Shown: positions 1 through 64,000 of the stretch, piece by piece | Position numbering within the stretch: position 1 is the first letter of the stretch | Layout of the letters: every line of letters starts with the position of its first letter | Assembly: GCF_018127965.1 (NCBI RefSeq) | Contig: NZ_CP072350.1 | Coordinates: 310,001-374,000 of the forward strand | Direction: 5' to 3' | DNA: 64,000 bases | Source: Prevotella melaninogenica | GTDB lineage: Bacteria; Bacteroidota; Bacteroidia; Bacteroidales; Bacteroidaceae | Program-made: the position numbers and the translations under genes | Notes under the pieces: model-generated | Seen by the model: the letters and a program-made list of their open reading frames with translations, nothing else | What the model was told of the DNA's origin: nothing | The model's database searches: none

Positions 1-3000
1 TGACAGAAACAGCCTTGCTTGCTACCATCTGACCATTGGTAGAGAATACCTGAACGAGGTAGTTACCTGGTGTCTCAACGTCGAAGAGGACATCACGATC
101 GATAGCGTAAACCTTCATGTCAGCAGCCTCAGTGCCGTTGATACCTGTTGGATCAGCCTTCACCTTGATTACCTTGAAGGTACGAGTGTCAGAACCATGT
201 GCGTTCTTCAATGTCAATGTAACCTCATAGCCACCTGCCTTAGCATACTTCAACTTAGCAGTACCAGCCATATCAGTACCATTCTGTGAAACGATAGTAG
301 CCTTCTTAGCTGTCCACTCTGCTGTAGTCTTCACCTGATAGTTACCAGATACGAATGGGCTACCAGCATCGTAAGTTGGAGCGTCTGGTACGAGTGTTGT
401 AACACCTTCGCCAACACCTACCTTCAATTCACCGTGAGCCAACTTAGCATTACCTACCTTACTTGCAAAGTAGTGGTCAGAAGCAGCGTCAGACTCGAAG
501 TCCCAGTAAGCCTTCAAACCATTCTCTGTACCTGATGTAGATGTCATTGCCTGTGTAGCCTCAGCAGCTGAAATGTACTTATTGAAGAACTTAACATCAT
601 CAACAATAGCGTTCATAGCTGCTGTGCCGTGACGACCAAGACTAATACCAAGGACGTTCTCTGGCCACCAGCTCTCGCTTGCATAACGCTCTGGACACAC
701 GCCATCGCCCTTCTTATCACTACCAATCTGCCAGTTGTGTGCCTTAGCTTCCTTACCATTGATATAAACCATTGGCTTGGTATCTGTTCCATTACCATCC
801 ATTGCTAAAACGAAGTGTGTCCAAGCACCTGGAATGAAATCAACCTTCCAACGCTGATGATATTCAGGGTTACTCTCACCATTCTTCTTACGAAGAGTTA
901 CATCCAATACACCTGTACTTGGGTCATATGTAGACCAAAGAGTACCCCAGTTGTTTGCTGGCCAGCCATAACCTGGGTAACGCATATCAACAATCTGAGT
1001 ATTACCAGAGAAGTTATTGAACTTAACCCAGAAAGCAAGAGACCAAGCATGCTTGTTATCAGTCATATCAAGTTCAGAAACCTTAACGCCTACTGGCTTC
1101 TCGAGAGTCTTGATACCTCTTGAACCAGAACCGTCAGCCTTCTTACCCTCGTACTGCATTGTTACCTCGCTGTTAGCAAGAACCTCGATAGAAGTCTCGC
1201 TGTTGTTAGCTGTGAGCTTGTTGATATGAGGAACAGCACCTACTGCATCAGAAGTAATCTGAATGTAGTTAGCATATCTTACTTCCTTATTAACGCGGGC
1301 ACCATTCTCATTAACTGCACCTGTAAGAACGAGATCGTAGAAGCCTGTCTGGCTCAAACCATTCTCAACCTTGATTTCATTAGCATTGTTGCTGGTTGCA
1401 ACAGTTGCACCATTGTGCTCAATCTTCCAGTTACCTGCCTCGTGACGTGGGTCAACATAAGCGATAGTGAAAGCCTCGTTTGGCTTGATAACAGACTTGT
1501 CTGCCTTGATTTCGTCGCTATATTCATAGCTATTGAAGATTTCGTGATCCTCGCCCCAAGCGATAGCACTCTCCTTCTTCATATCGAGAGATACTGCAGA
1601 TACACCGAACTTCACCTTGCCCTGACCCTTGAGGTCTACAGGAACAGAATAGAACATACCTGCCCATGAAGTAGTTACACCCATGAGGATTGGGTCCTTA
1701 CCCTCCTGCTTAGCCCAGAGCTTGAAGAAAGAAGTCTTCACGTCTGTGTTGTAGCAAGGCTCGCCCTGACCCTTAGTGTTAGGCATGTTGAAGATAATCT
1801 TAGCATCAACACCATTCTTTGCAGCGTGCAACAAGGTTGTCTTTACATCGATTGGCTGTGCTGGAGCATCGAAGCTACCACGAACGATTGAGAACTCACC
1901 GAGATAGAGATTCAAGTCGGCAGCATTCTCCATCTTGAGTGCAACGAGTGCAAGTATCTTACCGTTCAAAGTACCATCAACAGTGATAGTCTTCTCAACC
2001 CACTTGTCCTCATCAGCCTCATCAGCAGTTGTCAATACTGGATAAGCCTTCTCAGCGTTTACATTATCTTCTGTAGCGAATACCAAAGAAGCATCAGCCT
2101 TACCACCCTTAACCTTATAACGGAAGGTGATAACGTCGCCTGACTTCAAAGCATACTTTGTCTTGAAGAGGTGGAGATACTCCTTAGGAGTAGAACCATG
2201 TACACGAACAGTAGAACCACCCATGTAAGCATCGTCCCATACAAACTCTGCATCAAGACCATTTGCAGGAACATCAGCTGCGGTACGACCGAGCAACTTG
2301 CTTGCAAACCACCAACGCCATGTTGGCAAGTAATCCTGTACACCTACGTTAGCCCATGGACGATCGTTCTGACGTACACCACCATAGTTGAAGAACTTAC
2401 CATTACCGAGGTTGAAGTAAGTAATCAATGGCTCCTGTGTCAAGTCCCAAGACATAGAACTACGTGCGGTCATCATCGCTGACATACCAGCAAAGTCTGT
2501 GTTATCAGCATTGTAGTTCAAGCTGTTATTGATTTGGAGAGAGTTAACCGGATTACGTGAACCGCTTGAGAACCAACGCTCAGTACGCAACATATAAGTG
2601 CGCTGCTGTGTCTCAGGGTCACTACCCTTCTCACCACGACTCTCAAAGAACATGTTCTGTGAGTGAGCACCCCAAAGACCGATAGAGATTGGATAATTCT
2701 TCAACAAAGTCCAACGTGAACCGTGTCTTGGCTCACCACCTTGCATATTAATACCAGCGTAGAGATCCAATGGGCTACGTTCAATTTCCGCTGCCTTATC
2801 TACTGAACCCTGCAACAACCAATCTGAGTTCCAGTTGTAGTTGAAGAAGAGGTTAGCAGCCTCGCTGCCTTTTGCTCCAAAGAGGTTCTTGTTGTTATCG
2901 TTCAGACCTTTGTCAAAATCAATATTACCTCTCTCATTAGTACCATCATACCAAAGATTCTCATAGATTGGGTTGTAAGGCTTGATTGCCTTATTGAGGT

Positions 3001-3634
3001 TAACATGGAAATCTTTAAGAGCACGAACCAAACGACCACTACCGAAATAGTCAGAGAACTCAGAGTTATAGCCGAGACCATCGTAACCGAAGTAGTTCAT
3101 GAAGTCAGCTGCATTCTGAACATTTGCTGTAGAGAGGTTGTTCAAAGTTGTTCTCCAGTCACCCTTGAGACCACCCCAAGGAATACCAGCAACAGAAGAT
3201 ACAGGCACACCATTCTTATGTGCTGCGTCCAACAAAGCTGCAGGAATACGACCTAAGCCGCAGTTCCAGTCGCCCCAGTGAGTTACGTAAGGCCACATTG
3301 AGAATACCTCAGAGTCGAAGACACCATCAGGGAGGGCGTTCTTACTTGGCACGTTCCATGGCAACCAAGCAAGGAGCTTCTTGTCGTTTGTCTCTGTAAG
3401 GTCCGTACGAACCTGTGTTCCTTCGTAACGGAAACGCTGCTTTGGTTTTACACGAGAGATGAAGAAGTTATCATCATCATTGATTTTAGGATTCGACTTT
3501 GACCAGCTCTGCAGTTTGCCTGGGAACTGATGAGAGTCAAAGCCCCACTGAATGTAGTTGCTCTTAAGTTCCTGTGCCATCAAGGTTGATGGAATTAGGC
3601 AGCAACCAAAAAGAAGTAAATTAATTCTTCTCAT
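1..3634 (-). CDS. GH85-like endo-beta-N-acetylglucosaminidase with LamG domain (3' end outside window)
   Basis: The frame is open from ATG at 3634 to the left edge (about 1,211 codons) with no stop, so the C-terminus is missing. The N-terminus is a signal peptide ending near residue 20 (STLMAQ). Residues about 30-400 resemble a GH85 endoglycosidase, a family that cuts the GlcNAc-GlcNAc bond of N-glycans. The expected Asn-x-Glu pair is seen at about 190-192 in YDGLGYNSEF, followed by LYAGINMQGG at the usual downstream position. Middle Ig-like and carbohydrate-binding regions follow, then a LamG-type jelly roll around residues 890-1050. The last visible residues look like the start of a type IX secretion sorting domain (NYLVQVFSTNGQMV). 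It is the last gene of the locus and lies 427 bp behind its paralogue, beyond a strong terminator-like hairpin. Family assignment comes from motifs and context only. Confidence 0.82.
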   Translation of the reverse strand, partial: MRRINLLLFGCCLIPSTLMAQELKSNYIQWGFDSHQFPGKLQSWSKSNPKINDDDNFFISRVKPKQRFRYEGTQVRTDLTETNDKKLLAWLPWNVPSKNALPDGVFDSEVFSMWPYVTHWGDWNCGLGRIPAALLDAAHKNGVPVSSVAGIPWGGLKGDWRTTLNNLSTANVQNAADFMNYFGYDGLGYNSEFSDYFGSGRLVRALKDFHVNLNKAIKPYNPIYENLWYDGTNERGNIDFDKGLNDNNKNLFGAKGSEAANLFFNYNWNSDWLLQGSVDKAAEIERSPLDLYAGINMQGGEPRHGSRWTLLKNYPISIGLWGAHSQNMFFESRGEKGSDPETQQRTYMLRTERWFSSGSRNPVNSLQINNSLNYNADNTDFAGMSAMMTARSSMSWDLTQEPLITYFNLGNGKFFNYGGVRQNDRPWANVGVQDYLPTWRWWFASKLLGRTAADVPANGLDAEFVWDDAYMGGSTVRVHGSTPKEYLHLFKTKYALKSGDVITFRYKVKGGKADASLVFATEDNVNAEKAYPVLTTADEADEDKWVEKTITVDGTLNGKILALVALKMENAADLNLYLGEFSIVRGSFDAPAQPIDVKTTLLHAAKNGVDAKIIFNMPNTKGQGEPCYNTDVKTSFFKLWAKQEGKDPILMGVTTSWAGMFYSVPVDLKGQGKVKFGVSAVSLDMKKESAIAWGEDHEIFNSYEYSDEIKADKSVIKPNEAFTIAYVDPRHEAGNWKIEHNGATVATSNNANEIKVENGLSQTGFYDLVLTGAVNENGARVNKEVRYANYIQITSDAVGAVPHINKLTANNSETSIEVLANSEVTMQYEGKKADGSGSRGIKTLEKPVGVKVSELDMTDNKHAWSLAFWVKFNNFSGNTQIVDMRYPGYGWPANNWGTLWSTYDPSTGVLDVTLRKKNGESNPEYHQRWKVDFIPGAWTHFVLAMDGNGTDTKPMVYINGKEAKAHNWQIGSDKKGDGVCPERYASESWWPENVLGISLGRHGTAAMNAIVDDVKFFNKYISAAEATQAMTSTSGTENGLKAYWDFESDAASDHYFASKVGNAKLAHGELKVGVGEGVTTLVPDAPTYDAGSPFVSGNYQVKTTAEWTAKKATIVSQNGTDMAGTAKLKYAKAGGYEVTLTLKNAHGSDTRTFKVIKVKADPTGINGTEAADMKVYAIDRDVLFDVETPGNYLVQVFSTNGQMVASKAVSV

Positions 3635-4061
3635 AATTGATTTGGGTTTTAATGTTATTGAATAATTATAAATCTTATTACCGTTTAGATCTGCCTCCAC
3701 TCGTTAGGAGAACAGACGTTGTCCGAGAACTGCATCCTTCGTTGATACCGCTTAGTAGACTTTACCTGTCTTTCGATAGCTTTATAGATGCCAACTGTGC
3801 CTCACGTCTCTCATTTCCATTCGTCGTATTCATGCTCAGCACATCGTGTGCGAAGGCTTAACACCACTTGTGCGGATGCTCCGCACCATTAAAAAAGATG
3901 CTGAAGGAACATTCCACTGTTCATGAGACGAGGGTTGCACTACCCTAACAAAAGCCACGTTTTATCGGACATACTTATTATCAGAAAGCTTACCTACCAA
4001 ACAAAACAAGGCTACCCGACTCGATAGAATCAAGTCAGATAACCTCATTTTATATCACCTA
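3635..4061. other. Intercistronic gap with several hairpins between the two GH85-like genes
   Basis: This 427-bp gap is unusually long for a glycan-locus operon. It holds a perfect 7-bp stem with a 3-base loop at 3870-3886 (GTGCGGA/TCCGCAC), smaller hairpins at 3907-3922 and 3931-3946, and the strong hairpin at 4010-4044. I see no consensus TAnnTTTG promoter on the minus strand and no convincing reading frame. It may be the 5' leader of the downstream GH85-like gene or a processed RNA. Confidence 0.5.
4010..4044 (-). terminator. Intrinsic terminator-like hairpin after the first GH85-like gene
   Basis: Read on the minus strand, two 16-base arms pair around a 3-base loop. All four positions that are not Watson-Crick are G-U pairs. 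A T-rich stretch (TTGTTTTGTTT) follows. The hairpin lies 18 bases after the stop codon of the gene ending at 4062. It probably ends or attenuates the operon before the last gene. Confidence 0.7.
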
Positions 4062-7000
4062 TTACTTAATCGTAATCTTTTGTGTACGGATAACATTGTT
4101 GTTCTGCATCTTAACGAGGTAAACACCTGCTGGCAACTCATTTGTATTGAAAGACTTTGGATTAACCAAGCTCTTTACAGTCTGACCGTCAGTAGAGAAT
4201 ACCCATGCACGTTCAACATTCTCGAATACCACCTTACCACTAACAACAGTAAGCTGTGAAGCACCACCTACGTTAGCAGAGATGATGTTAGTAGAACCAC
4301 CCTCGAGCAACTCTGGCTCGTCAGCAACACCCTTATCATGGGTGTCAGCCTTAGCACCACGAGCAGCATTAGAACCAGTGATAGTCACCTTAAAGTCGAT
4401 AGCAAAGCCCTTATTGAACTTACCAGTTGGTGTCAAACCACCCTGGAACCATGCGTCACAGAAGACAAGGCGGAGACGGCTCTGACCTGGCTTAGCATCT
4501 GTAGGAACAGTAAACTCATATTCATTAAGCTGTTGTACCTGTGCAGGAACACCCTTACGAACTTGACCGAAGAAGACAACGCACTCACCTTCATTTGGAT
4601 TGGTTGAGAGATTCTCTGGGTTGAACTGCTTGTCGCCATTGAAGTCCATCCAAGCCTTACCCATACAATAGCGGAGGTCGTCATTGCTCTGGTCTCTGCC
4701 CTGCGTTGCTTCGTAGCCCTGAATCTTCACTTTCACAGTCGCACCCTGTGCTACTTCGAGTTCTTGACTCGTAGCATCCACATAGTTGGTCTCGTTACCT
4801 GCAGGACCCTCAGCAGTGTAATCGATATTCTTAGAACCGCCCTCTGTCTGGAACTTCTTAACATAACGAATTCTCTTCGCTACATCAGCACCAGCAGCAG
4901 CATTGTCGAGTTCAACTGTTCCGTAGCCCTCTTCCTGTGCCTCTGGGAGTTCAGACTGCTGAGCACGTGGCACAGCAATCCACTGTGTCTTTGAGTAAGT
5001 CTTAAGGTCAGTACTTACTGAGCGAACACCGATGAAAGGTTTGTCGTCAACACTTGTGAACTGGATGTTAGGAACGAGTGTAGCCCACTGTGATGTACGT
5101 CCTACCTCAGACACCTTACCATTCTCACCGTTCTTATAGAGAATCTCGAAGTGGTCGATATTAGCCTCATCGTTATAAACGGTTGGATTCTGACCTGGGT
5201 CCTTATCTATTCCCCATACCGCCTTAACAGAAAGAGAATTCTTTGTTTCCTCCTTCACCTGAACGGTCAAATCCTTCACGTTAGCAGGTGTTGCTGTCAC
5301 GTCGTCGTTGAGTTCGAGCTTACCAACAAGTACATTATAGTCAGCATCTGAACCTTTCACACGCAGACCAATACGCTCAATCTTCTGACCAGCAGTAATA
5401 TCATTCAACTCAACCTTCTTCTCTGTCCAGTTTGCGTTCTCGGTGTTACCCAAGGCATAAGCCTTCCAAGCACCATTCACACGTACGATGAGCGAAAGTT
5501 TAGAGTCGTTATTGCCCTCTTTACCAGTCTTGATAGCCACCTTAGCAACTACCTTACCCTTAGAAGGAGTGAGGTTAGTCTTGAAGAGAACAACGTCTGT
5601 AGCAGTTGCATTGTTGACACCCTTCAAGCGAAGTGCTGCACCACCTGTGTAAGCGTCCTCATTAGTGAATGAAGGCTGTACGTCAGTGCTGGCTACTTCA
5701 GTCTCTGGCTTAACAACCATCCAACGATAAGTAGGCACGACATCTTGGCTACTCATGTTATACCATGACCCTGCAGTCTTCTTACCCTTATAGTTATAAC
5801 GTTCGCCATTACCTGTGTTGAAGTGGGTAGCGAAAGGAAGGTTGCCTGAGATAGCTGTGCGCTCTGGAATCCAAGAAGCAAGACCAGCAAAACGTGCCAA
5901 AGGAGGTGTGGTACCCTGTGCCTCAACATTATTACCCCTATTGCTAATCTCTGGACGATACAAAGGATTACGGTTGCCACCAGAGAAAGCACGTTCAAGA
6001 TACTCCTGATAGTTAGACATACGAGACATAGCGTCGCCACCAGTGTTATAACTCCAGAAACGACTCTCTGCATGCTCACCCCACAGACAAATACCACAAC
6101 GCTTAGCATCTTGGTTGTTAAGACTATTCCATCGTCTGTCCATGCTTACAATCCATACACCAGCGTATAAACCATCGGCTGAGCCCATAGTGCGTTCTGC
6201 CTCTTTTACAGAACTGCCCATGTTCCAACTGAAGTCACTGTTGTCATAATTCAACATCACCTCACAGATACGATTGTCCTTATCTTGACCCCACATATAT
6301 CTTGAGCTATATGGTGTCAGACTTGAGCTCGTCGTATAATACATAATCTTGAAGTCGTTAAAACCTTCAGACTTCGCAATCTTGTAAAGTTCCTTATGGA
6401 AGGCTATGTTATCTGCATCTTGATACTTGTTAGTGCTTTCCCAGTTATAGTTGATACCATCGAAACCAAGGAAGCGCATGCAGTTGATGATAGGGCGAGT
6501 ATAGCGGAAGCTACCATCGGTATTACGAGTCATGATGAAACCTGCCCAACTGTTAGCAGCTCCACCCGTTGTATGATCGAAGAACTTAATACCAGCGAAG
6601 ATGCTTGTACCATTGCGGTGAGCAGCATCAGCCCATGAACCTGGTGCTTGGAATAGTCCGTAGTTCCAGGCACCAAACAGGTTGGTATAGTTCCACATTG
6701 AGAAGTTATCATTAGCGAATGTCTTTGAAGGATAGCCACCGAGGTTCTTTCCAGCACCACCAGGGATATTCATAAAGAGGTTACGATTCTCGTAAGTATC
6801 TTGGAGGAGACGGTCAGCACGTGACTCAATAGCACGCTTTCTGACGTGTGAGCGGATAAACTCTACCTCGTCTTTAATGCCCCATGCGGTAAGGTCGGCA
6901 TCAGTAGGATATTTCTTGCCGTTATCAAGGAGTTGTGCAAAATGCTCAAGAAGGGTCTGATCGCCCAACTTTGACAGGTCGAACACCTGTGTAGAAGCTG

Positions 7001-7091
7001 TTGAAGAATATGTTTGTGCAGTCACACTGGCAGGACCCATAGCCATCATAGCTGCGATGACCCATGCACTAAGAGTAGTTTTTTTATTCAT
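4062..7091 (-). CDS. GH85-like endo-beta-N-acetylglucosaminidase with type IX sorting tail
   Basis: A secreted protein of 1,009 residues with a signal peptide ending near residue 26 (SVTAQ). The catalytic region spans about residues 110-420. FDGINYNWEST at 210-220 supplies the Asn216-x-Glu218 pair expected of GH85, where Asn orients the substrate N-acetyl group and Glu is the acid/base. LYAGVWIVSMD follows at the position of the family's Y-x-G-V motif. Later parts are beta-rich: a carbohydrate-binding-like region, a fibronectin-like stretch and a GEVES-like domain. The C-terminus (LPAGVYLVKMQ then KITIK) is typical of type IX secretion sorting domains, so cell-surface attachment is likely. 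It lies third in the SusC-SusD-GH85 order and is a divergent paralogue of the next gene. The precise glycan is inferred, not shown. Confidence 0.85.
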   Translation of the reverse strand: MNKKTTLSAWVIAAMMAMGPASVTAQTYSSTASTQVFDLSKLGDQTLLEHFAQLLDNGKKYPTDADLTAWGIKDEVEFIRSHVRKRAIESRADRLLQDTYENRNLFMNIPGGAGKNLGGYPSKTFANDNFSMWNYTNLFGAWNYGLFQAPGSWADAAHRNGTSIFAGIKFFDHTTGGAANSWAGFIMTRNTDGSFRYTRPIINCMRFLGFDGINYNWESTNKYQDADNIAFHKELYKIAKSEGFNDFKIMYYTTSSSLTPYSSRYMWGQDKDNRICEVMLNYDNSDFSWNMGSSVKEAERTMGSADGLYAGVWIVSMDRRWNSLNNQDAKRCGICLWGEHAESRFWSYNTGGDAMSRMSNYQEYLERAFSGGNRNPLYRPEISNRGNNVEAQGTTPPLARFAGLASWIPERTAISGNLPFATHFNTGNGERYNYKGKKTAGSWYNMSSQDVVPTYRWMVVKPETEVASTDVQPSFTNEDAYTGGAALRLKGVNNATATDVVLFKTNLTPSKGKVVAKVAIKTGKEGNNDSKLSLIVRVNGAWKAYALGNTENANWTEKKVELNDITAGQKIERIGLRVKGSDADYNVLVGKLELNDDVTATPANVKDLTVQVKEETKNSLSVKAVWGIDKDPGQNPTVYNDEANIDHFEILYKNGENGKVSEVGRTSQWATLVPNIQFTSVDDKPFIGVRSVSTDLKTYSKTQWIAVPRAQQSELPEAQEEGYGTVELDNAAAGADVAKRIRYVKKFQTEGGSKNIDYTAEGPAGNETNYVDATSQELEVAQGATVKVKIQGYEATQGRDQSNDDLRYCMGKAWMDFNGDKQFNPENLSTNPNEGECVVFFGQVRKGVPAQVQQLNEYEFTVPTDAKPGQSRLRLVFCDAWFQGGLTPTGKFNKGFAIDFKVTITGSNAARGAKADTHDKGVADEPELLEGGSTNIISANVGGASQLTVVSGKVVFENVERAWVFSTDGQTVKSLVNPKSFNTNELPAGVYLVKMQNNNVIRTQKITIK

Positions 7092-7131
7092 ATGATTTAG
7101 GTTTTGTAATTAATACTTGATAGATTTAAAT

Positions 7132-7165
7132 CCCAGTAGAATGACGTTTATGCCACCCTACTGGG
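7132..7165 (-). promoter_or_regulatory. Intercistronic hairpin between SusD and GH85-like genes
   Basis: Perfect 8-bp arms CCCAGTAG and CTACTGGG face each other across an 18-base loop in the 99-bp gap. No T-run follows on the minus strand, so it is more likely an mRNA processing or stability element that sets enzyme level relative to SusCD than a full terminator. Confidence 0.5.
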
Positions 7166-7190
7166 CTATTGTTTCAATTCAGAGTTTCAA

Positions 7191-9023
7191 TTAGAAGTTT
7201 GAAGTGGTCTTGTCCCAGAAGAGACGAGTTGCCATCTTGTCTGGACCGCCCAATGCAGGGATACCAGTGTTGTCAACATCCTGCTTTGTTGCGATGTCGC
7301 TTGTACCAGGGAATGGCAGACGACGCATGATATCACCAGGAACTAAACTACCATCAGCTTCATCGATGTTCAATACAGGCAACATACGTGGGAAGCCTGT
7401 ACGACGGAGGTCAACCCATGCCTCGAAGCCATTAGGATAAGTAGCGAGGTACTTCTGAGTGATAATCTTCTCGAGCTTTGTTTCTTTTGAGTCGCTGTCG
7501 TTCCACTTTACACCAACATGGATTGGTGAAGCAGCGTCTGGAGTATCACCTGTTGGATCCTTGTAAACATATGCTACTGGATTCTCCTGTGCCATATAGG
7601 TGTCAATCCAAGAGTCATACCAGTTGACATTCTGCTGTCCGTTAGGACCCTCACCGTCCATAGACTTCATCTCAGGATCCTCACAGTTACCATGACGAAT
7701 ACCCTCCTCATAGAAGTGCTGAGCCGAACCGCCCATGTTCCAACCACGGAGTGCACCCTCTGCACGGAGGAAACAAACCTCAGCATACTTCATCAAATAA
7801 AGTGGTGCAGAGTTGAAGTACTGCTCGTTCAGTTTACTGAATGCGATGTACTGGTTCTCATCATATCCCTGACCTTCACCTGGATGTGTACCGGTACGGA
7901 TACCACAAATGCGGCTGTCAGCAGGTGTTGTCTCGCCTGTCTTATTGTTCTTAATAACGTTGTCGTTCTTCTTGAAGAGATATTTCAACCAAGGGTGATT
8001 GAAAGTCTTCAATGTGATTTCCATTGTTGCACTCATACGAGCATCTCCCCAACTCTCAACGCCTGGCAATGGATGACTAAAGCCCATCACACCTGGACGG
8101 ATTGAAACGCTCTGTGCCTCGTTCTCAATAACGCCATCAGCAACAGCCTCTTCAGCCAATTTCTGTGCACGAACAGGGTCGCTCTTTACCATGTGCATAG
8201 CGATACGCAACTTCAATGAATTAGCATAACGTGCCCATGCCTTCAACGTTCCGTCAGCAGCACCACCATCGGTCATAACTACGAAACGATCAACAAACGC
8301 ACTCTTAATCTTCTGCTTGTAGGCAGCTGGCTTCTGATCGAAGTAGTGGAAACAAGCAATGGCTGTGTCGAGGTTGGCAACAGCATCGTTGTAGACATCC
8401 TCAACCTTGTTATAGGTATAAGGACCTACCTGCAAGTTAGTCTTCAACTCACGATAAGGCATTGGACCATAAACGTCAGCTACCTCAACAGCCTGCTGGT
8501 TGAAAAGAGTCAAATAAGCTGCCTTCAACTCTGGAACAGCATTTACCTTCTCATTATTCAAGATAGGTACAAGTGAGGTCTTCATCTCTGTGAATGAGCC
8601 CCATGCACCACCATAGCACTTCTGGTCGATAGCATAAGACGATGCCAAACGAATCTTTGAATACTGGAAGAAAGTATGAGGAACAACCGTATACTCAGCA
8701 TAGTTGTCAATACCGAGAGAATACTGATACTGATAAGCATGTGGACCAGGGTTCTCACCATTCTTACCACCACGCATAGAGAACTGTCCACCAACACCAG
8801 CATCGAGCAAGTCTTGCATTGCATTGAGTGCCTCATCTGCTGCTGCAGCGTCTGTAGCCTGACGGAAAGGAATCTTATCCACGTCACCACGGCTTGTCAC
8901 CTTCTCAACATTCTTGGTTGTTGAGTTGAACTCATCACCAGGGTTGTCATAGTCAAGACATGACTGTAGACCCAGTGTTGGCAATGCCATCGCCATGAGT
9001 ACGATTATATGTTTACTTTTCAT
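7191..9023 (-). CDS. SusD/RagB-like glycan-binding lipoprotein (locus 1)
   Basis: A 610-residue outer-membrane lipoprotein with a lipobox ending at Cys22 (GLQSC). Family features include the early-middle segment VEVADVYGPMPY, the helical repeat segment ARYANSLKLRIAMHM, and the C-terminal LITQK-like stretch followed by GFEAWVDLRRTGFP, all common in SusD-like proteins. SusD proteins cap the paired SusC barrel and capture oligosaccharides. The gene lies 156 bp downstream of its SusC partner and is followed by the two GH85-like genes, so it probably binds N-glycans released at the surface. Length is slightly above the usual 500-600 residues. Confidence 0.93.
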   Translation of the reverse strand: MKSKHIIVLMAMALPTLGLQSCLDYDNPGDEFNSTTKNVEKVTSRGDVDKIPFRQATDAAAADEALNAMQDLLDAGVGGQFSMRGGKNGENPGPHAYQYQYSLGIDNYAEYTVVPHTFFQYSKIRLASSYAIDQKCYGGAWGSFTEMKTSLVPILNNEKVNAVPELKAAYLTLFNQQAVEVADVYGPMPYRELKTNLQVGPYTYNKVEDVYNDAVANLDTAIACFHYFDQKPAAYKQKIKSAFVDRFVVMTDGGAADGTLKAWARYANSLKLRIAMHMVKSDPVRAQKLAEEAVADGVIENEAQSVSIRPGVMGFSHPLPGVESWGDARMSATMEITLKTFNHPWLKYLFKKNDNVIKNNKTGETTPADSRICGIRTGTHPGEGQGYDENQYIAFSKLNEQYFNSAPLYLMKYAEVCFLRAEGALRGWNMGGSAQHFYEEGIRHGNCEDPEMKSMDGEGPNGQQNVNWYDSWIDTYMAQENPVAYVYKDPTGDTPDAASPIHVGVKWNDSDSKETKLEKIITQKYLATYPNGFEAWVDLRRTGFPRMLPVLNIDEADGSLVPGDIMRRLPFPGTSDIATKQDVDNTGIPALGGPDKMATRLFWDKTTSNF

Positions 9024-9179
9024 TGTTGTTTATCTTTTGAATATTATTGTATTGTTTAAGCTTATTCGGAGCTAAAGATGTGTTGTAACGATTGTGTTAC
9101 GTGGGGAGCAAAACGTCAAACATTACATTTGTTGCTCACTCCCTTTCACTCTCTTCACTCCTTTCTCACTCCTTTTCTC

Positions 9180-12100
9180 TTAGAAGTTAGCCTTCAATGA
9201 GAAACCGAATGAACGTGAAGATGGCATATTGAAGCTCTCAAATGCGCCGAGACCATTCTGTGTAGACAGAGATACGTCTGGGTCTGTTGGTGCATCCTTA
9301 TAGATGAAGAACAGGTTACGAGCGATGAATGAGAGGGTCAAGTTACGGTTCATACCAAAGAGGTCACGGAAGGTGTAACCCAATGAAAGCTCACGAAGAC
9401 GGAAGTTTGTTCCGTTGTAGAGATAGGTTGATGGGTTGCTTGATGCGCCCAATGCCTGATAATATGACTGGATAGGAACGATGCGACCGCTACCATCATT
9501 GAGTTCCATACCTGGTACGTTACCATAGTTGGTTGCAACGATGTTGTTACGCTCTGCGCTGAGACGAGCTGCCTCTGTACGCTCTGAAGCACCGATATAG
9601 TCGAGATATGACTCTGTCAATGAGAGTACCTTACCACCGATACGACCGTTGATGAGGAATGAAAGCTGGAACTCCTTATAGTTAAAGGTATTGGTCCAAC
9701 CCATCTGCCACTTAGAGTTCATGTTACCGAGGAAGCGGTCGTTTGAACCTGTCTTGTCGAATGTAGGCTCACCCTTAGCTGTCAATACGATATGACCATT
9801 TGCATCGCGCATGAAGTCGCCTGCATAGATGTCACCAATAGCACCACCCTTCTGGTAGATTACCTTTGCCTCACCTACAGTCTGCTGATACTTACGTGAT
9901 GTTCCGTCCTTATCATAACCTGTCTCAAGAATCTCATTATCGTTGTATGAGAGGTTATAAGATGTACGCCAACGGAGGTCCTTACCGAACTTGAAGTCGT
10001 AACCAACAGTTGTCTCGAAACCTGTGTTACGTACCTTTGCAGAGTTCAGCAACTCGGTGTTACCACCCAATGAGCCAAGCTCCATGTAGAGGTGACGAAC
10101 GATGGTGTTATAGAAGGTGAAGTCGAAGCTCAAACGGTTGTTCAAGAACAATGACTCGATACCTGTCTCGAATGAACCTGTCTCCTCTGGTACTGGTGAG
10201 AAGTCGAGCAACTTGTTACCTGACAATGCACCTGTCTGGAGGTTACGGCTCATCGCACCGTATGCCTTATTAGGGATAGAGTTACCTACTGATGAGTAAG
10301 AAACACGATATTTCAAGAAGTTAAACCACTCTGGCAACTTAACCAACTGACTTACGATAGCATTGGCACCAACACCGAAGTAACCGTAGTTATCGGTATC
10401 AATCTTACCCAACTGCTTGAAGTAACGGAATGGGCGATACCAGTCGCGACGATAAGAAGCATCGAAGTAAACGGTTTCTTTCCAACCTAACTGTGCTGTG
10501 AAGAGGTATGAGCGGTCCCAGTTTGAACTCTTTGAAGTACTTGTTACGCCATAGCCACCTGCGCTGGTCTCGAAGTAGTTAACCATTGTTGGGAGCTTAC
10601 GCATAAGACGGTCGTAGTAAGTTGCAACGGCGTCTGTACCCTTTGACTCGCCCTTGATAGTATGACCGACATAACCTGCTGTTGCTGATACTGAGTAGTC
10701 ACCAAAGGTCTTGTTATATGACAAGAGGTAGTCGGTATAGAACTCTGTTGTCTTCTCGTCTGAATCCCAAAGACGACCGTAGTCTTCCATAGATGCAGGG
10801 AGGAAGGTGGTAGCAAAGCGAGTTGCATGATTCTTGAAACGAATCTGACTGTAGTTGACACGTGCTTGGAAAGTCAAACCATCATAGATGTCAACATTTG
10901 CTTGCAAGGTACCAAAGAGGCGGCTCTCCTTCTGCTGACTGTTACCCGAATTGATTAACCAATATGGGTTGTTGTTAGGATGAGAGAGGTATGCCCACTC
11001 CTGCTGTGGACCAGTCAGAGTTGTGCGCTGACCAGCTGCCCAAGCAAAGTTTGAACCATTGAGCTTGTAATATGAACCTGGATTTGACAACCACTTACCC
11101 TCAGCATTCATGTAATGGTCACGATAGTAATCCATATCAATGTTCTGAGGTGCGGTATAGAGATGGTAGAGAGGGTTACCTACCGTACCACCACCAGGAC
11201 GATTCTTTGTCTTTGACTCTGTATAGTTCATCGATGCATCAATGTGCAAACGCTTGAAGAAGTTATAAGTCTGACGGAAGCTGATAGAGTTACGGTTGTA
11301 TGAGTTGTTACGCATCATACCTGTTGCATGGCTGTTTGCCACTGACACGTAGGTACGTGCTATCTCTGTACCACCAGAAAGTGAGATTGAGTTATTTGTA
11401 GTGACACCCGTACGGAAGAAGTTGTCTACATCGTTACCTGCACGGTTGCGGAGATAAACATTATGACGACGTGCCATGATTGGATTGCCACTTGCGTCTG
11501 TACCAATCTGCTCCTCTGGATAGCCTACCCAACGCTCATCCAATGGAGTGCGTACTACGAGGTCGTTGTCTGCACGGTCTGCGAGCTTACCGCCCCAGTT
11601 GTTCAATGACAATGCACCTGTTGTCTGGTCATAAGCTGCACCATAAGTCTTCTGAATCTTTGGTGTCAACAATGGAGAATCGAAAGTGATGTTTGAGGTT
11701 ACGTTAATATCAACCTTACCCTCACGACCACGCTTGGTGGTAATCATCACAACACCATTGGCAGCACGTGAACCGTAAAGCGCAGCAGCGTTAGCACCCT
11801 TGAGGACATTGATTGACTCGATATCGTCTGGGTTGATCAATGACAATGGGTCAGAACCCTCAGAAGTTCCAGTTGAGCCGAAACCCTCTGCACCCATACC
11901 CTGCTGACCACGAATACCATTACTCATTGGTACACCGTCAACAACGATGAGTGGAGAACTGTTACCGAGGATAGAACGGTTACCACGAAGAACAATCTTT
12001 GAAGCACCACCAGCACCACCAGCACTTGGCGTAATAGTGATACCAGCTACCTTACCTTCGAGTGAGTTAGCAGCATTAGGATCCTGCACCTTCATGAGGT

Positions 12101-12557
12101 CCTCTGCCTTCACCTGCTGGGTAGCATAGGTAAGAGACTTCTCCTTACGCATAATACCCATGGCGGTAACAACAACCTCGTTCATGGTGTTAGCTTCTTC
12201 TTTCAACGTTACGTTGATCGTACCCTTACCACCAACAGGGATGGTCTGTGCTGCATAACCGATGTAAGAGAAGACGAGCTTCGCGTTTGCAGTGGTATTG
12301 AGGGTATAGTTACCATCAATATCCGTTACTGTGCCATTAGTGGTACCCTCAACAAGGACGGTAGCACCAATGAGCGGTTCGCCGGTTGAGTCAACGACAC
12401 GACCGGTCACTTTGTGATTACCATTCTGCTGTACTGCCTGTACTGCAGTGCTGGTGTTTGTACCTGCGTAGACACCTGTTGGTGCCAATGCTAATGATAG
12501 AGCAAAGGCAGCCGAGAAGTACAGATGCTTCTGCTTTGATTCTTTAAAGATTCTCAT
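9180..12557 (-). CDS. SusC/RagA-type TonB-dependent transporter (locus 1)
   Basis: A 1,125-residue outer-membrane transporter. A signal peptide (to about residue 31) is followed by a carboxypeptidase-regulatory-like domain at about 48-125 (VTGRVVDSTGEPLIGATVLV, DIDGNYTL). Then comes the TonB box and plug region (NEVVVTAMG; VLKGANAAALYGSRAANGVV) and a beta-barrel ending in an aromatic residue (SFGFSLKANF), as expected for barrel insertion. No N-terminal STN signalling domain is present. The gene heads the operon with SusD and two endoglycosidases; the gap to SusD contains a pyrimidine-rich stretch. No adjacent sigma/anti-sigma or hybrid two-component regulator is visible, so control may come from elsewhere. 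Confidence 0.95.
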   Translation of the reverse strand: MRIFKESKQKHLYFSAAFALSLALAPTGVYAGTNTSTAVQAVQQNGNHKVTGRVVDSTGEPLIGATVLVEGTTNGTVTDIDGNYTLNTTANAKLVFSYIGYAAQTIPVGGKGTINVTLKEEANTMNEVVVTAMGIMRKEKSLTYATQQVKAEDLMKVQDPNAANSLEGKVAGITITPSAGGAGGASKIVLRGNRSILGNSSPLIVVDGVPMSNGIRGQQGMGAEGFGSTGTSEGSDPLSLINPDDIESINVLKGANAAALYGSRAANGVVMITTKRGREGKVDINVTSNITFDSPLLTPKIQKTYGAAYDQTTGALSLNNWGGKLADRADNDLVVRTPLDERWVGYPEEQIGTDASGNPIMARRHNVYLRNRAGNDVDNFFRTGVTTNNSISLSGGTEIARTYVSVANSHATGMMRNNSYNRNSISFRQTYNFFKRLHIDASMNYTESKTKNRPGGGTVGNPLYHLYTAPQNIDMDYYRDHYMNAEGKWLSNPGSYYKLNGSNFAWAAGQRTTLTGPQQEWAYLSHPNNNPYWLINSGNSQQKESRLFGTLQANVDIYDGLTFQARVNYSQIRFKNHATRFATTFLPASMEDYGRLWDSDEKTTEFYTDYLLSYNKTFGDYSVSATAGYVGHTIKGESKGTDAVATYYDRLMRKLPTMVNYFETSAGGYGVTSTSKSSNWDRSYLFTAQLGWKETVYFDASYRRDWYRPFRYFKQLGKIDTDNYGYFGVGANAIVSQLVKLPEWFNFLKYRVSYSSVGNSIPNKAYGAMSRNLQTGALSGNKLLDFSPVPEETGSFETGIESLFLNNRLSFDFTFYNTIVRHLYMELGSLGGNTELLNSAKVRNTGFETTVGYDFKFGKDLRWRTSYNLSYNDNEILETGYDKDGTSRKYQQTVGEAKVIYQKGGAIGDIYAGDFMRDANGHIVLTAKGEPTFDKTGSNDRFLGNMNSKWQMGWTNTFNYKEFQLSFLINGRIGGKVLSLTESYLDYIGASERTEAARLSAERNNIVATNYGNVPGMELNDGSGRIVPIQSYYQALGASSNPSTYLYNGTNFRLRELSLGYTFRDLFGMNRNLTLSFIARNLFFIYKDAPTDPDVSLSTQNGLGAFESFNMPSSRSFGFSLKANF

Positions 12558-13130
12558 CAGGTTTAGGTTTTAAACTTTTATTATTTATTTTCCTAATTTT
12601 GTTTCATTTGTTTTTAGGTATTGTCAATATTCCATCTTGTTACACCTTATTATATAGTAAGGCATCGGTTATTTGGGACTTCTTGTTCGCTTTACTTAGG
12701 TTTTTAGGCTATAACTGTCTTGCCGTGGTTGAAGGCTTTACATCCCTCTTCCCACAACTCATTAACAAACAGTCATTTACGCCTTTCTTCGTTTTCCTTC
12801 TTTAAGATTGGTCTAATGACACCTATACTTCAAACAACTCAAATGCTAATAATACTTATGTTAACTTTAATATTTAACATTTATAAACATAGAGTGGACA
12901 AGTGAACGGGTTGACAAGTAGACAAGGTGCTTGGTAGAAAGATAAAGAATAAGAATAAGGATAAAATGAATTAGATATAGGAAAGACAGGGTAATATGAG
13001 GACAGATAACTTCAAAGGCACAATGACGGTCCTTTTGCGCTTTATAAAGACATTCATCGAAAAGTTTAGTGTAATTTAATTACATTACTGCGTTGTTCTT
13101 AGAAGCAAAGTATTATTTAACTCTTTTAAT
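12558..13130. other. Divergent intergenic region between SusC (locus 1) and the serine recombinase
   Basis: This 573-bp stretch must hold the promoters for the SusC operon (minus) and the recombinase (plus), but no clean TTTG/TAnnTTTG pair is visible for either. A copy of the dispersed GACAAGT-type repeat lies at about 12893-12928. Short frames at 12599-12905 have no protein-like features. I found no inverted-repeat pair that would make a promoter here invertible. Confidence 0.5.
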
Positions 13131-13742
13131 ATGATTTACGGATATATTAGGGTCAGTAGTGATAAGCAGACTGTAGAAAACCAACGTTTTGAGATTACTA
13201 AGTTTTGTAATGAACAGAAATTACTGGTAAATGACTGGATAGAAGAAACTATCAGCGGAACAAAGAATTACACCAAGCGTCAGCTGGGTAGCCTACTTAA
13301 AAAGGTAGGTAAGGACGATATTATTATTTGCAGTGAACTATCACGACTGGGTCGTAACCTTTTTATGATTATGGAAATTCTGAACATTTGTATGAGCAAG
13401 GAGTGTCGTGTGTGGACAATTAAGGACAACTATCGTTTAGGTGATGATATCCAGAGCAAAGTGCTTGCCTTTGCTTTCGGCTTATCGGCAGAGATTGAAC
13501 GTAATCTTATTAGCCAGCGGACAAAGGAGGCATTGGCACGAAAACGAGCAGAAGGAGTGGTCCTCGGACGTCCGAAAGGTAGAAAAAGTTCGCCAGATAA
13601 GTATAAATTATCAGGCAAAGAGATTCTTATATCAGAACTCTTAAAAAACGGTATATCTCATCGAAAGATAGCAAAGATTTGCAAGGTAGATAGGAATACC
13701 CTTAGCCGTTTTATAACATTGAAGTGTTTGGCTGTAAACTAA
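13131..13742 (+). CDS. Mpi-like serine recombinase (DNA invertase)
   Basis: A 203-residue small serine recombinase. The N-terminal catalytic domain begins with YGYIRVSSDKQ, containing the nucleophile Ser9, followed by the conserved SELSRLGRN and the E-helix region ending GRPKGR. The C-terminal helix-turn-helix is seen in ISELLKNGISHRKIAKIC and RNTLSRFI. Sequence and size resemble the Bacteroides fragilis Mpi family, which inverts promoters genome-wide. The stop codon at 13740-13742 is one base before an 84-bp repeat that is perfectly inverted in the neighbouring methyltransferase gene, making this enzyme the obvious candidate to flip that segment. Whether it also acts at distant sites cannot be judged here. 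Serine invertases normally recognise short imperfect palindromes, so the exact crossover site inside the repeat is not defined. Confidence 0.93.
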   Translation: MIYGYIRVSSDKQTVENQRFEITKFCNEQKLLVNDWIEETISGTKNYTKRQLGSLLKKVGKDDIIICSELSRLGRNLFMIMEILNICMSKECRVWTIKDNYRLGDDIQSKVLAFAFGLSAEIERNLISQRTKEALARKRAEGVVLGRPKGRKSSPDKYKLSGKEILISELLKNGISHRKIAKICKVDRNTLSRFITLKCLAVN

Positions 13743-13743
13743 G

Positions 13744-13827
13744 GAGCGATTTTGTGCGGCAACAAGATACCATTTGTGACTTCTCAACATCGGATAGTTG
13801 GGTAATCTTGTCACCTATCGAGCAAAG
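13744..13827 (+). repeat. Inverted repeat IR1, left arm (84 bp)
   Basis: Begins GAGCGATTTTGTGCGGCAAC and ends ATCGAGCAAAG. It is identical base for base to the reverse complement of 15501-15584. Just outside the arm the two copies differ at once on one side, and on the other side keep the protein sequence but show many synonymous changes, so the identity is maintained by recombination. Confidence 0.93.
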
Positions 13828-13957
13828 CATCAAACGTAAGATAGAAGCAGTCGGTACACCATTAAAAGATTGGGATATCCAAATCAACTATGGCATAAAG
13901 ACAGGATGTAACGAGGCTTTTATAATATCGACAGAGAAAAGGAAAGAAATCCTTGAT

Positions 13958-14045
13958 AACTGTCAAACTGAGGACGAACGCAAAAGAACGGCTGAACTTA
14001 TTCGACCTATTCTGCGCGGCAGGGATATAAAAAGATATGGCTATG
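13958..14045 (+). repeat. Inverted repeat IR2, left arm (88 bp, one mismatch)
   Basis: This is a second block nearly identical in inverted orientation to 15283-15370, with a single C/T difference at 13981. It encodes the NCQTEDERKRTAELIRPI region. The roughly 130 bp between IR1 and IR2 are clearly more divergent. Exchange in IR2 rather than IR1 would give hybrid recognition domains. Confidence 0.9.
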
Positions 14046-14660
14046 AGTGGGCTGAATTATGGCTTATTGCCACTTTCCCCTCACGCCATTACAATATTGA
14101 TGAATACCCAGCTATCAAGCAATATCTGCTTTCTTTCGGTATTGAAAGGTTGGAGCAAACAGGTAAAACGCATATTGTAAATGGTGAGAAAGTGAAAGCC
14201 CGAAAGAGAACCAGCAATAAGTGGTTTGAGACACAAGATAGCATTAGTTATTGGGAGGATTTTTCTAAGCCAAAAATTATTTGGAAGATTATTGGAAGTC
14301 GGTTGGCTTTTGCAATAGACAACAATGGTATAATGCTGAACAATGCTTGCTATCTACTAACAGGCAATCATCTAGCACACATCTTAGGATTCTTAAATTC
14401 GTCACCCCTAATATGGTACAGTGAAATTACTAATATGAATAAAACAGGAGTCGGTGATGCTCAAGTTGGGGCACAAAACATTATACTCTTTCCTATTCCC
14501 TCCACCATAAATGAGGAGGTTGTAGAAATTGTTGAACAGTTACTCAGTACTCCAGCCAATAGTAACTTGAAGCGAATTCTTTCTGAGCGCATATATGCAA
14601 TATATGGGTTAGATATTGAAGAAATAAGTTATTTGGAATCCTTAAACCTTTGATTAAGCC

Positions 14661-14692
14661 ATTAGCAGGTAGTTTTGAATCTACCTGCTAAT
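14661..14692. terminator. Bidirectional hairpin between the convergent cassettes
   Basis: Perfect 12-bp arms (ATTAGCAGGTAG and CTACCTGCTAAT) surround the 8-base loop TTTTGAAT. The stop codon of the minus-strand methyltransferase (14681-14683) lies inside the right arm. It sits near the centre of the invertible segment, so it can serve transcription entering from the expressed side in either orientation. T-runs are short. Confidence 0.65.
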
Positions 14693-17600
14693 AAGTGATT
14701 TAATCTCTATTTCTGTAAGACCGTATATTTGAAATGCAAGGTTATCAATTCTTTTTTCTGATGCCAAAGATTGGTGTACTAATACATCTTGTACAAGGTG
14801 TATCATTTCGTTTTCTTGTTCTTTTGTTGGATGTGCTATAGGAAAATTCATAACATATTGAGACAACATTCTGAATTGTCTTTCTTGCAATTGGATTACA
14901 TACAGCTTTACAAGGAACTTTCCTAGTCTTGAGTTAAGTATACCAAGTACATATCTTGGATCTGTAGTTTCACTACTCATTATGTATGCAGTATTTAAGA
15001 CAATACACCTATTGTCATCATAAGAATAGCATGGGAATGGGTAACCTTCTTCTGGATTATCGGTTTGTATTTCCATGTATACAACTTTTGGCTTAGAAAA
15101 ATCCTCCAAATAAGCGCAGTTACGAAGATTATATGGAGTGTCACCTTTATCCGCACGAGTGGAGATTCTGTCCCAATATTGGTCTAAATGCGTCTTTACA
15201 GCAGGATAATCGTTGATGTCAATGCGTGGGAGTTTGTTTCTAATGCCATTGTGGGTGTTGATTAAGAATAATCCATTGTCCACATAGCCATATCTTTTTA
15301 TATCCCTGCCGCGCAGAATAGGTCGAATAAGTTCAGCCGTTCTTTTACGTTCGTCCTCAGTTTGACAGTTTGATATGATTTCATCACGCTTTGCAGTGTC
15401 GATGATAAAAGCTTCATTACAACCTGTAAGTACACCACGATAGATATTTATATCCCAATCCTTCAGTGGTGTCCCAACAGCTTCAATCTTACGTTTGATA
15501 CTTTGCTCGATAGGTGACAAGATTACCCAACTATCCGATGTTGAGAAGTCACAAATGGTATCTTGTTGCCGCACAAAATCGCTCAAATTCTTTACACTAT
15601 CTTTATTCTGCTTATTGGTAATAGCGCAGGTTGTTTTATGCTGGTTATTAGACCTTGAGAAAAGTAAGATATTTGTGTCAACTGTAGCACTCTCAAAGAT
15701 CTTCACTCCTGCAAAGTCTATAAGCAGTAATGGGTTTGTCTTATTTCCAAAGAAGTCTCTTGTCTTCTCTCCATATCCTGCACGCATCCATTTGTTGGAC
15801 GTAATATAGCATAAGTGGCCATCCTTCTTCAATAGCTGCCATCCACGTTCATAGAACAAGCAATAAATATCACCTGTACGTGCAAAGGTGGAATATCCAC
15901 ACCCTTCATACAGTTTCGCTAATTCTCCACCATTATTTTGAAGTTGTATGTATGGCGGATTGCCAATGACAATATCAAAACCATCAGCTACTCCGAACAT
16001 CCATTCAGGGTCAAAGAATGAGCTTGTATCATTCTGGTCGTATGGATTCCATTCTGCAAGTTGTTTGGCATCATCAGATGCAAAGTTATTCTCATCAGAT
16101 AAAAGTTCTATTAGTTCTTCGCGTAAAGCTAAATCCTTCTCTCTTAAGCGGTGTTTTGTAGAAGTCGACTTAGCAGAAAAATGTAGATGACGTATCTGAT
16201 GTAATTCTTTCTTTATTGACTCTATCTCCTCACTTTTAAAGAGGTCTAATTGACGATCTTCCTTCTTCTTTGTAATAAGTGAGTTTGCTGAAACAAAATT
16301 AGTTTCAAGGTTAGGCAATGTTGGGATGCCGAAGTTTGGTTTAGAGGCATCTTTCTCACAATTACATATCAAGGAAATAAAGAAGCGCAGTTTTGTTATT
16401 TGTGCTGCAATACTCTGTATATCACAGCCGTATAGGCAGTTTTCTATAACAGACAGTTTGAGTTCATAAATATCTTCATTAGGTGATATTCGTTCAAGGA
16501 TGTCAATCATTCTGTTTAACAGTCCCATAGGAAAAGCACCAGAGCCACAAGCAGGGTCAAGTATCTTGACAGCCTTTAGTTTGTCAGCAATCTTTAGATA
16601 TTCATTACTCTTTGCTTTGTCAAAAGTGAAATCATAAGAGAAAAGTGAACGAACAAAGTCATTGTTACCCAAATAGGCAATGAGACTTTCATCAACCATA
16701 TAATTGACAATCTCACGTGGTGTATAGAATGAGCCACTCTGGTTGCGTGCCGTCTCTTTTGTTTCTGGGTTATAGGCACCCAACAAGTTTTCGAAGACTT
16801 TACCTAAGAGTTCAGGGTCAAGTGCTACCTGCTGTTCCTCAGGTGAGTTCTCCTCAATAGTAAAGTTATATCGGCTCAGAATGGAGAGCAATCCTTTCTC
16901 TGGTTCAAAGAAAAGAATGTTCGGAACTACAGCACGATGCTTGTATCGACCATCCGCAAAACGAGCATCATTACGACTGAACCCATCAAAATTATAGCAT
17001 TGTTCAACACCATCAATATAGCGTGTCTTATCCAAACACTCAAAGAGACCACCATTCAAAAACGGAACATCTGAGAAGAGGTTGACAATTTCCTGTTCGC
17101 TGATAGAGAACATTTCAGCGTATCTATATAATGTCTTGACATCTCGTTTAGTTGAAGTGGCAAATTTACGTGTATTGCCATTCTCGTCCTCAATAGCACG
17201 ATTCAAGGTAGCAAAGAAAAGATTCTGAAGGATGGCATTGTAGTAGTTTCCAACAGTCGTGCTATATGGGTCGAACTCTTTCAGTATTGTTGAGAGGTAT
17301 TCAATATCAAAGATTCGATTTGGCACCAATTCCTTCTGTTTGATAAACCATACAAACATAATACGGGTTATCATACGTATAACCTTCTTTTCTACATCGT
17401 CCCTATCATCATCTTCCGTAGTTATATTATTAGGGAAGGTTACCTGAGTAGAGTCGTCTATAGCCCACTGATACCACTCAAACAAGTCTTTGTAGAATTG
17501 TTTGGTGAGTGTCTCAACAGAAAAGGCCTCAGTGATGTCAGTTAAAGCTTGCTTACTTTCTTTCAACTTTCCAAACTGCTTTATAGCTGTGTGGCATCCA

Positions 17601-18028
17601 CGTCCTTCTCCAAGCAAATAGGTATAACGTTTTGTATCAGTAGATATTTTTTCATATTCTCCCTGTTTGTTGAAGCCCCAAGTCTCGCTTACATAGGAGA
17701 AACGTAGTATGCTTTCATTCTTGCGATAGCAGAACATAAAAGCACCTGCATGATTGGTGCGCCAGTCCGTGGTGAGCATATCACGAATACCACGCCGATT
17801 ACGCTCTATATCTACATTGTCTGAGAGTTCTACTTCGTAAATAGCAATAGTCAAGCCATCTGACAATTTTATGTAACCCAAGTTTAATGCTTCTTTAGCC
17901 AAATGACTGCTTACATGAACCTTTCCTGGACTATTATGAAAAGTAACCTTGTTCAGGAATATGTCATGAAGCAGTTGCTGCCATGATTCACGGTTATATT
18001 TTGATTCAATAATCTCTTTGTAATTCAT
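14681..18028 (-). CDS. Eco57I-class adenine-specific DNA methyltransferase / restriction-modification protein, phase-variable C-terminus
   Basis: A protein of 1,115 residues. The central N6-adenine methyltransferase has the S-adenosylmethionine motif DPACGSGAF at 491-499 and the catalytic NPPY at 690-693, with SGSFYTPREIVNYMVDESL before them. The N-terminal 200 residues contain GLTIAIYEVELSD, which might be a nuclease-like fold, but I cannot place a full PD-(D/E)XK site. The C-terminal 300 residues are a TaqI-like specificity domain, the part matched by the silent cassette. The gene is 15 bp downstream of the helicase and surely co-transcribed. Together they look like a two-gene restriction or phage-defence system. 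Resemblance to type IIG, type ISP and BREX PglX proteins is partial, so the class is left open. Confidence 0.88.
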   Translation of the reverse strand: MNYKEIIESKYNRESWQQLLHDIFLNKVTFHNSPGKVHVSSHLAKEALNLGYIKLSDGLTIAIYEVELSDNVDIERNRRGIRDMLTTDWRTNHAGAFMFCYRKNESILRFSYVSETWGFNKQGEYEKISTDTKRYTYLLGEGRGCHTAIKQFGKLKESKQALTDITEAFSVETLTKQFYKDLFEWYQWAIDDSTQVTFPNNITTEDDDRDDVEKKVIRMITRIMFVWFIKQKELVPNRIFDIEYLSTILKEFDPYSTTVGNYYNAILQNLFFATLNRAIEDENGNTRKFATSTKRDVKTLYRYAEMFSISEQEIVNLFSDVPFLNGGLFECLDKTRYIDGVEQCYNFDGFSRNDARFADGRYKHRAVVPNILFFEPEKGLLSILSRYNFTIEENSPEEQQVALDPELLGKVFENLLGAYNPETKETARNQSGSFYTPREIVNYMVDESLIAYLGNNDFVRSLFSYDFTFDKAKSNEYLKIADKLKAVKILDPACGSGAFPMGLLNRMIDILERISPNEDIYELKLSVIENCLYGCDIQSIAAQITKLRFFISLICNCEKDASKPNFGIPTLPNLETNFVSANSLITKKKEDRQLDLFKSEEIESIKKELHQIRHLHFSAKSTSTKHRLREKDLALREELIELLSDENNFASDDAKQLAEWNPYDQNDTSSFFDPEWMFGVADGFDIVIGNPPYIQLQNNGGELAKLYEGCGYSTFARTGDIYCLFYERGWQLLKKDGHLCYITSNKWMRAGYGEKTRDFFGNKTNPLLLIDFAGVKIFESATVDTNILLFSRSNNQHKTTCAITNKQNKDSVKNLSDFVRQQDTICDFSTSDSWVILSPIEQSIKRKIEAVGTPLKDWDINIYRGVLTGCNEAFIIDTAKRDEIISNCQTEDERKRTAELIRPILRGRDIKRYGYVDNGLFLINTHNGIRNKLPRIDINDYPAVKTHLDQYWDRISTRADKGDTPYNLRNCAYLEDFSKPKVVYMEIQTDNPEEGYPFPCYSYDDNRCIVLNTAYIMSSETTDPRYVLGILNSRLGKFLVKLYVIQLQERQFRMLSQYVMNFPIAHPTKEQENEMIHLVQDVLVHQSLASEKRIDNLAFQIYGLTEIEIKSLISR
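15283..15370 (-). repeat. Inverted repeat IR2, right arm
   Basis: Partner of 13958-14045, matching 87 of 88 bases in opposite orientation. It lies inside the expressed specificity domain. Confidence 0.9.
15501..15584 (-). repeat. Inverted repeat IR1, right arm (84 bp)
   Basis: Partner of 13744-13827 with 84 of 84 matches. It covers codons about 815-842 of the methyltransferase, marking the junction between the constant body and the exchangeable C-terminus. Confidence 0.93.
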
Positions 18029-18043
18029 TGTTCGATATTTGAT

Positions 18044-21000
18044 TTATTGGAAACTTTCGGAAAGTATAATTTCTGCGTCTGTTTCTTGTTGATTCAACAT
18101 TGTTTCTTCTGCAATATAATAAGGGGCATACTTTTGTGCCATTGTGATGATTTCGCTGAAGGCCTCATCATGTGTCATTCGAGCTTTACCGCCAGTACGT
18201 CGAAGGTTTTTCTGGATACGTTGTAAACGCTTGGCAATATAGGTGATAACACCACGCTCTACCAATGTTTTCAGATGTGCAACTTTGATGTAAAGGTCAT
18301 TGTCTCCAATCTCATTCATAAAGTTGTTCAACAGATTGATAGCCGTACTAACCTGCGCACCCAGATTAGAGAGATCTTTCTGCGAGGTTTCTTGTATACG
18401 GATTTCCTCGTCTTGAATAGTACGGAACTTTGTCAAGGCTTTCTCCACATGCTTGTGATGGTTGCTTATACGAGTAACAGGTTTCTCATCCTTAGTTGCT
18501 TTGAAGTAATTAAGTGCATCAAGAACGGAAATTTCTTGAGCATTTTCCGACACAAGGAAGAACACTTTTCGGAAGTTTGTCTTTAAGAATACCAGCGTGT
18601 CTTCAGATAGCGTAACACCATTAATAGTTTTAGACTCTCGCCCTGTTCGACTGCGTAAGGATATCTTAGCAATACGGTTATATTCCTGTCGATTCGTCTT
18701 AAAGAGAGTGCGAAGTTCTTCATAGAAAGGTAGTTCCTTGTTAATATCTTTCTTTTGCTCGTTCACTCCTTCATCAAATAATTTACTTAGATTACGGTCT
18801 ATAATTTCTTCTTGAGAATAAATTTGATTGTCCTCGCCAAATGTACTATGGAATGATTGGATTTTGCTTAATGCTATCTGGTTCAGATTAATTTGTTTAT
18901 TACCTTCCCTTGAAGGGTAGAAAACATAGTTATAGATATGCTTTGAGGCAGAACCAATACGATTAACACGACCAATACGCTGCATCAGCCTTGTCGAATT
19001 CCACGGTGTATCATAATTTACAATCACATTAGAACGATGTAAGTTGACACCTTCAGCCAGCACGTCTGTCGTCAGGATGATATTATATTCGTTGAGTTTC
19101 TGCTTGTAGTTAGCATCAAAGTTCTCACGTATGGTCTTAAATTGTTTATTACGATTCTGTGCAGAGATTACCAATACGTCCTTACGATTAATTCTACGTT
19201 TTAGATAGTCAACAGTATCAACTGACTCCGAGAACACAACTAACTTCTTCTCCGGATTTCGATCAGTTCTGAAAAGTTCATGTTTCAGTAACTCATTAAA
19301 CTTGGCAAACTTAGAATCATCTTCATCAGAAATATCTTTCCAATCAGCTGACATTTGTTCAAGGATAGCTTGATCATCATGTAGCATATCAATAAACTCT
19401 GGACGGAAATCAGCAGCATGAAAGATTGCGTTCTTAGGATTGTTAGAAGCTTTAGCGTTAAGTTTCTCTTCGATTTCTTCTTCGGATAATCCTGATTCCA
19501 ATAGCAAATTGATGTCAAGGTCTGGTGCAATATAGACCTTGTCATTATCAAACATGTCAATCATATTCTGATTGGCTTGATGGAAATTCTCTATAGAAAC
19601 TTGAAATGCGTAGAAACTACTTTCCAAACGCTTTACAAGTCCATTCTTTCGGATTCCTGCAAGACTACGGCTTATCAACTCTGCATTGTCATAAAGACCA
19701 TTTGCTACTTCTGGCTTTAAGTATGCAATAGCTTGATAACGTGCATAGGTGAGCTTTTTGTCAAGAATCTGTATAGCTTGTTCAAAGAGATTGGCTAAAT
19801 GCTCATTTAGCTCATACTGGTTCTCTATTGGATGTTCAACTTTAGGGAATCCATTCACATCCTTGTTGTATCGGGCTATACTTTCTATATCTGTTCGGGT
19901 ACGACGCACAGTTAATGGTTTAATGATACGGTCTCTTACCTTCTCTGCTAACCGTTTAAAATCCTCAATACTTGTATTGTTATTTTTTCGTAGTCTCTTG
20001 AATTCTTTTATCAATGGAGAAAAGAATGCAGTAAGGTTGCTAACTCCATCAATGGTGCAATGACGAGGGTCTTGGAAAAGTAATATCTCATTATAGATAT
20101 CAGCTGGAGAATTGTTCATCGGGGTTGCAGAAATAAGCATGACCTTCTTTTTGTAACCAGGAATATTACCTGCTTCTAAACGTGGCATCTTACAGATTTC
20201 TTGAAGTTGCTCAAAAGCTGATGTGGTATGACTGCGGAATTTGTGAGCCTCATCTACAAGTACGAGATCATATTCTTCTGCATTCCAATAATTATAATCC
20301 TCTTCATCAAGAACCTTGCTTAAGCTACCGTTTGTAATGAACTTGGCGTATTTGTCTATACCAAAATCTTTGAAAGTAGACTTCCAGTTCTGTTCTACTG
20401 CTGGAGGGTAAACTACAAGAATCTTGGTGTGCTCATAACCATTCTCTATAAGGAATTTCTTTGCAATCATGGTTGCAACAATGGTCTTACCCAAGCCAAC
20501 CACATCCGAGAGAAAGAATCCATCGTAGCGAATAAGCTTTTGATAGCCTTCTATGACGGCATCCATCTGATAATCATATTTCGTATAGCCCTCTGGCATA
20601 TCAAAGGGATCAGCACTGTCGGTCTCAAGTACACGGTCAGCATAATACTCCATTAGCATCTTAATGTAAAGATCATAAGGAGGAACATCGCCTTTAAGGT
20701 AGGTTCTGTCAATGGCTGCTTTTATATCTTCAGAGGTAATTTCACAACCTTCAGATTCTTTCCATAACTGCTCGAACTCATCTTTTGCAAATTTCACATC
20801 ATCATATCGGTCCAACTTTACATTGAACTCATATTGCTTGTCCTGTGTTATTCCTAATCCATTCCCTGATAAATTACTTGAACCTGTAATGGCCATACTC
20901 TGAGAGTACTGATTAAAATTATCGGGATATAGCACATATATCTTTGCATGAATCTTTTTGGAAGGATGAGCGCGTAATTCAAGTTTTTTGTCAAGAAGGT

Positions 21001-21364
21001 CTTGTACCATTAGATACATTCCATCTTCTATATCCTTACGATAGTTGGAAGTTTCTATGTCAGTTCTTATCTTTCTGAGATACTCCTCTTTAACCTCTTC
21101 TTCTGCTCCAAAAAATAGTTTTCCTTGCTGTGCTGCTTTTGCGATATATTTGTCTACATCTATGCCTATCAGTACTCTCACCTTTCCGATATTATCAAGG
21201 AAAGGGCGTAAAGAGAAGTAGCCAGATGCACGAAGAAAGCCTACAACAGCATCAAGATTTCTGATTTGAGGATTGTGCTGTAATACACCCTCAAATTCTT
21301 TCATTAGCGTATTCCCATTCCTGTTGGTAAAAATATGGGAGGATATATGTGATTCTATACTCAT
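18044..21364 (-). CDS. PLD-domain SF2/SNF2-type helicase of the restriction/defence system
   Basis: 1,106 residues. The N-terminus (about 20-190) is a phospholipase-D-like domain with the HxK motif IHAKIY at 138-143 and AITGSSNLSG at 158-167, the usual second half of one HKD site; PLD folds can act as nucleases. The helicase core follows: DVVGLGKT (Walker A, about 287-294), LVLVDEAHKF (DEAH at 371-374), LISATPMNN, then TTDVLAEGVNLHRS and QRIGRVNRIGS in the C-terminal lobe. The combination of PLD nuclease, ATP-driven translocase and the downstream methyltransferase suggests cleavage of unmodified DNA. The start at 21364 follows a good promoter at 21437-21466. The PLD domain could be a nuclease or only a DNA-binding fold. 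Confidence 0.9.
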   Translation of the reverse strand: MSIESHISSHIFTNRNGNTLMKEFEGVLQHNPQIRNLDAVVGFLRASGYFSLRPFLDNIGKVRVLIGIDVDKYIAKAAQQGKLFFGAEEEVKEEYLRKIRTDIETSNYRKDIEDGMYLMVQDLLDKKLELRAHPSKKIHAKIYVLYPDNFNQYSQSMAITGSSNLSGNGLGITQDKQYEFNVKLDRYDDVKFAKDEFEQLWKESEGCEITSEDIKAAIDRTYLKGDVPPYDLYIKMLMEYYADRVLETDSADPFDMPEGYTKYDYQMDAVIEGYQKLIRYDGFFLSDVVGLGKTIVATMIAKKFLIENGYEHTKILVVYPPAVEQNWKSTFKDFGIDKYAKFITNGSLSKVLDEEDYNYWNAEEYDLVLVDEAHKFRSHTTSAFEQLQEICKMPRLEAGNIPGYKKKVMLISATPMNNSPADIYNEILLFQDPRHCTIDGVSNLTAFFSPLIKEFKRLRKNNNTSIEDFKRLAEKVRDRIIKPLTVRRTRTDIESIARYNKDVNGFPKVEHPIENQYELNEHLANLFEQAIQILDKKLTYARYQAIAYLKPEVANGLYDNAELISRSLAGIRKNGLVKRLESSFYAFQVSIENFHQANQNMIDMFDNDKVYIAPDLDINLLLESGLSEEEIEEKLNAKASNNPKNAIFHAADFRPEFIDMLHDDQAILEQMSADWKDISDEDDSKFAKFNELLKHELFRTDRNPEKKLVVFSESVDTVDYLKRRINRKDVLVISAQNRNKQFKTIRENFDANYKQKLNEYNIILTTDVLAEGVNLHRSNVIVNYDTPWNSTRLMQRIGRVNRIGSASKHIYNYVFYPSREGNKQINLNQIALSKIQSFHSTFGEDNQIYSQEEIIDRNLSKLFDEGVNEQKKDINKELPFYEELRTLFKTNRQEYNRIAKISLRSRTGRESKTINGVTLSEDTLVFLKTNFRKVFFLVSENAQEISVLDALNYFKATKDEKPVTRISNHHKHVEKALTKFRTIQDEEIRIQETSQKDLSNLGAQVSTAINLLNNFMNEIGDNDLYIKVAHLKTLVERGVITYIAKRLQRIQKNLRRTGGKARMTHDEAFSEIITMAQKYAPYYIAEETMLNQQETDAEIILSESFQ

Positions 21365-21436
21365 TTTTGTCTGTTTTCTTATGTTCTCAGTTATTCTGTA
21401 AAAGATAATATTCGTTATAGGTTTCTAATTCGTGTT

Positions 21437-21466
21437 CAAAGGTACAAAAAAATACTCTTATCCAAT
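21437..21466 (-). promoter_or_regulatory. Promoter of the helicase-methyltransferase operon
   Basis: On the minus strand TACCTTTG (complement of 21437-21444) matches the Bacteroidota -7 box. A TTG-containing -33 element lies about 18 bases upstream. The predicted transcription start is near 21430, giving a 5' leader of about 65 bases. Confidence 0.6.
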
Positions 21467-21730
21467 CATAAATTTAATAGGAGATAGATTATGTTGTTAA
21501 TAATCATTTTGGTTTTTCTAAAATATAGAGTGATAAGCTAATTACATACATACAGCACAAAGAGCAACTCTAAGTTTACAGCAAAAAACTTAGAGTTACT
21601 CCGTGTGACATTACTTAAAGTTCTAAAGACAAATGGTAAACCTTATCACTCCAAACTTATGAAGGCTCCTATTTGTCCGAAATTTTCACCTACCAATTTT
21701 GTAAAGACTATAAAACGATATTCAACTAAC

Positions 21731-21803
21731 ACCCTTTTGGCTTGCAAAAGATGCCCTTTAAGACCCTTACTAACGCCCTTTTGGAACCTTAATAAGCACC
21801 TTT
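21731..21803 (+). repeat. Dispersed repeat R1, copy 1
   Basis: It runs from ACCCTTTTGGCTTGCAAAAG through TGCCCTTTAAGACCC and TAACGCCCTTTTGG to TAAGCACCTTT. Related copies lie at about 30990-31067 (reverse), 36851-36943, 41407-41515 (rearranged) and 51233-51333, all intergenic. Confidence 0.8.
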
Positions 21804-21916
21804 AAAAATACATCATCACAAATAATTGAGAATAAGATACTTACAAAGACTCCGAAATAACACATTTTTAACCCTTTCCCCTACCCTTTCATCAACTAAA
21901 GTGTAAAAGAAATTCC

Positions 21917-21990
21917 AAACTACGAATTACGCTAATTACGCTAATATTTATTGTAATGTAATTCGTGTCATTCGCGTAATTCGTAGTGCA
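21917..21990. repeat. Dispersed repeat R2, inverted pair
   Basis: CTACGAATTACGCTAATTAC is followed by its imperfect inverse ending ATTCGCGTAATTCGTAGT, which could fold as a long hairpin. Other copies lie at about 30772-30803, 31230-31303, 44031-44063, 51450-51645 and 58018-58160. Confidence 0.75.
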
Positions 21991-22119
21991 ATATTGGTAG
22001 TTGACGAGTGGACTGGTTTACGAGTTGACAGGTTGTTTGCATCAATAAACCACAGTTAACAGTAGTAATCATAATTATGAATTGTGAATTATGAATTAAT
22101 AAAGGATTATGAATTAAAC

Positions 22120-22152
22120 AAAAAAGCCCCCAAAGTAAGGGATACTTCGGGG
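22120..22152 (-). terminator. Rho-independent terminator of glycan locus 2
   Basis: On the minus strand the stem CCCCGAAGTA with TACTTTGGGG is closed by a short loop and followed by GCTTTTTTG. It lies about 40 bases after the stop codon at 22192. It is a standard intrinsic terminator ending the five-gene operon. Confidence 0.85.
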
Positions 22153-22191
22153 ACTGGGGTTGCGCTACTATAAACGCACATAGGTTAAGGA

Positions 22192-23181
22192 TTATTCGTA
22201 TGCGCCAATCTCGCTGATAGCGAAGCAAGGATAGTCGCCTGTATCAAAGGTCTCGAGGTTGGAAAGTCTTACATACTGACACTTCACTGGAGAACTGAAC
22301 ACGATTGGGAATGTAGTGTCGTCATCGTATTGAGTTGTTGCGGTGGCAGTACCCATGCTTGTCCATGACTTACCATCTAAGCTGGTTTCTACTGTGACCT
22401 TCTTAACGCCATATCCGTAGCTTGTGAAGCTGCTAAGAATACCTACACCAGACAAGGTCTTAGCACTCTTAAACTTAATGACGAACTGTGGTTCATAATA
22501 CAAATATGTGTAAATATAGGTATTAGGATCACCATCATTCAACTTCTTAGCATTTGAACCTCTGAGTGAAGTCAACATATCGTAGTCGGTCAGAGCAATC
22601 TGCTTGTCGGTGTCGAGGGTGCCAGAAGCGTTGATATTGTTGAAAGAGAAGTTGGTTACTACTGCTACCTTCGTGCTTGTCTTTGCTGTTTCAGCACCGT
22701 CAACACTCTTGATAACAACAGATGTAACGCCGTTCTTCAACATAGTCAGGTTCTTGAGGGCATCGCCATTCACCAACTTAACAACGATTGGTTCAGAAAC
22801 CTGCTGACCCTTAGCGATGGTTACAGATGTCTTGCTAAGGCTGATAGCGTCAGTGCTCATCACCTCTTCGCTACTATTTGCCTCAACACCATCAGATGTA
22901 GCAGCCAATGTTACTGTAACATCCTTCTCTGCTGGAGAAGAAAGACGAACATAGAACTTTGCGCTATCGCCAGTCAAGGTAACAGCTGATGCAGACTTCT
23001 CACCAGCGAGCAACAACTTGTTGCCGTCACTGGTACCAGTATAGAGGTAAGCCTTCGCAGAGTAGTTCTCTTCTGCTGTTGGGTAGAGCGTGCTACCAAC
23101 TTCTGGCTCGCTCTGACAAGATGCCAGTGTGGCAGCAACCAAAGAGGCTGCCAGCACTGACTTGAATACGTTTATTTTCAT
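22192..23181 (-). CDS. DUF1735-like lipoprotein with C-terminal discoidin (F5/8 type C) domain
   Basis: A surface lipoprotein of about 329 residues. I chose ATG at 23181 because it directly precedes a standard lipoprotein signal (MKINVFKSVLAASLV, lipobox LASC). The in-frame ATG at 23211 would add 10 polar residues and overlap the upstream gene. The N-terminal beta-sandwich (ALLAGEKSASAVTLTGD-like repeats) resembles DUF1735/BACON-type modules. The C-terminal 130 residues look like a discoidin carbohydrate-binding domain (LNDGDPNTYIYT, VKCQYVRLSNL, AISEIGAYE). It is the last gene of the locus, in the position of the surface glycan-binding protein of the Bacteroides high-mannose locus. Binding of N-glycans is inferred from context. 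Confidence 0.82.
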   Translation of the reverse strand: MKINVFKSVLAASLVAATLASCQSEPEVGSTLYPTAEENYSAKAYLYTGTSDGNKLLLAGEKSASAVTLTGDSAKFYVRLSSPAEKDVTVTLAATSDGVEANSSEEVMSTDAISLSKTSVTIAKGQQVSEPIVVKLVNGDALKNLTMLKNGVTSVVIKSVDGAETAKTSTKVAVVTNFSFNNINASGTLDTDKQIALTDYDMLTSLRGSNAKKLNDGDPNTYIYTYLYYEPQFVIKFKSAKTLSGVGILSSFTSYGYGVKKVTVETSLDGKSWTSMGTATATTQYDDDTTFPIVFSSPVKCQYVRLSNLETFDTGDYPCFAISEIGAYE

Positions 23182-23200
23182 ATTTGAGTTTCCTTTTGAC

Positions 23201-24361
23201 TTATTTACCATCGATTCTTACGTTCTGCTCCCAAGTTGGAACAGCTACACACTTACCGGTGTTGCCGTGGTCTGTTGCATCCTTGAAGGTATCACCCTGA
23301 CCCTCGTTGAGCTTCCAGTAAGCCTCCAAGCCGGTGCTCTTAGCATCACAAGCGTACATATTGTTAGCAATCTGAGCCTGTGTACGGGCCACTGTCCAGA
23401 AGCGTAACTCGCTCACCTTCACGTCTGCCTTCAGGTAATCTGTGTTACCGAAGTTGATTCGGTTGCTGAGGTTAGTACTCTTACCAGGGAGGTCCATAGA
23501 GTTATCAAGTGCACCATTTACATAGAGGTAGAGTTTTGTACCTGTGCAAACGAATGCGAGGTGATACCACTGGTTCTCGTTGAAGAGCTGCTTACTGTTC
23601 ATCTGCGTACCCTGTGTCTTAATCTGCAGACGATTACCCTCGATAGGAGCATCACCGAAACGAGTATAAATCTCGCCACCATCGTTACCCCATGCACCAA
23701 AGAGCGTCTGGTTGTTAAGTTCGCCAAGCGCCTTACCGAGTTTGCTGATGTTCACGTTCATCTCGACAGTCCACTGTGAAAGGTCATAGGTCTGACGCAT
23801 TGCGAAGTGGATGTTGTGTGCAGCGTTAACGATTGGCACAGCCTGATAAACAACCTGATCGAGGATGTAAACCATTGAACTACCAGAGTTCAAGACGTCA
23901 TACTTGCCATCTTTACTCTTCAGACGGAGGGCAACAGCATACTTCTGACCGCTGTCCTTCAGTGCCTGTGTCAATGGGTTAATCGTCAGTGTCACATCAG
24001 AAGAAACCGACTTACCCTTCTCAATCTTCACCTCGTTAGAAGAGAGTGAGTAGAGAGTTGCAGGCAGTGGCTTGTAAGAAGTCTCGTTACGCTGGTTGTA
24101 TTCAGCGAGTGCCGTTGTGTCACTTACCACCTCGAAGGTGTAGTCCTGTGTAGCGAGGTCAGAGAGACGCACGTTCACAGAAGAAGTGACAGCTGACGTA
24201 CCGATAGTAATATTCTGACTTGAGTTACCGTTAGTATTGGTCTGTGCGATATACGCCTGATTAGAAAGAGGCGAATATTCTGCATTCTCACAAGAAGCCA
24301 GCAGTGTCAGAGAAGCCATAGCCACGGCTCCGATGAAAAGCTTAGAAATATTGTATTTCAT
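23201..24361 (-). CDS. DUF1735 and LamG-domain lipoprotein
   Basis: 386 residues, lipoprotein signal with lipobox LLASC at about 20-24. The N-terminal half is DUF1735-like (SNQAYIAQTN; VRLSDLATQDYTFEVVSD; NEVKIEKGKSVSSDVTLTI). The C-terminal half is a concanavalin/LamG jelly roll with NQWYHLAFVCTGTKLYLYVN and LEAYWKLNEGQGDTFKD, typical of Laminin_G_3. This architecture next to a GH18 endoglycosidase matches the surface glycan-binding proteins of the Bacteroides N-glycan loci. It is separated from the GH18 gene by 16 bp and from the discoidin lipoprotein by 19 bp, so the genes are one transcript. No catalytic residues are apparent. Confidence 0.85.
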   Translation of the reverse strand: MKYNISKLFIGAVAMASLTLLASCENAEYSPLSNQAYIAQTNTNGNSSQNITIGTSAVTSSVNVRLSDLATQDYTFEVVSDTTALAEYNQRNETSYKPLPATLYSLSSNEVKIEKGKSVSSDVTLTINPLTQALKDSGQKYAVALRLKSKDGKYDVLNSGSSMVYILDQVVYQAVPIVNAAHNIHFAMRQTYDLSQWTVEMNVNISKLGKALGELNNQTLFGAWGNDGGEIYTRFGDAPIEGNRLQIKTQGTQMNSKQLFNENQWYHLAFVCTGTKLYLYVNGALDNSMDLPGKSTNLSNRINFGNTDYLKADVKVSELRFWTVARTQAQIANNMYACDAKSTGLEAYWKLNEGQGDTFKDATDHGNTGKCVAVPTWEQNVRIDGK

Positions 24362-24377
24362 AATTTGAATGTCTTGA

Positions 24378-25469
24378 TTATTGGATTGATGGATTCATAA
24401 TCTGGATAGCCTTGCGCAAGAAAGGATAGTTGCCAGTCTTTCCAGATACTGTATACTCGTACTCCATGTGATAGGTTCCTACACCACCCTTACGATAGGT
24501 TACGCCATTGTAAACAGGGTTCCAGTAAGCCATACCTAAGAGAGAAGGAAGGGTCTGACCATTGTCTAAACGGAAACTTACACCACCCTTACCAGCATAG
24601 TTCTCAAAGTTCTCGCAGACGATGAGCTTCTTTGCTACCTGTTCAGCTGTAAGATACTGCTTGAAATGGTCTGCCTGAGTAGCAAATCGACCGTTTAGGT
24701 CACTGTTACCAGAAGAGCTATAAGCCTGAAGAATGAAGTAATTGAAGTATTCGCCATACTGAGCAGCCATAGCGTCAGGTTCACCGTCGATAACGAACAT
24801 CTTATCAGTTCCAGACTTAGGACCGATGCGCTTGCCCATTGTCTTTACGAAAGCCTCCATCACCTTAGCATTCTGCCAAAGCTCCTTATCGGTCTGGAAA
24901 GGCTGAGCGTATGAAGGTTCAGCATCGAGGTCGAAACCATCATAACCATACTTGGCGATAGTGTCGCAGATAGCATTTGCATACTTCTCAGTAGCTGCAA
25001 TCTGTGAAGCCTCATCGTTGCCCCAGCCCCAGAACTTATGACGCCACTCTTTCCAAGTGAGGTTTTTGTCCGTGTTTGTTGGAGTAATCTGGTCACCAAT
25101 GTCAAATACGAGGCAACTGATAAGCACCTTTGTACCCTTTGTCTTCTGAACAAAGCGGAGATCCTTGAGCATAGCCTCTGTTGGATTCTTCCAGTTTCCC
25201 CAAAGAGAAACGAAGTCAGTACTGTCAGGAAGACCCGCCAAAGAGTTCTCATGGGTAACACCAGTACCCGTCCAGTTACCGAACCAACCGAAAGCTACAG
25301 AGTGGTCAGTCTTCTTATAGTCGCGAAGTTGAGCATAGTAAGCCTCAGACTTATTTGTGTGAGTAAGGTCAGCTCCGTCCTTTGCCTCTGTCTCAGTCCA
25401 GTCGCTGCAGGCAGTGAAAGCCGTTGCAGCGCAGGCTGAAAGCAAGAATATCTTTATTAAATTCTTCAT
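24378..25469 (-). CDS. GH18 endo-beta-N-acetylglucosaminidase lipoprotein
   Basis: 363 residues with lipobox FTAC ending at Cys21. The single catalytic domain carries the GH18 signature YDGFDLDAEP at 176-185, with Asp180, Asp182 and the acid/base Glu184 all present, and the later ILQAYSSSG strand typical of the family's Q-x-Y position. It resembles endo-type GH18 enzymes that cleave the chitobiose core of N-glycans (the EndoBT-3987 type) rather than chitinases, a view supported by the gene order SusC, SusD, GH18, two surface lipoproteins. It probably acts on the cell surface, releasing the glycan to the SusCD pair. Substrate preference (high-mannose or other) cannot be read from this sequence alone. 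Confidence 0.9.
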   Translation of the reverse strand: MKNLIKIFLLSACAATAFTACSDWTETEAKDGADLTHTNKSEAYYAQLRDYKKTDHSVAFGWFGNWTGTGVTHENSLAGLPDSTDFVSLWGNWKNPTEAMLKDLRFVQKTKGTKVLISCLVFDIGDQITPTNTDKNLTWKEWRHKFWGWGNDEASQIAATEKYANAICDTIAKYGYDGFDLDAEPSYAQPFQTDKELWQNAKVMEAFVKTMGKRIGPKSGTDKMFVIDGEPDAMAAQYGEYFNYFILQAYSSSGNSDLNGRFATQADHFKQYLTAEQVAKKLIVCENFENYAGKGGVSFRLDNGQTLPSLLGMAYWNPVYNGVTYRKGGVGTYHMEYEYTVSGKTGNYPFLRKAIQIMNPSIQ

Positions 25470-25504
25470 TTTTTATCGAATGTTTATTGTATGATAGATA
25501 TCGT

Positions 25505-27055
25505 TTAACGCTGCCACCACATCTTGGTTGCATAGTCATCATTACCCTTTAACAGCTGTACAGCCTTAATATAGTTTGCCTTGTTATTGGTAGCCTCATC
25601 AATATCAAATGGGATACGGTTAGCAACCTGGATGCTATAGTCTGTTGACTGTGCCAAAGGGAACACCTTTGGATAGCCTGTACGACGGATTTCGCTCCAG
25701 CCTTCCTGTCCGTTAGGGAACATTGCAATCCACTTCTGAGTAATCAGACGCTCCATCTTCTGCTCGTCAGTAGCTGAGTCGTCCCACTTGATAGTGATAT
25801 TGCTAACCGCACTAACATCTCCACCGTACTCGCTGATTGGGTCAACATAATTCTTCTCGGTTGATGTGTTATCAGCCAAGTAGGCTGTTGCAGAGCCTGC
25901 ACCCCACTGCTCGAAGGAGAGTTTCACACCTTCCTCATAGAGGTCCTTAGCGCTTCCGCCCATGTTACTCCAGCCTGCCAACGCACCTTCTGCACGACAG
26001 AAAGCCATCTCAGAAGCAGTGAGCCATACGCCCTTGCTGTCTATCTTGATGTTTGCAGCTGAGTAAGCCTTACCAGCTGTGGTCTTATTACCAATCTTTG
26101 CAGCGGCACGACAGCCGATTACTGAACGGATACCGCCCTCTACTGGGCTGAAGAACTTCGTCAGACGTGGGTCGTTGTAACCTGTGAGGAAACTCTCAAG
26201 GTCGGCACAAGCACGGCTATCACCCCACTCTACAGATGTCTTATACTGTCCGTTTGGTGTATAAGCAATAGCGCAGTTGTCGTCATTACTTGTGATGACA
26301 CCGTCCTGTACAGCCTGTTCGCCCAACTGCTTTGCCAATGTTGGCTCAACATAGCGGATGCGGATAGCAATACGGAGCTTCAAAGAGTTCGCATACTTCA
26401 ACCATTTAGCCATCTTACCCTGATAAACCTTGTCTAACTCTTCAGCAATAGTAACATTAGGGTTAGAAGCAACCAATGGTTTGATAACGTCTGTTGCCTT
26501 GTTGAGGTCAGCGATAATGCTCTTGTAAACATCCTCTTGAGAAGAGTAAGCATTACCATCTGTAGCATCAGCACCGATAGGAAGTGGTCCATACATATCT
26601 GTAAGACGCATGAACGACTGTGCACGGAGAATCAAAGCCCAAGCATAAACTGGTCCTTCGCCCTTTGTCACATTGTCAATCGCCTTGAAAGCAGACACCG
26701 TCTTTGTCATAGAATCCTTAAACGGATAGCGTACCCAACCATTAGGAGCATTGAGACGAGCAAAGTTCTTCTCAGCAAAACCATTGTTAGCATAGGTCAT
26801 GTAACGGCCCAAGTAGTTACCAATAAGGTCTTCATTCATCTGGTAAGCATTCTCCTGCTCTGGGAAAGCCTCGTTCTCCATCTGTACGAGGAAAGAAGAG
26901 GTTTGATAGTTGTCGCGTGACAGGTCTTCGAGAGAAGCACCTGTACCTGGACGGTTTGCCTCCTGAAAACCATCTGTACAAGATGGCATTGAGATTAACA
27001 CCGCACTTGCGAATGTGCAGGCAGTGATGGCTTTATATATATTAATCTTTTTCAT
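25505..27055 (-). CDS. SusD-like glycan-binding lipoprotein (locus 2)
   Basis: 516 residues; lipoprotein signal with MPSC lipobox near residue 26. Family features include LRAQSFMRLTDMYGPLPIG, KYANSLKLRIAIRI and the C-terminal LITQKWIAMFPNGQEGWSEI followed by RRTGYPKVFP. It has the usual SusD length. It lies 31 bp after the SusC gene and 35 bp before the GH18 gene. It captures the oligosaccharide made by the GH18 enzyme for import through the partner barrel. Confidence 0.93.
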   Translation of the reverse strand: MKKINIYKAITACTFASAVLISMPSCTDGFQEANRPGTGASLEDLSRDNYQTSSFLVQMENEAFPEQENAYQMNEDLIGNYLGRYMTYANNGFAEKNFARLNAPNGWVRYPFKDSMTKTVSAFKAIDNVTKGEGPVYAWALILRAQSFMRLTDMYGPLPIGADATDGNAYSSQEDVYKSIIADLNKATDVIKPLVASNPNVTIAEELDKVYQGKMAKWLKYANSLKLRIAIRIRYVEPTLAKQLGEQAVQDGVITSNDDNCAIAYTPNGQYKTSVEWGDSRACADLESFLTGYNDPRLTKFFSPVEGGIRSVIGCRAAAKIGNKTTAGKAYSAANIKIDSKGVWLTASEMAFCRAEGALAGWSNMGGSAKDLYEEGVKLSFEQWGAGSATAYLADNTSTEKNYVDPISEYGGDVSAVSNITIKWDDSATDEQKMERLITQKWIAMFPNGQEGWSEIRRTGYPKVFPLAQSTDYSIQVANRIPFDIDEATNNKANYIKAVQLLKGNDDYATKMWWQR

Positions 27056-27086
27056 TTATATTTCGATTAAATGAGTGGAATTAGTT

Positions 27087-30000
27087 TTAGAATTTCAGCT
27101 TCACGTTGAAACCAAGTGTACGAAGGCTTGGCTGCATGAGGTAGTCGAAGCCCTGATAGTAGGTACCTGTTGATGCTGTTGCCTCTGGATCGAATGGTGC
27201 CTTGTTGTAAAGCATGAGGAGGTTATTAGCTGTCAAACCGAGTGTCAGCTCCATACCGCCCAACATTCGACGTGGGAAGGTGTAAGCGAGGTGTGCCTCT
27301 TGGATACGTGCGTTGGTTGCACTGTAGATATACTCTGACCAAATTGGGTTCTCACCACCTACTACAGCATAGTATTTCTCAGCTGATACCAAACCATTGT
27401 TTACTGCGATACCGCCCTTGTCGCGTGCATCAGCAGATGCCTTTGATACACCGTAAGCATCCATCAACGCCTGTGTCTGTGACATTACGATACCACCGAA
27501 ACGTGCTGTAACAACGAAACCGAAGTTAAGACCCTTCCAAGAGAAGTCATTAGAGAAACCGATGTTACCCTTTGGAAGTACTGAACCACGATAAGATGGG
27601 TTGGTAAGGTTCACCTGTGATACGTTACCATCCTTGATAGCAATATTGCCTTCTGCGTCGCGCTTGAAGTCGCTGGTCATATAGAGGTCGCCCATAGTAC
27701 CGCCCTTCTTAAGGATGATGTTAGCACCATTCAAACCACCTTGGTTGATAACCTCGTTAGGATCATTGAGCAACTCAACAATCTTGTTGCGGTTAGCACT
27801 GTAAGTGAAGCTGCTGCTCCATGCGAAATCGCCCCAACTGTGGTTGTAACCTAATGAGAGCTCAATACCACGGTTTCTTACGTTACCAGTCTGTACATAC
27901 TCAGAAGAGAATCCCTGGCTACCTGTGATAGGACGAAGGAAGGTCTGGTTGCGGGTGTTAGACTGATAAACTGTAACATCCAAAGTAAGTGCATTATTGA
28001 AGAAACGAGATGTCAAACCTGCCTCCCAAGAGTTTGTACGCTCTGGACGGAAGTTTGATGGGAACTTATAAGTTACGGTGCTATAAGTACCTGAAGCTGG
28101 GTTATACTGATAACGCCATGGCGAGGTGATGTTTGGAGAGATAGCCGAACCTACTGATGCCCATGAACCACGCACCTTCATGTAGCTAATCCATGATGGG
28201 AGTGTTGCCATCTGAGAGATAACTGCTGACATACCCACTGATGGATAGAAGAAAGATACATTGTCGGTACCGTCCAAAGCTGAGTCCCAATCGTTACGAC
28301 CTGTCACGGTCATAAACAGCATACTGCGCCAGCCCAACTCTACGTTAGCGAAGAGTGAGTTAATCTTATGTGCATGGTCTGTGAAGATTGGACGGTTGTC
28401 AGCGGTTGCTGCACCGTAGTCGATAGCGTTTGGAGTGAACAAGTTAGATGGTGCCTTCAAACCACCTTGGAAACCTGTTACGTTATACTTGTTACGTGTG
28501 AACGAACCACCAAGGTTGGCTGATACAGAGAAGTCGTTCAATGTCTTGTTGATATTGAACATCAAGTCGCCATAGAGTGAACGGTCATTCACCTTGTCAT
28601 AACCATAGAAACCATACTTTGAATGTGCAAAGAGGTTGGTTGTTGAAGCGTAACGCTTGTCTTCCTGCTTTGTACCTGCATCGTCCCAACGCAAACGACC
28701 CACAACGTCCATCCAGTCGAAAATCTTATACTTAAGACTTGCACTGATCATGTAACGGCTGCGGTTGTTTGAACGAACCATACGGTTGGCTACCCAGTAT
28801 GGGTTCTGCATACTCAACGCATCACCGAAGTTCCAGTTCTGAACATTGATACCTCTTGTCACATCGTAAAGCTCGTATGTACGAACAGCGTCGAAGCTCT
28901 CACCACGTGGGAAGAGATAAACAGCGGTCAATGGGTTGAAGTACTGACCCTGAGCTGTCAAGTTCTTATCATGCTCCTTGATGTAGTTGAAGTTGAAGTC
29001 GAAGGTCATCTTGTCGTGCAAGAACGTTGTTGTATTGCGGAATGCAAAGTTATAACGGTCGTAGCTGTTATTAGGAATGATACCCTTTGCATTCGTTGTA
29101 CCTACTGAGATATAGGTCTGGTTCTTGTCCGTACCTGCTGTCAGAGCAACGTTGTTCTGAACGTTCGTACCTGTATTGAAGAAGTTCTTTGGCTCATAGT
29201 TACCATAGACTGATGGAGTCTTTGCACCCCATGACTTCACTTCGCCTGCACGGTTTACATAAGAGTTCTGGAACTCTGGCATGATGAATGGGTTAGCAAA
29301 CTGTGTACTGTTACTTACAGTCACGCTTACCTTACCCTCCTTACCCTTCTTCGTGGTAATCATGATGACACCCTGCGCAGCAGCTGAACCGTAGAGGGCA
29401 GCAGCAGCAGGACCACTGAGAACGCTGATTGACTCGATATCCTCTGGGTTGATATCGGCAATACCTTCTGAACCTGGCTGTGAACTGAACGCACCACCTG
29501 AAATCTCACCCTGACTGGTGTTGTTGATTGGCACACCGTCGATTACATACAAAGCCTGATTGCTACGGGTAATTGACTTAGGACCACGCATCACAACGCG
29601 CGCTGCACCACCCATACCAGCAGAAGAAGCATTGATGTTCACACCGGCTACCTTACCAGAGAGTGAATTCATAAAGTTAGGGTTCTTAACCGTTGTAAGG
29701 TTCTCACCGCCTACCTTCTGAACGTTATAGCTCAACGCCTTCTCTGAACGCTTGATACCCAAAGCGGTTACCACAACTTCCTCAATCTGATGAGCCTCAG
29801 CCTTCAAAGTGATGTTCAATGGTGCATCACCACTTACCTTCACCTCCTCAGTGTTCATACCGATATAGCTGACAATAAGCGTAGCACCCTTATGGGTCAT
29901 AATCTCAAACTTACCATCGAGGTCGGTGGTCGTACCATGCTGCGAATCCTTTACGCGGATAGTAGCACCGATAACTGGGTCGCCAGCATTGTCTACGATA

Positions 30001-30188
30001 GTTCCGGTAACTTTTACGTCACCACTTGATTGCTGTGTTCCCAATACCTTTGCGGTATTTACCTTAGTTGCAGCAACGACAACGTTCTTGCCAAAGTTGT
30101 CAGCCGAAGTGACATGACTGCTGGCAAAAGCGGTCAAAGAGCAGCAAGATAGGAAAACACTTACTGGTAGAATCTTTCCTTTTCTCAT
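27087..30188 (-). CDS. SusC-type TonB-dependent transporter (locus 2)
   Basis: 1,033 residues. After the signal peptide there is a carboxypeptidase-regulatory-like domain (VTGTIVDNAGDPVIGATIRV; DLDGKFEI) at about 58-135, then the TonB-box/plug region (IEEVVVTALGIKRSEKAL; VLSGPAAAALYGSAAAQGVI) and a barrel ending LGFNVKLKF. No STN domain. It is the first gene of the five-gene operon and is preceded by a leader of about 300 bases full of GGACCTA-type repeats. It shares its overall plan with the SusC of locus 1 but is clearly diverged, consistent with a different oligosaccharide. Confidence 0.95.
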   Translation of the reverse strand: MRKGKILPVSVFLSCCSLTAFASSHVTSADNFGKNVVVAATKVNTAKVLGTQQSSGDVKVTGTIVDNAGDPVIGATIRVKDSQHGTTTDLDGKFEIMTHKGATLIVSYIGMNTEEVKVSGDAPLNITLKAEAHQIEEVVVTALGIKRSEKALSYNVQKVGGENLTTVKNPNFMNSLSGKVAGVNINASSAGMGGAARVVMRGPKSITRSNQALYVIDGVPINNTSQGEISGGAFSSQPGSEGIADINPEDIESISVLSGPAAAALYGSAAAQGVIMITTKKGKEGKVSVTVSNSTQFANPFIMPEFQNSYVNRAGEVKSWGAKTPSVYGNYEPKNFFNTGTNVQNNVALTAGTDKNQTYISVGTTNAKGIIPNNSYDRYNFAFRNTTTFLHDKMTFDFNFNYIKEHDKNLTAQGQYFNPLTAVYLFPRGESFDAVRTYELYDVTRGINVQNWNFGDALSMQNPYWVANRMVRSNNRSRYMISASLKYKIFDWMDVVGRLRWDDAGTKQEDKRYASTTNLFAHSKYGFYGYDKVNDRSLYGDLMFNINKTLNDFSVSANLGGSFTRNKYNVTGFQGGLKAPSNLFTPNAIDYGAATADNRPIFTDHAHKINSLFANVELGWRSMLFMTVTGRNDWDSALDGTDNVSFFYPSVGMSAVISQMATLPSWISYMKVRGSWASVGSAISPNITSPWRYQYNPASGTYSTVTYKFPSNFRPERTNSWEAGLTSRFFNNALTLDVTVYQSNTRNQTFLRPITGSQGFSSEYVQTGNVRNRGIELSLGYNHSWGDFAWSSSFTYSANRNKIVELLNDPNEVINQGGLNGANIILKKGGTMGDLYMTSDFKRDAEGNIAIKDGNVSQVNLTNPSYRGSVLPKGNIGFSNDFSWKGLNFGFVVTARFGGIVMSQTQALMDAYGVSKASADARDKGGIAVNNGLVSAEKYYAVVGGENPIWSEYIYSATNARIQEAHLAYTFPRRMLGGMELTLGLTANNLLMLYNKAPFDPEATASTGTYYQGFDYLMQPSLRTLGFNVKLKF

Positions 30189-30224
30189 TAGTTATTTTAT
30201 ATTTGATAATAATCTTATTCTGAC

Positions 30225-30445
30225 TTAGGTCTGCCCAAAAACAGATGTGGGGCTGCCTTAATATATTAATAGGTGTATCCCTGTATGATAATGTAGGTCC
30301 ATCCTATTAAGAGGTAGGTCCCTATATTGAATAGCCGTGTCCTATCTGTAATGTAGGTCCACCTCGCCTTGATTCGGCATATCAAACCTAAAATATAGGT
30401 CTGCCTCATCTTGATTTAGGATGTCCCTATATTAAATAGGTGTCC
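30225..30445 (-). repeat. Repeat array in the leader of glycan locus 2
   Basis: Short degenerate units centred on ATGTAGGTCC (plus strand) recur: exact ATGTAGGTCC at 30291-30300 and 30351-30360 (period 60), variants TAGGTCTGCC at about 30227 and 30396, GTAGGTCCCTATATT at about 30314, and GTCCCTATATT at 30423. On the coding strand the unit reads GGACCTACAT. The array lies between the predicted -7 box and the SusC start, so it would be part of the 5' leader mRNA. Confidence 0.7.
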
Positions 30446-31496
30446 AAAAGTTATCCATGATTTCTCACGTTCCCATCCGTTTTTTTGTAGGTTCTTAATA
30501 CAAAGATAACATATTATACGCAAACAATACTTATCATATATCAAGTATTTAACAAAAATAAACACAAAAAGACTGCTTTTTACAGAATTCATAATTGATA
30601 ATTCAGAATTCATAATTATGATTACTACTGTTAGCTGTAGTTTATCGCTGCAAGTAACTTGTCCGCTTGTCCACTTGTTACCATGTCTTCCTTACAAGCA
30701 ACTTGTTCACTTGTCTACTCGTTAACTCGTCTACTTGTTAACTTGTCAACCTGTCAACTCGTCAACTACAAAAATAATTCGTGTCATTCGAGAAATTCGT
30801 AGTTCAAAGTTCAAAGTATTTTAATTTTAAAGAACCATATTTATCCGTTAGGCACTCCCCTCCTTTGGAGGGGTTGGGGGAGGTTTTCTTTACATTTCGA
30901 TTGTGGAAAAGTAAGTGAAAGGGGGTTAAAAACAAGTTATTTCTGCACCCTTGTAAGTCTTTTGCTATCAGGTAGTTGCAAAAATAGATTTCAAAAGGTG
31001 CTTAATAAGACTTCAAAAGGGCGTTAATAAGCGTCTTAAAGGGCACCTTTTGCAAACCAAAAAGCCGTTAATTCGGACGCAATTTGTGCCCTTATAATTT
31101 ACTAACAGTGAAAAACTTTGACAGACAGAATGAGATGAGACTACGAATGACACAAATTGCACGAAGACAGAATGACACAGAGACATATACTTCAATGACA
31201 TATTTTAGAACGAAGACAGAATCGACAAAACTACGAATTACGCGAATGACACGAATCATTATCGCAAACATTATTCGAGAGATTCGTGCAATTCGTAGTG
31301 CATATCATAAAGTTCAATGTTCAAAGCTCAATGTTCAAAGTTCAAAGTATAAGGATTCGTAGTTTTTATAGATGAACTCTTAACTTTTAATGCGCCTCAC
31401 CTATCTTGTTCCTCCGAATCAAATTAGTGGTCATTTCGTTAGTTTTATTTAATGAAAAAATTTTTGGTATTGAACATATACTGCACTTTAGGGTTT
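30446..31496. repeat. Composite repeat region (R3, R2, R4, R1 copies)
   Basis: About 1 kb without a gene. In order: an R3 element (30590-30772, ATAATTATGATTACTACTG then many TTGTCAACTCGTC-type words), R2 (30772-30803), R4 (30850-30886, CTCCTTTGGAGGGG type), a reversed R1 (30990-31067), and an inverted R2 pair (31230-31303). Runs of CAAAGTTCAA also occur. Short frames here are repeat-derived. Confidence 0.7.
30501..30508 (-). promoter_or_regulatory. Probable -7 promoter box for glycan locus 2
   Basis: On the minus strand this reads TATCTTTG, the best form of the Bacteroidota -7 box. A TTG lies upstream at a shorter than ideal distance (about 16 bases). If used, transcription starts near 30494 and the leader is about 305 bases. 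Confidence 0.5.
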
Positions 31497-31666
31497 TACC
31501 TTTGCAGCAACCTCACGAAACAGTCTTCTCCCCAGTAGGCTGTTTCTATAGGGGTACAATGCGAATGCCACCCGACGACTTCTCCTACTGACCTACACTG
31601 CGTCACGAATAAAGAAGGTGGTAGATGATTAAAACCATTATTCTATAACAAAAAACACTAAGAACA
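31497..31666 (+). promoter_or_regulatory. Leader of the small conserved gene: -7 box and hairpin
   Basis: TACCTTTG at 31497-31504 matches the -7 box; the -33 element is poorly spaced. The leader then has a hairpin with GAAACAG and CTGTTTC arms (about 31517-31547), a short open frame with a Shine-Dalgarno-like AGGGG, and about 75 bases before the gene. Confidence 0.5.
31559..31591 (+). CDS. Possible leader peptide MRMPPDDFSY
   Basis: A 10-codon frame with ATG at 31559, five bases after AGGGG, ends at a TGA. It has two Pro and two Asp codons in a row, which can slow ribosomes. It lies in the leader of the next gene after a stable hairpin, so translation-coupled control is possible. Nothing proves that it is translated. 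Confidence 0.35.
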   Translation: MRMPPDDFSY

Positions 31667-32143
31667 ATGATGAAGAAAGTTAATATAGTAATGAAGGCTG
31701 CCCACCTCTGGACTCAAGAGGAGGAAGACCGACTGACGACAAGGATTGTTGATAACTTCTGTGACTTAATCAATAGAAGCGAGGAGGAAGGATTGTATTG
31801 GACTGGCTTGAAGTGTGACCTCATCGACTTGGCTCACATGGTTTGGGAGACAGGGCGACTGATGGATAAATGTGGTCGTCCAATGGACTTCCAAACCATC
31901 GTACATCATATCTGTAGGGTGCTTCATGTGCGCGAACCTTGTAACCCCTCATCGGTTATCTCATCAGTCCGTGCCCGAAAGAATGTAAGGGTTGGTCCGC
32001 TCCGCGAACGCTACTTGCAACTGATTAGTAAGGCAAATATACAGGACCCGATGAGGTTGGAGATAAGGAAAAGAAAAGCCTCACCCCCTACCCCCTCTCC
32101 TACAGAGAGGGGGAGTGCAGGCAACAGTTCGCTGGGGGGATAA
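31667..32143 (+). CDS. Small conserved Bacteroidota protein of unknown function
   Basis: 158 residues, mostly helical and charged, without signal peptide or membrane segment. It contains HLWTQEEEDRLTTRIVDNF near the start, YWTGLKCDLIDLAHMVWETG in the middle and the basic stretch VRARKNVRVGPLRERYLQLI near the end. I recognise this as a recurring Bacteroidota pattern but cannot name a function; the opening loosely recalls Myb/SANT-like helices. The last 22 residues (from about KASPPTPSPTERGS) are encoded by an R4 repeat and are unlikely to belong to the fold. Two ATGs are adjacent at the start. The leader contains a possible attenuating peptide. Confidence 0.75.
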   Translation: MMKKVNIVMKAAHLWTQEEEDRLTTRIVDNFCDLINRSEEEGLYWTGLKCDLIDLAHMVWETGRLMDKCGRPMDFQTIVHHICRVLHVREPCNPSSVISSVRARKNVRVGPLRERYLQLISKANIQDPMRLEIRKRKASPPTPSPTERGSAGNSSLGG

Positions 32144-32151
32144 TAAAAAGG

Positions 32152-32297
32152 CATCCAAAAGATGAAAGGATAAAATAAAACGATTATATAATAAGGCACA
32201 TGGAGGGAAAGGAGGGAAAGGAGATAAAGGTTATATCACGGACATCCGAAAGATGAAAGGATAAAATAAAACGATTATATAATAAGGCACATGGAGG
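32152..32297 (+). repeat. 55-bp near-perfect direct repeat
   Basis: Two copies at 32152-32206 and 32243-32297 differ at one base (CATCCAAAAG versus CATCCGAAAG) and are 91 bp apart start to start. They look like a recent tandem duplication. Confidence 0.85.
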
Positions 32298-32382
32298 AAC
32301 GGAGGTAAAGGTTATGTGTCTTTAAATAAAAATTCCCGTTAGCTCCGTGTCTCTGTGTCTCTGTGTGACATTACGTCAACGT

Positions 32383-32461
32383 CTTAAACTCAAATCGGTC
32401 ATTAGACCACAATATATTACTATAGTATGATATTGTTTCCTAATGACCGATTTGGGTTAAG
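32383..32461. repeat. Large palindrome, possible miniature element
   Basis: Left arm 32383-32405 and right arm 32440-32461 match over AAATCGGTCATTAG and continue to CTTAA with one indel. The 34-base loop contains the perfect palindrome TACTATAGTA. No coding content. Confidence 0.75.
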
Positions 32462-32599
32462 ATAAAGCGATACCCTTATCACTTTAAAAAACTAAAGAAC
32501 AAAACTACTCATCCTCCTCCAGCGAACTGTATCCTGCACTCCCCCTCTCTGCAGGAGAGGGGGCTGGGGGGTGAGGCTTTATTAGGGGTATCTCGCTAT

Positions 32600-35500
32600 C
32601 TACTCCCCTCTCCCTTCGGAGAGGGGTTGGGGGTGAGGCTGTACATGCCCTGTCCTCTTCAACACCCCCCATGTCTGCAGTTCACCCTTTATCGCCTTGA
32701 GGTAACTCTTAAAGAGGACGTAATACATTATCCAACGATAGAAGAAACGTTGAGGGATAACCCACAGAAGAACCCACAGACGCTCTCCCTCGAAGATATA
32801 AGCCATGATAGACACACTGGCATCGATGACAAGGAAGATGAGGTAATAGAAGAATATCTGAAGGGCATTACCCGTAAAGAGTCCGATGAGCATCAGCACG
32901 TCAGCCAATGGTGAGAAGGTTGGGATGATATACTGGAAGATAAGCATATTAGGCATAGCCCATAGACCAAAACCTTTCTTTGAAGGTGCGAAGAGAGAGG
33001 AACGATGCTTCCAGAAGGCTTGCATGACACCAAAGCACCAACGGATACGTTGCTTCACAAACTGGCGGAGTGTCTCTGGCGCTTCGGTCAATGCCACAGC
33101 ATAATTCTCATTCTCGATGATATATCCATATTCATTGATACTCATCGTCAGGTCGCAGTCTTCTGCTAAGGTATCGGTTGTAAAGCCTCCCACGGCTTCA
33201 ATCACTTCCTTGCGGAAGGCACCGATAGCTCCAGGCACAACGGTGATAGCATTGATATTAGAGTAAGCCATACGGTCGAAGTTCTGACTACTCGTATATT
33301 CAATCGCCTGCCAGTAGGTAAGCATATTCCGTTGGTTACCCACCTTCACATTACCAGCCACCGCACCGACGCGCTTCTCTGTGTCAGCGATGAAGTGTTT
33401 CATCAATCTACTTACCGCATCATTCTTCAACTGGGTGTCGGCATCAATACAAACGACATACTCTGAACGGCAGGCAGCAATACCATAGTTGAGGGCTGAA
33501 GCCTTTCCACCATTCTTCTTCGCAAGTACCGTAACCGTATCATCATTGTCGAAAGCCTCATGTACACGTTCGAGTGTATGGTCCTTACTACCATCATCAA
33601 CGAAGTAGATATGCAGGTTAGGATAGTCTTGTTGCTTAAGCGTGGTGATGGTACGCACGATGTTTACTTCCTCGTTATAACCCGGTACGATGATAGAAAC
33701 TGACGGTGCCGTGGCAGCATCAATAGGAGCATAATTACGTCGGTTCTCTGCCCGCTTCTCCCTTATCATCAGCACATACATAAATATCAGGCGCATCATT
33801 CCCAAGGCAAGGAAGACAAGGAAAAGAGCTGTGAGGAAGTCTGAGACATGATAGATCATCTCTGCTAACCAGAGGTTGGTCTGCATCGCATAGTATGCCT
33901 TACCTTTATTAATCTCTGGCATTAGTGTTTGCTTACCCATACCCAAGTATTGTTCGAGGGAGATAAACTGATAACCCTCATGCTGCAAGGTCTCTATGAT
34001 ACGTGGGAGCGCATCAAGGGTAGGCTTTCGAGAACTACCACCCGCATCGTGCAACAAGATGATATGTCCGTCTTCATGGTGTACACCATCAATGACACGC
34101 TGATAGATTTGGTCGGCTGTAACGTTAGGCTGCCAGTCGTTAGGGTCGATAGCCTCTCCCACAAAGAGGTAATTCCTACGACTTGCCACAATCATTGGCC
34201 ATATTTCTTCATGTTCCGTTGGGTCGGCATCGGCATTATAAGGCGCACGGAAGAGGATCGTACTATGTCCTGTCACACTCTCTATCAACATTCTTGTCAA
34301 CTTCAACTCTGCATAAGAACGGCGGTCGGAGTTCTCAATCATGTTATGGTGGGTGAAGGTATGGTTACCAATGGTGTGTCCATCATCATATACTTGCTTT
34401 ACCAATGGCAGATTCTTCTCCATCTGCAGTCCCACCATGAAGAACGCTGCAGGGACATTATACTTCTTCAGCGTACTTAATACGGTAGGGGTCCAACGGC
34501 TATCGGGTCCGTCATCAAAGGTAATTACAAGCTGTTTGTCCTTACATTTGCCTAATCGTTGGATGGTGTAAGTAGAAGGTAGGGCGCGATAATATTCCTC
34601 AGAGATAAGGCGATTGTCCTTATCAATCCTTATCGAAATGTCTCCAGGATGAGGTTCTGTTGTCACTTCGAGCACTTCACCAGAGCCAACAAAGTTGACA
34701 TCATCGGTTCCGTTGAGTTGCATCAGCTTCGCAACAGACATCCTTGCCACATTCTCCCATGACATATCTTTGCCATAGAAACGCCAGATACGCTTGTCTT
34801 CAGTTCCCAAACGCCATAAGCCAAAACCTGCAAGATGATACTCTGCACCAAAGCGCATGATGTTAAAGGTCGTGGCAGCATCGGTGAAGAACACATGATG
34901 AATCTTTCCATCGTCGGTGTTCTGATAAGAGAAGTTCACGTTATAGGTGTCATCATCAAACTTTACCTTTGCATCTGCATCTTGTGCAATAGCCATTGTC
35001 TGGTCGAATGACACGGTCGTACCGCCTTCTCCGTTTGCCCAATCATATCCATAGGTAGCCATACCGAGGACTATCTTATCATTCGGAACATTCTTTGCAG
35101 CCCAGTCAGTAGCCTTTTCTACCCATCGCTGCGAACTAACCGCTCCCGGCTGACTCTCAATGTTATGTTCATCATAAGCCATGAGGAAGAGATAGTCGTT
35201 ATACTTCGCCAGCTCCTGCATGTTATAATCCTCATTGAAAGGGGCTACGGCTTGTGTTACATAAAGCCCATTCGCATGGAAAACACGTGAGAAGTCTTTG
35301 AGCAATTCGACAAGAAGGTCGTTGTCTTGAATATTAAGTTCCTCTAAGTCGAGGTTGATTCCTGCAAAACCATAGTGCCGACACGTCCTAACCATCTCGT
35401 TGATGAGTGCCATACGCTTCTTCTCGTCACGCATGATACGCCCTATCGCCTCTGGATGGAAGTCGGAGTTGTAGTTATTGGTGAGCATAGGAAGCACTGG

Positions 35501-36034
35501 AATACCTGTTCGACGCATCAACCGCAGTGCTTGCTTATCAATCCGATACTCCACCTTGTCGGTCTTAGGATTGATAAAAAACCACTCTGGCAGAACCATA
35601 TTCAAATGCTTGATATTGTTCTTCAGGGAGATATAAGCGTGTTTATCCCAGTTTACATACCATGCCGAACGCACTCCTATTCGTGGATCGTCCCACTCAC
35701 GGAAGTATTTCTGTGTCAGACTATCTGCCTTTCCAATAAATCGTTGTTTCTTAATCGTAGCCTTCGCATAGTTATTGTGCATCTTCTTCTCCTTGAAGAA
35801 GTCGCGGAACGACTTATAAAGCTTTGCCGTCTTGTTATCCTTCGTATAAGGCGATACCGCTGTTACTGCATTCCGATAGTCGTGACGGAAAGGCATCTGA
35901 GGACTTCCTTCCAAGGCAAACATTGCCAAGAAAACGATTCCTAACAATGAGAGAATCGTAAGAACGACGCGTAAGGTCCACTTAAAATAACTCCAGCGCT
36001 GACGGGAGTCTGTCTGAAAAACTTGCTTGCTCAT
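32600..36034 (-). CDS. GH18-like / NodB deacetylase / GT2 fusion membrane protein
   Basis: About 1,144 residues from ATG at 36034; the longer frame to 36061 would need a TTG start. Order: cytoplasmic tail, one membrane segment (about 20-42), GH18-like domain (about 110-420) with FAGINLDLEE, NodB polysaccharide deacetylase with TFDDGPD (505-511) and HTIGNHTFTH (553-562), a membrane segment, then a family-2 glycosyltransferase with VPGYNEE, CIDADT, AEDCD and QRIRW, and membrane helices at the end. Such three-in-one proteins suggest synthesis, deacetylation and trimming of a GlcNAc-type exopolysaccharide. In the GH18 motif two acidic positions are Ala and Asn, with the last Asp and Glu kept. The last 12 residues (HPQPLSEGRGE) come from an R4 repeat. 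The gene stands alone. Confidence 0.87.
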   Translation of the reverse strand: MSKQVFQTDSRQRWSYFKWTLRVVLTILSLLGIVFLAMFALEGSPQMPFRHDYRNAVTAVSPYTKDNKTAKLYKSFRDFFKEKKMHNNYAKATIKKQRFIGKADSLTQKYFREWDDPRIGVRSAWYVNWDKHAYISLKNNIKHLNMVLPEWFFINPKTDKVEYRIDKQALRLMRRTGIPVLPMLTNNYNSDFHPEAIGRIMRDEKKRMALINEMVRTCRHYGFAGINLDLEELNIQDNDLLVELLKDFSRVFHANGLYVTQAVAPFNEDYNMQELAKYNDYLFLMAYDEHNIESQPGAVSSQRWVEKATDWAAKNVPNDKIVLGMATYGYDWANGEGGTTVSFDQTMAIAQDADAKVKFDDDTYNVNFSYQNTDDGKIHHVFFTDAATTFNIMRFGAEYHLAGFGLWRLGTEDKRIWRFYGKDMSWENVARMSVAKLMQLNGTDDVNFVGSGEVLEVTTEPHPGDISIRIDKDNRLISEEYYRALPSTYTIQRLGKCKDKQLVITFDDGPDSRWTPTVLSTLKKYNVPAAFFMVGLQMEKNLPLVKQVYDDGHTIGNHTFTHHNMIENSDRRSYAELKLTRMLIESVTGHSTILFRAPYNADADPTEHEEIWPMIVASRRNYLFVGEAIDPNDWQPNVTADQIYQRVIDGVHHEDGHIILLHDAGGSSRKPTLDALPRIIETLQHEGYQFISLEQYLGMGKQTLMPEINKGKAYYAMQTNLWLAEMIYHVSDFLTALFLVFLALGMMRLIFMYVLMIREKRAENRRNYAPIDAATAPSVSIIVPGYNEEVNIVRTITTLKQQDYPNLHIYFVDDGSKDHTLERVHEAFDNDDTVTVLAKKNGGKASALNYGIAACRSEYVVCIDADTQLKNDAVSRLMKHFIADTEKRVGAVAGNVKVGNQRNMLTYWQAIEYTSSQNFDRMAYSNINAITVVPGAIGAFRKEVIEAVGGFTTDTLAEDCDLTMSINEYGYIIENENYAVALTEAPETLRQFVKQRIRWCFGVMQAFWKHRSSLFAPSKKGFGLWAMPNMLIFQYIIPTFSPLADVLMLIGLFTGNALQIFFYYLIFLVIDASVSIMAYIFEGERLWVLLWVIPQRFFYRWIMYYVLFKSYLKAIKGELQTWGVLKRTGHVQPHPQPLSEGRGE

Positions 36035-37428
36035 TGTTTCTTTTCTATTAAATGAAAACAATTATTATTATCTATAGACATCCTTCTATAGATGATTTCT
36101 GTATCTCTAATTCTTTTTTCGGGCTGTTGTCCCACTATCTTACTCCTTAGATATAAACGTGGGAAGTGGGTTGTTTCTTCCTATCGTAATAAGCGGAGAC
36201 TTCTTTCACCTATAAGAATATAAAGCGCCTACGCATAAAGTGACAATCCGTCGATTGTATCTAAGAACAAAAAATGTTATCCTTCTCGATCTTACTTCCT
36301 GTGTTTTAAGCCGTTTTTGTTTCCTACATAAATCAAGGGAACGCGCTGTAGTACTGTTCTTCTAAACGATTATGCTCCGCTTCCCAGCCTGCAAGCTCTC
36401 TCCAACCTGTCATAACAAAGTCCTAATACCTTTCAGGAAGATGGAAAGGGCAAAAGGATTTGCCTATTACAAGTGCAAAAGTACAATATTTCTTATAAAG
36501 ACAAACACATTTATATGAAAATAATAAGCCGCTCCCATTAAATGCGTAGATAGGTTAATAGAATGAGAATAATCCGCATACATGGTATGCTTTCATCCAA
36601 TAAGATTGTTTTATAAAGACTCAACACCCAACACCCATCACCCAACACCGGTATAATTACCTCCAATTAGATGGTTTTACAAAGCGGGATAAACTATATG
36701 ATAAATGTAATTAGGTGCGATGTCTATCTTTCTTCTACAAACAATTTATTCCCTATTAGCCTAATTAGGCTATTTGGTCCAATTGGGCTAATTAGGCTAA
36801 TAACTTATTATTCTGTCATAATTTTCACATCATAATTTTGAACACATGCTCTTTTAGCTTCGAAAAGACGCCCTTTTGGCTTGCAAAAGGTGCCCTTTAA
36901 GCCCCTTACTAACGCCCTTTTGAAGTCCAATTAAGCACCTTTTCTTATATCGTTTTATAACTAATTGATTTCCTTATGGTTACAAACCTACTTTTTGTAT
37001 GTATTTTTGCCGTTATTTATAGATGTCTTGCTTGAAACTATATAATGATTTTTCAAGCCCCTGCCTATAGATTTTCGAAGTCTTAAAATGAAAAAGTGTT
37101 CAATGTCATAGGATGATAAAAGAAAAATAGTTGACTGTCTTGACTATGTTTTATTTAATGATTAACTTTGATTCTTCCATTAAATCAATACGGAAAGCGT
37201 CCACACATTTAACGGAAGAGCCAACAATCAGCTTCCACTAACAAAGCCTCTTCACATTTACTTGACGATCGCTCCGCCCTACTCTATTCACGAAAACAAT
37301 AGGATTCTTGCGGTATTCAAGCACATTCTATTAGGAAAACAAGCTCTCAAAAGGTCAACTTTACACTAATCATCGTCTTTGACATATATCAAGAAACAAC
37401 CGATAGAATGATATTTTTCATCGTTTAA
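36035..37428. other. Long gene-free stretch with one R1 repeat
   Basis: About 1.4 kb with no convincing reading frame. It contains an AATTAGGCTAATT-type inverted stretch near 36756-36800 and the R1 copy at 36851-36943. The rest is A/T-rich and unremarkable. It is flanked on the right by the small-RNA unit. Confidence 0.6.
36851..36943 (+). repeat. Dispersed repeat R1, copy 3
   Basis: Contains CGCCCTTTTGGCTTGCAAAA, TGCCCTTTAAG, TTACTAACGCCCTTTTGAAG and TTAAGCACCTTTT, in the same order as the copy at 21731-21803. Confidence 0.85.
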
Positions 37429-37459
37429 TTTGATAATCTGAATATTATCCATACCTTTG
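37429..37459 (+). promoter_or_regulatory. Consensus promoter of the small-RNA unit
   Basis: TTTG at 37429-37432, 19 bases, then TACCTTTG at 37452-37459. This is an exact match to the Bacteroidota sigma-ABfr consensus. The start is expected near 37466. Confidence 0.8.
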
Positions 37460-37466
37460 CATTGTA

Positions 37467-37676
37467 ATTCAAGAGAAACATATCTGGTTACAAGGTTTTA
37501 GACTTTACAGGTATTTAAGATTGCTCAGGATTATTATTGAAAAGAAGATTTGTTTAGGTTAGTAATAGATTTAGGTTTTTAGTTATATTTTAGGTAAAGA
37601 TTGTAGAAACATTATCGTCGTGAGACGGTGGTTATTCGGAGATAACGGAAGAGCAATTGCTCTGCCGTTTCTTTTT
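37467..37676 (+). ncRNA. Candidate small RNA of about 210 nucleotides
   Basis: A complete transcription unit with no protein frame. A consensus promoter is followed by about 210 bases ending in an intrinsic terminator. The 3' part is structured: CGTC-GTGA-GACG (about 37617-37628), GTTAT-TCGGAG-ATAAC (about 37631-37646), then the terminator stem. The 5' half is A/U-rich with repeated TTTAGGT words. I considered 6S RNA and known Bacteroidales motifs but cannot assign one. Confidence 0.65.
37644..37676 (+). terminator. Intrinsic terminator of the small-RNA unit
   Basis: Stem AACGG-AAGAGC / GCTCTG-CCGTT with an AATT loop, followed by TCTTTTT. Confidence 0.85.
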
Positions 37677-37891
37677 ATATATACCCCTCATATTTAATTC
37701 ATAATTTAAAATTCACAATTCATAATTATGATTACCGATATTAACTGTGGCTTATCGCAACAATTTAACTCGTCAACTACAAATTATGATTATTACTGTT
37801 AGCTGTGGTTTATTGCTACAATTCACTCGTAAACTTGTCAACTCGTCAACTACAAATTATGATTACTACTGTTAAGAAACCCACTCATTTA

Positions 37892-37923
37892 TTTGTTTTA
37901 TTAGGGAAATAATCATAAATTTG
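37892..37923 (+). promoter_or_regulatory. Consensus promoter of the toxin-antitoxin pair
   Basis: TTTG at 37892-37895, 20 bases, then TAAATTTG at 37916-37923. The start is expected near 37930, about 14 bases before the ATG at 37944. R3 repeat copies lie just upstream (37695-37875). Confidence 0.8.
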
Positions 37924-37943
37924 CAGCAAAGAAAGGCAGAAGA

Positions 37944-38414
37944 ATGGAAGATGTACAGCAGATAGCATCCTATATCAGTCAGCGATATGAGAAAGAATAT
38001 GGCAGACAGATTGATGAGATGAAGTTGCATAAGCTACTTTATCTCACCCAACGTGAGGCTATCATTGAGACAGGAGAGCCTCTATTTGAGGATCAATTCG
38101 AGGCTTGGAAATATGGACCGGTGCTCTATTCTGTTCATAAAGCATTCCAAACTGATAAACTTCATGGTGAAATGCTCAGCGAAGAGACTATCGGAAAGTA
38201 CAAAAAGGTATTTGATAAGGTCTTCTCTTCCTATGCACCAAAAGATTCATGGAGCTTAAGTACGCTTTCACATGGCGAATATTCCTGGCGAAAAGCACGT
38301 GAGGGATATGATCCCGACAGTGCTTGTAGGGTAAAAATAAGGGTTGAAGACATCCGCGTTGATGCCCAACGCATAAAGCAAAGACGAATTATGCTGAACA
38401 TCTTAGGCGCATAA
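37944..38414 (+). CDS. SocA/Panacea-like (DUF4065) antitoxin
   Basis: 156 residues. The fold signature is seen in ASYISQRYEKEYGRQIDEMK, LHKLLYLTQREAI and FEAWKYGPVLYSVHKAF, typical of SocA-like/Panacea domain proteins, which serve as antitoxins for many unrelated toxins. The C-terminal third (IRVEDIRVDAQRIKQRR) is basic. The gene is intact, has a consensus promoter, and is followed after 24 bp by a toxin-like gene that carries a frameshift. It probably neutralises that protein and may repress the operon. Confidence 0.85.
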   Translation: MEDVQQIASYISQRYEKEYGRQIDEMKLHKLLYLTQREAIIETGEPLFEDQFEAWKYGPVLYSVHKAFQTDKLHGEMLSEETIGKYKKVFDKVFSSYAPKDSWSLSTLSHGEYSWRKAREGYDPDSACRVKIRVEDIRVDAQRIKQRRIMLNILGA

Positions 38415-38438
38415 TACGAAAGAAAACACCTTTATATC

Positions 38439-39280
38439 ATGAAAATTACAGAAGAACAAAAGAAGGTATTGGACAGCTTTTCCTGTGAACGTCTTGCAGG
38501 AAAGCTGGAGAATATGTGGATAGTTGAAGACTTCTACAATAGCAGAAATCCTCAACTTGAGCAGAATCTCAAGGATAAAGCATATGAGGAAGACGAGAAT
38601 AACACAACCGCTTATTATGTAATAAAGGATGAGGAAGGAAGCGTTGTCTTCTATTTCTCATTAAAATGTGGTATGCTTTATGATAAAATAGTTGAAGCTG
38701 ACCAATACCAACAGTTACAGAAGATATACAATCTCCTTATAAAAAGATAACGGACAAGAGCATATCCGAAGATAAAAAAGAAGGATTTAAAGAGTTATTA
38801 GAATCCTTTCGCTCAAAAAAAGGACTTACAAGAGAATCACTTGAATGTGTTTTTAGTGCAGATGAGGTTACCATTGATGAGATATTCAAGGGCAATCAAC
38901 GCCACGTAGGTAAGACTTATTCAGGTGTAGAGATTGTTCATTTCTGTATCAATGATGGTTATCGCGAGAAATGGGAAGCACTAAATATGCCTCAAAGGTT
39001 AGGTAGTATTATCTTTTGGAAGTTCATAATACCCAAAGTTAAGTATCTTTTAGAAATTGTTGGATGCGAATATATCTTCCTTTTTGCTGCAGACTTATCG
39101 GAAGATGAGAGCCTTGTGAACTATTATAGAGAGCTTGGCTTCACAGACTCTTTGGTCCATCATGTCGCAATTCCTCTCTATGACCTCGCCTGTAAGTTCA
39201 TGCACCAAGAGACAAACCAGCTTATTAAGAAGCAGAAAAAGTTCTTTGAGGACTTTAATCCAGACTTTAGTGAGAAATAA
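38439..39280 (+). pseudogene. Frameshifted GNAT-like toxin partner of the SocA-like antitoxin
   Basis: The first frame (38439-38750, 103 residues) starts MKITEEQKKVLDSFSCERLA and stops just after an A5 run at 38741-38745. A second frame continues without stop from about 38715 to 39280 (ITDKSISEDKKEGFKELLES ... VEIVHFCINDGYREKWEALN ... YIFLFAADLSEDESLVNYYR). Adding one A to the run would join both into one protein of about 280 residues. The C-terminal half has acetyltransferase-like strands. The full-length form matches a recurring partner of Panacea antitoxins. The break could be a true inactivating mutation, a slippage switch, programmed frameshifting, or a sequencing error. Confidence 0.75.
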
Positions 39281-39361
39281 TAGGAACGAAGTATCTGCTT
39301 TAAACATTACACTTTACACTTTAAACCTTAATATTCATTGCGCCATTACTTCCTTTTCCAA

Positions 39362-39391
39362 CCTTAAGCCATGGGCTTAAGCTTTTTTTTT
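39362..39391 (+). terminator. Intrinsic terminator after the toxin gene
   Basis: Stem CTTAAGCC / GGCTTAAG with a 3-base loop, followed by CTTTTTTTTT. It lies about 80 bases after the toxin stop and faces the end of the minus-strand PepSY gene. Confidence 0.8.
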
Positions 39392-39479
39392 CCTCGGACT
39401 TTTTTACTCGTATTTTATATCTTCTTTATCCCTGTTATACCTCTTTCTCACGTCTATTATATATAAGGTAAGAAGTTTT

Positions 39480-40898
39480 TTAGCTCTTCTTACCCGACCA
39501 CAGTGCGATGATTACGAACAATCCGGCAACAAAGATAAAGAGGAAAGAGCCTATAGCACCAGCATAAATACGACCCGTATGCACCTCTAAGGCAAGACTC
39601 CACAGTGACATTGGCATGGTTCTCAACTCTTCAGGTTGGGCAGAGAAGAACGTACCATCGTAATAATCAGCCACACATTCCTCACCTGTGAAGTCGGAAC
39701 TATAGCCTACTACCATCTGACTGGCAGCAGCTGTCCCCGGAATAGAAGCCCTTGCAACCATCATATTATTGTAAGGCTCAATCTGTCCAGCCTGTCTGTT
39801 CCACCGAAAGAGCCCATCGAAAGAGCCAACAAGCCACATTCCACTCTCGTCACGTTGCCATACCGTCTGCCCCATCACACTCACTGGCGGTGCAATGGTG
39901 ATGGGTTGTGGCTTTGAGGTTAGCGAAGATAAGGAGCAAAAGCCCTTTGATGTCGACAGTAACCAGTCGTGATTCTGCTCGTCATAACGTATCATCCGCA
40001 GACAATCGTACCATGCGTTATCGCTTGCCAATACTGTTCCAGGCAGCGGATGGGTGTTATTCATGGTCAGTGGGATCATCACTGGAGGACGCAAAGCCCA
40101 CCCTGTTATCGCCGTGAAGAGCGTCAATACGATGGTAAACACACCAATCTTATTATGCCAATTCAATACTTTTGTATGTGTCGGACGCACCCAGAACCAC
40201 ACACCCGTCACACAAAGAGCAATGAGAATGAGTGCTATGAGGTCGACAATTAGCTTCCCCACTGTCCCGAAAAGCCCACCACTATGCAGCAACCACACCT
40301 GTCGGAAGAGCGAAACCTTACCATCGTCGCCCACAGCAGGCTGTATCTCCACCTTATGGAACTGTCGGTAAGGGGCTGTAGCATAGTAAAGATAGGAACG
40401 CGAGAGCACCACCAGCGTGTCACCCCGTGTGGTAATGTCGCTCAACAGATCATCCGAATCCATCTCAGGAAGTGCCACCGACTGCCAGCCCTGGTGGGGT
40501 TTGAGTTGGTAAAGACCCATGACACTTGCAGCAAAGACCTGTCCGTTTTTCGTCTGTACCACTCCTCTCATCTGCCGATAATCAGCACCTGAAGGCAATC
40601 CCTGGTTATAATCTATGAAGATTGACGCTACCGTATCTGTCCGAATAACGCCTGCAGCACCATAGATAAGCACCATATCGTGCCCCTTATCATCCTTACA
40701 ACGTAGCGTTCCACGCAACAATCCGTTGTTCCAATGCTTGAAATCATACCGACCAGGTAGCACTGCTCTGCTCACATTGATGTCAGCAAAGCACCGACGA
40801 TGGTTCAAGACGATTCCCGAAAGACAAAACATTACCAAGAAGAAACTGATGATAAGTCCCGTCCATTTATGATATTTGCGCCACGTTCTGCGTTTCAT
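39480..40898 (-). CDS. PepSY-associated membrane protein
   Basis: 472 residues. The N-terminal KYHKWTGLIISFFLVMFCLS GIVLNH is a typical first helix of PepSY-associated TM proteins, with WHxxxG-like HKWTG. Further membrane helices lie at about 215-237 (LIALILIALCVTGVWFW), 250-270 (IGVFTIVLTLFTAITGWAL) and at the C-terminus (IGSFLFIFVAGLFVIIALW). Large extracytoplasmic loops lie between. Family members are often linked to iron or haem uptake or to reductases, but no such neighbour is present. TAAGTTTG on the minus strand (complement of 40939-40946) may be its -7 box. Confidence 0.85.
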   Translation of the reverse strand: MKRRTWRKYHKWTGLIISFFLVMFCLSGIVLNHRRCFADINVSRAVLPGRYDFKHWNNGLLRGTLRCKDDKGHDMVLIYGAAGVIRTDTVASIFIDYNQGLPSGADYRQMRGVVQTKNGQVFAASVMGLYQLKPHQGWQSVALPEMDSDDLLSDITTRGDTLVVLSRSYLYYATAPYRQFHKVEIQPAVGDDGKVSLFRQVWLLHSGGLFGTVGKLIVDLIALILIALCVTGVWFWVRPTHTKVLNWHNKIGVFTIVLTLFTAITGWALRPPVMIPLTMNNTHPLPGTVLASDNAWYDCLRMIRYDEQNHDWLLSTSKGFCSLSSLTSKPQPITIAPPVSVMGQTVWQRDESGMWLVGSFDGLFRWNRQAGQIEPYNNMMVARASIPGTAAASQMVVGYSSDFTGEECVADYYDGTFFSAQPEELRTMPMSLWSLALEVHTGRIYAGAIGSFLFIFVAGLFVIIALWSGKKS

Positions 40899-41166
40899 AT
40901 AAAGTTATATTCTTCCTTATAAGTGTTATTTTCACCTACAAACTTACAAATAAAAAATCACATTCCGCACATCGTCTGTTTATTTAGACGGTGGGAACAG
41001 GCGCATTCTTACGAAGACATCATAGCTGCTGAAGGAGTTAAAGAGGGGTAAACCAACTGTTTAAGACTAAAGAAATGACAGAATAAAAGTATAAAAACTT
41101 AGCCTCAAAGCGCAATCTTCAACGCCCGAAGCCAATACCTTTAGTACCCAGTCCGTACACTTCCCT

Positions 41167-41260
41167 ACCCATGAAACCGTATCCATAGCAGCCCATCCAT
41201 ACACCTGTCAACCCATGAAACCGTATCTATAGCACTCAGCCTGTATAGCCATCAACCCAT
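41167..41260 (+). repeat. 44-bp tandem repeat, two copies plus partial copies
   Basis: ACCCATGAAACCGTATC starts at 41167 and 41211, and ACCCATGAG starts at 41255, a constant 44-bp period. A degenerate earlier copy ends before 41167. No frame is maintained. Confidence 0.8.
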
Positions 41261-41406
41261 GAGCTCATCTACTTTCCCACGCACAAAACCATCTAATCCC
41301 CTACTTAACAAAATCTTTACACTTTTTATCCACGCCAAATCGAAAAACAACAGATTTCCTCTTATTTCTGGCTTTGTAACTATCAGAAAAACAAAAGTTT
41401 ACAAAC

Positions 41407-41515
41407 ACCCTTGTAAAAGATGCCCTTTTACATTGCAAAAGGGCGTCTTTTACACCTCAAAAGGGCACCTTTTACCACGTAAAAGGGTATCTTTTGCAAT
41501 GCAAAAGACCCTCTA
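41407..41515 (+). repeat. Dispersed repeat R1, rearranged copy 4
   Basis: Alternating AAAAGATGCCCTTTTAC, GCAAAAGGGCGTCTTTTAC and AAAAGGGCACCTTTTAC words form nested inverted repeats. It shares the core words of R1 but in a different order. Confidence 0.7.
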
Positions 41516-41684
41516 TTAAAAAGCAATTGGGAAATTACTTTACAACAAGGAGGGATAATACGCTCTCCTTTTTATCTATTCCTCTATTCTACAAGACTAT
41601 ACAACGGAAGGGCTATCCTTCCATTTCAACTGTCTTCTAACCAATAATTTCTCATATATTTTTCACTTAATACATTATTTTTCG

Positions 41685-41692
41685 TATCTTTG
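41685..41692 (+). promoter_or_regulatory. -7 promoter box of the ATPase/nuclease-like module
   Basis: TATCTTTG matches the strongest Bacteroidota -7 form; a TTTCAC element lies about 20 bases upstream. The start is expected near 41699, about 67 bases before the ATG at 41766. Confidence 0.65.
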
Positions 41693-41765
41693 TACCATAC
41701 TATATGGTTTCTAACCACTCCGCCAAATCCGTGATGTAGAACCCATTTTACCAATATTGAATCAT

Positions 41766-43034
41766 ATGAAAAAGATAATTATAGACATTCATAAGTTCGG
41801 ACCTTTACAGGAAGTATCATTCCAGGTAGCACCATTCATGGTGTTTACGGGTATGTCAAAGTTGGGAAAGAGTTACGCGAATTATCTTGTTTATTATCTT
41901 TTCACGAGTTTATTAAACTACAAAGATGCAGCAAGATTAGGTGAACATTTGGTAGGTGAGAACTCTTCTGGCTCTTTTACGCTTTCGGGTGATTTCCTTT
42001 CAACATATCTTCATGATAATGTAACAGCATTTATGCGCGCATTATTAGGAGATCCGACCATAGAATGTGACGTAGATTTTCTCTTTCCAGAGTTTGGAGA
42101 GCCGCTTCGTGTTGAATATCAAGAGGTAGCAGCAACAGAAGAAGATATAGAAAAGAGATTAGGTTATACTGTAAACATCTCAATTAATGGTAAAAAAGTG
42201 AGCAGGAATAGCATTATAAATACTGCATTTACAGTAGGCGAATACTGTCAGATGGTGCTTTCCCACAAATTACTTGAAAACTTTTACTATCACGCCTTAA
42301 TCTTTCCACCTGCAAACGGAGCGTTGATCAATGCCGATTATTCCCTTACCAACTCCATAAATCGCAACGGAATGTATGGCAGATTCTTACTTGACAACGA
42401 CTATTGCACCTCAACAAAAGTTACTGATGAGCAGTCTACCTATCTTAACCAGATTAAGAAGATAACTGATGGGGATATTGTTAAGAAAGAAGGTAAGGAA
42501 TTTCTGGTACTTGATGAAGGCAAACAGGTAAACATGTCTGCTGCAGCTTCTTCTATAAAAGAGATTAGTCCGCTTTTGTTTCTATTAAAGAATCACTCTG
42601 GTACAGAGGTAGCAATATGTCTGGAAGAGCCTGAAGCACACCTGCATCCATCCATGCAGATTCAGGTGGCAGACCTTATTGCGGAATGCATCAACAATGG
42701 TTTCCTGTTCCATATCACGACACATAGCGATTATTTTATGGATAGATTGAACCAGCTTATCAAGTTAGGTAATATCCGTAAGAAGGATGAAGCAACCTTT
42801 AAAGAGTATTGTACCGCAAATGGTTTATCAGAAAAAACGTTTCTTGATGGCGATAATGTGAAGGCGTATTTCTTCCATAGAGATGACGAGACAGGTAAGG
42901 TTGTGATAGAAAAACTGCCTGTGGAAGAAGGTGGAATACCAATGAAGACCTTCTATGAGACGGTAGAAAAGATGCGTAAACAGGATGAACAGATTGATGA
43001 AATGTTGTACTCCCTTAATGCTTCTGACCAATGA
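41766..43034 (+). CDS. AAA15/OLD-like ABC-type ATPase
   Basis: About 422 residues from ATG at 41766; the longer frame would use TTG at 41757. Walker A is GMSKLGKSYAN near residue 29, Walker B with catalytic Glu is VAICLEEPEAHLHP near 285-298, and the switch His is in HITTHSDYF. This is the compact SMC/RecF-like ATPase found in OLD, PARIS and other antiviral modules. A 4-bp ATGA overlap (43031-43034) couples it to the next gene. No TOPRIM nuclease is attached, so the partner probably supplies the effector. A role in defence is inferred; DNA repair or transport are less likely from context. Confidence 0.85.
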   Translation: MKKIIIDIHKFGPLQEVSFQVAPFMVFTGMSKLGKSYANYLVYYLFTSLLNYKDAARLGEHLVGENSSGSFTLSGDFLSTYLHDNVTAFMRALLGDPTIECDVDFLFPEFGEPLRVEYQEVAATEEDIEKRLGYTVNISINGKKVSRNSIINTAFTVGEYCQMVLSHKLLENFYYHALIFPPANGALINADYSLTNSINRNGMYGRFLLDNDYCTSTKVTDEQSTYLNQIKKITDGDIVKKEGKEFLVLDEGKQVNMSAAASSIKEISPLLFLLKNHSGTEVAICLEEPEAHLHPSMQIQVADLIAECINNGFLFHITTHSDYFMDRLNQLIKLGNIRKKDEATFKEYCTANGLSEKTFLDGDNVKAYFFHRDDETGKVVIEKLPVEEGGIPMKTFYETVEKMRKQDEQIDEMLYSLNASDQ

Positions 43035-43714
43035 TAGACTTCTCTGTCCTACGCAAATGCCTTTTACAAGCCTGCTTTTTTAAACAACATGACGGTAAAG
43101 TAACCAAATATGAGCAACAAAAAAAAGCCAATAAGCTTGAGCAAGTTACCTATGAACATGCTGGAGAAATAATAGAAATAGAGAACCATTTGCTAAAGAA
43201 ATGTAAGGACTCTTTTAACAGTAAGCTCCTAGACTGCAGCTATCAGTGCGACTGTGATGCTATCTTCTTACTACAAGTGGGAGATAAGGACTATATCGTC
43301 TATTCTGAAATGAAGTCTAATTTTGATGAAAAAGCCATCTGGCAGATTAGTAGTTCAGTCGTAAGAACCAAGTTATTACTTAGCTCTATAAAGGATTTTG
43401 GCTTAGAAAATTATCAGGAATTGGGGATAATTATCAGTTATCCTATTCCGGTTGAGATAAAGATAGACGATAATGATTCCTTTAAAACCAACAAGAGGAA
43501 AATGATAAGCACTTATCATAAAGCAATATATAGATGTAAAGCGGAACTTAAAAAAGAAAAGAGTACCAAGGTAAATGGCTCCGATTTCTCTATGTCTGAT
43601 GCTCATATTGCAGAACAATACCAACCTAACGATATGATTATCAAGCATGTAGAAGTACCAGAAGGGGACACCTCTTGCTCTGTAAATATAGATAACCTCA
43701 TCGCGTCATTATAA
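43031..43714 (+). CDS. Putative PD-(D/E)XK-like effector coupled to the ATPase
   Basis: 227 residues, no signal peptide. YQCDCDAIFLLQVGDKDYIV followed by YSEMKSNFDEKAIWQISSS gives D-(about 20)-E-x-K, then a Gln-containing helix, the spacing of a PD-(D/E)XK nuclease core. I do not recognise a named family. Start and stop overlap the ATPase gene by four bases, the usual sign of paired proteins. The pair would be a sensor ATPase with a nuclease effector. The nuclease call rests on a short motif and could be wrong. Confidence 0.65.
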   Translation: MIDFSVLRKCLLQACFFKQHDGKVTKYEQQKKANKLEQVTYEHAGEIIEIENHLLKKCKDSFNSKLLDCSYQCDCDAIFLLQVGDKDYIVYSEMKSNFDEKAIWQISSSVVRTKLLLSSIKDFGLENYQELGIIISYPIPVEIKIDDNDSFKTNKRKMISTYHKAIYRCKAELKKEKSTKVNGSDFSMSDAHIAEQYQPNDMIIKHVEVPEGDTSCSVNIDNLIASL

Positions 43715-44071
43715 CGTTATCAAGACGGAAGGGCATGTTCTGGACTCCCCTTCCATCCATTTACTTAAACTTATCAAGGACGATTACACTATTAATACAC
43801 ACTAAAGGGACGTTGCTTAGCAGTCTTTTGCGCCACAGACATACCACTCTCGTATGCTAACACCTTACTATTTCACTCCTATTCATACCGCAGTAAAGGC
43901 TTATTTTTCGCTTTCCCTTTAATTAATCTCCGCATAAAATCATCTCACAAATAGTAAAAAACTGATTATTAGAAGTCTGAGAAGAATATGTGTCAAAGGG
44001 TGAACGAATAAAAAGTTCAAAGGTATTACTAAATAATTTGTGTCGTTCGAGAAATTCGTAGTTTGGAGAAC
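43715..44071. other. Intergenic region before tRNA-Arg
   Basis: A GGAAGGG/CCCCTTCC hairpin at 43727-43754 just after the effector gene may act as a terminator, without a T-run. An R2 copy lies at 44031-44063. Nothing else stands out. Confidence 0.55.
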
Positions 44072-44106
44072 AAAAAAAAGGAACACTCTTTCGAATGTTC
44101 CTTTTG
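44072..44106 (-). terminator. Terminator of tRNA-Arg
   Basis: On the minus strand AAAAGGAACA pairs with GTTCCTTTT across a short loop, directly after the tRNA, followed by a T-run of at least seven. Confidence 0.85.
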
Positions 44107-44180
44107 TGATTCCGACAGGATTCAAACCTGTAACCTCTTGATCCGTAGTCAAGTGCTCTATTCAGTTGAGCTACGGAACC
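44107..44180 (-). tRNA. tRNA-Arg (anticodon ACG)
   Basis: A complete cloverleaf on the minus strand: acceptor GGTTCCG with CGGAATC, D arm GCTC/GAGC, anticodon arm CTTGA-CTACGGA-TCAAG with ACG in the loop, T arm ACAGG-TTTGAAT-CCTGT, discriminator A. Length 74; CCA is not encoded. One G-U pair lies in the acceptor stem. An adjacent intrinsic terminator follows. No integrase or direct repeat marks it as an attachment site. Confidence 0.95.
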
Positions 44181-44283
44181 ATTATTATGGTTGCACAGAT
44201 AATGATTTAGTTATCATTTCTGAATTGCGAGTGCAAAGGTATTGCTTTTTATCCGTTCCACCAAATGTTTAGCAATCTTTTTA

Positions 44284-44928
44284 TTATTTTTTTTCGTCTT
44301 CATCTTGTAAAGTGGGGAGCGAGATGTGATAACCCACTGCAATAAAACGAATTAAACAGATTGCAAGGAATGTCACAATAACTGTTATCGGAAGTGGTAT
44401 TCCGAGCGAGAAGAGTGCCCAATAGATGAGTCCGCCACCCACACTTGCCACGGCGTAGATCTCTTTATGGAAGATTACGGGGATATTGTTCAGCAATACG
44501 TCACGGATAACACCACCTGCCACACCAGTGATACAACCCATGATGACGGCTACCCAGAAGGGATGACCTAAGGCGATTGTCTTCTGAATACCCGCAATAG
44601 TAAAGAGTGCTAAGCCGAGTGTGTCGAAGACGAACCACGCATTGCTAAGGCGTTGAATCCACCTACGCGACAAGATGACGAGGAAGAGCGCCAGACCTGT
44701 ACAAAGAACATACATGATGTTTGCCATCCAGAACGGACGCACGCCTAACATAGTGTCACGAATCGTACCGCCACCAATAGCGACGGCAAAGCCACAGACA
44801 TAACCTCCGAACCAATCGAAGTGTTTCTGTGCGGCATGGCGGATGCCCGATATGGCAAACGCAAACGTTCCGAGAAACTCCAGTATCACCTGAAGCGTAC
44901 GGACAAGATGTGGATCAGTGTAGATCAT
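44284..44928 (-). CDS. TRIC-type (UPF0126/YadS) cation channel
   Basis: 214 residues with about seven membrane helices arranged as two related halves. The hallmark glycine-rich segments appear in each half: AISGIRHA and AVAIGGGTIRDTMLG in the first, FTIAGIQK and GVAGGVIRDVLLNNIP in the second. Bacterial members are trimeric monovalent cation channels of the inner membrane. The gene is alone, facing the tRNA, and ends in a charged tail (DEDEKK). No regulatory feature is clear. Confidence 0.9.
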   Translation of the reverse strand: MIYTDPHLVRTLQVILEFLGTFAFAISGIRHAAQKHFDWFGGYVCGFAVAIGGGTIRDTMLGVRPFWMANIMYVLCTGLALFLVILSRRWIQRLSNAWFVFDTLGLALFTIAGIQKTIALGHPFWVAVIMGCITGVAGGVIRDVLLNNIPVIFHKEIYAVASVGGGLIYWALFSLGIPLPITVIVTFLAICLIRFIAVGYHISLPTLQDEDEKK

Positions 44929-45284
44929 ATTTGAATTAAAAAGGAAGCCTGAGCCTAAAACCCTAAAGCCCCACCCCGACCCTCCCCGAAGGGGGAGGGA
45001 GGCAAATAGGATAAGGTTCGCTATACATTCTTCGTAAGTGTTAAGTATATCTCCTCATTGTTGTACAATAAAGAAATCTAATTTACATATTATAATTACT
45101 TAACCCCTCCATGTAAGCTATGCTTATTGACTCCATGAACTTAGAGTACTACCCATAGCTATCTGCACTCCCCTCCTTTACTTCCCTTTGGTCAGTGACC
45201 GTTGGTTCGGAGAGGGCTGGGGGAGGCTTTCTCCCTCCCCCTTCGGGGAGGGTCGGGGTGGGGCTTTAGGGTCGGGGTGGGGCT
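44929..45284. repeat. R4 G/C-rich repeats between TRIC channel and dehydrogenase genes
   Basis: Copies of the R4 family at 44966-45001 and 45165-45287 (CTCCCTTCGGGGAGGG-type stems, GGTCGGGGTGGGGCTTTA downstream). They fold as strong GC hairpins and may terminate transcription from both sides. No gene is present. Confidence 0.75.
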
Positions 45285-46235
45285 TTACACCACGTTCTGT
45301 GGTTCCCCTGCTATAAACTTCTTAATATTCTCAACGCAGATAGCCATTAGGCGCTCGCGTGCCTCACGTGTTGCCCACGCAATATGTGGAGTGATGAAGG
45401 CATTGGGCTGACGGAAGAGCGGATTGTCTGCACGAGGAGGTTCCTCGGTCATTACGTCGGCACAATAAGCACCGAGCTGACCACTCTCAAGAGCATCGGC
45501 AACAGCCTGATCGTCGATGAGTCCGCCACGTCCGGTATTGATAAGGATGGCGCCACGACGTACCTTCTTCAGTGTCTCTGCATTGATCATACGCGTGTTC
45601 TCCGCTGTCAAAGGACAGTGCAAGGTGATGACGTCAGACGTACTGAACAAGCCTTCAAGGGTTGTCTTACGGATACACTCTGGTAGGTCGCTACTGTTCT
45701 TACTGGTGCAAGCTGAGATGTCCATACCCAGTGCATGTGCAATCATTGCCACCTTCTGACCGATGTTGCCCAAGCCAACGATACCGAGTGTCTTACCAGC
45801 GAGTTCCATGAGTGGTGTGTCCCAGTAGCAGAAGTCCTGCTGCTTGCTCCACTCGCCACGGCGTACAGCCTCAGCATAATGGTCGACATGTGTGGTTGCG
45901 TTCAAGAGGAGGGCGAAGACATGCTGTGCTACGCTATCCGTACTATATGCAGGGATATTACATACGACGACGCCCCGCTCGCGTGCAGCCTCAACATCGA
46001 TATTGTTATATCCTGTTGCTAACTCACCGATATACTTCAATTGTGGCAGTTGATCGAGTACTTCACGGGTAATATTAATCTTATTGATAAGAATACCGTC
46101 TGCATCCTTAGCTCGTTCAATAACTTGTTCCTGACTTGTGCGTTCATAGATAACGCACTCTGCTATTTCCTTTATCGGTTCCCATGAAAGGTCACCTGGG
46201 TTGACTGCATGGCAGTCGAGAATTACTATTTTCAT
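45285..46235 (-). CDS. D-2-hydroxyacid dehydrogenase (glycerate dehydrogenase/hydroxypyruvate reductase-like)
   Basis: 316 residues. The NAD-binding fold has GLGNIGQKVAMIAHALGM near 150-167; the family signature TGRGGLIDDQAVADALESG lies near 232-250; the catalytic Arg, Glu and His positions are present in NTGRGG, EEPP and ITPHIAWAT. It interconverts 2-hydroxy and 2-oxo acids in the cytosol, most likely hydroxypyruvate and glycerate, though the substrate cannot be fixed by sequence. It is followed downstream by R4 repeats. No operon partner is evident. Confidence 0.92.
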   Translation of the reverse strand: MKIVILDCHAVNPGDLSWEPIKEIAECVIYERTSQEQVIERAKDADGILINKINITREVLDQLPQLKYIGELATGYNNIDVEAARERGVVVCNIPAYSTDSVAQHVFALLLNATTHVDHYAEAVRRGEWSKQQDFCYWDTPLMELAGKTLGIVGLGNIGQKVAMIAHALGMDISACTSKNSSDLPECIRKTTLEGLFSTSDVITLHCPLTAENTRMINAETLKKVRRGAILINTGRGGLIDDQAVADALESGQLGAYCADVMTEEPPRADNPLFRQPNAFITPHIAWATREARERLMAICVENIKKFIAGEPQNVV

Positions 46236-46336
46236 GTTTGTTGGGTGTTGGGTGTTAAATGTTGGGTGGTGATGATGTGAGATATTGGCTGATGGGTGTT
46301 GAATGGTAGGTGTTAATGATTACCTTTCATCCTACC

Positions 46337-47593
46337 TTATCCTATTTGCCTCCCCTCCTTTCGGAGGGGCTGGGGGAGGCTTTCTCCCTCCCCCTTCGGG
46401 GAGGGTCGGGGTGGGGCTAACTCATCCGGCATATACTGCTGCTCGACATAATGTCCGGGGTAATCGTGTGGATACTTATATCCATCGCTATAACCGAGGT
46501 CCTTCATTAGTTTTGTCGGTGCATTGCGAAGATGGAGGGGAACAGGGAGGTTACCTGTCTGTCGCACTAACTCTATCGCTTTATTGATGCCTACGTATGC
46601 AGAGTTATCTTTCTTCGACCGAGCTAAATAGACTACCGCCTCAGCCAATGGGATTCTACCTTCGGGCCAACCAATCTTCGTCACAGCGTCAAAGGCTGCA
46701 TTCGCCAGCAATAGGGCGTTAGGATTGGCAAGTCCGATATCTTCTGCCGCACTGATTACGACACGACGCGCAATAAACTTTGGGTCTTCTCCACCTTCTA
46801 TCATACGTGCCATCCAGTAGAGGGCTGCATCGGGGTCGGAGCCACGAATCGACTTGATGAATGCCGAGATAATATCATAGTGCATCTCGCCATCCTTGTC
46901 ATACGCCAACGGATTCTCTTGCAGTCGTTCCTCCACCATCTTATCCGTAATCACGACATCGTTGCCCGATTCGGCTGAGATAATCAAGTCGAGGATATTC
47001 AGTAGCTTACGCGCATCGCCCCCACCGTAACGCAGGAGCGCCCCCGTTTCACGCAGTTCGATATTACGCTTCTTCAGTTCCACATCCTCCGTAATGGCTC
47101 GATGCAATAGCTTCAGCAAATCATCTTTCTCCAACGACTTCAGCGTATAGAGTTGACAACGAGAGAGCAACGGACGAATCACTTCGAAGGATGGGTTCTC
47201 TGTTGTCGCACCAATAAGCGTCACCGTTCCTTTCTCTACCGCACCCAAGAGCGAATCTTGTTGCGACTTTGAGAAACGATGAATCTCGTCGATAAAGAGA
47301 ATCGGTGAGACCGAATTGAAGAAACGACCACTCTGTGCTCTTTCGATGACATCGCGCACATCCTTCACACCACTCGTCACAGCAGAAAGCGTATAGAACG
47401 GTGTTTCTAAGCGATTAGCGATAATCTGTGCTAACGTAGTCTTGCCCACGCCTGGTGGTCCCCAAAGGATAAACGACGCAATGCGCCCCGAGTCGATCAT
47501 ACGTCGGAGCACAGCCCCCTCACCAACGAGGTGTTCCTGTCCGATATAATCGTCGAGCGTGCGTGGTCGCAATCGTTCTGCCAATGGTTCCAT
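46337..47593 (-). CDS. rarA: Replication-associated recombination protein RarA (MgsA)
   Basis: 418 residues. An AAA+ core starts at MEPLAERLRPRTLDDYIGQEHL, with Walker A GPPGVGKTTLAQ near 45-56, Walker B ILFIDEIHRF, sensor-1 IGATTENPSF and the sensor-2 arginine region GGGDARKLLNILD. The C-terminal MgsA domain follows (RGSDPDAALYWMARMIEGGE; NAPTKLMKDLGYSDGYKYPHDY). The protein acts at stalled replication forks. The last roughly 30 residues (from ELAPPRPSPKGEGESLPQP) are encoded by an R4 repeat and extend past the normal end of the family. A consensus promoter lies upstream. Confidence 0.95.
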   Translation of the reverse strand: MEPLAERLRPRTLDDYIGQEHLVGEGAVLRRMIDSGRIASFILWGPPGVGKTTLAQIIANRLETPFYTLSAVTSGVKDVRDVIERAQSGRFFNSVSPILFIDEIHRFSKSQQDSLLGAVEKGTVTLIGATTENPSFEVIRPLLSRCQLYTLKSLEKDDLLKLLHRAITEDVELKKRNIELRETGALLRYGGGDARKLLNILDLIISAESGNDVVITDKMVEERLQENPLAYDKDGEMHYDIISAFIKSIRGSDPDAALYWMARMIEGGEDPKFIARRVVISAAEDIGLANPNALLLANAAFDAVTKIGWPEGRIPLAEAVVYLARSKKDNSAYVGINKAIELVRQTGNLPVPLHLRNAPTKLMKDLGYSDGYKYPHDYPGHYVEQQYMPDELAPPRPSPKGEGESLPQPLRKEGRQIG

Positions 47594-47619
47594 ATCTCTT
47601 CCTCTTTTTATTATTGTTA

Positions 47620-47651
47620 CAAAAGTACTGAATTTATCTCATAATAACAAA
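47620..47651 (-). promoter_or_regulatory. Consensus promoter of rarA
   Basis: On the minus strand TTTG (complement of 47648-47651), 20 bases, then TACTTTTG (complement of 47620-47627). The start is expected about 20 bases before the ATG at 47593. Confidence 0.8.
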
Positions 47652-47875
47652 GAATGAAAGAATGAAAAGCCGACCTTATCCGAAAACCTAAAAATCCCTT
47701 ATTCTTATAAACCTACAATTACACGCTATTTAGCATGAAGTCAACTATAATTCAAAAAAAGTTCACTGCTCCCCCTTTCACTTTCCCTATAATCATAAGA
47801 GTTAAAAGGCTTCATATAATAATACCAAAGTCTTATCATTATAAATAGAAACAAAAGATAAATTATACATCAACC

Positions 47876-50530
47876 TTACTTATACATATCATTACTTTTC
47901 CAATAATCTTCAACATACTTGAGATATGGATGCGAAGACCTTTCCTGTGATTCTAAATCATTATTTAATATTTCCGCAAAATCCTTTACTATAGGATCCT
48001 CACAAAGAATACTATTAGCTGCAATTTGCCCCCAAAATCCACGATATCCTAAATATGGGAGATACAATTGCTCTCTTAACAGTTCATTCCATTCAAAATT
48101 ATTATTCTCATAGGATACGACTCTTACTATCCAATCCATAAAATATGGAGATTCCGCTACATAATCTTTAAAAGAATTAATCCAATAATATGTGTCTAAC
48201 GCTGCAACATGACTGATTGTATATAGGGTATTTCTGAAGAACGTTTGTTCTCTATCATATTTTTTCAATGCTACCACGAAATTATCAATAATCTGTTTTG
48301 ACCACTTTTCGATATTTTCTTTTCCCAGTAGTGAGTGTTCACTGTGATTCCTAATTTTGTCAAGGACCAAAGAAATGAAGTTTACTTCATATTTACAAGA
48401 CCTAATATATTCACCAAAATCATCCCTGTCTTTCTCATACTTCTTTTCAGTTTCTTCCTGACCTACTGAACCAGAAGATATGGAGTTAAGTTTATTGTAG
48501 TATATTTTATTTAAAAGTCTATGAATATCATAGGTTTCCATAAAAGATTCTATGATTTGGGCTTTTCTCATAATTTGATTAGTGTCAACAATCTCTGGCT
48601 TTAATTCACAAAGCAAAGAAACAAACAAAGAAAGCTTTTTAAGAATCTCTATTTTAGAATCATCGAATTCATGATACCATTTATCTATATTATGTATAAA
48701 CGAACTTTCTTGACCTCGTAGTAAAATTTCCCTAAATACCACTTCACAAAGCTGCTTATAAGTAGGAGAGAATATTGCACGAACCTTAGCCCCTGGAATT
48801 TGGGTTTGTTTTCTATTGAAAGCAAAATACCTAAAATAAGAATCTGGATAACGCATTGAGTAGCCATTGATATCTTTTCTTTCTTGCTCAAACAAAAACC
48901 AGATAACATAACAAAAGATTGTCTGTTTTTGGACAAATACATCAGCTATAACATCATTTATTTCAACTATACTTATATTTTGCTCTTCTGGATTTGTGCC
49001 TTTTGCCATTTCTGCATACATAGGATGTTCGAACACAGATTCATATGATGATGATATTCTCAATGATTTTGTATTGTCATCGTATGTCAAAAGTGAACTA
49101 GCATCATCTCTGAATATTCGATATAAGTTTATGTTCAAATATTGTATAATTGATATGGCAAATAAGTCTGCTACATTAATTTCATCCATCATACCATTCC
49201 TTTCTATGCAATCCATTGCAAATGTAAAAACATTAAAGAATCTCACAATATCCCTTGGAGTCTCAAACGCATTTAATAAATTCTCTATCTCAAAAATACT
49301 GTCTATTATAAGGTCTTTAGTTCCTGTACAACTATATTCCCTTAAAACGCTATCCAACTTCTCTTGGAATATCTTTTTAAGTACAGCATCATTTGCAGGA
49401 AAAAGACATTCAAAATTAATAAACTTTTTCATATAAACCTCTGGAGCTTCTATACCCAAGCGTTCTAAAGATAGGCATAGGTTCTTTTTATCAGCAGCAA
49501 TTATATAAAATAGATTAGGAAAATCTGCTGTATCTCTTATAAGATTTAGCATCAGTTTCACTTCATCATCATGTAGTCTATCAACATCATCAATAGATAT
49601 AACAATAGGTCTGTCAATTTGTTTAAGGAATGTCATTATTCGGTCATGCTCTGTAGTCAAGGTCTTTTTCTTATACAATGACTTAAACATGAAGGAATAA
49701 TATGAATCTGGAACTTTTTCAACAAGTAATGATAGATAAGAAGAGAACATTCCTGTAGGTAGAATGAAATGTCTATTCAGTTCTTGATGTAGAACAGAGA
49801 AAAATTCCGTAATCATAGTTTCTGTTTTCTCGCAAAGCCAAGGTCTAAATTCTACATAAATTATTTTATTCTGATACTTTCCTCCCCTAATCGCTTTCTT
49901 CATTTGACATAAGAAGGATGTCTTTCCTATTCCAAAAGATTCGCTAAGCAAAATAGTAAAGGAGTTGGGGTTTTCCACAAAATAATGGCTATCAAATGTG
50001 GACAGAACTTTATCTAACAACGTTCTAAGAAGGAAATCTCTATTATACCCATCATTTGTTGTGGGAGCATCTATAAAAAAGGGATGAGTCCTTTTGTAAA
50101 GACCTGTAAGAGCCTGGAATTCTTTTCTATAAAGGCAATAGAATACATATTCCGTAAAAAACATTCCCAAAAACAAACATGCAAAATAACTAATTCCCAT
50201 ATAGGAATAAAAGTCAAACCTTCCCCAAATCTTAAATCCGACGTAAACAACAAATAAGAAAAACTCCCATAAGTGTCGTTGGGAAAACTTCTTTGTTTCT
50301 CTTTTCAGATAATCACGTTTTATAAGTGCTATAAATACTGGACATAAGAAAAAGATGAGAGCAATAAACAAACTGTCATTGGTCACAGTCTCAGTTATAC
50401 ATACAATATATGTTGATATAAGCTTATTGATAAATTTCCAGAAAATGATTAGCATTACAAGAATACAAGCCATGAGTTTGTATTCTGATAACATTACTGC
50501 TTTTATATCTTTATTTAATTCTTGAATCAT
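47876..50530 (-). CDS. Membrane-anchored KAP-family P-loop NTPase
   Basis: 884 residues. Four hydrophobic segments at about 17-45, 52-70, 88-103 and 110-135 form an N-terminal membrane domain. The KAP NTPase follows with LSESFGIGKTSF (Walker A, about 195-206), VEFRPWL at about 226-232 typical of KAP proteins, and IVISIDDVDRL (Walker B, about 309-319), then IAADKKNL. The C-terminal 400 residues are helical and charged without a recognised domain. KAP NTPases with membrane segments occur in phage-exclusion systems. It stands behind a reading frame broken by four stops, with the start 14 bases after that frame's final stop and an AAAGGGAG ribosome site between them. Its low G+C content suggests transfer. 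Confidence 0.85.
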   Translation of the reverse strand: MIQELNKDIKAVMLSEYKLMACILVMLIIFWKFINKLISTYIVCITETVTNDSLFIALIFFLCPVFIALIKRDYLKRETKKFSQRHLWEFFLFVVYVGFKIWGRFDFYSYMGISYFACLFLGMFFTEYVFYCLYRKEFQALTGLYKRTHPFFIDAPTTNDGYNRDFLLRTLLDKVLSTFDSHYFVENPNSFTILLSESFGIGKTSFLCQMKKAIRGGKYQNKIIYVEFRPWLCEKTETMITEFFSVLHQELNRHFILPTGMFSSYLSLLVEKVPDSYYSFMFKSLYKKKTLTTEHDRIMTFLKQIDRPIVISIDDVDRLHDDEVKLMLNLIRDTADFPNLFYIIAADKKNLCLSLERLGIEAPEVYMKKFINFECLFPANDAVLKKIFQEKLDSVLREYSCTGTKDLIIDSIFEIENLLNAFETPRDIVRFFNVFTFAMDCIERNGMMDEINVADLFAISIIQYLNINLYRIFRDDASSLLTYDDNTKSLRISSSYESVFEHPMYAEMAKGTNPEEQNISIVEINDVIADVFVQKQTIFCYVIWFLFEQERKDINGYSMRYPDSYFRYFAFNRKQTQIPGAKVRAIFSPTYKQLCEVVFREILLRGQESSFIHNIDKWYHEFDDSKIEILKKLSLFVSLLCELKPEIVDTNQIMRKAQIIESFMETYDIHRLLNKIYYNKLNSISSGSVGQEETEKKYEKDRDDFGEYIRSCKYEVNFISLVLDKIRNHSEHSLLGKENIEKWSKQIIDNFVVALKKYDREQTFFRNTLYTISHVAALDTYYWINSFKDYVAESPYFMDWIVRVVSYENNNFEWNELLREQLYLPYLGYRGFWGQIAANSILCEDPIVKDFAEILNNDLESQERSSHPYLKYVEDYWKSNDMYK

Positions 50531-50544
50531 CTATTTTTCTCCCT

Positions 50545-50934
50545 TTAATTTTTATATTCTATTTCCTTGTTGTAACATACAGATTGCCATAAATCTTCAA
50601 GCTATTCTCGGCTTACCATTTGGCAACCAGTTTGTTTCATGAAATCTTCAAATTGCATATTGGTATCTAATCAATAGCCATAGTTCCTTTCATCTGACAT
50701 TTTAAGGATGACCTTTTCATTGATATCCAAACCTATTTCTCACCACAAACTTTTATACGCTTCATCATACTCAATAAAGCATTGAGCAACATGGAATATT
50801 TTATCATCATATTCAGCGCATAATCAAAAAGTTTCGTGGACTTTATCTAAAAACTTTCCCCACGGCGTTCGTATCTTTTTACGTAATAATGAATTACCCT
50901 TACATGGTTTATCATTAAATTTAAAATATAACAT
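50545..50934 (-). pseudogene. 130-codon frame with three in-frame TGA and one TAG, upstream of the KAP gene
   Basis: From ATG at 50934 one frame runs to TAA at 50545-50547 with protein-like content (MLYFKFNDKPCKGNSLLRKK; CAEYDDKIFHVAQCFIEYDE; NMQFEDFMKQTGCQM), broken at four codons: TGA after HETF, TGA after KSLW, TGA after RNYGY and TAG after VSRE. There is no frameshift. Each stop is one transition from a sense codon (CGA or TGG to TGA, CAG or TGG to TAG). The likeliest reading is a recently decayed partner of the KAP NTPase. I do not recognise the family. Confidence 0.65.
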
Positions 50935-51665
50935 GATGATGCTTTTATGTTGTAATGTTCGGATTTAGGTGTAAAAATAAAACATGAGGATTTAAAGTAT
51001 CTCAGTATTTATCATACAGAAACACTTAACCTCGTATGAAAGAGCGTATTAAACTAAGTAAAAGTCATAACAAAAGTACAAATAAAATCTGATAATCTCA
51101 TTGCCTTTTGAAAATTATTATCAGTAATAGAGTATATGAACAGACATAATCCCGAACTTCTAAAGCTCCCGTACTACTCCAAATTCCACTGGTCCGTAAA
51201 CTTTTGTTAGATAATTTCATAACCTAAAAATCAAAAGGGCGTTAATTCCATTCGAATTAACGCCCTTTTGGCTTGCTAAAGATGCCCTTTAAGAACCTTA
51301 ATAACGCCCTTTAGGGACCTTAGTAAGCACCTTCAAAACCACAATTTCACAACTAATTGGATAACAAGATACTTACAAAGGTAACAAAAAAGCTGATTCT
51401 CGACTCCATTCCTCACCTTTTCCTGACCCGAAATGTAAAATAAATTCAGACTACGAATTACGCGAATGCCACGAATCATTATCGCTACAAACTCGTAAAC
51501 TAAAACAAACTACGAATTACACGAATACCACGAATCATTATCGCTACAAATAACTTGTTAACTCGTAAACTAAAACAAACTACGAATTACACGAATGTCA
51601 CGAATGAGGGATAAGGATTCGTGTAATTCGCGTAATTCGTAGTTCAAAGGACAAAGGACAAAGGA
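50935..51665. other. Intergenic region with R1 and R2 repeats
   Basis: 731 bp. A possible -7 box for the minus-strand KAP operon (TACTTTTG, complement of 51071-51078) lies without a clear -33. The R1 copy at 51233-51333 and three R2 stretches between 51450 and 51645 fill the rest. Repeated GGACAAAGGAC words reach the end of the sulfatase gene. Confidence 0.65.
51233..51333 (+). repeat. Dispersed repeat R1, copy 5, with perfect 16-bp hairpin
   Basis: AAAAGGGCGTTAATTC and GAATTAACGCCCTTTT form a perfect stem with loop CATTC (51233-51269). The usual R1 words follow: GGCTTGCTAAAGATGCCC, TAACGCCCTTTAGGGACC and AGTAAGCACCTT. Confidence 0.88.
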
Positions 51666-53213
51666 CTAAAGTCCTTTGTTGCGTATTGGGTCATCATACT
51701 GCACCTGTAGCTGGAGGAGTTGTTTCTTAAGGTTCTTTGTGAGCTTCTCCGTACCAGGTTTACCATAGATATTATGCATTTGGTCAGGGTCTTTCTTTAG
51801 GTCGTAGAGTTCCCAAGCATTGATATCATTGTAGAAGTGCATGAGCGAATAACGCTTCGTACGAATACCATAGTGACGGCAAACAGAGTGCTCGGCAGGG
51901 TATTCGTAGTAGTGATAGTAGAGCGACTGACGCCAGTTGGCTGGCTTCTTACCCTCAAGGAGTGGGAGGAAAGAACGGCCTTGAATGTCAGAAGGCACCT
52001 TTGCACCAGCTACATCGAGGAAGGTTGGGGCATAGTCGATGTTCTGTACCATCTCTTTGATAACCCCATGCTTACCGCCCGGATAGTAAACCAACAACGG
52101 TGTGCGGAATGACTCTTCATACATGAAACGCTTGTCGAACCATCCATGTTCGCCCATGTAGAAACCTTGATCAGAGGTATAGACAATCATTGTGTTGTCA
52201 AGAAGACCATGCTGGCGCAGGTACTCGATGACACGACCGACGTTGCGATCGACAGAGTGAATCACACGCATATAGTCGTGCATATAACGTTGATACTTCC
52301 ATTCAGCGAGTGCCTTACCAGAGAGTTTGTCTTCCTTAAACTTCTTGATGATTGGGTCATAGTAGCTATCCCACTGCGCACGCTGCGAAGGTGTCATACG
52401 TTTGTAGTTGCCACGTCCCCACTGTTCAAGTCCTGTAGTGGTGTGAATCTCGTTCTCCTTATCTGCCATCTTATTGTCATAGACGAGGTCCATGTCCTTT
52501 ATGATACTCATTTCCTGCTTCTGTGCAGCCAAACGACCAGCATAGTCATCATAGAAAGTCTTTGGCAACGGATAGGTCACATCGTCATAGAGGCGAAGGT
52601 CGCAGGTATCAGGGTTCCACACACGGTGAGGCGCCTTGTTGTGCATCAACAGACAGAAAGGCTTGTTCTTGTCACGTTTGTTCTCCATCCAGTCAATCGC
52701 CATGTCGGCAATGATGTTCGTAACATAGCCCGGACGGCGTATCTTCTTACCATTGCTAAGGAAGTCAGGGTTATAGTAGTCGCCCTGTCCGATAAGGATA
52801 TCCCAGTAGTTGAAGCCTGTTGGCAGTGAGGTGAGGTGCCACTTACCAATCATTGCCGTCTGATAACCCTGCTTCTGGAGCAACTTAGGGAAGGTCTGCT
52901 GTCCGCCATCAAAGGTCTTAGAATTGTCTGTGAAGCCATTGGCATGGCTATGCTTACCCGTCAGCATACAAGCACGTGACGGACCGCTGAGGGAGTTGGC
53001 AACGAAGCTCTCTTGGAACTTCACACCATTGTCAGCTAACCAGTCGATGTTAGGTGTACTGATAAAACGCTTGTCGTAAGCGCTGATTGTCTGGTACGAA
53101 TGATCATCGCTCATGATGAAGACGATGTTCATCGGTTTCTTCTGCGCTTGGGCAGGAACGAATGCACCCATTGCAATCGCTCCTGTCAAGCCGTATAATA
53201 CTTTATTTTGCAT
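51666..53213 (-). CDS. Secreted sulfatase, serine-type formylglycine motif
   Basis: 515 residues with a signal peptide ending near residue 23 (VPAQAQ). The metal-binding MSDDHSYQT comes first, and the catalytic motif SLSGPSRACMLTGK near residues 73-86 has Ser rather than Cys at the modified position, so it needs an anaerobic sulfatase-maturating radical-SAM enzyme, which is not in this window. Further family motifs are GKWHL, HNKAPHRVW and YTSDQGFYMGEHGWFDKRFM. The overall sequence is like S1 sulfatases acting on host glycans such as GlcNAc-6-sulfate of mucin or glycosaminoglycans, but the exact subfamily is not certain. It stands alone between repeat regions and would fit the host-glycan diet implied by the two endoglycosidase loci. 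Confidence 0.9.
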   Translation of the reverse strand: MQNKVLYGLTGAIAMGAFVPAQAQKKPMNIVFIMSDDHSYQTISAYDKRFISTPNIDWLADNGVKFQESFVANSLSGPSRACMLTGKHSHANGFTDNSKTFDGGQQTFPKLLQKQGYQTAMIGKWHLTSLPTGFNYWDILIGQGDYYNPDFLSNGKKIRRPGYVTNIIADMAIDWMENKRDKNKPFCLLMHNKAPHRVWNPDTCDLRLYDDVTYPLPKTFYDDYAGRLAAQKQEMSIIKDMDLVYDNKMADKENEIHTTTGLEQWGRGNYKRMTPSQRAQWDSYYDPIIKKFKEDKLSGKALAEWKYQRYMHDYMRVIHSVDRNVGRVIEYLRQHGLLDNTMIVYTSDQGFYMGEHGWFDKRFMYEESFRTPLLVYYPGGKHGVIKEMVQNIDYAPTFLDVAGAKVPSDIQGRSFLPLLEGKKPANWRQSLYYHYYEYPAEHSVCRHYGIRTKRYSLMHFYNDINAWELYDLKKDPDQMHNIYGKPGTEKLTKNLKKQLLQLQVQYDDPIRNKGL

Positions 53214-53643
53214 ATATAATAAATTGGTTTATCTCTACCTGTAGCAGTATAATGCACGCTTCCTTATACCCAGGAAGACAGTAGTAGATTTAGACATAAT
53301 TACATTGATTTAGGTTTACAGGTGCAAATATAACACTTTTTTTTATAAATCCATAATCCTTTATTAATTCAGAATTCATAATTCATAATTATGATTACCA
53401 GTGTTGGCTATGATTTACCTGAACGCACAGGAGAACACGTCAACTTGTAAACTTGTGAACTCGTAAACTGATTATAAACCAGTGTTGACTATGATTTAAC
53501 TGAACGCACAGGCGAACACGTCAACTTGTAAACTTGTGAACTCGTAAACTAACCAAAAGGGGAATCCCGTATTTCACGCCCCTCCCTTTGGGGAGGGGAA
53601 GGGGGGAGGGGCCAGTTGTTGCAGTTTTTGCAGTTTTTGCAGT
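53214..53643. other. Intergenic region with R3 and R4 repeats up to the insertion element
   Basis: 430 bp. A possible sulfatase -7 box (TATATTTG, complement of 53325-53332) is followed by two R3 units with a nearly repeated 60-base stretch (CTGAACGCACAGG, CACGTCAACTTGTAAAC), one R4 unit (53575-53613) and three copies of TTTTTGCAG, the last serving as target site of the insertion. Confidence 0.65.
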
Positions 53644-55753
53644 TATCCCAAGTTTAACAGGCAAAATTATTTTTCATAAATTTTCGGGATGTTTTGTGTA
53701 GTATCAATTTGATAAATGATTGATAATCAAGTATAGGGTATTGTTGCGAGGAGTAAAATCTGATTTGTAGGACACAGCCATATCAAAATTATTTTGTTAC
53801 TTTGCACTCATGCACGCAAATGTACAGACACGATTCAACCCTGCCACAGGCGACATGGCTCCTTATTATCGCATCAAGGAGTCATATCGTGATGTGCAGG
53901 GTCATGTACACTCGCTAATTCTGTTGAACATCGGTTTTGAACCTTCACTTACTGCTGTACAGGTTCGAAAAATTGCATACGCTCTTACCGAACGCTTCAA
54001 AACCAGAAGTACACCCTCGCTTTTTAAAAAACATCTTGACGGACTTACTCCTATTGAACAGGCAAAGGCTGACGAATGGTGGAGCCGTATGGAGAAAGAA
54101 GGTGGAATCGATCGGTTTAATAAGGAAGAGCAGAAGTCGCTGAGAAAATATGAGAACTATATTGACCTTGAGACGGCAAACTATACTGACGCAAGGAATG
54201 TTGGCGCAGAGTGGCTCTGCAAGCAGACAATAGACAAGCTGCAGTTAGAGGGTTTTCTGCGCAAAAATGGGTGGACGGAGAATGCGATACACACGGCTTT
54301 GTCAGCATTGATTGTCCGTACGGTATATGCTGTCTCTGAATGTTCATCTTATTATTATTTGCGCGATAACTCGGCTGCCGCTGAACTTTATAGTGGAGCT
54401 CCTGGCTGGACACCAGGGATCAATTCTCTGTATAAAATCACTGACAAGTTATATGAACTAAAGGAACAGTTAGAGCGTCATTTGTGCAGCGTTACTGACG
54501 ATCTCTTTAATATAGACAACAAGTTGATGCTCTTCGACTTAACCAACTTCTATTTCGAGGGTAGTAAGCGTAATAGCGATAAAGCCAAGTTCGGTCGATC
54601 AAAAGAAAAACGCTCTGACTGTAAACTACTTGTACTTGCATTATGTATCAATAAAGAAGGTTTTATACGTTATTCTTCTATCTTGGAGGGTAATACAGCA
54701 GATCCCAAGTCTCTACCCAATATGATTGATACGCTGGCAAAGAGGAATCCATCAAGAACAAAGGATACGCTCGTTGTCATGGATGCAGGTGTTGCCACGG
54801 AAGAGAACTTGGAGTTAATAAAGAGAAAGGGTTACAATTATCTCTGCGTATCCCGTACGAAAATGAAAAACTATACGCTCAGTGATGATAACAAGAGTGT
54901 TACGGTAATGGATGCCCGTCGGCAGAAGATAACGCTGAAAGAGGTTAAGACAGAGGATGATGAGGATTATTATCTCGAAATAACATCTCCTTCGAAAGCT
55001 ATGACAGAGTCGTCCATGAACAGGGTTTGGAGAGAGCGTTTTGAGATGGAACTGCAGAGGATAAACGAAGGAATCTCCAAGAAAGGTGGAACAAAAACCT
55101 ATGAAAAGGTTGTTGAACGTACAGGACGTGCCATACAGAAGTACCCTTCTATAGCGAAGTTCTACCGGATTAGCTACATAAAAAACGAGAAGAAACCCAA
55201 GCAGATGCTGCGTGTAGACTGGGAGATAAAAGACCTCTCGGAAATGGAATCTGGTCACGGAGTCTATTTCCTCCGCAGCAATGTCAGGACACTTTCTGAG
55301 CGTGTGACATGGGAATACTACAATCTTATTCGTGAGATAGAATGTACGAACAGACAACTAAAGAATGATCTCAACCTCCGTCCTATCTATCATCAGAAAG
55401 ATGAGCGAAGCGATGCACACCTTTTCTTCGGTTTATTAGCCTACTGGGTGGTAAACACCATCCGTTGTCAATTAAAACGAGAAGGAGAATCCTGTTACTG
55501 GACCGAGATAGTACGACGTATGAGCATCCAAAAGCTCGTCACCACAAAAGGGAAGAATCCATTAGGTGAAACCATCGAGATGCGCCAATGTAGTAGTCCT
55601 TCGAAGCAAGCAAAACAAATATACGATAAGTTGGACTTAAAACACTCACCATTCAAAAAGAATAAAATTTGTAGGACACAGAGCCCATAAGAAAAACGAG
55701 GAAAGTACGGTAACAGTAACAATTAGGCGAAGGTGGGTGTTAAACTTGGGTTA
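53644..55753 (+). mobile_element. IS1634-like insertion sequence, 2,110 bp, with 7-bp target duplication
   Basis: Left end TATCCCAAGTTTAAC (53644-53658) matches the reverse complement of the right end GTTAAACTTGGGTTA (55739-55753) at 14 of 15 bases. TTGCAGT flanks both sides (53637-53643 and 55754-55760). One transposase gene fills the element. The word ATTTGTAGGACACAG occurs in direct orientation near both ends (53763-53777 and 55667-55681). An intact gene and clean flanks suggest a recent insertion. Confidence 0.88.
53810..55690 (+). CDS. IS1634-family (IS4-like DDE) transposase
   Basis: 626 residues, the usual size for the family. DDE-type landmarks are LMLFDLTNFYFEGSKR (first Asp), DTLVVMDAGVATEENLELI (second Asp) and the late TWEYYNLIREIECTNRQLKN (Glu), with a long inserted region between the last two that carries ERTGRAIQKYPSIAKFY. 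The C-terminal FFGLLAYWVVNTIRCQLK is also typical. The gene is intact. Its last codons run through one of the two subterminal direct repeats. ATG at 53810 follows TTACTTTGC, a near -7 box inside the element. Confidence 0.93.
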   Translation: MHANVQTRFNPATGDMAPYYRIKESYRDVQGHVHSLILLNIGFEPSLTAVQVRKIAYALTERFKTRSTPSLFKKHLDGLTPIEQAKADEWWSRMEKEGGIDRFNKEEQKSLRKYENYIDLETANYTDARNVGAEWLCKQTIDKLQLEGFLRKNGWTENAIHTALSALIVRTVYAVSECSSYYYLRDNSAAAELYSGAPGWTPGINSLYKITDKLYELKEQLERHLCSVTDDLFNIDNKLMLFDLTNFYFEGSKRNSDKAKFGRSKEKRSDCKLLVLALCINKEGFIRYSSILEGNTADPKSLPNMIDTLAKRNPSRTKDTLVVMDAGVATEENLELIKRKGYNYLCVSRTKMKNYTLSDDNKSVTVMDARRQKITLKEVKTEDDEDYYLEITSPSKAMTESSMNRVWRERFEMELQRINEGISKKGGTKTYEKVVERTGRAIQKYPSIAKFYRISYIKNEKKPKQMLRVDWEIKDLSEMESGHGVYFLRSNVRTLSERVTWEYYNLIREIECTNRQLKNDLNLRPIYHQKDERSDAHLFFGLLAYWVVNTIRCQLKREGESCYWTEIVRRMSIQKLVTTKGKNPLGETIEMRQCSSPSKQAKQIYDKLDLKHSPFKKNKICRTQSP

Positions 55754-55832
55754 TTGCAGTTATTGTTAGAAGATGGCATTATATTGGAACAAATTGGATT
55801 TTAAATTATTAATTTTAATCTAAATTTGAAGT

Positions 55833-56399
55833 ATGAAGAGAATTAAAAACATTTTCTATGCTATCTTTTTAGCATTCCTATTCTGCAATCCTACATGTGC
55901 ACAGAATGATGTGAAGATTACAAAGGTGGGTAAACTCGTTCAGGAGTCCCTCCCTTCAACTTGGGAGCGCGACACCTTCATGACCTATTACATTGCTGCT
56001 GAAGCGGATAGTACGGAACGCTTTATCAAAGAAGAGAACTGGAATCCCGCCTATGAGAAACGATATACACCTTACAATAATGTGTCACTACCTTTAATCG
56101 ACGAATGCTTTGCTAAGTCCATAAGTGCGGTTCTTACAGAAGAACAAAAGAAGCTCTTAAACCTCATTGGAAAACGAAGAAATATTATGTGGTCTGAGTT
56201 CTATGTCTTTATAAATAGCAAAAAGAGGTTTGTGAAGATCGAAATGAGGAGTAGCACCGCAAAATACTTAACCCAAGAGCAGATTTATGAGATTCTCCGT
56301 TTATACAGCAATTGTGAGTTACCAATACACCCTGTAGTAGGAGCGTTTAAAGAAAAAGAATACTATATTACAGGGGCAACTATCAAAAGAATAAAATAA
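55833..56399 (+). CDS. Hypothetical secreted protein, 188 residues
   Basis: A signal peptide (IKNIFYAIFLAFLFCNPTCA, cleavage before QND near residue 24) and then a mixed alpha/beta domain without recognised motif. It contains ALTEEQKK-like SAVLTEEQKKLLNLIGKRRN and TAKYLTQEQIYEILRLYSNC. Its charged, Gln/Lys-rich character and small size resemble Bacteroidota periplasmic proteins of unknown function. The gene lies 80 bp after the insertion element and is separated by 125 bp of A/T-rich DNA with repeat fragments from the next small secreted protein. Function unknown. Confidence 0.75.
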   Translation: MKRIKNIFYAIFLAFLFCNPTCAQNDVKITKVGKLVQESLPSTWERDTFMTYYIAAEADSTERFIKEENWNPAYEKRYTPYNNVSLPLIDECFAKSISAVLTEEQKKLLNLIGKRRNIMWSEFYVFINSKKRFVKIEMRSSTAKYLTQEQIYEILRLYSNCELPIHPVVGAFKEKEYYITGATIKRIK

Positions 56400-56524
56400 T
56401 AGTTCGAACAGAGTTCTCATCAGTACGTCATAATTATGATTACCGCTGTGGGAAAAATGAAAAAGTAAAAGGTCTAACATCAAAAGTCAAAGGTCAAACA
56501 TCAAATTAAACAAATAAAAACAAT

Positions 56525-56977
56525 ATGAAAAAGCTAATTTTATTGTGTTGCTTACTCTTTGGAGCAAACGCAATTTCCCAAGCTCAGACAACAAAGTGTG
56601 GAGTTTATCAACTCATTAACACTAAGGAAAGTAAGAATGTGCTAAAAGACCACAACATCGTACTTGAGAAGGGTGCAAACGGTAAAATCTCTGGTAGATT
56701 TTATGGTACCACAGACGACTTCGTGGATGCCCGTGAAGGTTATCTCCCCGGTCATTTTGTAGCACCAATGGAGAATCTCCGAGTAACAAAGGATAGTATC
56801 TTCTTCACTATCAACGTGGCACACAAAGACCTCTTTAAGAATCCTATCCCTCGCAACGTAAAAACAGCCAAAGCTGCTCACAACCTCAAAAGAGCTGCGT
56901 GGAAGAGTGGCTGGATAGGCGACAACCTACAGCGTAGCTACGCTGCTGCACTTGGAAAGGGCGTTATTAGGTTTTAA
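56525..56977 (+). CDS. Hypothetical secreted protein, 150 residues
   Basis: Signal peptide LILLCCLLFGANAISQAQ (cleavage near residue 21), then a compact, mostly beta domain: KCGVYQLINTKESKNVL, GANGKISGRFYGTTDDFVDA, REGYLPGHFVAPMENLRVT and a basic C-terminus. No recognised family and no catalytic motif. The pattern of a small lipocalin-like or tachylectin-like sandwich is conceivable but not supported. The gene ends directly against an R4 repeat, which probably forms its terminator. Confidence 0.72.
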   Translation: MKKLILLCCLLFGANAISQAQTTKCGVYQLINTKESKNVLKDHNIVLEKGANGKISGRFYGTTDDFVDAREGYLPGHFVAPMENLRVTKDSIFFTINVAHKDLFKNPIPRNVKTAKAAHNLKRAAWKSGWIGDNLQRSYAAALGKGVIRF

Positions 56978-57050
56978 AGCCTCACCCCCGCCCCCTCTCC
57001 GAACCAGCGGTCACTAACCGAAGGGAAGTAATGGAGAGGGGGAGTGAATA
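56978..57050 (+). repeat. R4 G/C-rich repeat
   Basis: AGCCTCACCCCCGCCCCCTC and the later GAGAGGGGGAGTG can pair as a long GC stem just after the stop codon. CCGAACCAGCGGTCACTAAC in the middle matches the word seen reversed at 45190-45213. Confidence 0.75.
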
Positions 57051-57111
57051 GCTCAAAGGATTAAACTCAAATCATAAAGTTCAAACCTCAAAGTTCAAAG
57101 GATAAAAAAAC

Positions 57112-57763
57112 TCAATGTTCAAAGTTAACAGTCTTATCCTGTGTTATTTGGAAGGTTTTTCTCTCTGGAATTGCCTCTATCACATATGCCATACCTGGTC
57201 GGAAATTAAAGTTCATCACCTTTTGGTAGATAACCTTACGTGTATTGCGATTTGAAAGAAAACGGTCCTCATAGAATTCAAACACAACTTTGTGTCTTCC
57301 TGCAGTAATAAAACGTCCATCAAACCATGAGAAACTCACGCCACGACCATAAGCAATATCATCCATTTCGCTTATTGAAACGCACATATTCTTAGAACCT
57401 TCATTCCACGAGGGAAGGAAAAGTCTACTATACTTGGGATTACGACGGAGCCAAACACTTTTCTCGTATCGAAAAATACCTACTATCACAGCTACCAACA
57501 GAACTGTCAGAATTATTGGTAGATATATGTACCTATCCCCAGAATTGAAGAAACTTATTCCTCTATTAAAAATGATAAAATAAGGGAACGCTCCAAAGTA
57601 ACCTAATAAGGCTATGAATACCCCCCAAAATACTCCTTACAGGAAGGGTCTTGATACTGGGCAAAGTATGAAAAGGAGAGAAACGATAAAAAAGATAATT
57701 TATCGCATAAATGATGCCTAATATTGCGAAAATACAAACAACACTTACAGCCATTGATTTCAT
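57112..57763 (-). pseudogene. Membrane protein gene frameshifted at a G6 tract
   Basis: The first part (from ATG at 57763, MAVSVVCIFAILGIIYAINY) reads to an early stop at 57566. The second part is open from before the G6 tract down to 57112 (GVFIALLGYFGAFPYFIIFN, then YIYLPIILTVLLVAVIVGIF and a soluble C-terminal domain with GVSFSWFDGRFITAGRHKV). Removing one G from the tract (C6 at 57621-57626 on the plus strand) joins both into one protein of about 216 residues with three membrane helices. The annotated second frame beginning at 57498 starts inside a helix, which supports the fusion. Mutation, slippage switching and sequencing error are all possible. Confidence 0.75.
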
Positions 57764-58254
57764 TCTGTATATTCCTTTATTTGATAAGACTATTTAAAAA
57801 CAATTCTAAATTCATAATCCTTTATTAATTCACAATTCATAATTCACAATTCATAATTATGAATACTACTGTTAACTGTGGTTTATCGCTGCAATTAACT
57901 CATATACTCGTAAACTTGTCAATTACTCCCTTATGATTACCGATATTAACTATGACTTATCGCTACAATTAACTGGTTAACTCGTCAACCTGTCTACTCG
58001 TCAACTACCAATAAAGCACTACGAATTTCTCTAATTGCGCGAATCCTTATTGCTAAATAATTCGTGTCATTCGAGAAATTCGTAGTCATTAATAGTTCAT
58101 ATCATAAAGTTCAAACCTCAAAATTTGCAAGGATTCGTGCAATTAGAGAAATTCGTAGTTTCAACTCACACAAGGGATATCTCGCATTTCACTCCCCTCC
58201 CTTCGGGGGAGGGGCCAGTTGGGTCCTATTGCTCTGCTTGTTATTTTCTCCTTT
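57764..58254. repeat. Intergenic R3, R2 and R4 repeats
   Basis: 491 bp without a gene. Two R3 units (57800-58012), an inverted R2 pair (58018-58088), another R2 (58128-58160) and an R4 fragment (58188-58216) fill it. No promoter was identified. Confidence 0.7.
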
Positions 58255-58887
58255 TTACAACAAGCTCTCTCCAAATATCGCGTTCTTAATATCCTTCTCG
58301 TGTTCGAATACGAAGCGGGCAACGATGGCACTCAATAGGGCTGTTGAAGGAAGTTTCACACTCGTAGCAGATTTCAGACGGTCGAGGACACCCTTGAGGT
58401 CTGAGTCGATGTAAACGGTTGCCAGACGAGAGTCGCGTGCTTTATAGTCGCGTGCCAAGTCGAGGAAAATCTGCCAGCTATCCTCACCGCTATCCTTTGC
58501 AAGAGAATATTCGCGTGCTAACTGTCTGCCCTCCGCCTTTGGGAGTTTCTTTGCTGCTGGTGCAGTACGATCCTTACGATCCGTGACCTCTTGCTTTGGC
58601 TCTACACGGCCAAACGGACTTGCAGGAGTCGTTGGTGGTGCTGCTGGCTCGTCAACATCTCCAATAGCTTCAGCATACGCCTCAGGCTGCTGTTCCTCAA
58701 CCTGAGTACGCACCTCCTGCTCAACATTGTTCGTATCATACTGTGCAGGCTCGTTTGCTTCCTGCTCATCCGTCGTCGTCTCCTCTGAATTAGTAGTAGG
58801 ATTTGGTCTTGCACTCTTCTGTACGCTATGTGCCAAGTCGGTCATTGCACCAGGCATCATAACCATTGTTTTCTTCTTCTTAGCCAT
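58255..58887 (-). CDS. DUF3408-like partner of ParA
   Basis: 210 residues. The N-terminal half is acidic and low-complexity (NSEETTTDEQEANEPAQYDT, Pro/Ala-rich linker). The C-terminal 70 residues form a compact domain: RLATVYIDSDLKGVLDRLKS, then LPSTALLSAIVARFVFEHEK, like the ribbon-helix-helix fold of DUF3408 proteins that follow ParA in Bacteroidota conjugative and partition modules. It lies 270 bp downstream of parA on the same strand; that gap contains an R4 repeat. I infer a centromere-binding (ParB-like) role, but DNA binding is not shown. Confidence 0.75.
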   Translation of the reverse strand: MAKKKKTMVMMPGAMTDLAHSVQKSARPNPTTNSEETTTDEQEANEPAQYDTNNVEQEVRTQVEEQQPEAYAEAIGDVDEPAAPPTTPASPFGRVEPKQEVTDRKDRTAPAAKKLPKAEGRQLAREYSLAKDSGEDSWQIFLDLARDYKARDSRLATVYIDSDLKGVLDRLKSATSVKLPSTALLSAIVARFVFEHEKDIKNAIFGESLL

Positions 58888-59157
58888 TGTATCTTTATTT
58901 CTTTGTTTCTACTTTATTATATATAAACGTGGACCTTATCATTTCCTTTCACTTGATCTGTCCCTTCGTCATCCTCTCTCCCCTATTGCACCCTCTTGAA
59001 GTCTTCTCGGTTAGCATCTTCTAACATCGTTTGTCCAATCAATTTTATTAGTTCCAATTTATCTAACCAGTTTTATCCAACTTCATCCCGTTAGGCACTC
59101 CCCTCTCCCTTCGGAGAGGGGTTGGGGGTGAGGCTTTTTGGGGGGTGAGGCTCTTCT

Positions 59158-59820
59158 TTACTTCATCCTCCTCAGCATATAATCAAACGCCTTCTTCACC
59201 GCATCACGCTGTGTACCGAGCAATTCGAAAGTGTTTGTACGCTTCAGTGTCGCACGGCTGTTGACAACTGGTGTGACACGTCCGAAGTTACCAAACACCT
59301 CATCGGTTCTGCGCCACATCTCCTGCTCCTCAGCCGTACCGATACGTGGGTCGATGCGGTTTGGAACGAAGAAGAGCTGTGCTGTCATCTGTGGGTTATG
59401 TTCGCGAAGCACGTTAAGCACCTGAACGAAGACGCCCGTTGAGTCTAACGCCTTATCCTCATATTCGTAAGGACAAACGATGTAGTCTGCACCCACGAAG
59501 AGCGGAGCAAGACCGTCCTCGCTGATATTACCAGGAGAGTCAAACAAAACGAAACCTTCTACCTGTGAAGCTGAGTCAACCAGTGTCTGCATTGTCTCGA
59601 CATCGGTTACATCGAAGTCCTGAACGTTATAAGGTTCTTCCTCGCCCTCATAGATCAGCTTGTCCTTTCGACGCTGCATCAGAATAGTCTTCTGCAAGTC
59701 GGTATCGATGATACATACGTCCTTACCCTTTGCAGCGAGATAATTGGCAAAGAGGATGCACAGCGTGCTCTTCCCTACTCCACCTTTCTGATTTGCAAAA
59801 ACAATCTTCTTATTCTTCAT
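59158..59820 (-). CDS. parA: ParA-family partition ATPase
   Basis: 220 residues. The deviant Walker A KGGVGKST lies at about 13-20, Walker A' DTDLQKT near 40-46, and Walker B FVLFDSPGN near 91-99. Short ParA proteins of this type segregate plasmids or chromosomes or position conjugative machinery. The start codon follows directly on an A/T-rich word (ATATAAATATAT on the coding strand). The DUF3408-like gene lies downstream. Next to it begins a large A/T-rich gene-free region. No other conjugation gene is visible, so a chromosomal or replicon partition role is favoured over a transfer region. Confidence 0.9.
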   Translation of the reverse strand: MKNKKIVFANQKGGVGKSTLCILFANYLAAKGKDVCIIDTDLQKTILMQRRKDKLIYEGEEEPYNVQDFDVTDVETMQTLVDSASQVEGFVLFDSPGNISEDGLAPLFVGADYIVCPYEYEDKALDSTGVFVQVLNVLREHNPQMTAQLFFVPNRIDPRIGTAEEQEMWRRTDEVFGNFGRVTPVVNSRATLKRTNTFELLGTQRDAVKKAFDYMLRRMK

Positions 59821-60401
59821 TGTTTATATATTTATATTTTTAATTTCTTATCTTTTTCTTTATTTACGTATTTACGTGTTCGAATATTTATATTTTCATT
59901 CGTTCACTTGTTTACGTATTAATCGCCTTTGCCGCTTCCTCTTTCGGAGTCTTGCAAGTTGGCTGCCTCTCCCCCACTCTGCTCTTTGTGCCGATTCTCA
60001 CTTTCTATGAGCGAGGAAAGGACTTTTCAATGGTTTTCTCCTTTAATTTTATCTTTTCGCGTCTTTTAAACGCTATTTCCTTCTCTTTCATCAACAAGTT
60101 TGATAGTATTGAAAATATCTATTTGATACTTTTACCTATCTTTTCTCCTACCTTTTCATCAGAGCAGCTTACATTTCACCACACAAACATAGCGTAACGC
60201 TTTCTTTCTGTCAATTCTCCTCCACTTCATCAGGGCTCATTTCTACAATATTTTTAATTCTTCGCCCCTCTACCCACAAATTCTCAAGTTATGAATTACT
60301 TTTTTCTGTCCCTCTCGTCCGAACAACTCATTTTTTAGTGTCTTAAGGTTTCAGACGAGCTGAGGGCAACGAGTTGTGAGTAAATTCTTAATTCTTCTTT
60401 T
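59821..60401. other. A/T-rich intergenic region upstream of parA
   Basis: 581 bp. It contains ATATATTTATAT at 59826-59837, ATATTTATAT at 59884-59893 and repeated TTTACGTATT words near 59865-59920. ACAACTC (about 60324) and GAGTTGT (about 60370) can pair as a hairpin following the minus-strand membrane-protein gene. No convincing gene. Confidence 0.6.
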
Positions 60402-61091
60402 TTAGTCCTCAACTACCATTGTCGTCTTCAAAACGCAGAATGGAATCAGAGTAAGAACGAAGGTTAACAGAGAGATAATCGTAAAAATATTCGTAATCTC
60501 TGTCATCGTAGCACCGCTAACCCATGTATATATAATAAAGTATGTGAAATCTATCAACCATGCCAAAGCTTGACAGCCAAACAATGATGCACCAAACAAA
60601 CAAATCTTACCAGCATAAGTACGCACTAACTGCACACAAAGAACTAACTTCGTAATAAAAAACACAAGGAAAGCTACTTTCGAGAAAGTTGAAAAATATG
60701 ATGGTAATCCACCATGAAGCATTGCCATCATTTCCTCCTCTTGAGTAAAAAGGAACTGTGGTAAAGCACCTGCAAGAGCTAAGCAGAATATAAGCACCAT
60801 CATAATTGTGACAGTCAACTGTGCAGCCTTATCACCATTCTTATTTAAGCATCTACGAAACACCTCCAGCATCGCTAACTTTGTCACAGCAATGACAAAA
60901 CACTCAATAGCACGAATAAAGCTATTCGACAGAGCCGTCGCAAAAGCATTCGTAAGAACTCCCTGCCCAGCATTAGGTGCAGATGTCCATCCATCGATCA
61001 GATTGAAAACACTAAAAACAACGAATAAGCCCAGGCTCCAATTTAAAACCTGACCTTCTTTAGGTGTAATAGAAAAAATCTTTAAATTCAT
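60402..61091 (-). CDS. Hypothetical membrane protein with about six helices
   Basis: 229 residues. Hydrophobic segments lie at about 15-33 (VLNWSLGLFVVFSVFNLI), 58-72, 90-112 (VTIMMVLIFCLALAGALP), 133-155 (SKVAFLVFFITKLVLCVQLV), 162-185 and 200-222 (IFTIISLLTFVLTLIPFCVL). There are no recognised motifs; short polar loops. It is the last gene before the A/T-rich region. The word ATATATTTATAT (61092-61103) lies immediately upstream of its start codon, as it does near parA, suggesting common control or simply an A/T-rich initiation region. Confidence 0.75.
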   Translation of the reverse strand: MNLKIFSITPKEGQVLNWSLGLFVVFSVFNLIDGWTSAPNAGQGVLTNAFATALSNSFIRAIECFVIAVTKLAMLEVFRRCLNKNGDKAAQLTVTIMMVLIFCLALAGALPQFLFTQEEEMMAMLHGGLPSYFSTFSKVAFLVFFITKLVLCVQLVRTYAGKICLFGASLFGCQALAWLIDFTYFIIYTWVSGATMTEITNIFTIISLLTFVLTLIPFCVLKTTMVVED

Positions 61092-63098
61092 ATATATTTA
61101 TATAAAGGTTGAATTAAATAAATACGCACATATTGATGTGGTTATATTTTTATACTTGCAAATATACATCTATTTATCGAAACAAGCAAATACATCTAAA
61201 CATTTTTAATGAGAAAAATAAAAAGATAAGAAAACAAAAATGCAATAAAATATTTATCGCTTTGCGTTTTAATCTTTATATATATTTATATAGTTATATG
61301 TTGGCAAAATAAATAAATTAAAAGAAAAAAGCAAACTAAAAACGAATAATAAAATAACAAAAGTAAAATACTATTCTGTATTTATATATTTACATACATA
61401 ATGACATATAAAACAAAAAATAAATGAAATATATTTATATTGTTATATATTTATTTAACCAATGATTTATGTGTTTAAATAATAAATCAAATAAATAAAG
61501 AGGAAGACAAAGTGAGGAATAGGCAGACAAAAGAAGAACATAGAGAACCTTAAACCTATCACAAAAGAAACAAAAAAGAGGAAACAAACGAAAAGAAGAA
61601 ATAGAAAATAAAAAGATAAAGCTCGATAAAATCGAATAAAAGTACACAAACATATTTAAACAAATATATAAAAACATAGAATCCTTATAATCAGGGGAAA
61701 AGTAAGAAACAAAAAACTCAAGAAACATATTATATATAAGATCTTAAATGAAACAAAACATAAAAAAACAACGATTTCATCGAGAGGAGAGCAACAAACA
61801 GATCTATATACAAACAAGAATAGAAAACAGCTAAAAGCAAAAGAGACGTACAAAGAGACATTTAAAGATAAAAATATAAATAATTGTTTAAGTAAATATA
61901 TACAATGTTGATATTCTTCAGATTATATAATAACACAAAGAAGATAACAAAAATAAATATATAATAATTGGTTTATACTAAGACATAAATAAGAAAACAA
62001 ACAGAAAAAAACGCTTGGCAAATAGAAAATGAAAGCGACAAATCAACAAACAAAGAAGAAATCACAAACAAGAGTCCAAATAACAAAACAAGAAAAATGA
62101 TAAGATAAACAAAAGTAAGGGGAGCTAATAAAAAAAAGAAAGGATTGAAATATAAAAGTATAAAATAATAAAAAGTCATCTAAATATTTATATATTTACT
62201 TATTTTAGAGTATAATAAAACGCAATCCGAAATCATTTATATATTTCCATATTTGCTTAATAGTATAAATACGTATACTAAAACATACATATATATATAT
62301 TAGACATAAGCATATAAAAATAATATTACATGCTTATATAAATATAGATTTATATTATAACACATCTGATTAAAAAATCAATTACATAAATAACAAACGA
62401 AAATAAAAACAAAGTAAATAAACAAACAAAGAAATAAAACGATAAAAGTATTTTTATATACTTAGATATTCAAGCAAAAATATCAAAAAATAAACAAGTA
62501 AAAGGGTAAAAATGAAGCCAAAATGAAGAGGAAAATAGGGGGAGAGGAAGTGCGACAAAAACATGAAAAGAGACAGAATGACAAAGAATAGACAGAATGA
62601 CATAAAGACAAAATAAGAGGAAAGACAGAGTAACATAAAGGCAAAGTAACAGGAAAACAGAATGAGAAAAGACAGAGTAATAAAAAAGACAAGGTAACAG
62701 GAAAAACAGAACGAATAAAGACAAGGTAACAGGAAAAACAGAATGCATAAAGAAAGAACAAAAAACAAACTGAAACAAGAAAAGTAAGGTTATATAAATA
62801 AAAAAAACAGGATATAAACATAGACAGAAAACAAACAAATTAAAAAGAATAGATAACTAACAAGAAGAGTTTAGATTAAAGTTGCTGTCACTTTTAACAA
62901 ATAGAATAAAACAACTATAAACCAGACGGTTACAACATAAAACTAAGTGAGAGGAGTGACAGCAAAACGAAAAATACTTCAAAACAATGAAAAGAAAGAC
63001 AATGATCATCTGAAATATAAAGGAATAAAACAAAACTCTTATATCCTTAATTCCGCAGTATTTTATCTTGTGAGAAAATTTTATATGTTGAGACGTCT
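61092..63098. other. Extremely A/T-rich, adenine-skewed gene-free region
   Basis: About 2 kb. The plus strand is strongly adenine-rich, so the minus strand reads as Phe/Leu/Ser-rich frames in all phases; these are not genes. The word ATATATTTATAT occurs at 61092, 61280 and 61429, with near copies at 61445 and 62184. A block with tandem GACA/AACAGGAAAA units lies at about 62560-62752. This resembles an origin or partition site, given the nearby parA, but no DnaA-box cluster was recognised. Confidence 0.65.
62641..62752 (+). repeat. Degenerate tandem repeats GGTAACAGGAAAAACAGAA
   Basis: The word GTAACAGGAAAA(A)CAGAA begins at 62646, 62694 and 62726, the last two 32 bp apart with the same flanking AAAGACAAG. 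Related GACAGAATGACA words precede from about 62560. Confidence 0.7.
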
Positions 63099-63360
63099 TT
63101 TTGGGGCTCTATATGTTGATATGAGGTGCTACGGTGTTTCTTGGCTCTTTTCTAAGCATAAAATCCCCCACCCAAACCAATGGGGAAGTATGAAAAACCA
63201 CAAAAAATACTTCTATAACAGAATGCTTTGCCGCTACTTCCACGTTTACCCAATACAGATTCGGTAAGTTTCTCAAAGCCCAACTTTGAAAAAACGTCCA
63301 TAATGTGATAAATTCCACCGAAAGAAGTGATATTCACTTTTTAATTGCTACCTTTGCCAT
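63099..63360 (-). pseudogene. Remnant of an IS1380-family transposase N-terminus
   Basis: From ATG at 63358-63360 the text reads MAKVAIK, then after a one-base shift NITSFGGIYHIMDVFSKLGF and EKLTESVLGKRGSSGKAF, a typical IS1380 N-terminus of Bacteroidota. A further shift occurs near the G-run at about 63165-63176, and homology is lost before 63099. The remaining four-fifths of the gene is absent. No terminal repeat was recognised. Confidence 0.75.
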
Positions 63361-63363
63361 GTC

Positions 63364-63510
63364 AGATTTTTGCTTACTTGTTATGTTTGCAGCACCAAGA
63401 TAGGTGAAATTTCTGACATATCCAAGTGTTTTGAGAACTTTGTTTCTCAAACACATGGAGTTCTTACAAGAATTTATGCTGCGGAGTTAAAGGATATTGC
63501 AAAAGAATAA
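63364..63510 (+). pseudogene. Possible C-terminal gene fragment before the DUF2931 gene
   Basis: A frame without start ends at TAA 63508-63510 and reads protein-like text near its end (KIGEISDISKCFENFVSQTH, GVLTRIYAAELKDIAKE). It ends 7 bases before the next ATG, the spacing of an operon partner. It may be the tail of a gene cut by the insertion remnant. Family unknown. Confidence 0.35.
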
Positions 63511-63517
63511 CCATTCA

Positions 63518-64000
63518 ATGAGAAAATTTGTTATATTTTTAATGATTATGCCAATGTTTGTTTTTGGTTCTTGTAAAACGGATGATAGTACAAGAACAAA
63601 GTTTCCATGGATTCCCTCTATTGCAGCCCCCAGACATTATCCGGTACAGATAAAGTATGCTTTTGTCGATTTTGGAACAAAAGACAGACGTATTCCTGTT
63701 TATGAGAGTTCTGTGGGGGGAGGTATCGGTCAGCCCGGTAGTGAGGTAGATTATGTAGACTTTAACGAAAAAGGAGGGCGGGATATGCCTACTGCTGTCC
63801 ATCTTCTGTGGTTGTCTTATGCAGAAAGGAAATTTTATCAATTGGATGCCGAACTCTCTGAGAATACCAAAGAGCGAATGCTGAAAATGTTTCGTAAACC
63901 TTATTATATGAGCGATGATAATGAACATTGCAGATATTTTAATTTGGTAATTACCATGCTTCCCGGTGGTAAAGTTTGGTTGCATTTAAACGGCATCGGA
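63518..64000 (+). CDS. DUF2931-like lipoprotein (3' end outside window)
   Basis: 161 codons are visible and open to the edge. The signal peptide FVIFLMIMPMFVFGSC ends in a lipobox Cys at residue 19. The following WIPSIAAPRHYPVQIKYAFV, SVGGGIGQPGSEVDYVDF and VHLLWLSYAERKFYQLDAEL match the pattern of DUF2931 lipoproteins, which often occur in multi-copy clusters near secretion-system or phospholipase-like genes in Bacteroidota. Function unknown. An antisense frame at 63539-63985 is its shadow. Confidence 0.8.
   Translation, partial: MRKFVIFLMIMPMFVFGSCKTDDSTRTKFPWIPSIAAPRHYPVQIKYAFVDFGTKDRRIPVYESSVGGGIGQPGSEVDYVDFNEKGGRDMPTAVHLLWLSYAERKFYQLDAELSENTKERMLKMFRKPYYMSDDNEHCRYFNLVITMLPGGKVWLHLNGIG

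Follow-up and report, generated by a model that had tools for sequence, protein, structure and literature searches.

Invertible type I hsdS genes, of which pneumococcal SpnIII and a system of Bacteroides fragilis are examples, keep silent recognition domains in inverted repeats, with more than one repeat class and combinatorial specificities, a layout that the locus described below resembles. Invertible pglX genes exist as well, and Mpi, the master DNA invertase of B. fragilis, acts at many loci, where it flips promoters. Gene-altering programmed inversions were reportedly found in Type II R-M genes by Milman, Yelin and Kishony in 2023; modules inside the recognition domain and exchange at inner blocks are not known to be described in that study. 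Among the best-ranked literature titles and abstract openings, we found no description of the family to which the locus belongs.

The locus analysed here lies in a 64,000-nt stretch of Prevotella melaninogenica DNA (assembly GCF_018127965.1, NZ_CP072350.1, positions 310,001-374,000, forward strand), hereafter the window. It encodes a methyltransferase whose target-reading end can probably be flipped for a stored alternative by a recombinase of its own and, since this reading end, as relatives show, consists of three interchangeable pieces, one gene pair could generate many specificities. The methyltransferase family is widespread, with 270 confirmed stretches in one scan. The best 80 of these 270, which we analysed, are, to judge by record titles, mainly from Bacteroidota, with some from Pseudomonadota and other groups, and many are MAGs. 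A plasmid search yielded one partial match in a Bacteroides plasmid (12% of the query), and a phage search gave 27 records, none reaching 60% identity and most from haloarchaeal viruses.

Methyltransferase operon, invertase and silent cassette

The expressed DNA adenine methyltransferase (14681..18028, minus strand; 1115 aa) comprises an N-terminal region, a catalytic domain (DPACGSG at 491, NPPY at 690) and, from codon 816, a recognition domain (14684..15583, minus strand). Pfam detects Eco57I (2.2e-39) and TaqI_C (5.7e-11) in it, whereas residues 1-400 have no Pfam match even with E allowed up to 5. Type IIG models match with up to 465 bits, and the protein shares with that type the fusion of a gamma N6A methyltransferase to a recognition domain at the C-terminus. 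The closest solved structures over the catalytic and recognition domains are those of CamA (E 6.7e-41) and M.BseCI (2.3e-37).

Directly upstream of the methyltransferase gene lies that of a PLD-nuclease/SNF2 helicase (18044..21364, minus strand; 1106 aa), with the motifs HxK at 139, GSSN at 161, GLGKT at 290 and DEAH at 371. The original prediction had named a PLD-helicase partner, and a match to it is indeed found on the methyltransferase strand in 77 of the 80 loci; in two loci (L107 and L110), the helicase match is weak and downstream. The HxK/GSxN motif is present in 69 of the 70 full-length copies. No other long frame accompanies the helicase and methyltransferase genes in this two-gene operon. 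We infer that they constitute a modification or defence operon, in which the helicase partner would restrict unmethylated DNA. The neighbouring proteins, as read from their frames, resemble SusC/SusD.

The recombinase gene (13131..13742, plus strand; 203 aa) was expected to encode an Mpi-type serine invertase; the protein scores 341.8 bits with NF009949, for which the curated cut-off is 272, matches Pfam Resolvase at 3.6e-33, and is assigned to the Mpi family by that score together with the resolvase domain. It is the sole match to the NF009949 family in the genome. Directly 3' of it, on the same strand, follows a silent recognition-domain cassette (13745..14653, plus strand) of 302 aa and a stop, which matches Pfam TaqI_C (9.2e-12) and the PADLOC Type IIG model (216.5 bits). 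The cassette could be transcribed together with the recombinase gene. Its free-standing translation was considered and rejected as a general feature, because the ATG overlapping the recombinase stop occurs only in several relatives and is replaced by AGG, CCG, CTG or ACG in others, with AGG in the window.

Cassette and methyltransferase gene are joined by a perfect inverted repeat, here called S1, exact over 84 nt (13744-13827 in the silent arm, plus strand, and 15501-15584 in the expressed arm, minus strand). The anticipated repeat is confirmed. It begins at the third base of codon 815 (Leu) of the methyltransferase; the cassette frame is open from 13745 to 14650 in the phase of the methyltransferase and reads SDFVRQQ... 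as the latter does; the stop codon of the recombinase has its last base at 13742, one base ahead of the repeat; and just past nt 84 the two arms specify the same residues with synonymous differences. As in gene-altering programmed inversion, an exact inverted repeat links a gene to a partial inverted copy of it at the same codon. The first 21 nt of S1 (one degenerate base) occur exactly twice in the genome of 3,218,481 bases and the reversed control pattern does not occur in it, which excludes chance; one further place matches with 2 mismatches. On CamA, S1 falls 26 residues ahead of the centre of the linker between catalytic and recognition domains. The 84-nt repeat is itself part of a pair of 317-nt arms of 85% identity in the window, and the arms include two further exact stretches missed by the original prediction: 64 nt (13982-14045 and 15283-15346) and 22 nt (inside 14248-14278 and 15083-15113).

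Among the best 80 of the 270 stretches, 36 relatives have sufficient downstream DNA to be scored for architecture. A reverse cassette and an Mpi homologue are both present in 28 of them, neither in four, the cassette only in three and the invertase only in one (Fisher p 0.003, relatedness of the loci being ignored). Over the first 18 nt of S1, the arms of the 28 two-armed loci are 96-98% identical within a locus vs 76-85% between loci. Counted from the Ser codon, the exact run is 20-29 nt long in 12 of these loci, shorter than 20 nt in seven and at least 50 nt in nine; the essential part of S1 is probably its first ~20-29 nt, judging from these relatives. Contig ends pile up beyond the junction, 33 within 888 nt past it vs 19 left ends in the 6000 nt upstream of the match, a pattern that any close inverted repeat would produce and that is read from a selection (best 80 of 270) that disfavours matches truncated ahead of the junction.

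Modules of the recognition domain

Sequence comparison divides the recognition domain into three modules (A, B1 and B2), the limits of which are set by S1 and by a pair of conserved blocks named S2 and S3, a partition that we believe to be new. S2 (13982..14045, plus strand; 15283..15346, minus strand) is the 64-nt exact inverted match and encodes ...RPILRGRDIKRYGY; S3 (14248..14278, plus strand; 15083..15113, minus strand) measures 31 nt at 94% identity, 22 nt of which are exact, and encodes EDFSKPK. In the silent arm (plus strand), module A (13745..14003) is of class Y-K, named after the positions aligned to CamA 346/349, and is followed by B1 of class 4 of 4 (14006..14254) and by B2 (14257..14650). 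The expressed arm (minus strand) carries an A of class R-L (15583-15325), a B1 of class 1 (15322-15107) and its own B2 (15104-14684). Over the relatives, we distinguish two classes of A, four of B1 and about 20-28 of B2, in many combinations; the B1 classes are those of average linkage, single linkage having collapsed B1 to one group. Mapped on CamA, each module makes contacts to different base pairs: A to pair 3, B1 to pairs 1-3 and B2 to pairs 4-6.

In 23 of 26 typed loci, the two arms of a locus carry different A classes, the expressed arm having R-L in 16 and Y-K in seven; the A class is identical in both arms in the other three. After collapsing the loci at 95% identity, one of each A class is found in 19 of 22 groups. 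The B1 class differs between the arms in all 17 typed loci. Between loci, near-identical modules occupy opposite positions in 7 of 12 pairs for A and in 9 of 14 for B1 (pairs overlap in loci); for B2, two similar pairs are in the same position and none in opposite ones.

In two loci with a backbone 98.5% identical (L118 and L123), the A modules are reciprocally swapped at 99-100% and B1 has not moved; A and B2 differ between the loci, B1 does not. The arrangement may be a misassembly. Both stand on MAG contigs, of which one bears the label Bacilli and the other Alphaproteobacteria; a bin label is therefore doubtful, or the locus has moved recently. The expressed arm of P. vespertina is a one-crossover recombinant of the two window arms, with 41 silent-type sites followed by nine expressed-type sites.

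Probable inversion, reassortment and competing readings

We consider it very probable, on the strength of these sequence comparisons, that the two-gene operon includes a methyltransferase that changes its target sequence by inversion, with a slower reassortment of modules. The adjacent Mpi-type invertase would recombine the two copies of S1, one at codon 815 of the methyltransferase gene and the other where the invertase gene ends. The ~1.8-kb segment between them would flip, and the catalytic part would continue in frame into the 300-aa recognition domain or into the stored one of 302 aa. Because both states of the window should give a full-length enzyme, this would be a switch of specificity and not an on/off switch; cells of one population would differ, and the two domains would read different DNA. 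On a slower time scale, A, B1 and B2 would be exchanged through recombination at S2 and S3, which would also take place between the arms in inverted register. The identity of S1 within genomes, the contig breaks past the junction and the occurrence of modules in either position argue for inversion as a working switch. The phase-variable two-specificity system originally proposed is supported as to phase variation by the Mpi-type recombinase at the repeat, by the architecture in 28 of 36 relatives and by the modules in either position; the number two is probably too low, since the recognition domain is modular.

A reading without inversion, in which the cassette is a recognition-domain duplicate in decay and occasional gene conversion preserves the similarity, would fit P. 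vespertina, which has kept a cassette with stops and lacks the invertase, and the three of 36 loci with a cassette and no invertase. It is very improbable in view of the 28 loci that have both, the open cassette of the window, the B1 classes, which differ between the arms of all 17 typed loci (the reverse of what conversion would do), the corresponding A and B1 modules found in either position across genomes and the reciprocal exchange of A between L118 and L123. An enzyme inactive in one orientation would agree with the end of one contig (L040/L083), which joins S1 to S2 out of frame, and with the methyltransferase frames of L056, L086 and L087, interrupted after 887-929 codons, so that not every assembled state is full length; such states would be off. 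With both window arms open and in frame, and with 52 of the 56 expressed or silent arms running for at least 200 aa before a stop, an on/off switch is nevertheless improbable. Least credible is a BREX or DISARM locus with a known phase-variable methyltransferase gene and nothing more. PglX and BrxX are likewise gamma-type adenine methyltransferases with a recognition domain of their own, the profile of our methyltransferase matches BrxX structures at positions 437-781, and the PglX, DrmMI and DrmD models give weak matches; against this, the NCBIfam scores are far under the curated cut-offs (PglX 89.4 vs 500 bits; DrmD, for DISARM class 1, 152.2 vs 610 bits), the two-gene operon contains no other BREX gene or further long frame, and its neighbours look SusC/SusD-like. 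No drmMI or drmABC was seen beside the operon when the neighbours were read from their frames.

Inversion by homologous recombination between the repeats, in place of the adjacent invertase, is unlikely at S1, given that invertase and cassette co-occur and that in 12 of 28 loci the identity of the S1 arms extends over no more than 20-29 nt. Serine-invertase sites typically have this length, which is small for an exchange that depends on RecA. At S2 and S3, where the window arms share 64 and 22 nt, homologous recombination could operate, and is compatible with an invertase acting at S1. Resemblance of the inner blocks to S1 was sought in 56 arms, S2 being annotated in 51 and S3 in 41. The second-best match of an S1 weight matrix is S2 in 28 of the 56 arms and S3 in 16; of 300 column-permuted matrices, two reached the S2 count, two the S3 count and none the sum. 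The right half of S1 is more similar to S2 and S3 than to any of 285 control offsets; for the left half, 1 and 56 of the 285 controls were equal or better. A copy of S1 within S2, as matched by each arm's own 17-mer, did not rise above shuffled sites. In invertase-bearing loci, the median S1-like scores of S2 and S3 are 2.1 and 2.6 bits vs 32.5 for S1, and loci that lack the invertase do not score lower at S2 and S3 (p 0.39 and 0.62). This control goes against an invertase acting at S2 and S3, because the scores are low and the same without it. A GA dinucleotide common to S1, S2 and S3 in the window was considered as a possible common crossover core; the hybrid junctions of L051 and L040 set different limits to the crossover.

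A bolder form of the inversion model, which we put forward tentatively and hold to be somewhat doubtful, is a recognition-domain shufflon, in which one invertase would act at three related sites, strongly at S1 and weakly at S2 and S3, and each module would read its own base pairs. If true, two arms would give up to eight combinations, and more with extra partial cassettes; the 2 x 4 x 20-28 classes would be a natural combinatorial code of methylation motifs, common to Bacteroidota and beyond through horizontal exchange. How to predict the target of a gamma-type methyltransferase from sequence has long been an open question, and these loci offer a natural set in which discrete modules are swapped on a nearly constant catalytic part; with methylomes from a few dozen of these strains, one could attribute base readings to the classes of module. 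A fast switch of the whole domain with slow reshuffling would spread a population's defence, and likewise any methylation-dependent gene expression, over many states.

Relation to known systems

M.BseCI and CamA (the orphan methyltransferase of C. difficile), the best matches among solved structures, differ from the present enzyme in that their chains of 577-585 aa lack the long N-terminal region, and we know of no inversion for either. The locus shares with the inversions of Type II R-M genes a gene with an adjacent, inverted partial copy, by which part of the gene would be changed. In the type I hsdS loci, rearrangement affects an S subunit that is a protein of its own and has two complete recognition domains, whereas here one domain, part of the methyltransferase itself and situated at its end, consists of three pieces and is accompanied by an Mpi-type serine recombinase. 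That recombinase belongs with Mpi by family; Mpi acts at many loci, whereas the genome here has no exact S1 pair other than the one beside the recombinase gene.

Locus organisation and the putative inversion site

In the window, the gene of a PLD/SNF2 helicase (1106 amino acids; 18044–21364, minus strand) is followed directly downstream by that of an adenine methyltransferase (1115 amino acids; 14681–18028, minus). A serine recombinase (203 amino acids; 13131–13742, plus) and an open cassette (13745–14653, plus) complete the locus, with 27 bases between the cassette end and the methyltransferase stop. The cassette (the silent arm) and the methyltransferase C-terminus (the expressed arm) have in common an exact inverted repeat of 84 nt, the putative inversion site termed S1. 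Its silent copy starts one base past the recombinase stop, its expressed copy within methyltransferase codon 815, at the third base; the frames agree. The original prediction of a repeat linking the cassette in frame to codon 815, and of a recombinase ending one base before it (stop at 13742), holds at these positions, and so does the assignment of the recombinase to the family of Mpi, the Bacteroides fragilis DNA invertase: it scores 341.8 bits (cut-off 272) and is the sole match to that family in the whole genome, which consists of two contigs. The first 21 nt of the putative site occur exactly twice in 3.2 Mb; one further place on the same contig (G000:C2:408339-408359) has two mismatches and may serve the invertase as an additional target. 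The genes flanking the operon (window 4062–12557 and 22192–30188) resemble, by reading of frames, SusC/SusD-type outer-membrane/surface lipoprotein genes, and the operon may have inserted into a locus for glycan use.

A scan of named genomes yielded 270 relatives, of which we analysed the best 80 loci (L048–L127); the named species closest to the window are Prevotella vespertina, P. multiformis and Hoylesella loescheii. Thirty-six of the 80 reach at least 2500 nt beyond the junction: 28 carry the reverse cassette and an invertase, four neither, three the cassette only and one the invertase only. In the other 44, the contig ends at most 888 nt after the junction (33 loci), before it (four) or later (seven). 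Because short-read assemblies break at repeats, this pile-up shows that the repeat is common, not the inversion itself; the left side, where 19 of the 80 are cut no more than 6000 nt from the start of the match, is the fairer control for contig ends, since restricting the set to the best 80 works against loci truncated early. Of the loci with both arms, three (L056, L086 and L087) have an interruption in the expressed frame. Seven loci (L107, L109, L110, L117, L122, L123 and L124) have an invertase homologue (61–72% identical) in the same direction as the methyltransferase, an arrangement that differs from that of the Prevotella group and perhaps marks another lineage of invertases. The same system is present on a contig filed as viral (IMG/VR UViG_2876634834_000004; L132 and L135), where the expressed module A (the first part of the recognition domain) is nearer to the window's silent arm and the silent module A nearer to the window's expressed arm; in two more IMG/VR contigs (L133 and L134), the S1 core lies 22 nt from the contig start, adjoining an Mpi homologue.

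Both arms could be compared in 28 loci: the window, L042 and 26 of the best 80. In the first 18 nt of S1, arms agree at 96–98% within a locus versus 76–85% between loci, and over nt 19–24 at 80% versus 41%. Judged from these sequences, such identity, kept within each genome and differing between genomes, is the trace that recombination leaves at a short site. Counted from the Ser codon onward, the arms match exactly for 20–29 nt in 12 of the 28, for fewer in seven and for at least 50 nt in nine; the window's 84 nt therefore probably exceed the minimal site.

Inner blocks and module exchange

Further inside, the two window arms agree exactly again over 64 nt at RPILRGRDIKRYGY (block S2) and over 22 nt at EDFSKPK (block S3), which together with S1 bound the recognition modules A, B1 and B2. 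Within a locus, the exact run is longer than the cross-locus mean in 21 of 24 loci at S2 and in 14 of 16 at S3 (with L058 scored as a tie). P. vespertina is ~97% identical to the window across helicase and methyltransferase DNA, and its expressed arm is a mosaic of the window's two arms, joined by a single crossover: of 50 diagnostic sites, the first 41 are of silent-arm type and the following nine of expressed-arm type, the switch falling at nt 213–237, within S2. In P. multiformis, module A belongs to the class of the window's expressed arm, B1 is 91% identical to the silent arm, and the third part is nearer to the expressed arm.

The most clear-cut example is a pair of MAG loci, L118 and L123, whose backbones are 98.5% identical over 7.4 kb. 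The expressed arm of each carries the A module found in the silent arm of the other (99 and 100%). The B1 modules have kept their places, at 99 and 100% identity, and the B2 modules, four in all, differ from one another (43–61%). One inversion at S1 plus one at S2 would yield this reciprocal exchange of A, an outcome not to be had from one-way gene conversion. The two MAGs carry the labels Bacilli and Alphaproteobacteria, so either a label is questionable or the locus has changed hosts.

The silent cassette of P. vespertina (L036:8123-9028; same as L048) contains an in-place inversion of nt 262–511, with breakpoints at S2 and S3, and several stops; no invertase match was found within the L036 stretch analysed, and the cassette is a natural locked form. 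An identical head-to-head junction, the S2 reverse complement starting CGATT joined to S3 starting GAGGATT, occurs in two distant genomes (L056:9768 and L036 near 8518); sites in direct orientation should not produce it. At a contig end (L040:7086-7228, a record that also appears as L083), S1 contributes its left part and S2 its right part to a fusion that would throw the sequence out of frame and may be an off-product or an artefact of assembly. Across loci, 16 extra or displaced pieces were counted, and 13 inspected base by base (all but the displaced piece of P. vespertina (L048), the second of L086 and the third of L056): four begin at S2 (L051, L107, L117 and one in L056), five at S3 (another in L056, L072, L081, L112 and one in L105), that of L110 abuts a run of N, and three begin at no block (L054, L058 and the other in L105).

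Whether the invertase itself would act at S2 and S3 can be argued both ways. With the S1 weight matrix, the best second match is S2 or S3 in 44 of 56 arms, a sum reached by none of 300 permuted matrices, and three cassettes begin at S2 with an invertase gene nearby (directly adjoining in L051), which speaks for such action. Against it, median scores are 2.1 and 2.6 bits at S2 and S3 versus 32.5 at S1, S2/S3 scores do not differ between invertase-bearing and invertase-lacking loci, and the match of an arm's own S1 site to S2 is not above shuffles.

Recognition modules and their classes

A profile of 36 sequences matches CamA, the structurally solved orphan methyltransferase of Clostridioides difficile (E 6.7e-41), and M.BseCI (2.3e-37), spanning catalytic and recognition domains. 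By alignment, S1, S2 and S3 fall at CamA residues 294, 377 and 445; the CamA domains meet at residue 320, according to its structural report (PMC8187626). Mapped by sequence alignment to CamA, not on a model of the window's protein, the base contacts described there place Gln346 and Ile349 (pair 3) in A, Arg425, Gln438, Trp439 and Arg441 (pairs 1–3) in B1, and Tyr455, Lys456, Ser472, Ala473, Ser514, Ile517 and Tyr521 (pairs 4–6) in B2, with His171 and Lys172 within the catalytic domain.

Amongst the 53 of 56 arms that could be called, the positions aligned with Gln346 and Ile349 are Arg/Leu (R-L) in 26 and Tyr/Lys (Y-K) in 27. One A class of each kind is found in 23 of 26 loci (R-L expressed in 16, Y-K in seven), and in 19 of 22 groups after collapsing loci at 95% identity. 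The B1 modules, typable in 44 of 56 arms, form four classes (19, 15, seven and three arms), identically at two thresholds; the three larger are found alongside either A class, and the smallest alongside R-L alone. The B1 class differs between arms in all 17 loci with both typed, the probability of a match in random pairs being 0.33. For B2, there are 20–28 clusters, depending on the threshold. Nearly identical modules in different loci occupy the same/opposite position in 5/7 (A), 5/9 (B1) and 2/0 (B2) pairs, which share loci and are non-independent.

Partner and comparison with known systems

In the predicted PLD-helicase partner, amongst 70 full-length copies, the PLD motif and Walker A are each kept in 69 and DE[A/S]H in all. 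The window's methyltransferase carries DPACGSG and NPPY, a Pfam search of its first 400 residues gave no family, and BREX and DISARM models stay far under cut-off on the locus proteins. We infer that the operon most likely encodes a two-protein system, for restriction-modification or a related kind of defence, in which the PLD-helicase would act as effector.

Inversion is well known for type I specificity genes, and was reportedly described for Type II genes in 2023. A 2025 review treats switching of restriction-modification via slipped-strand and type I recombinational routes (PMC11868660). Among the papers listed by a non-exhaustive search of open-access literature, none was seen to describe a single recognition domain divided by inner recombination blocks into modules of few classes each.
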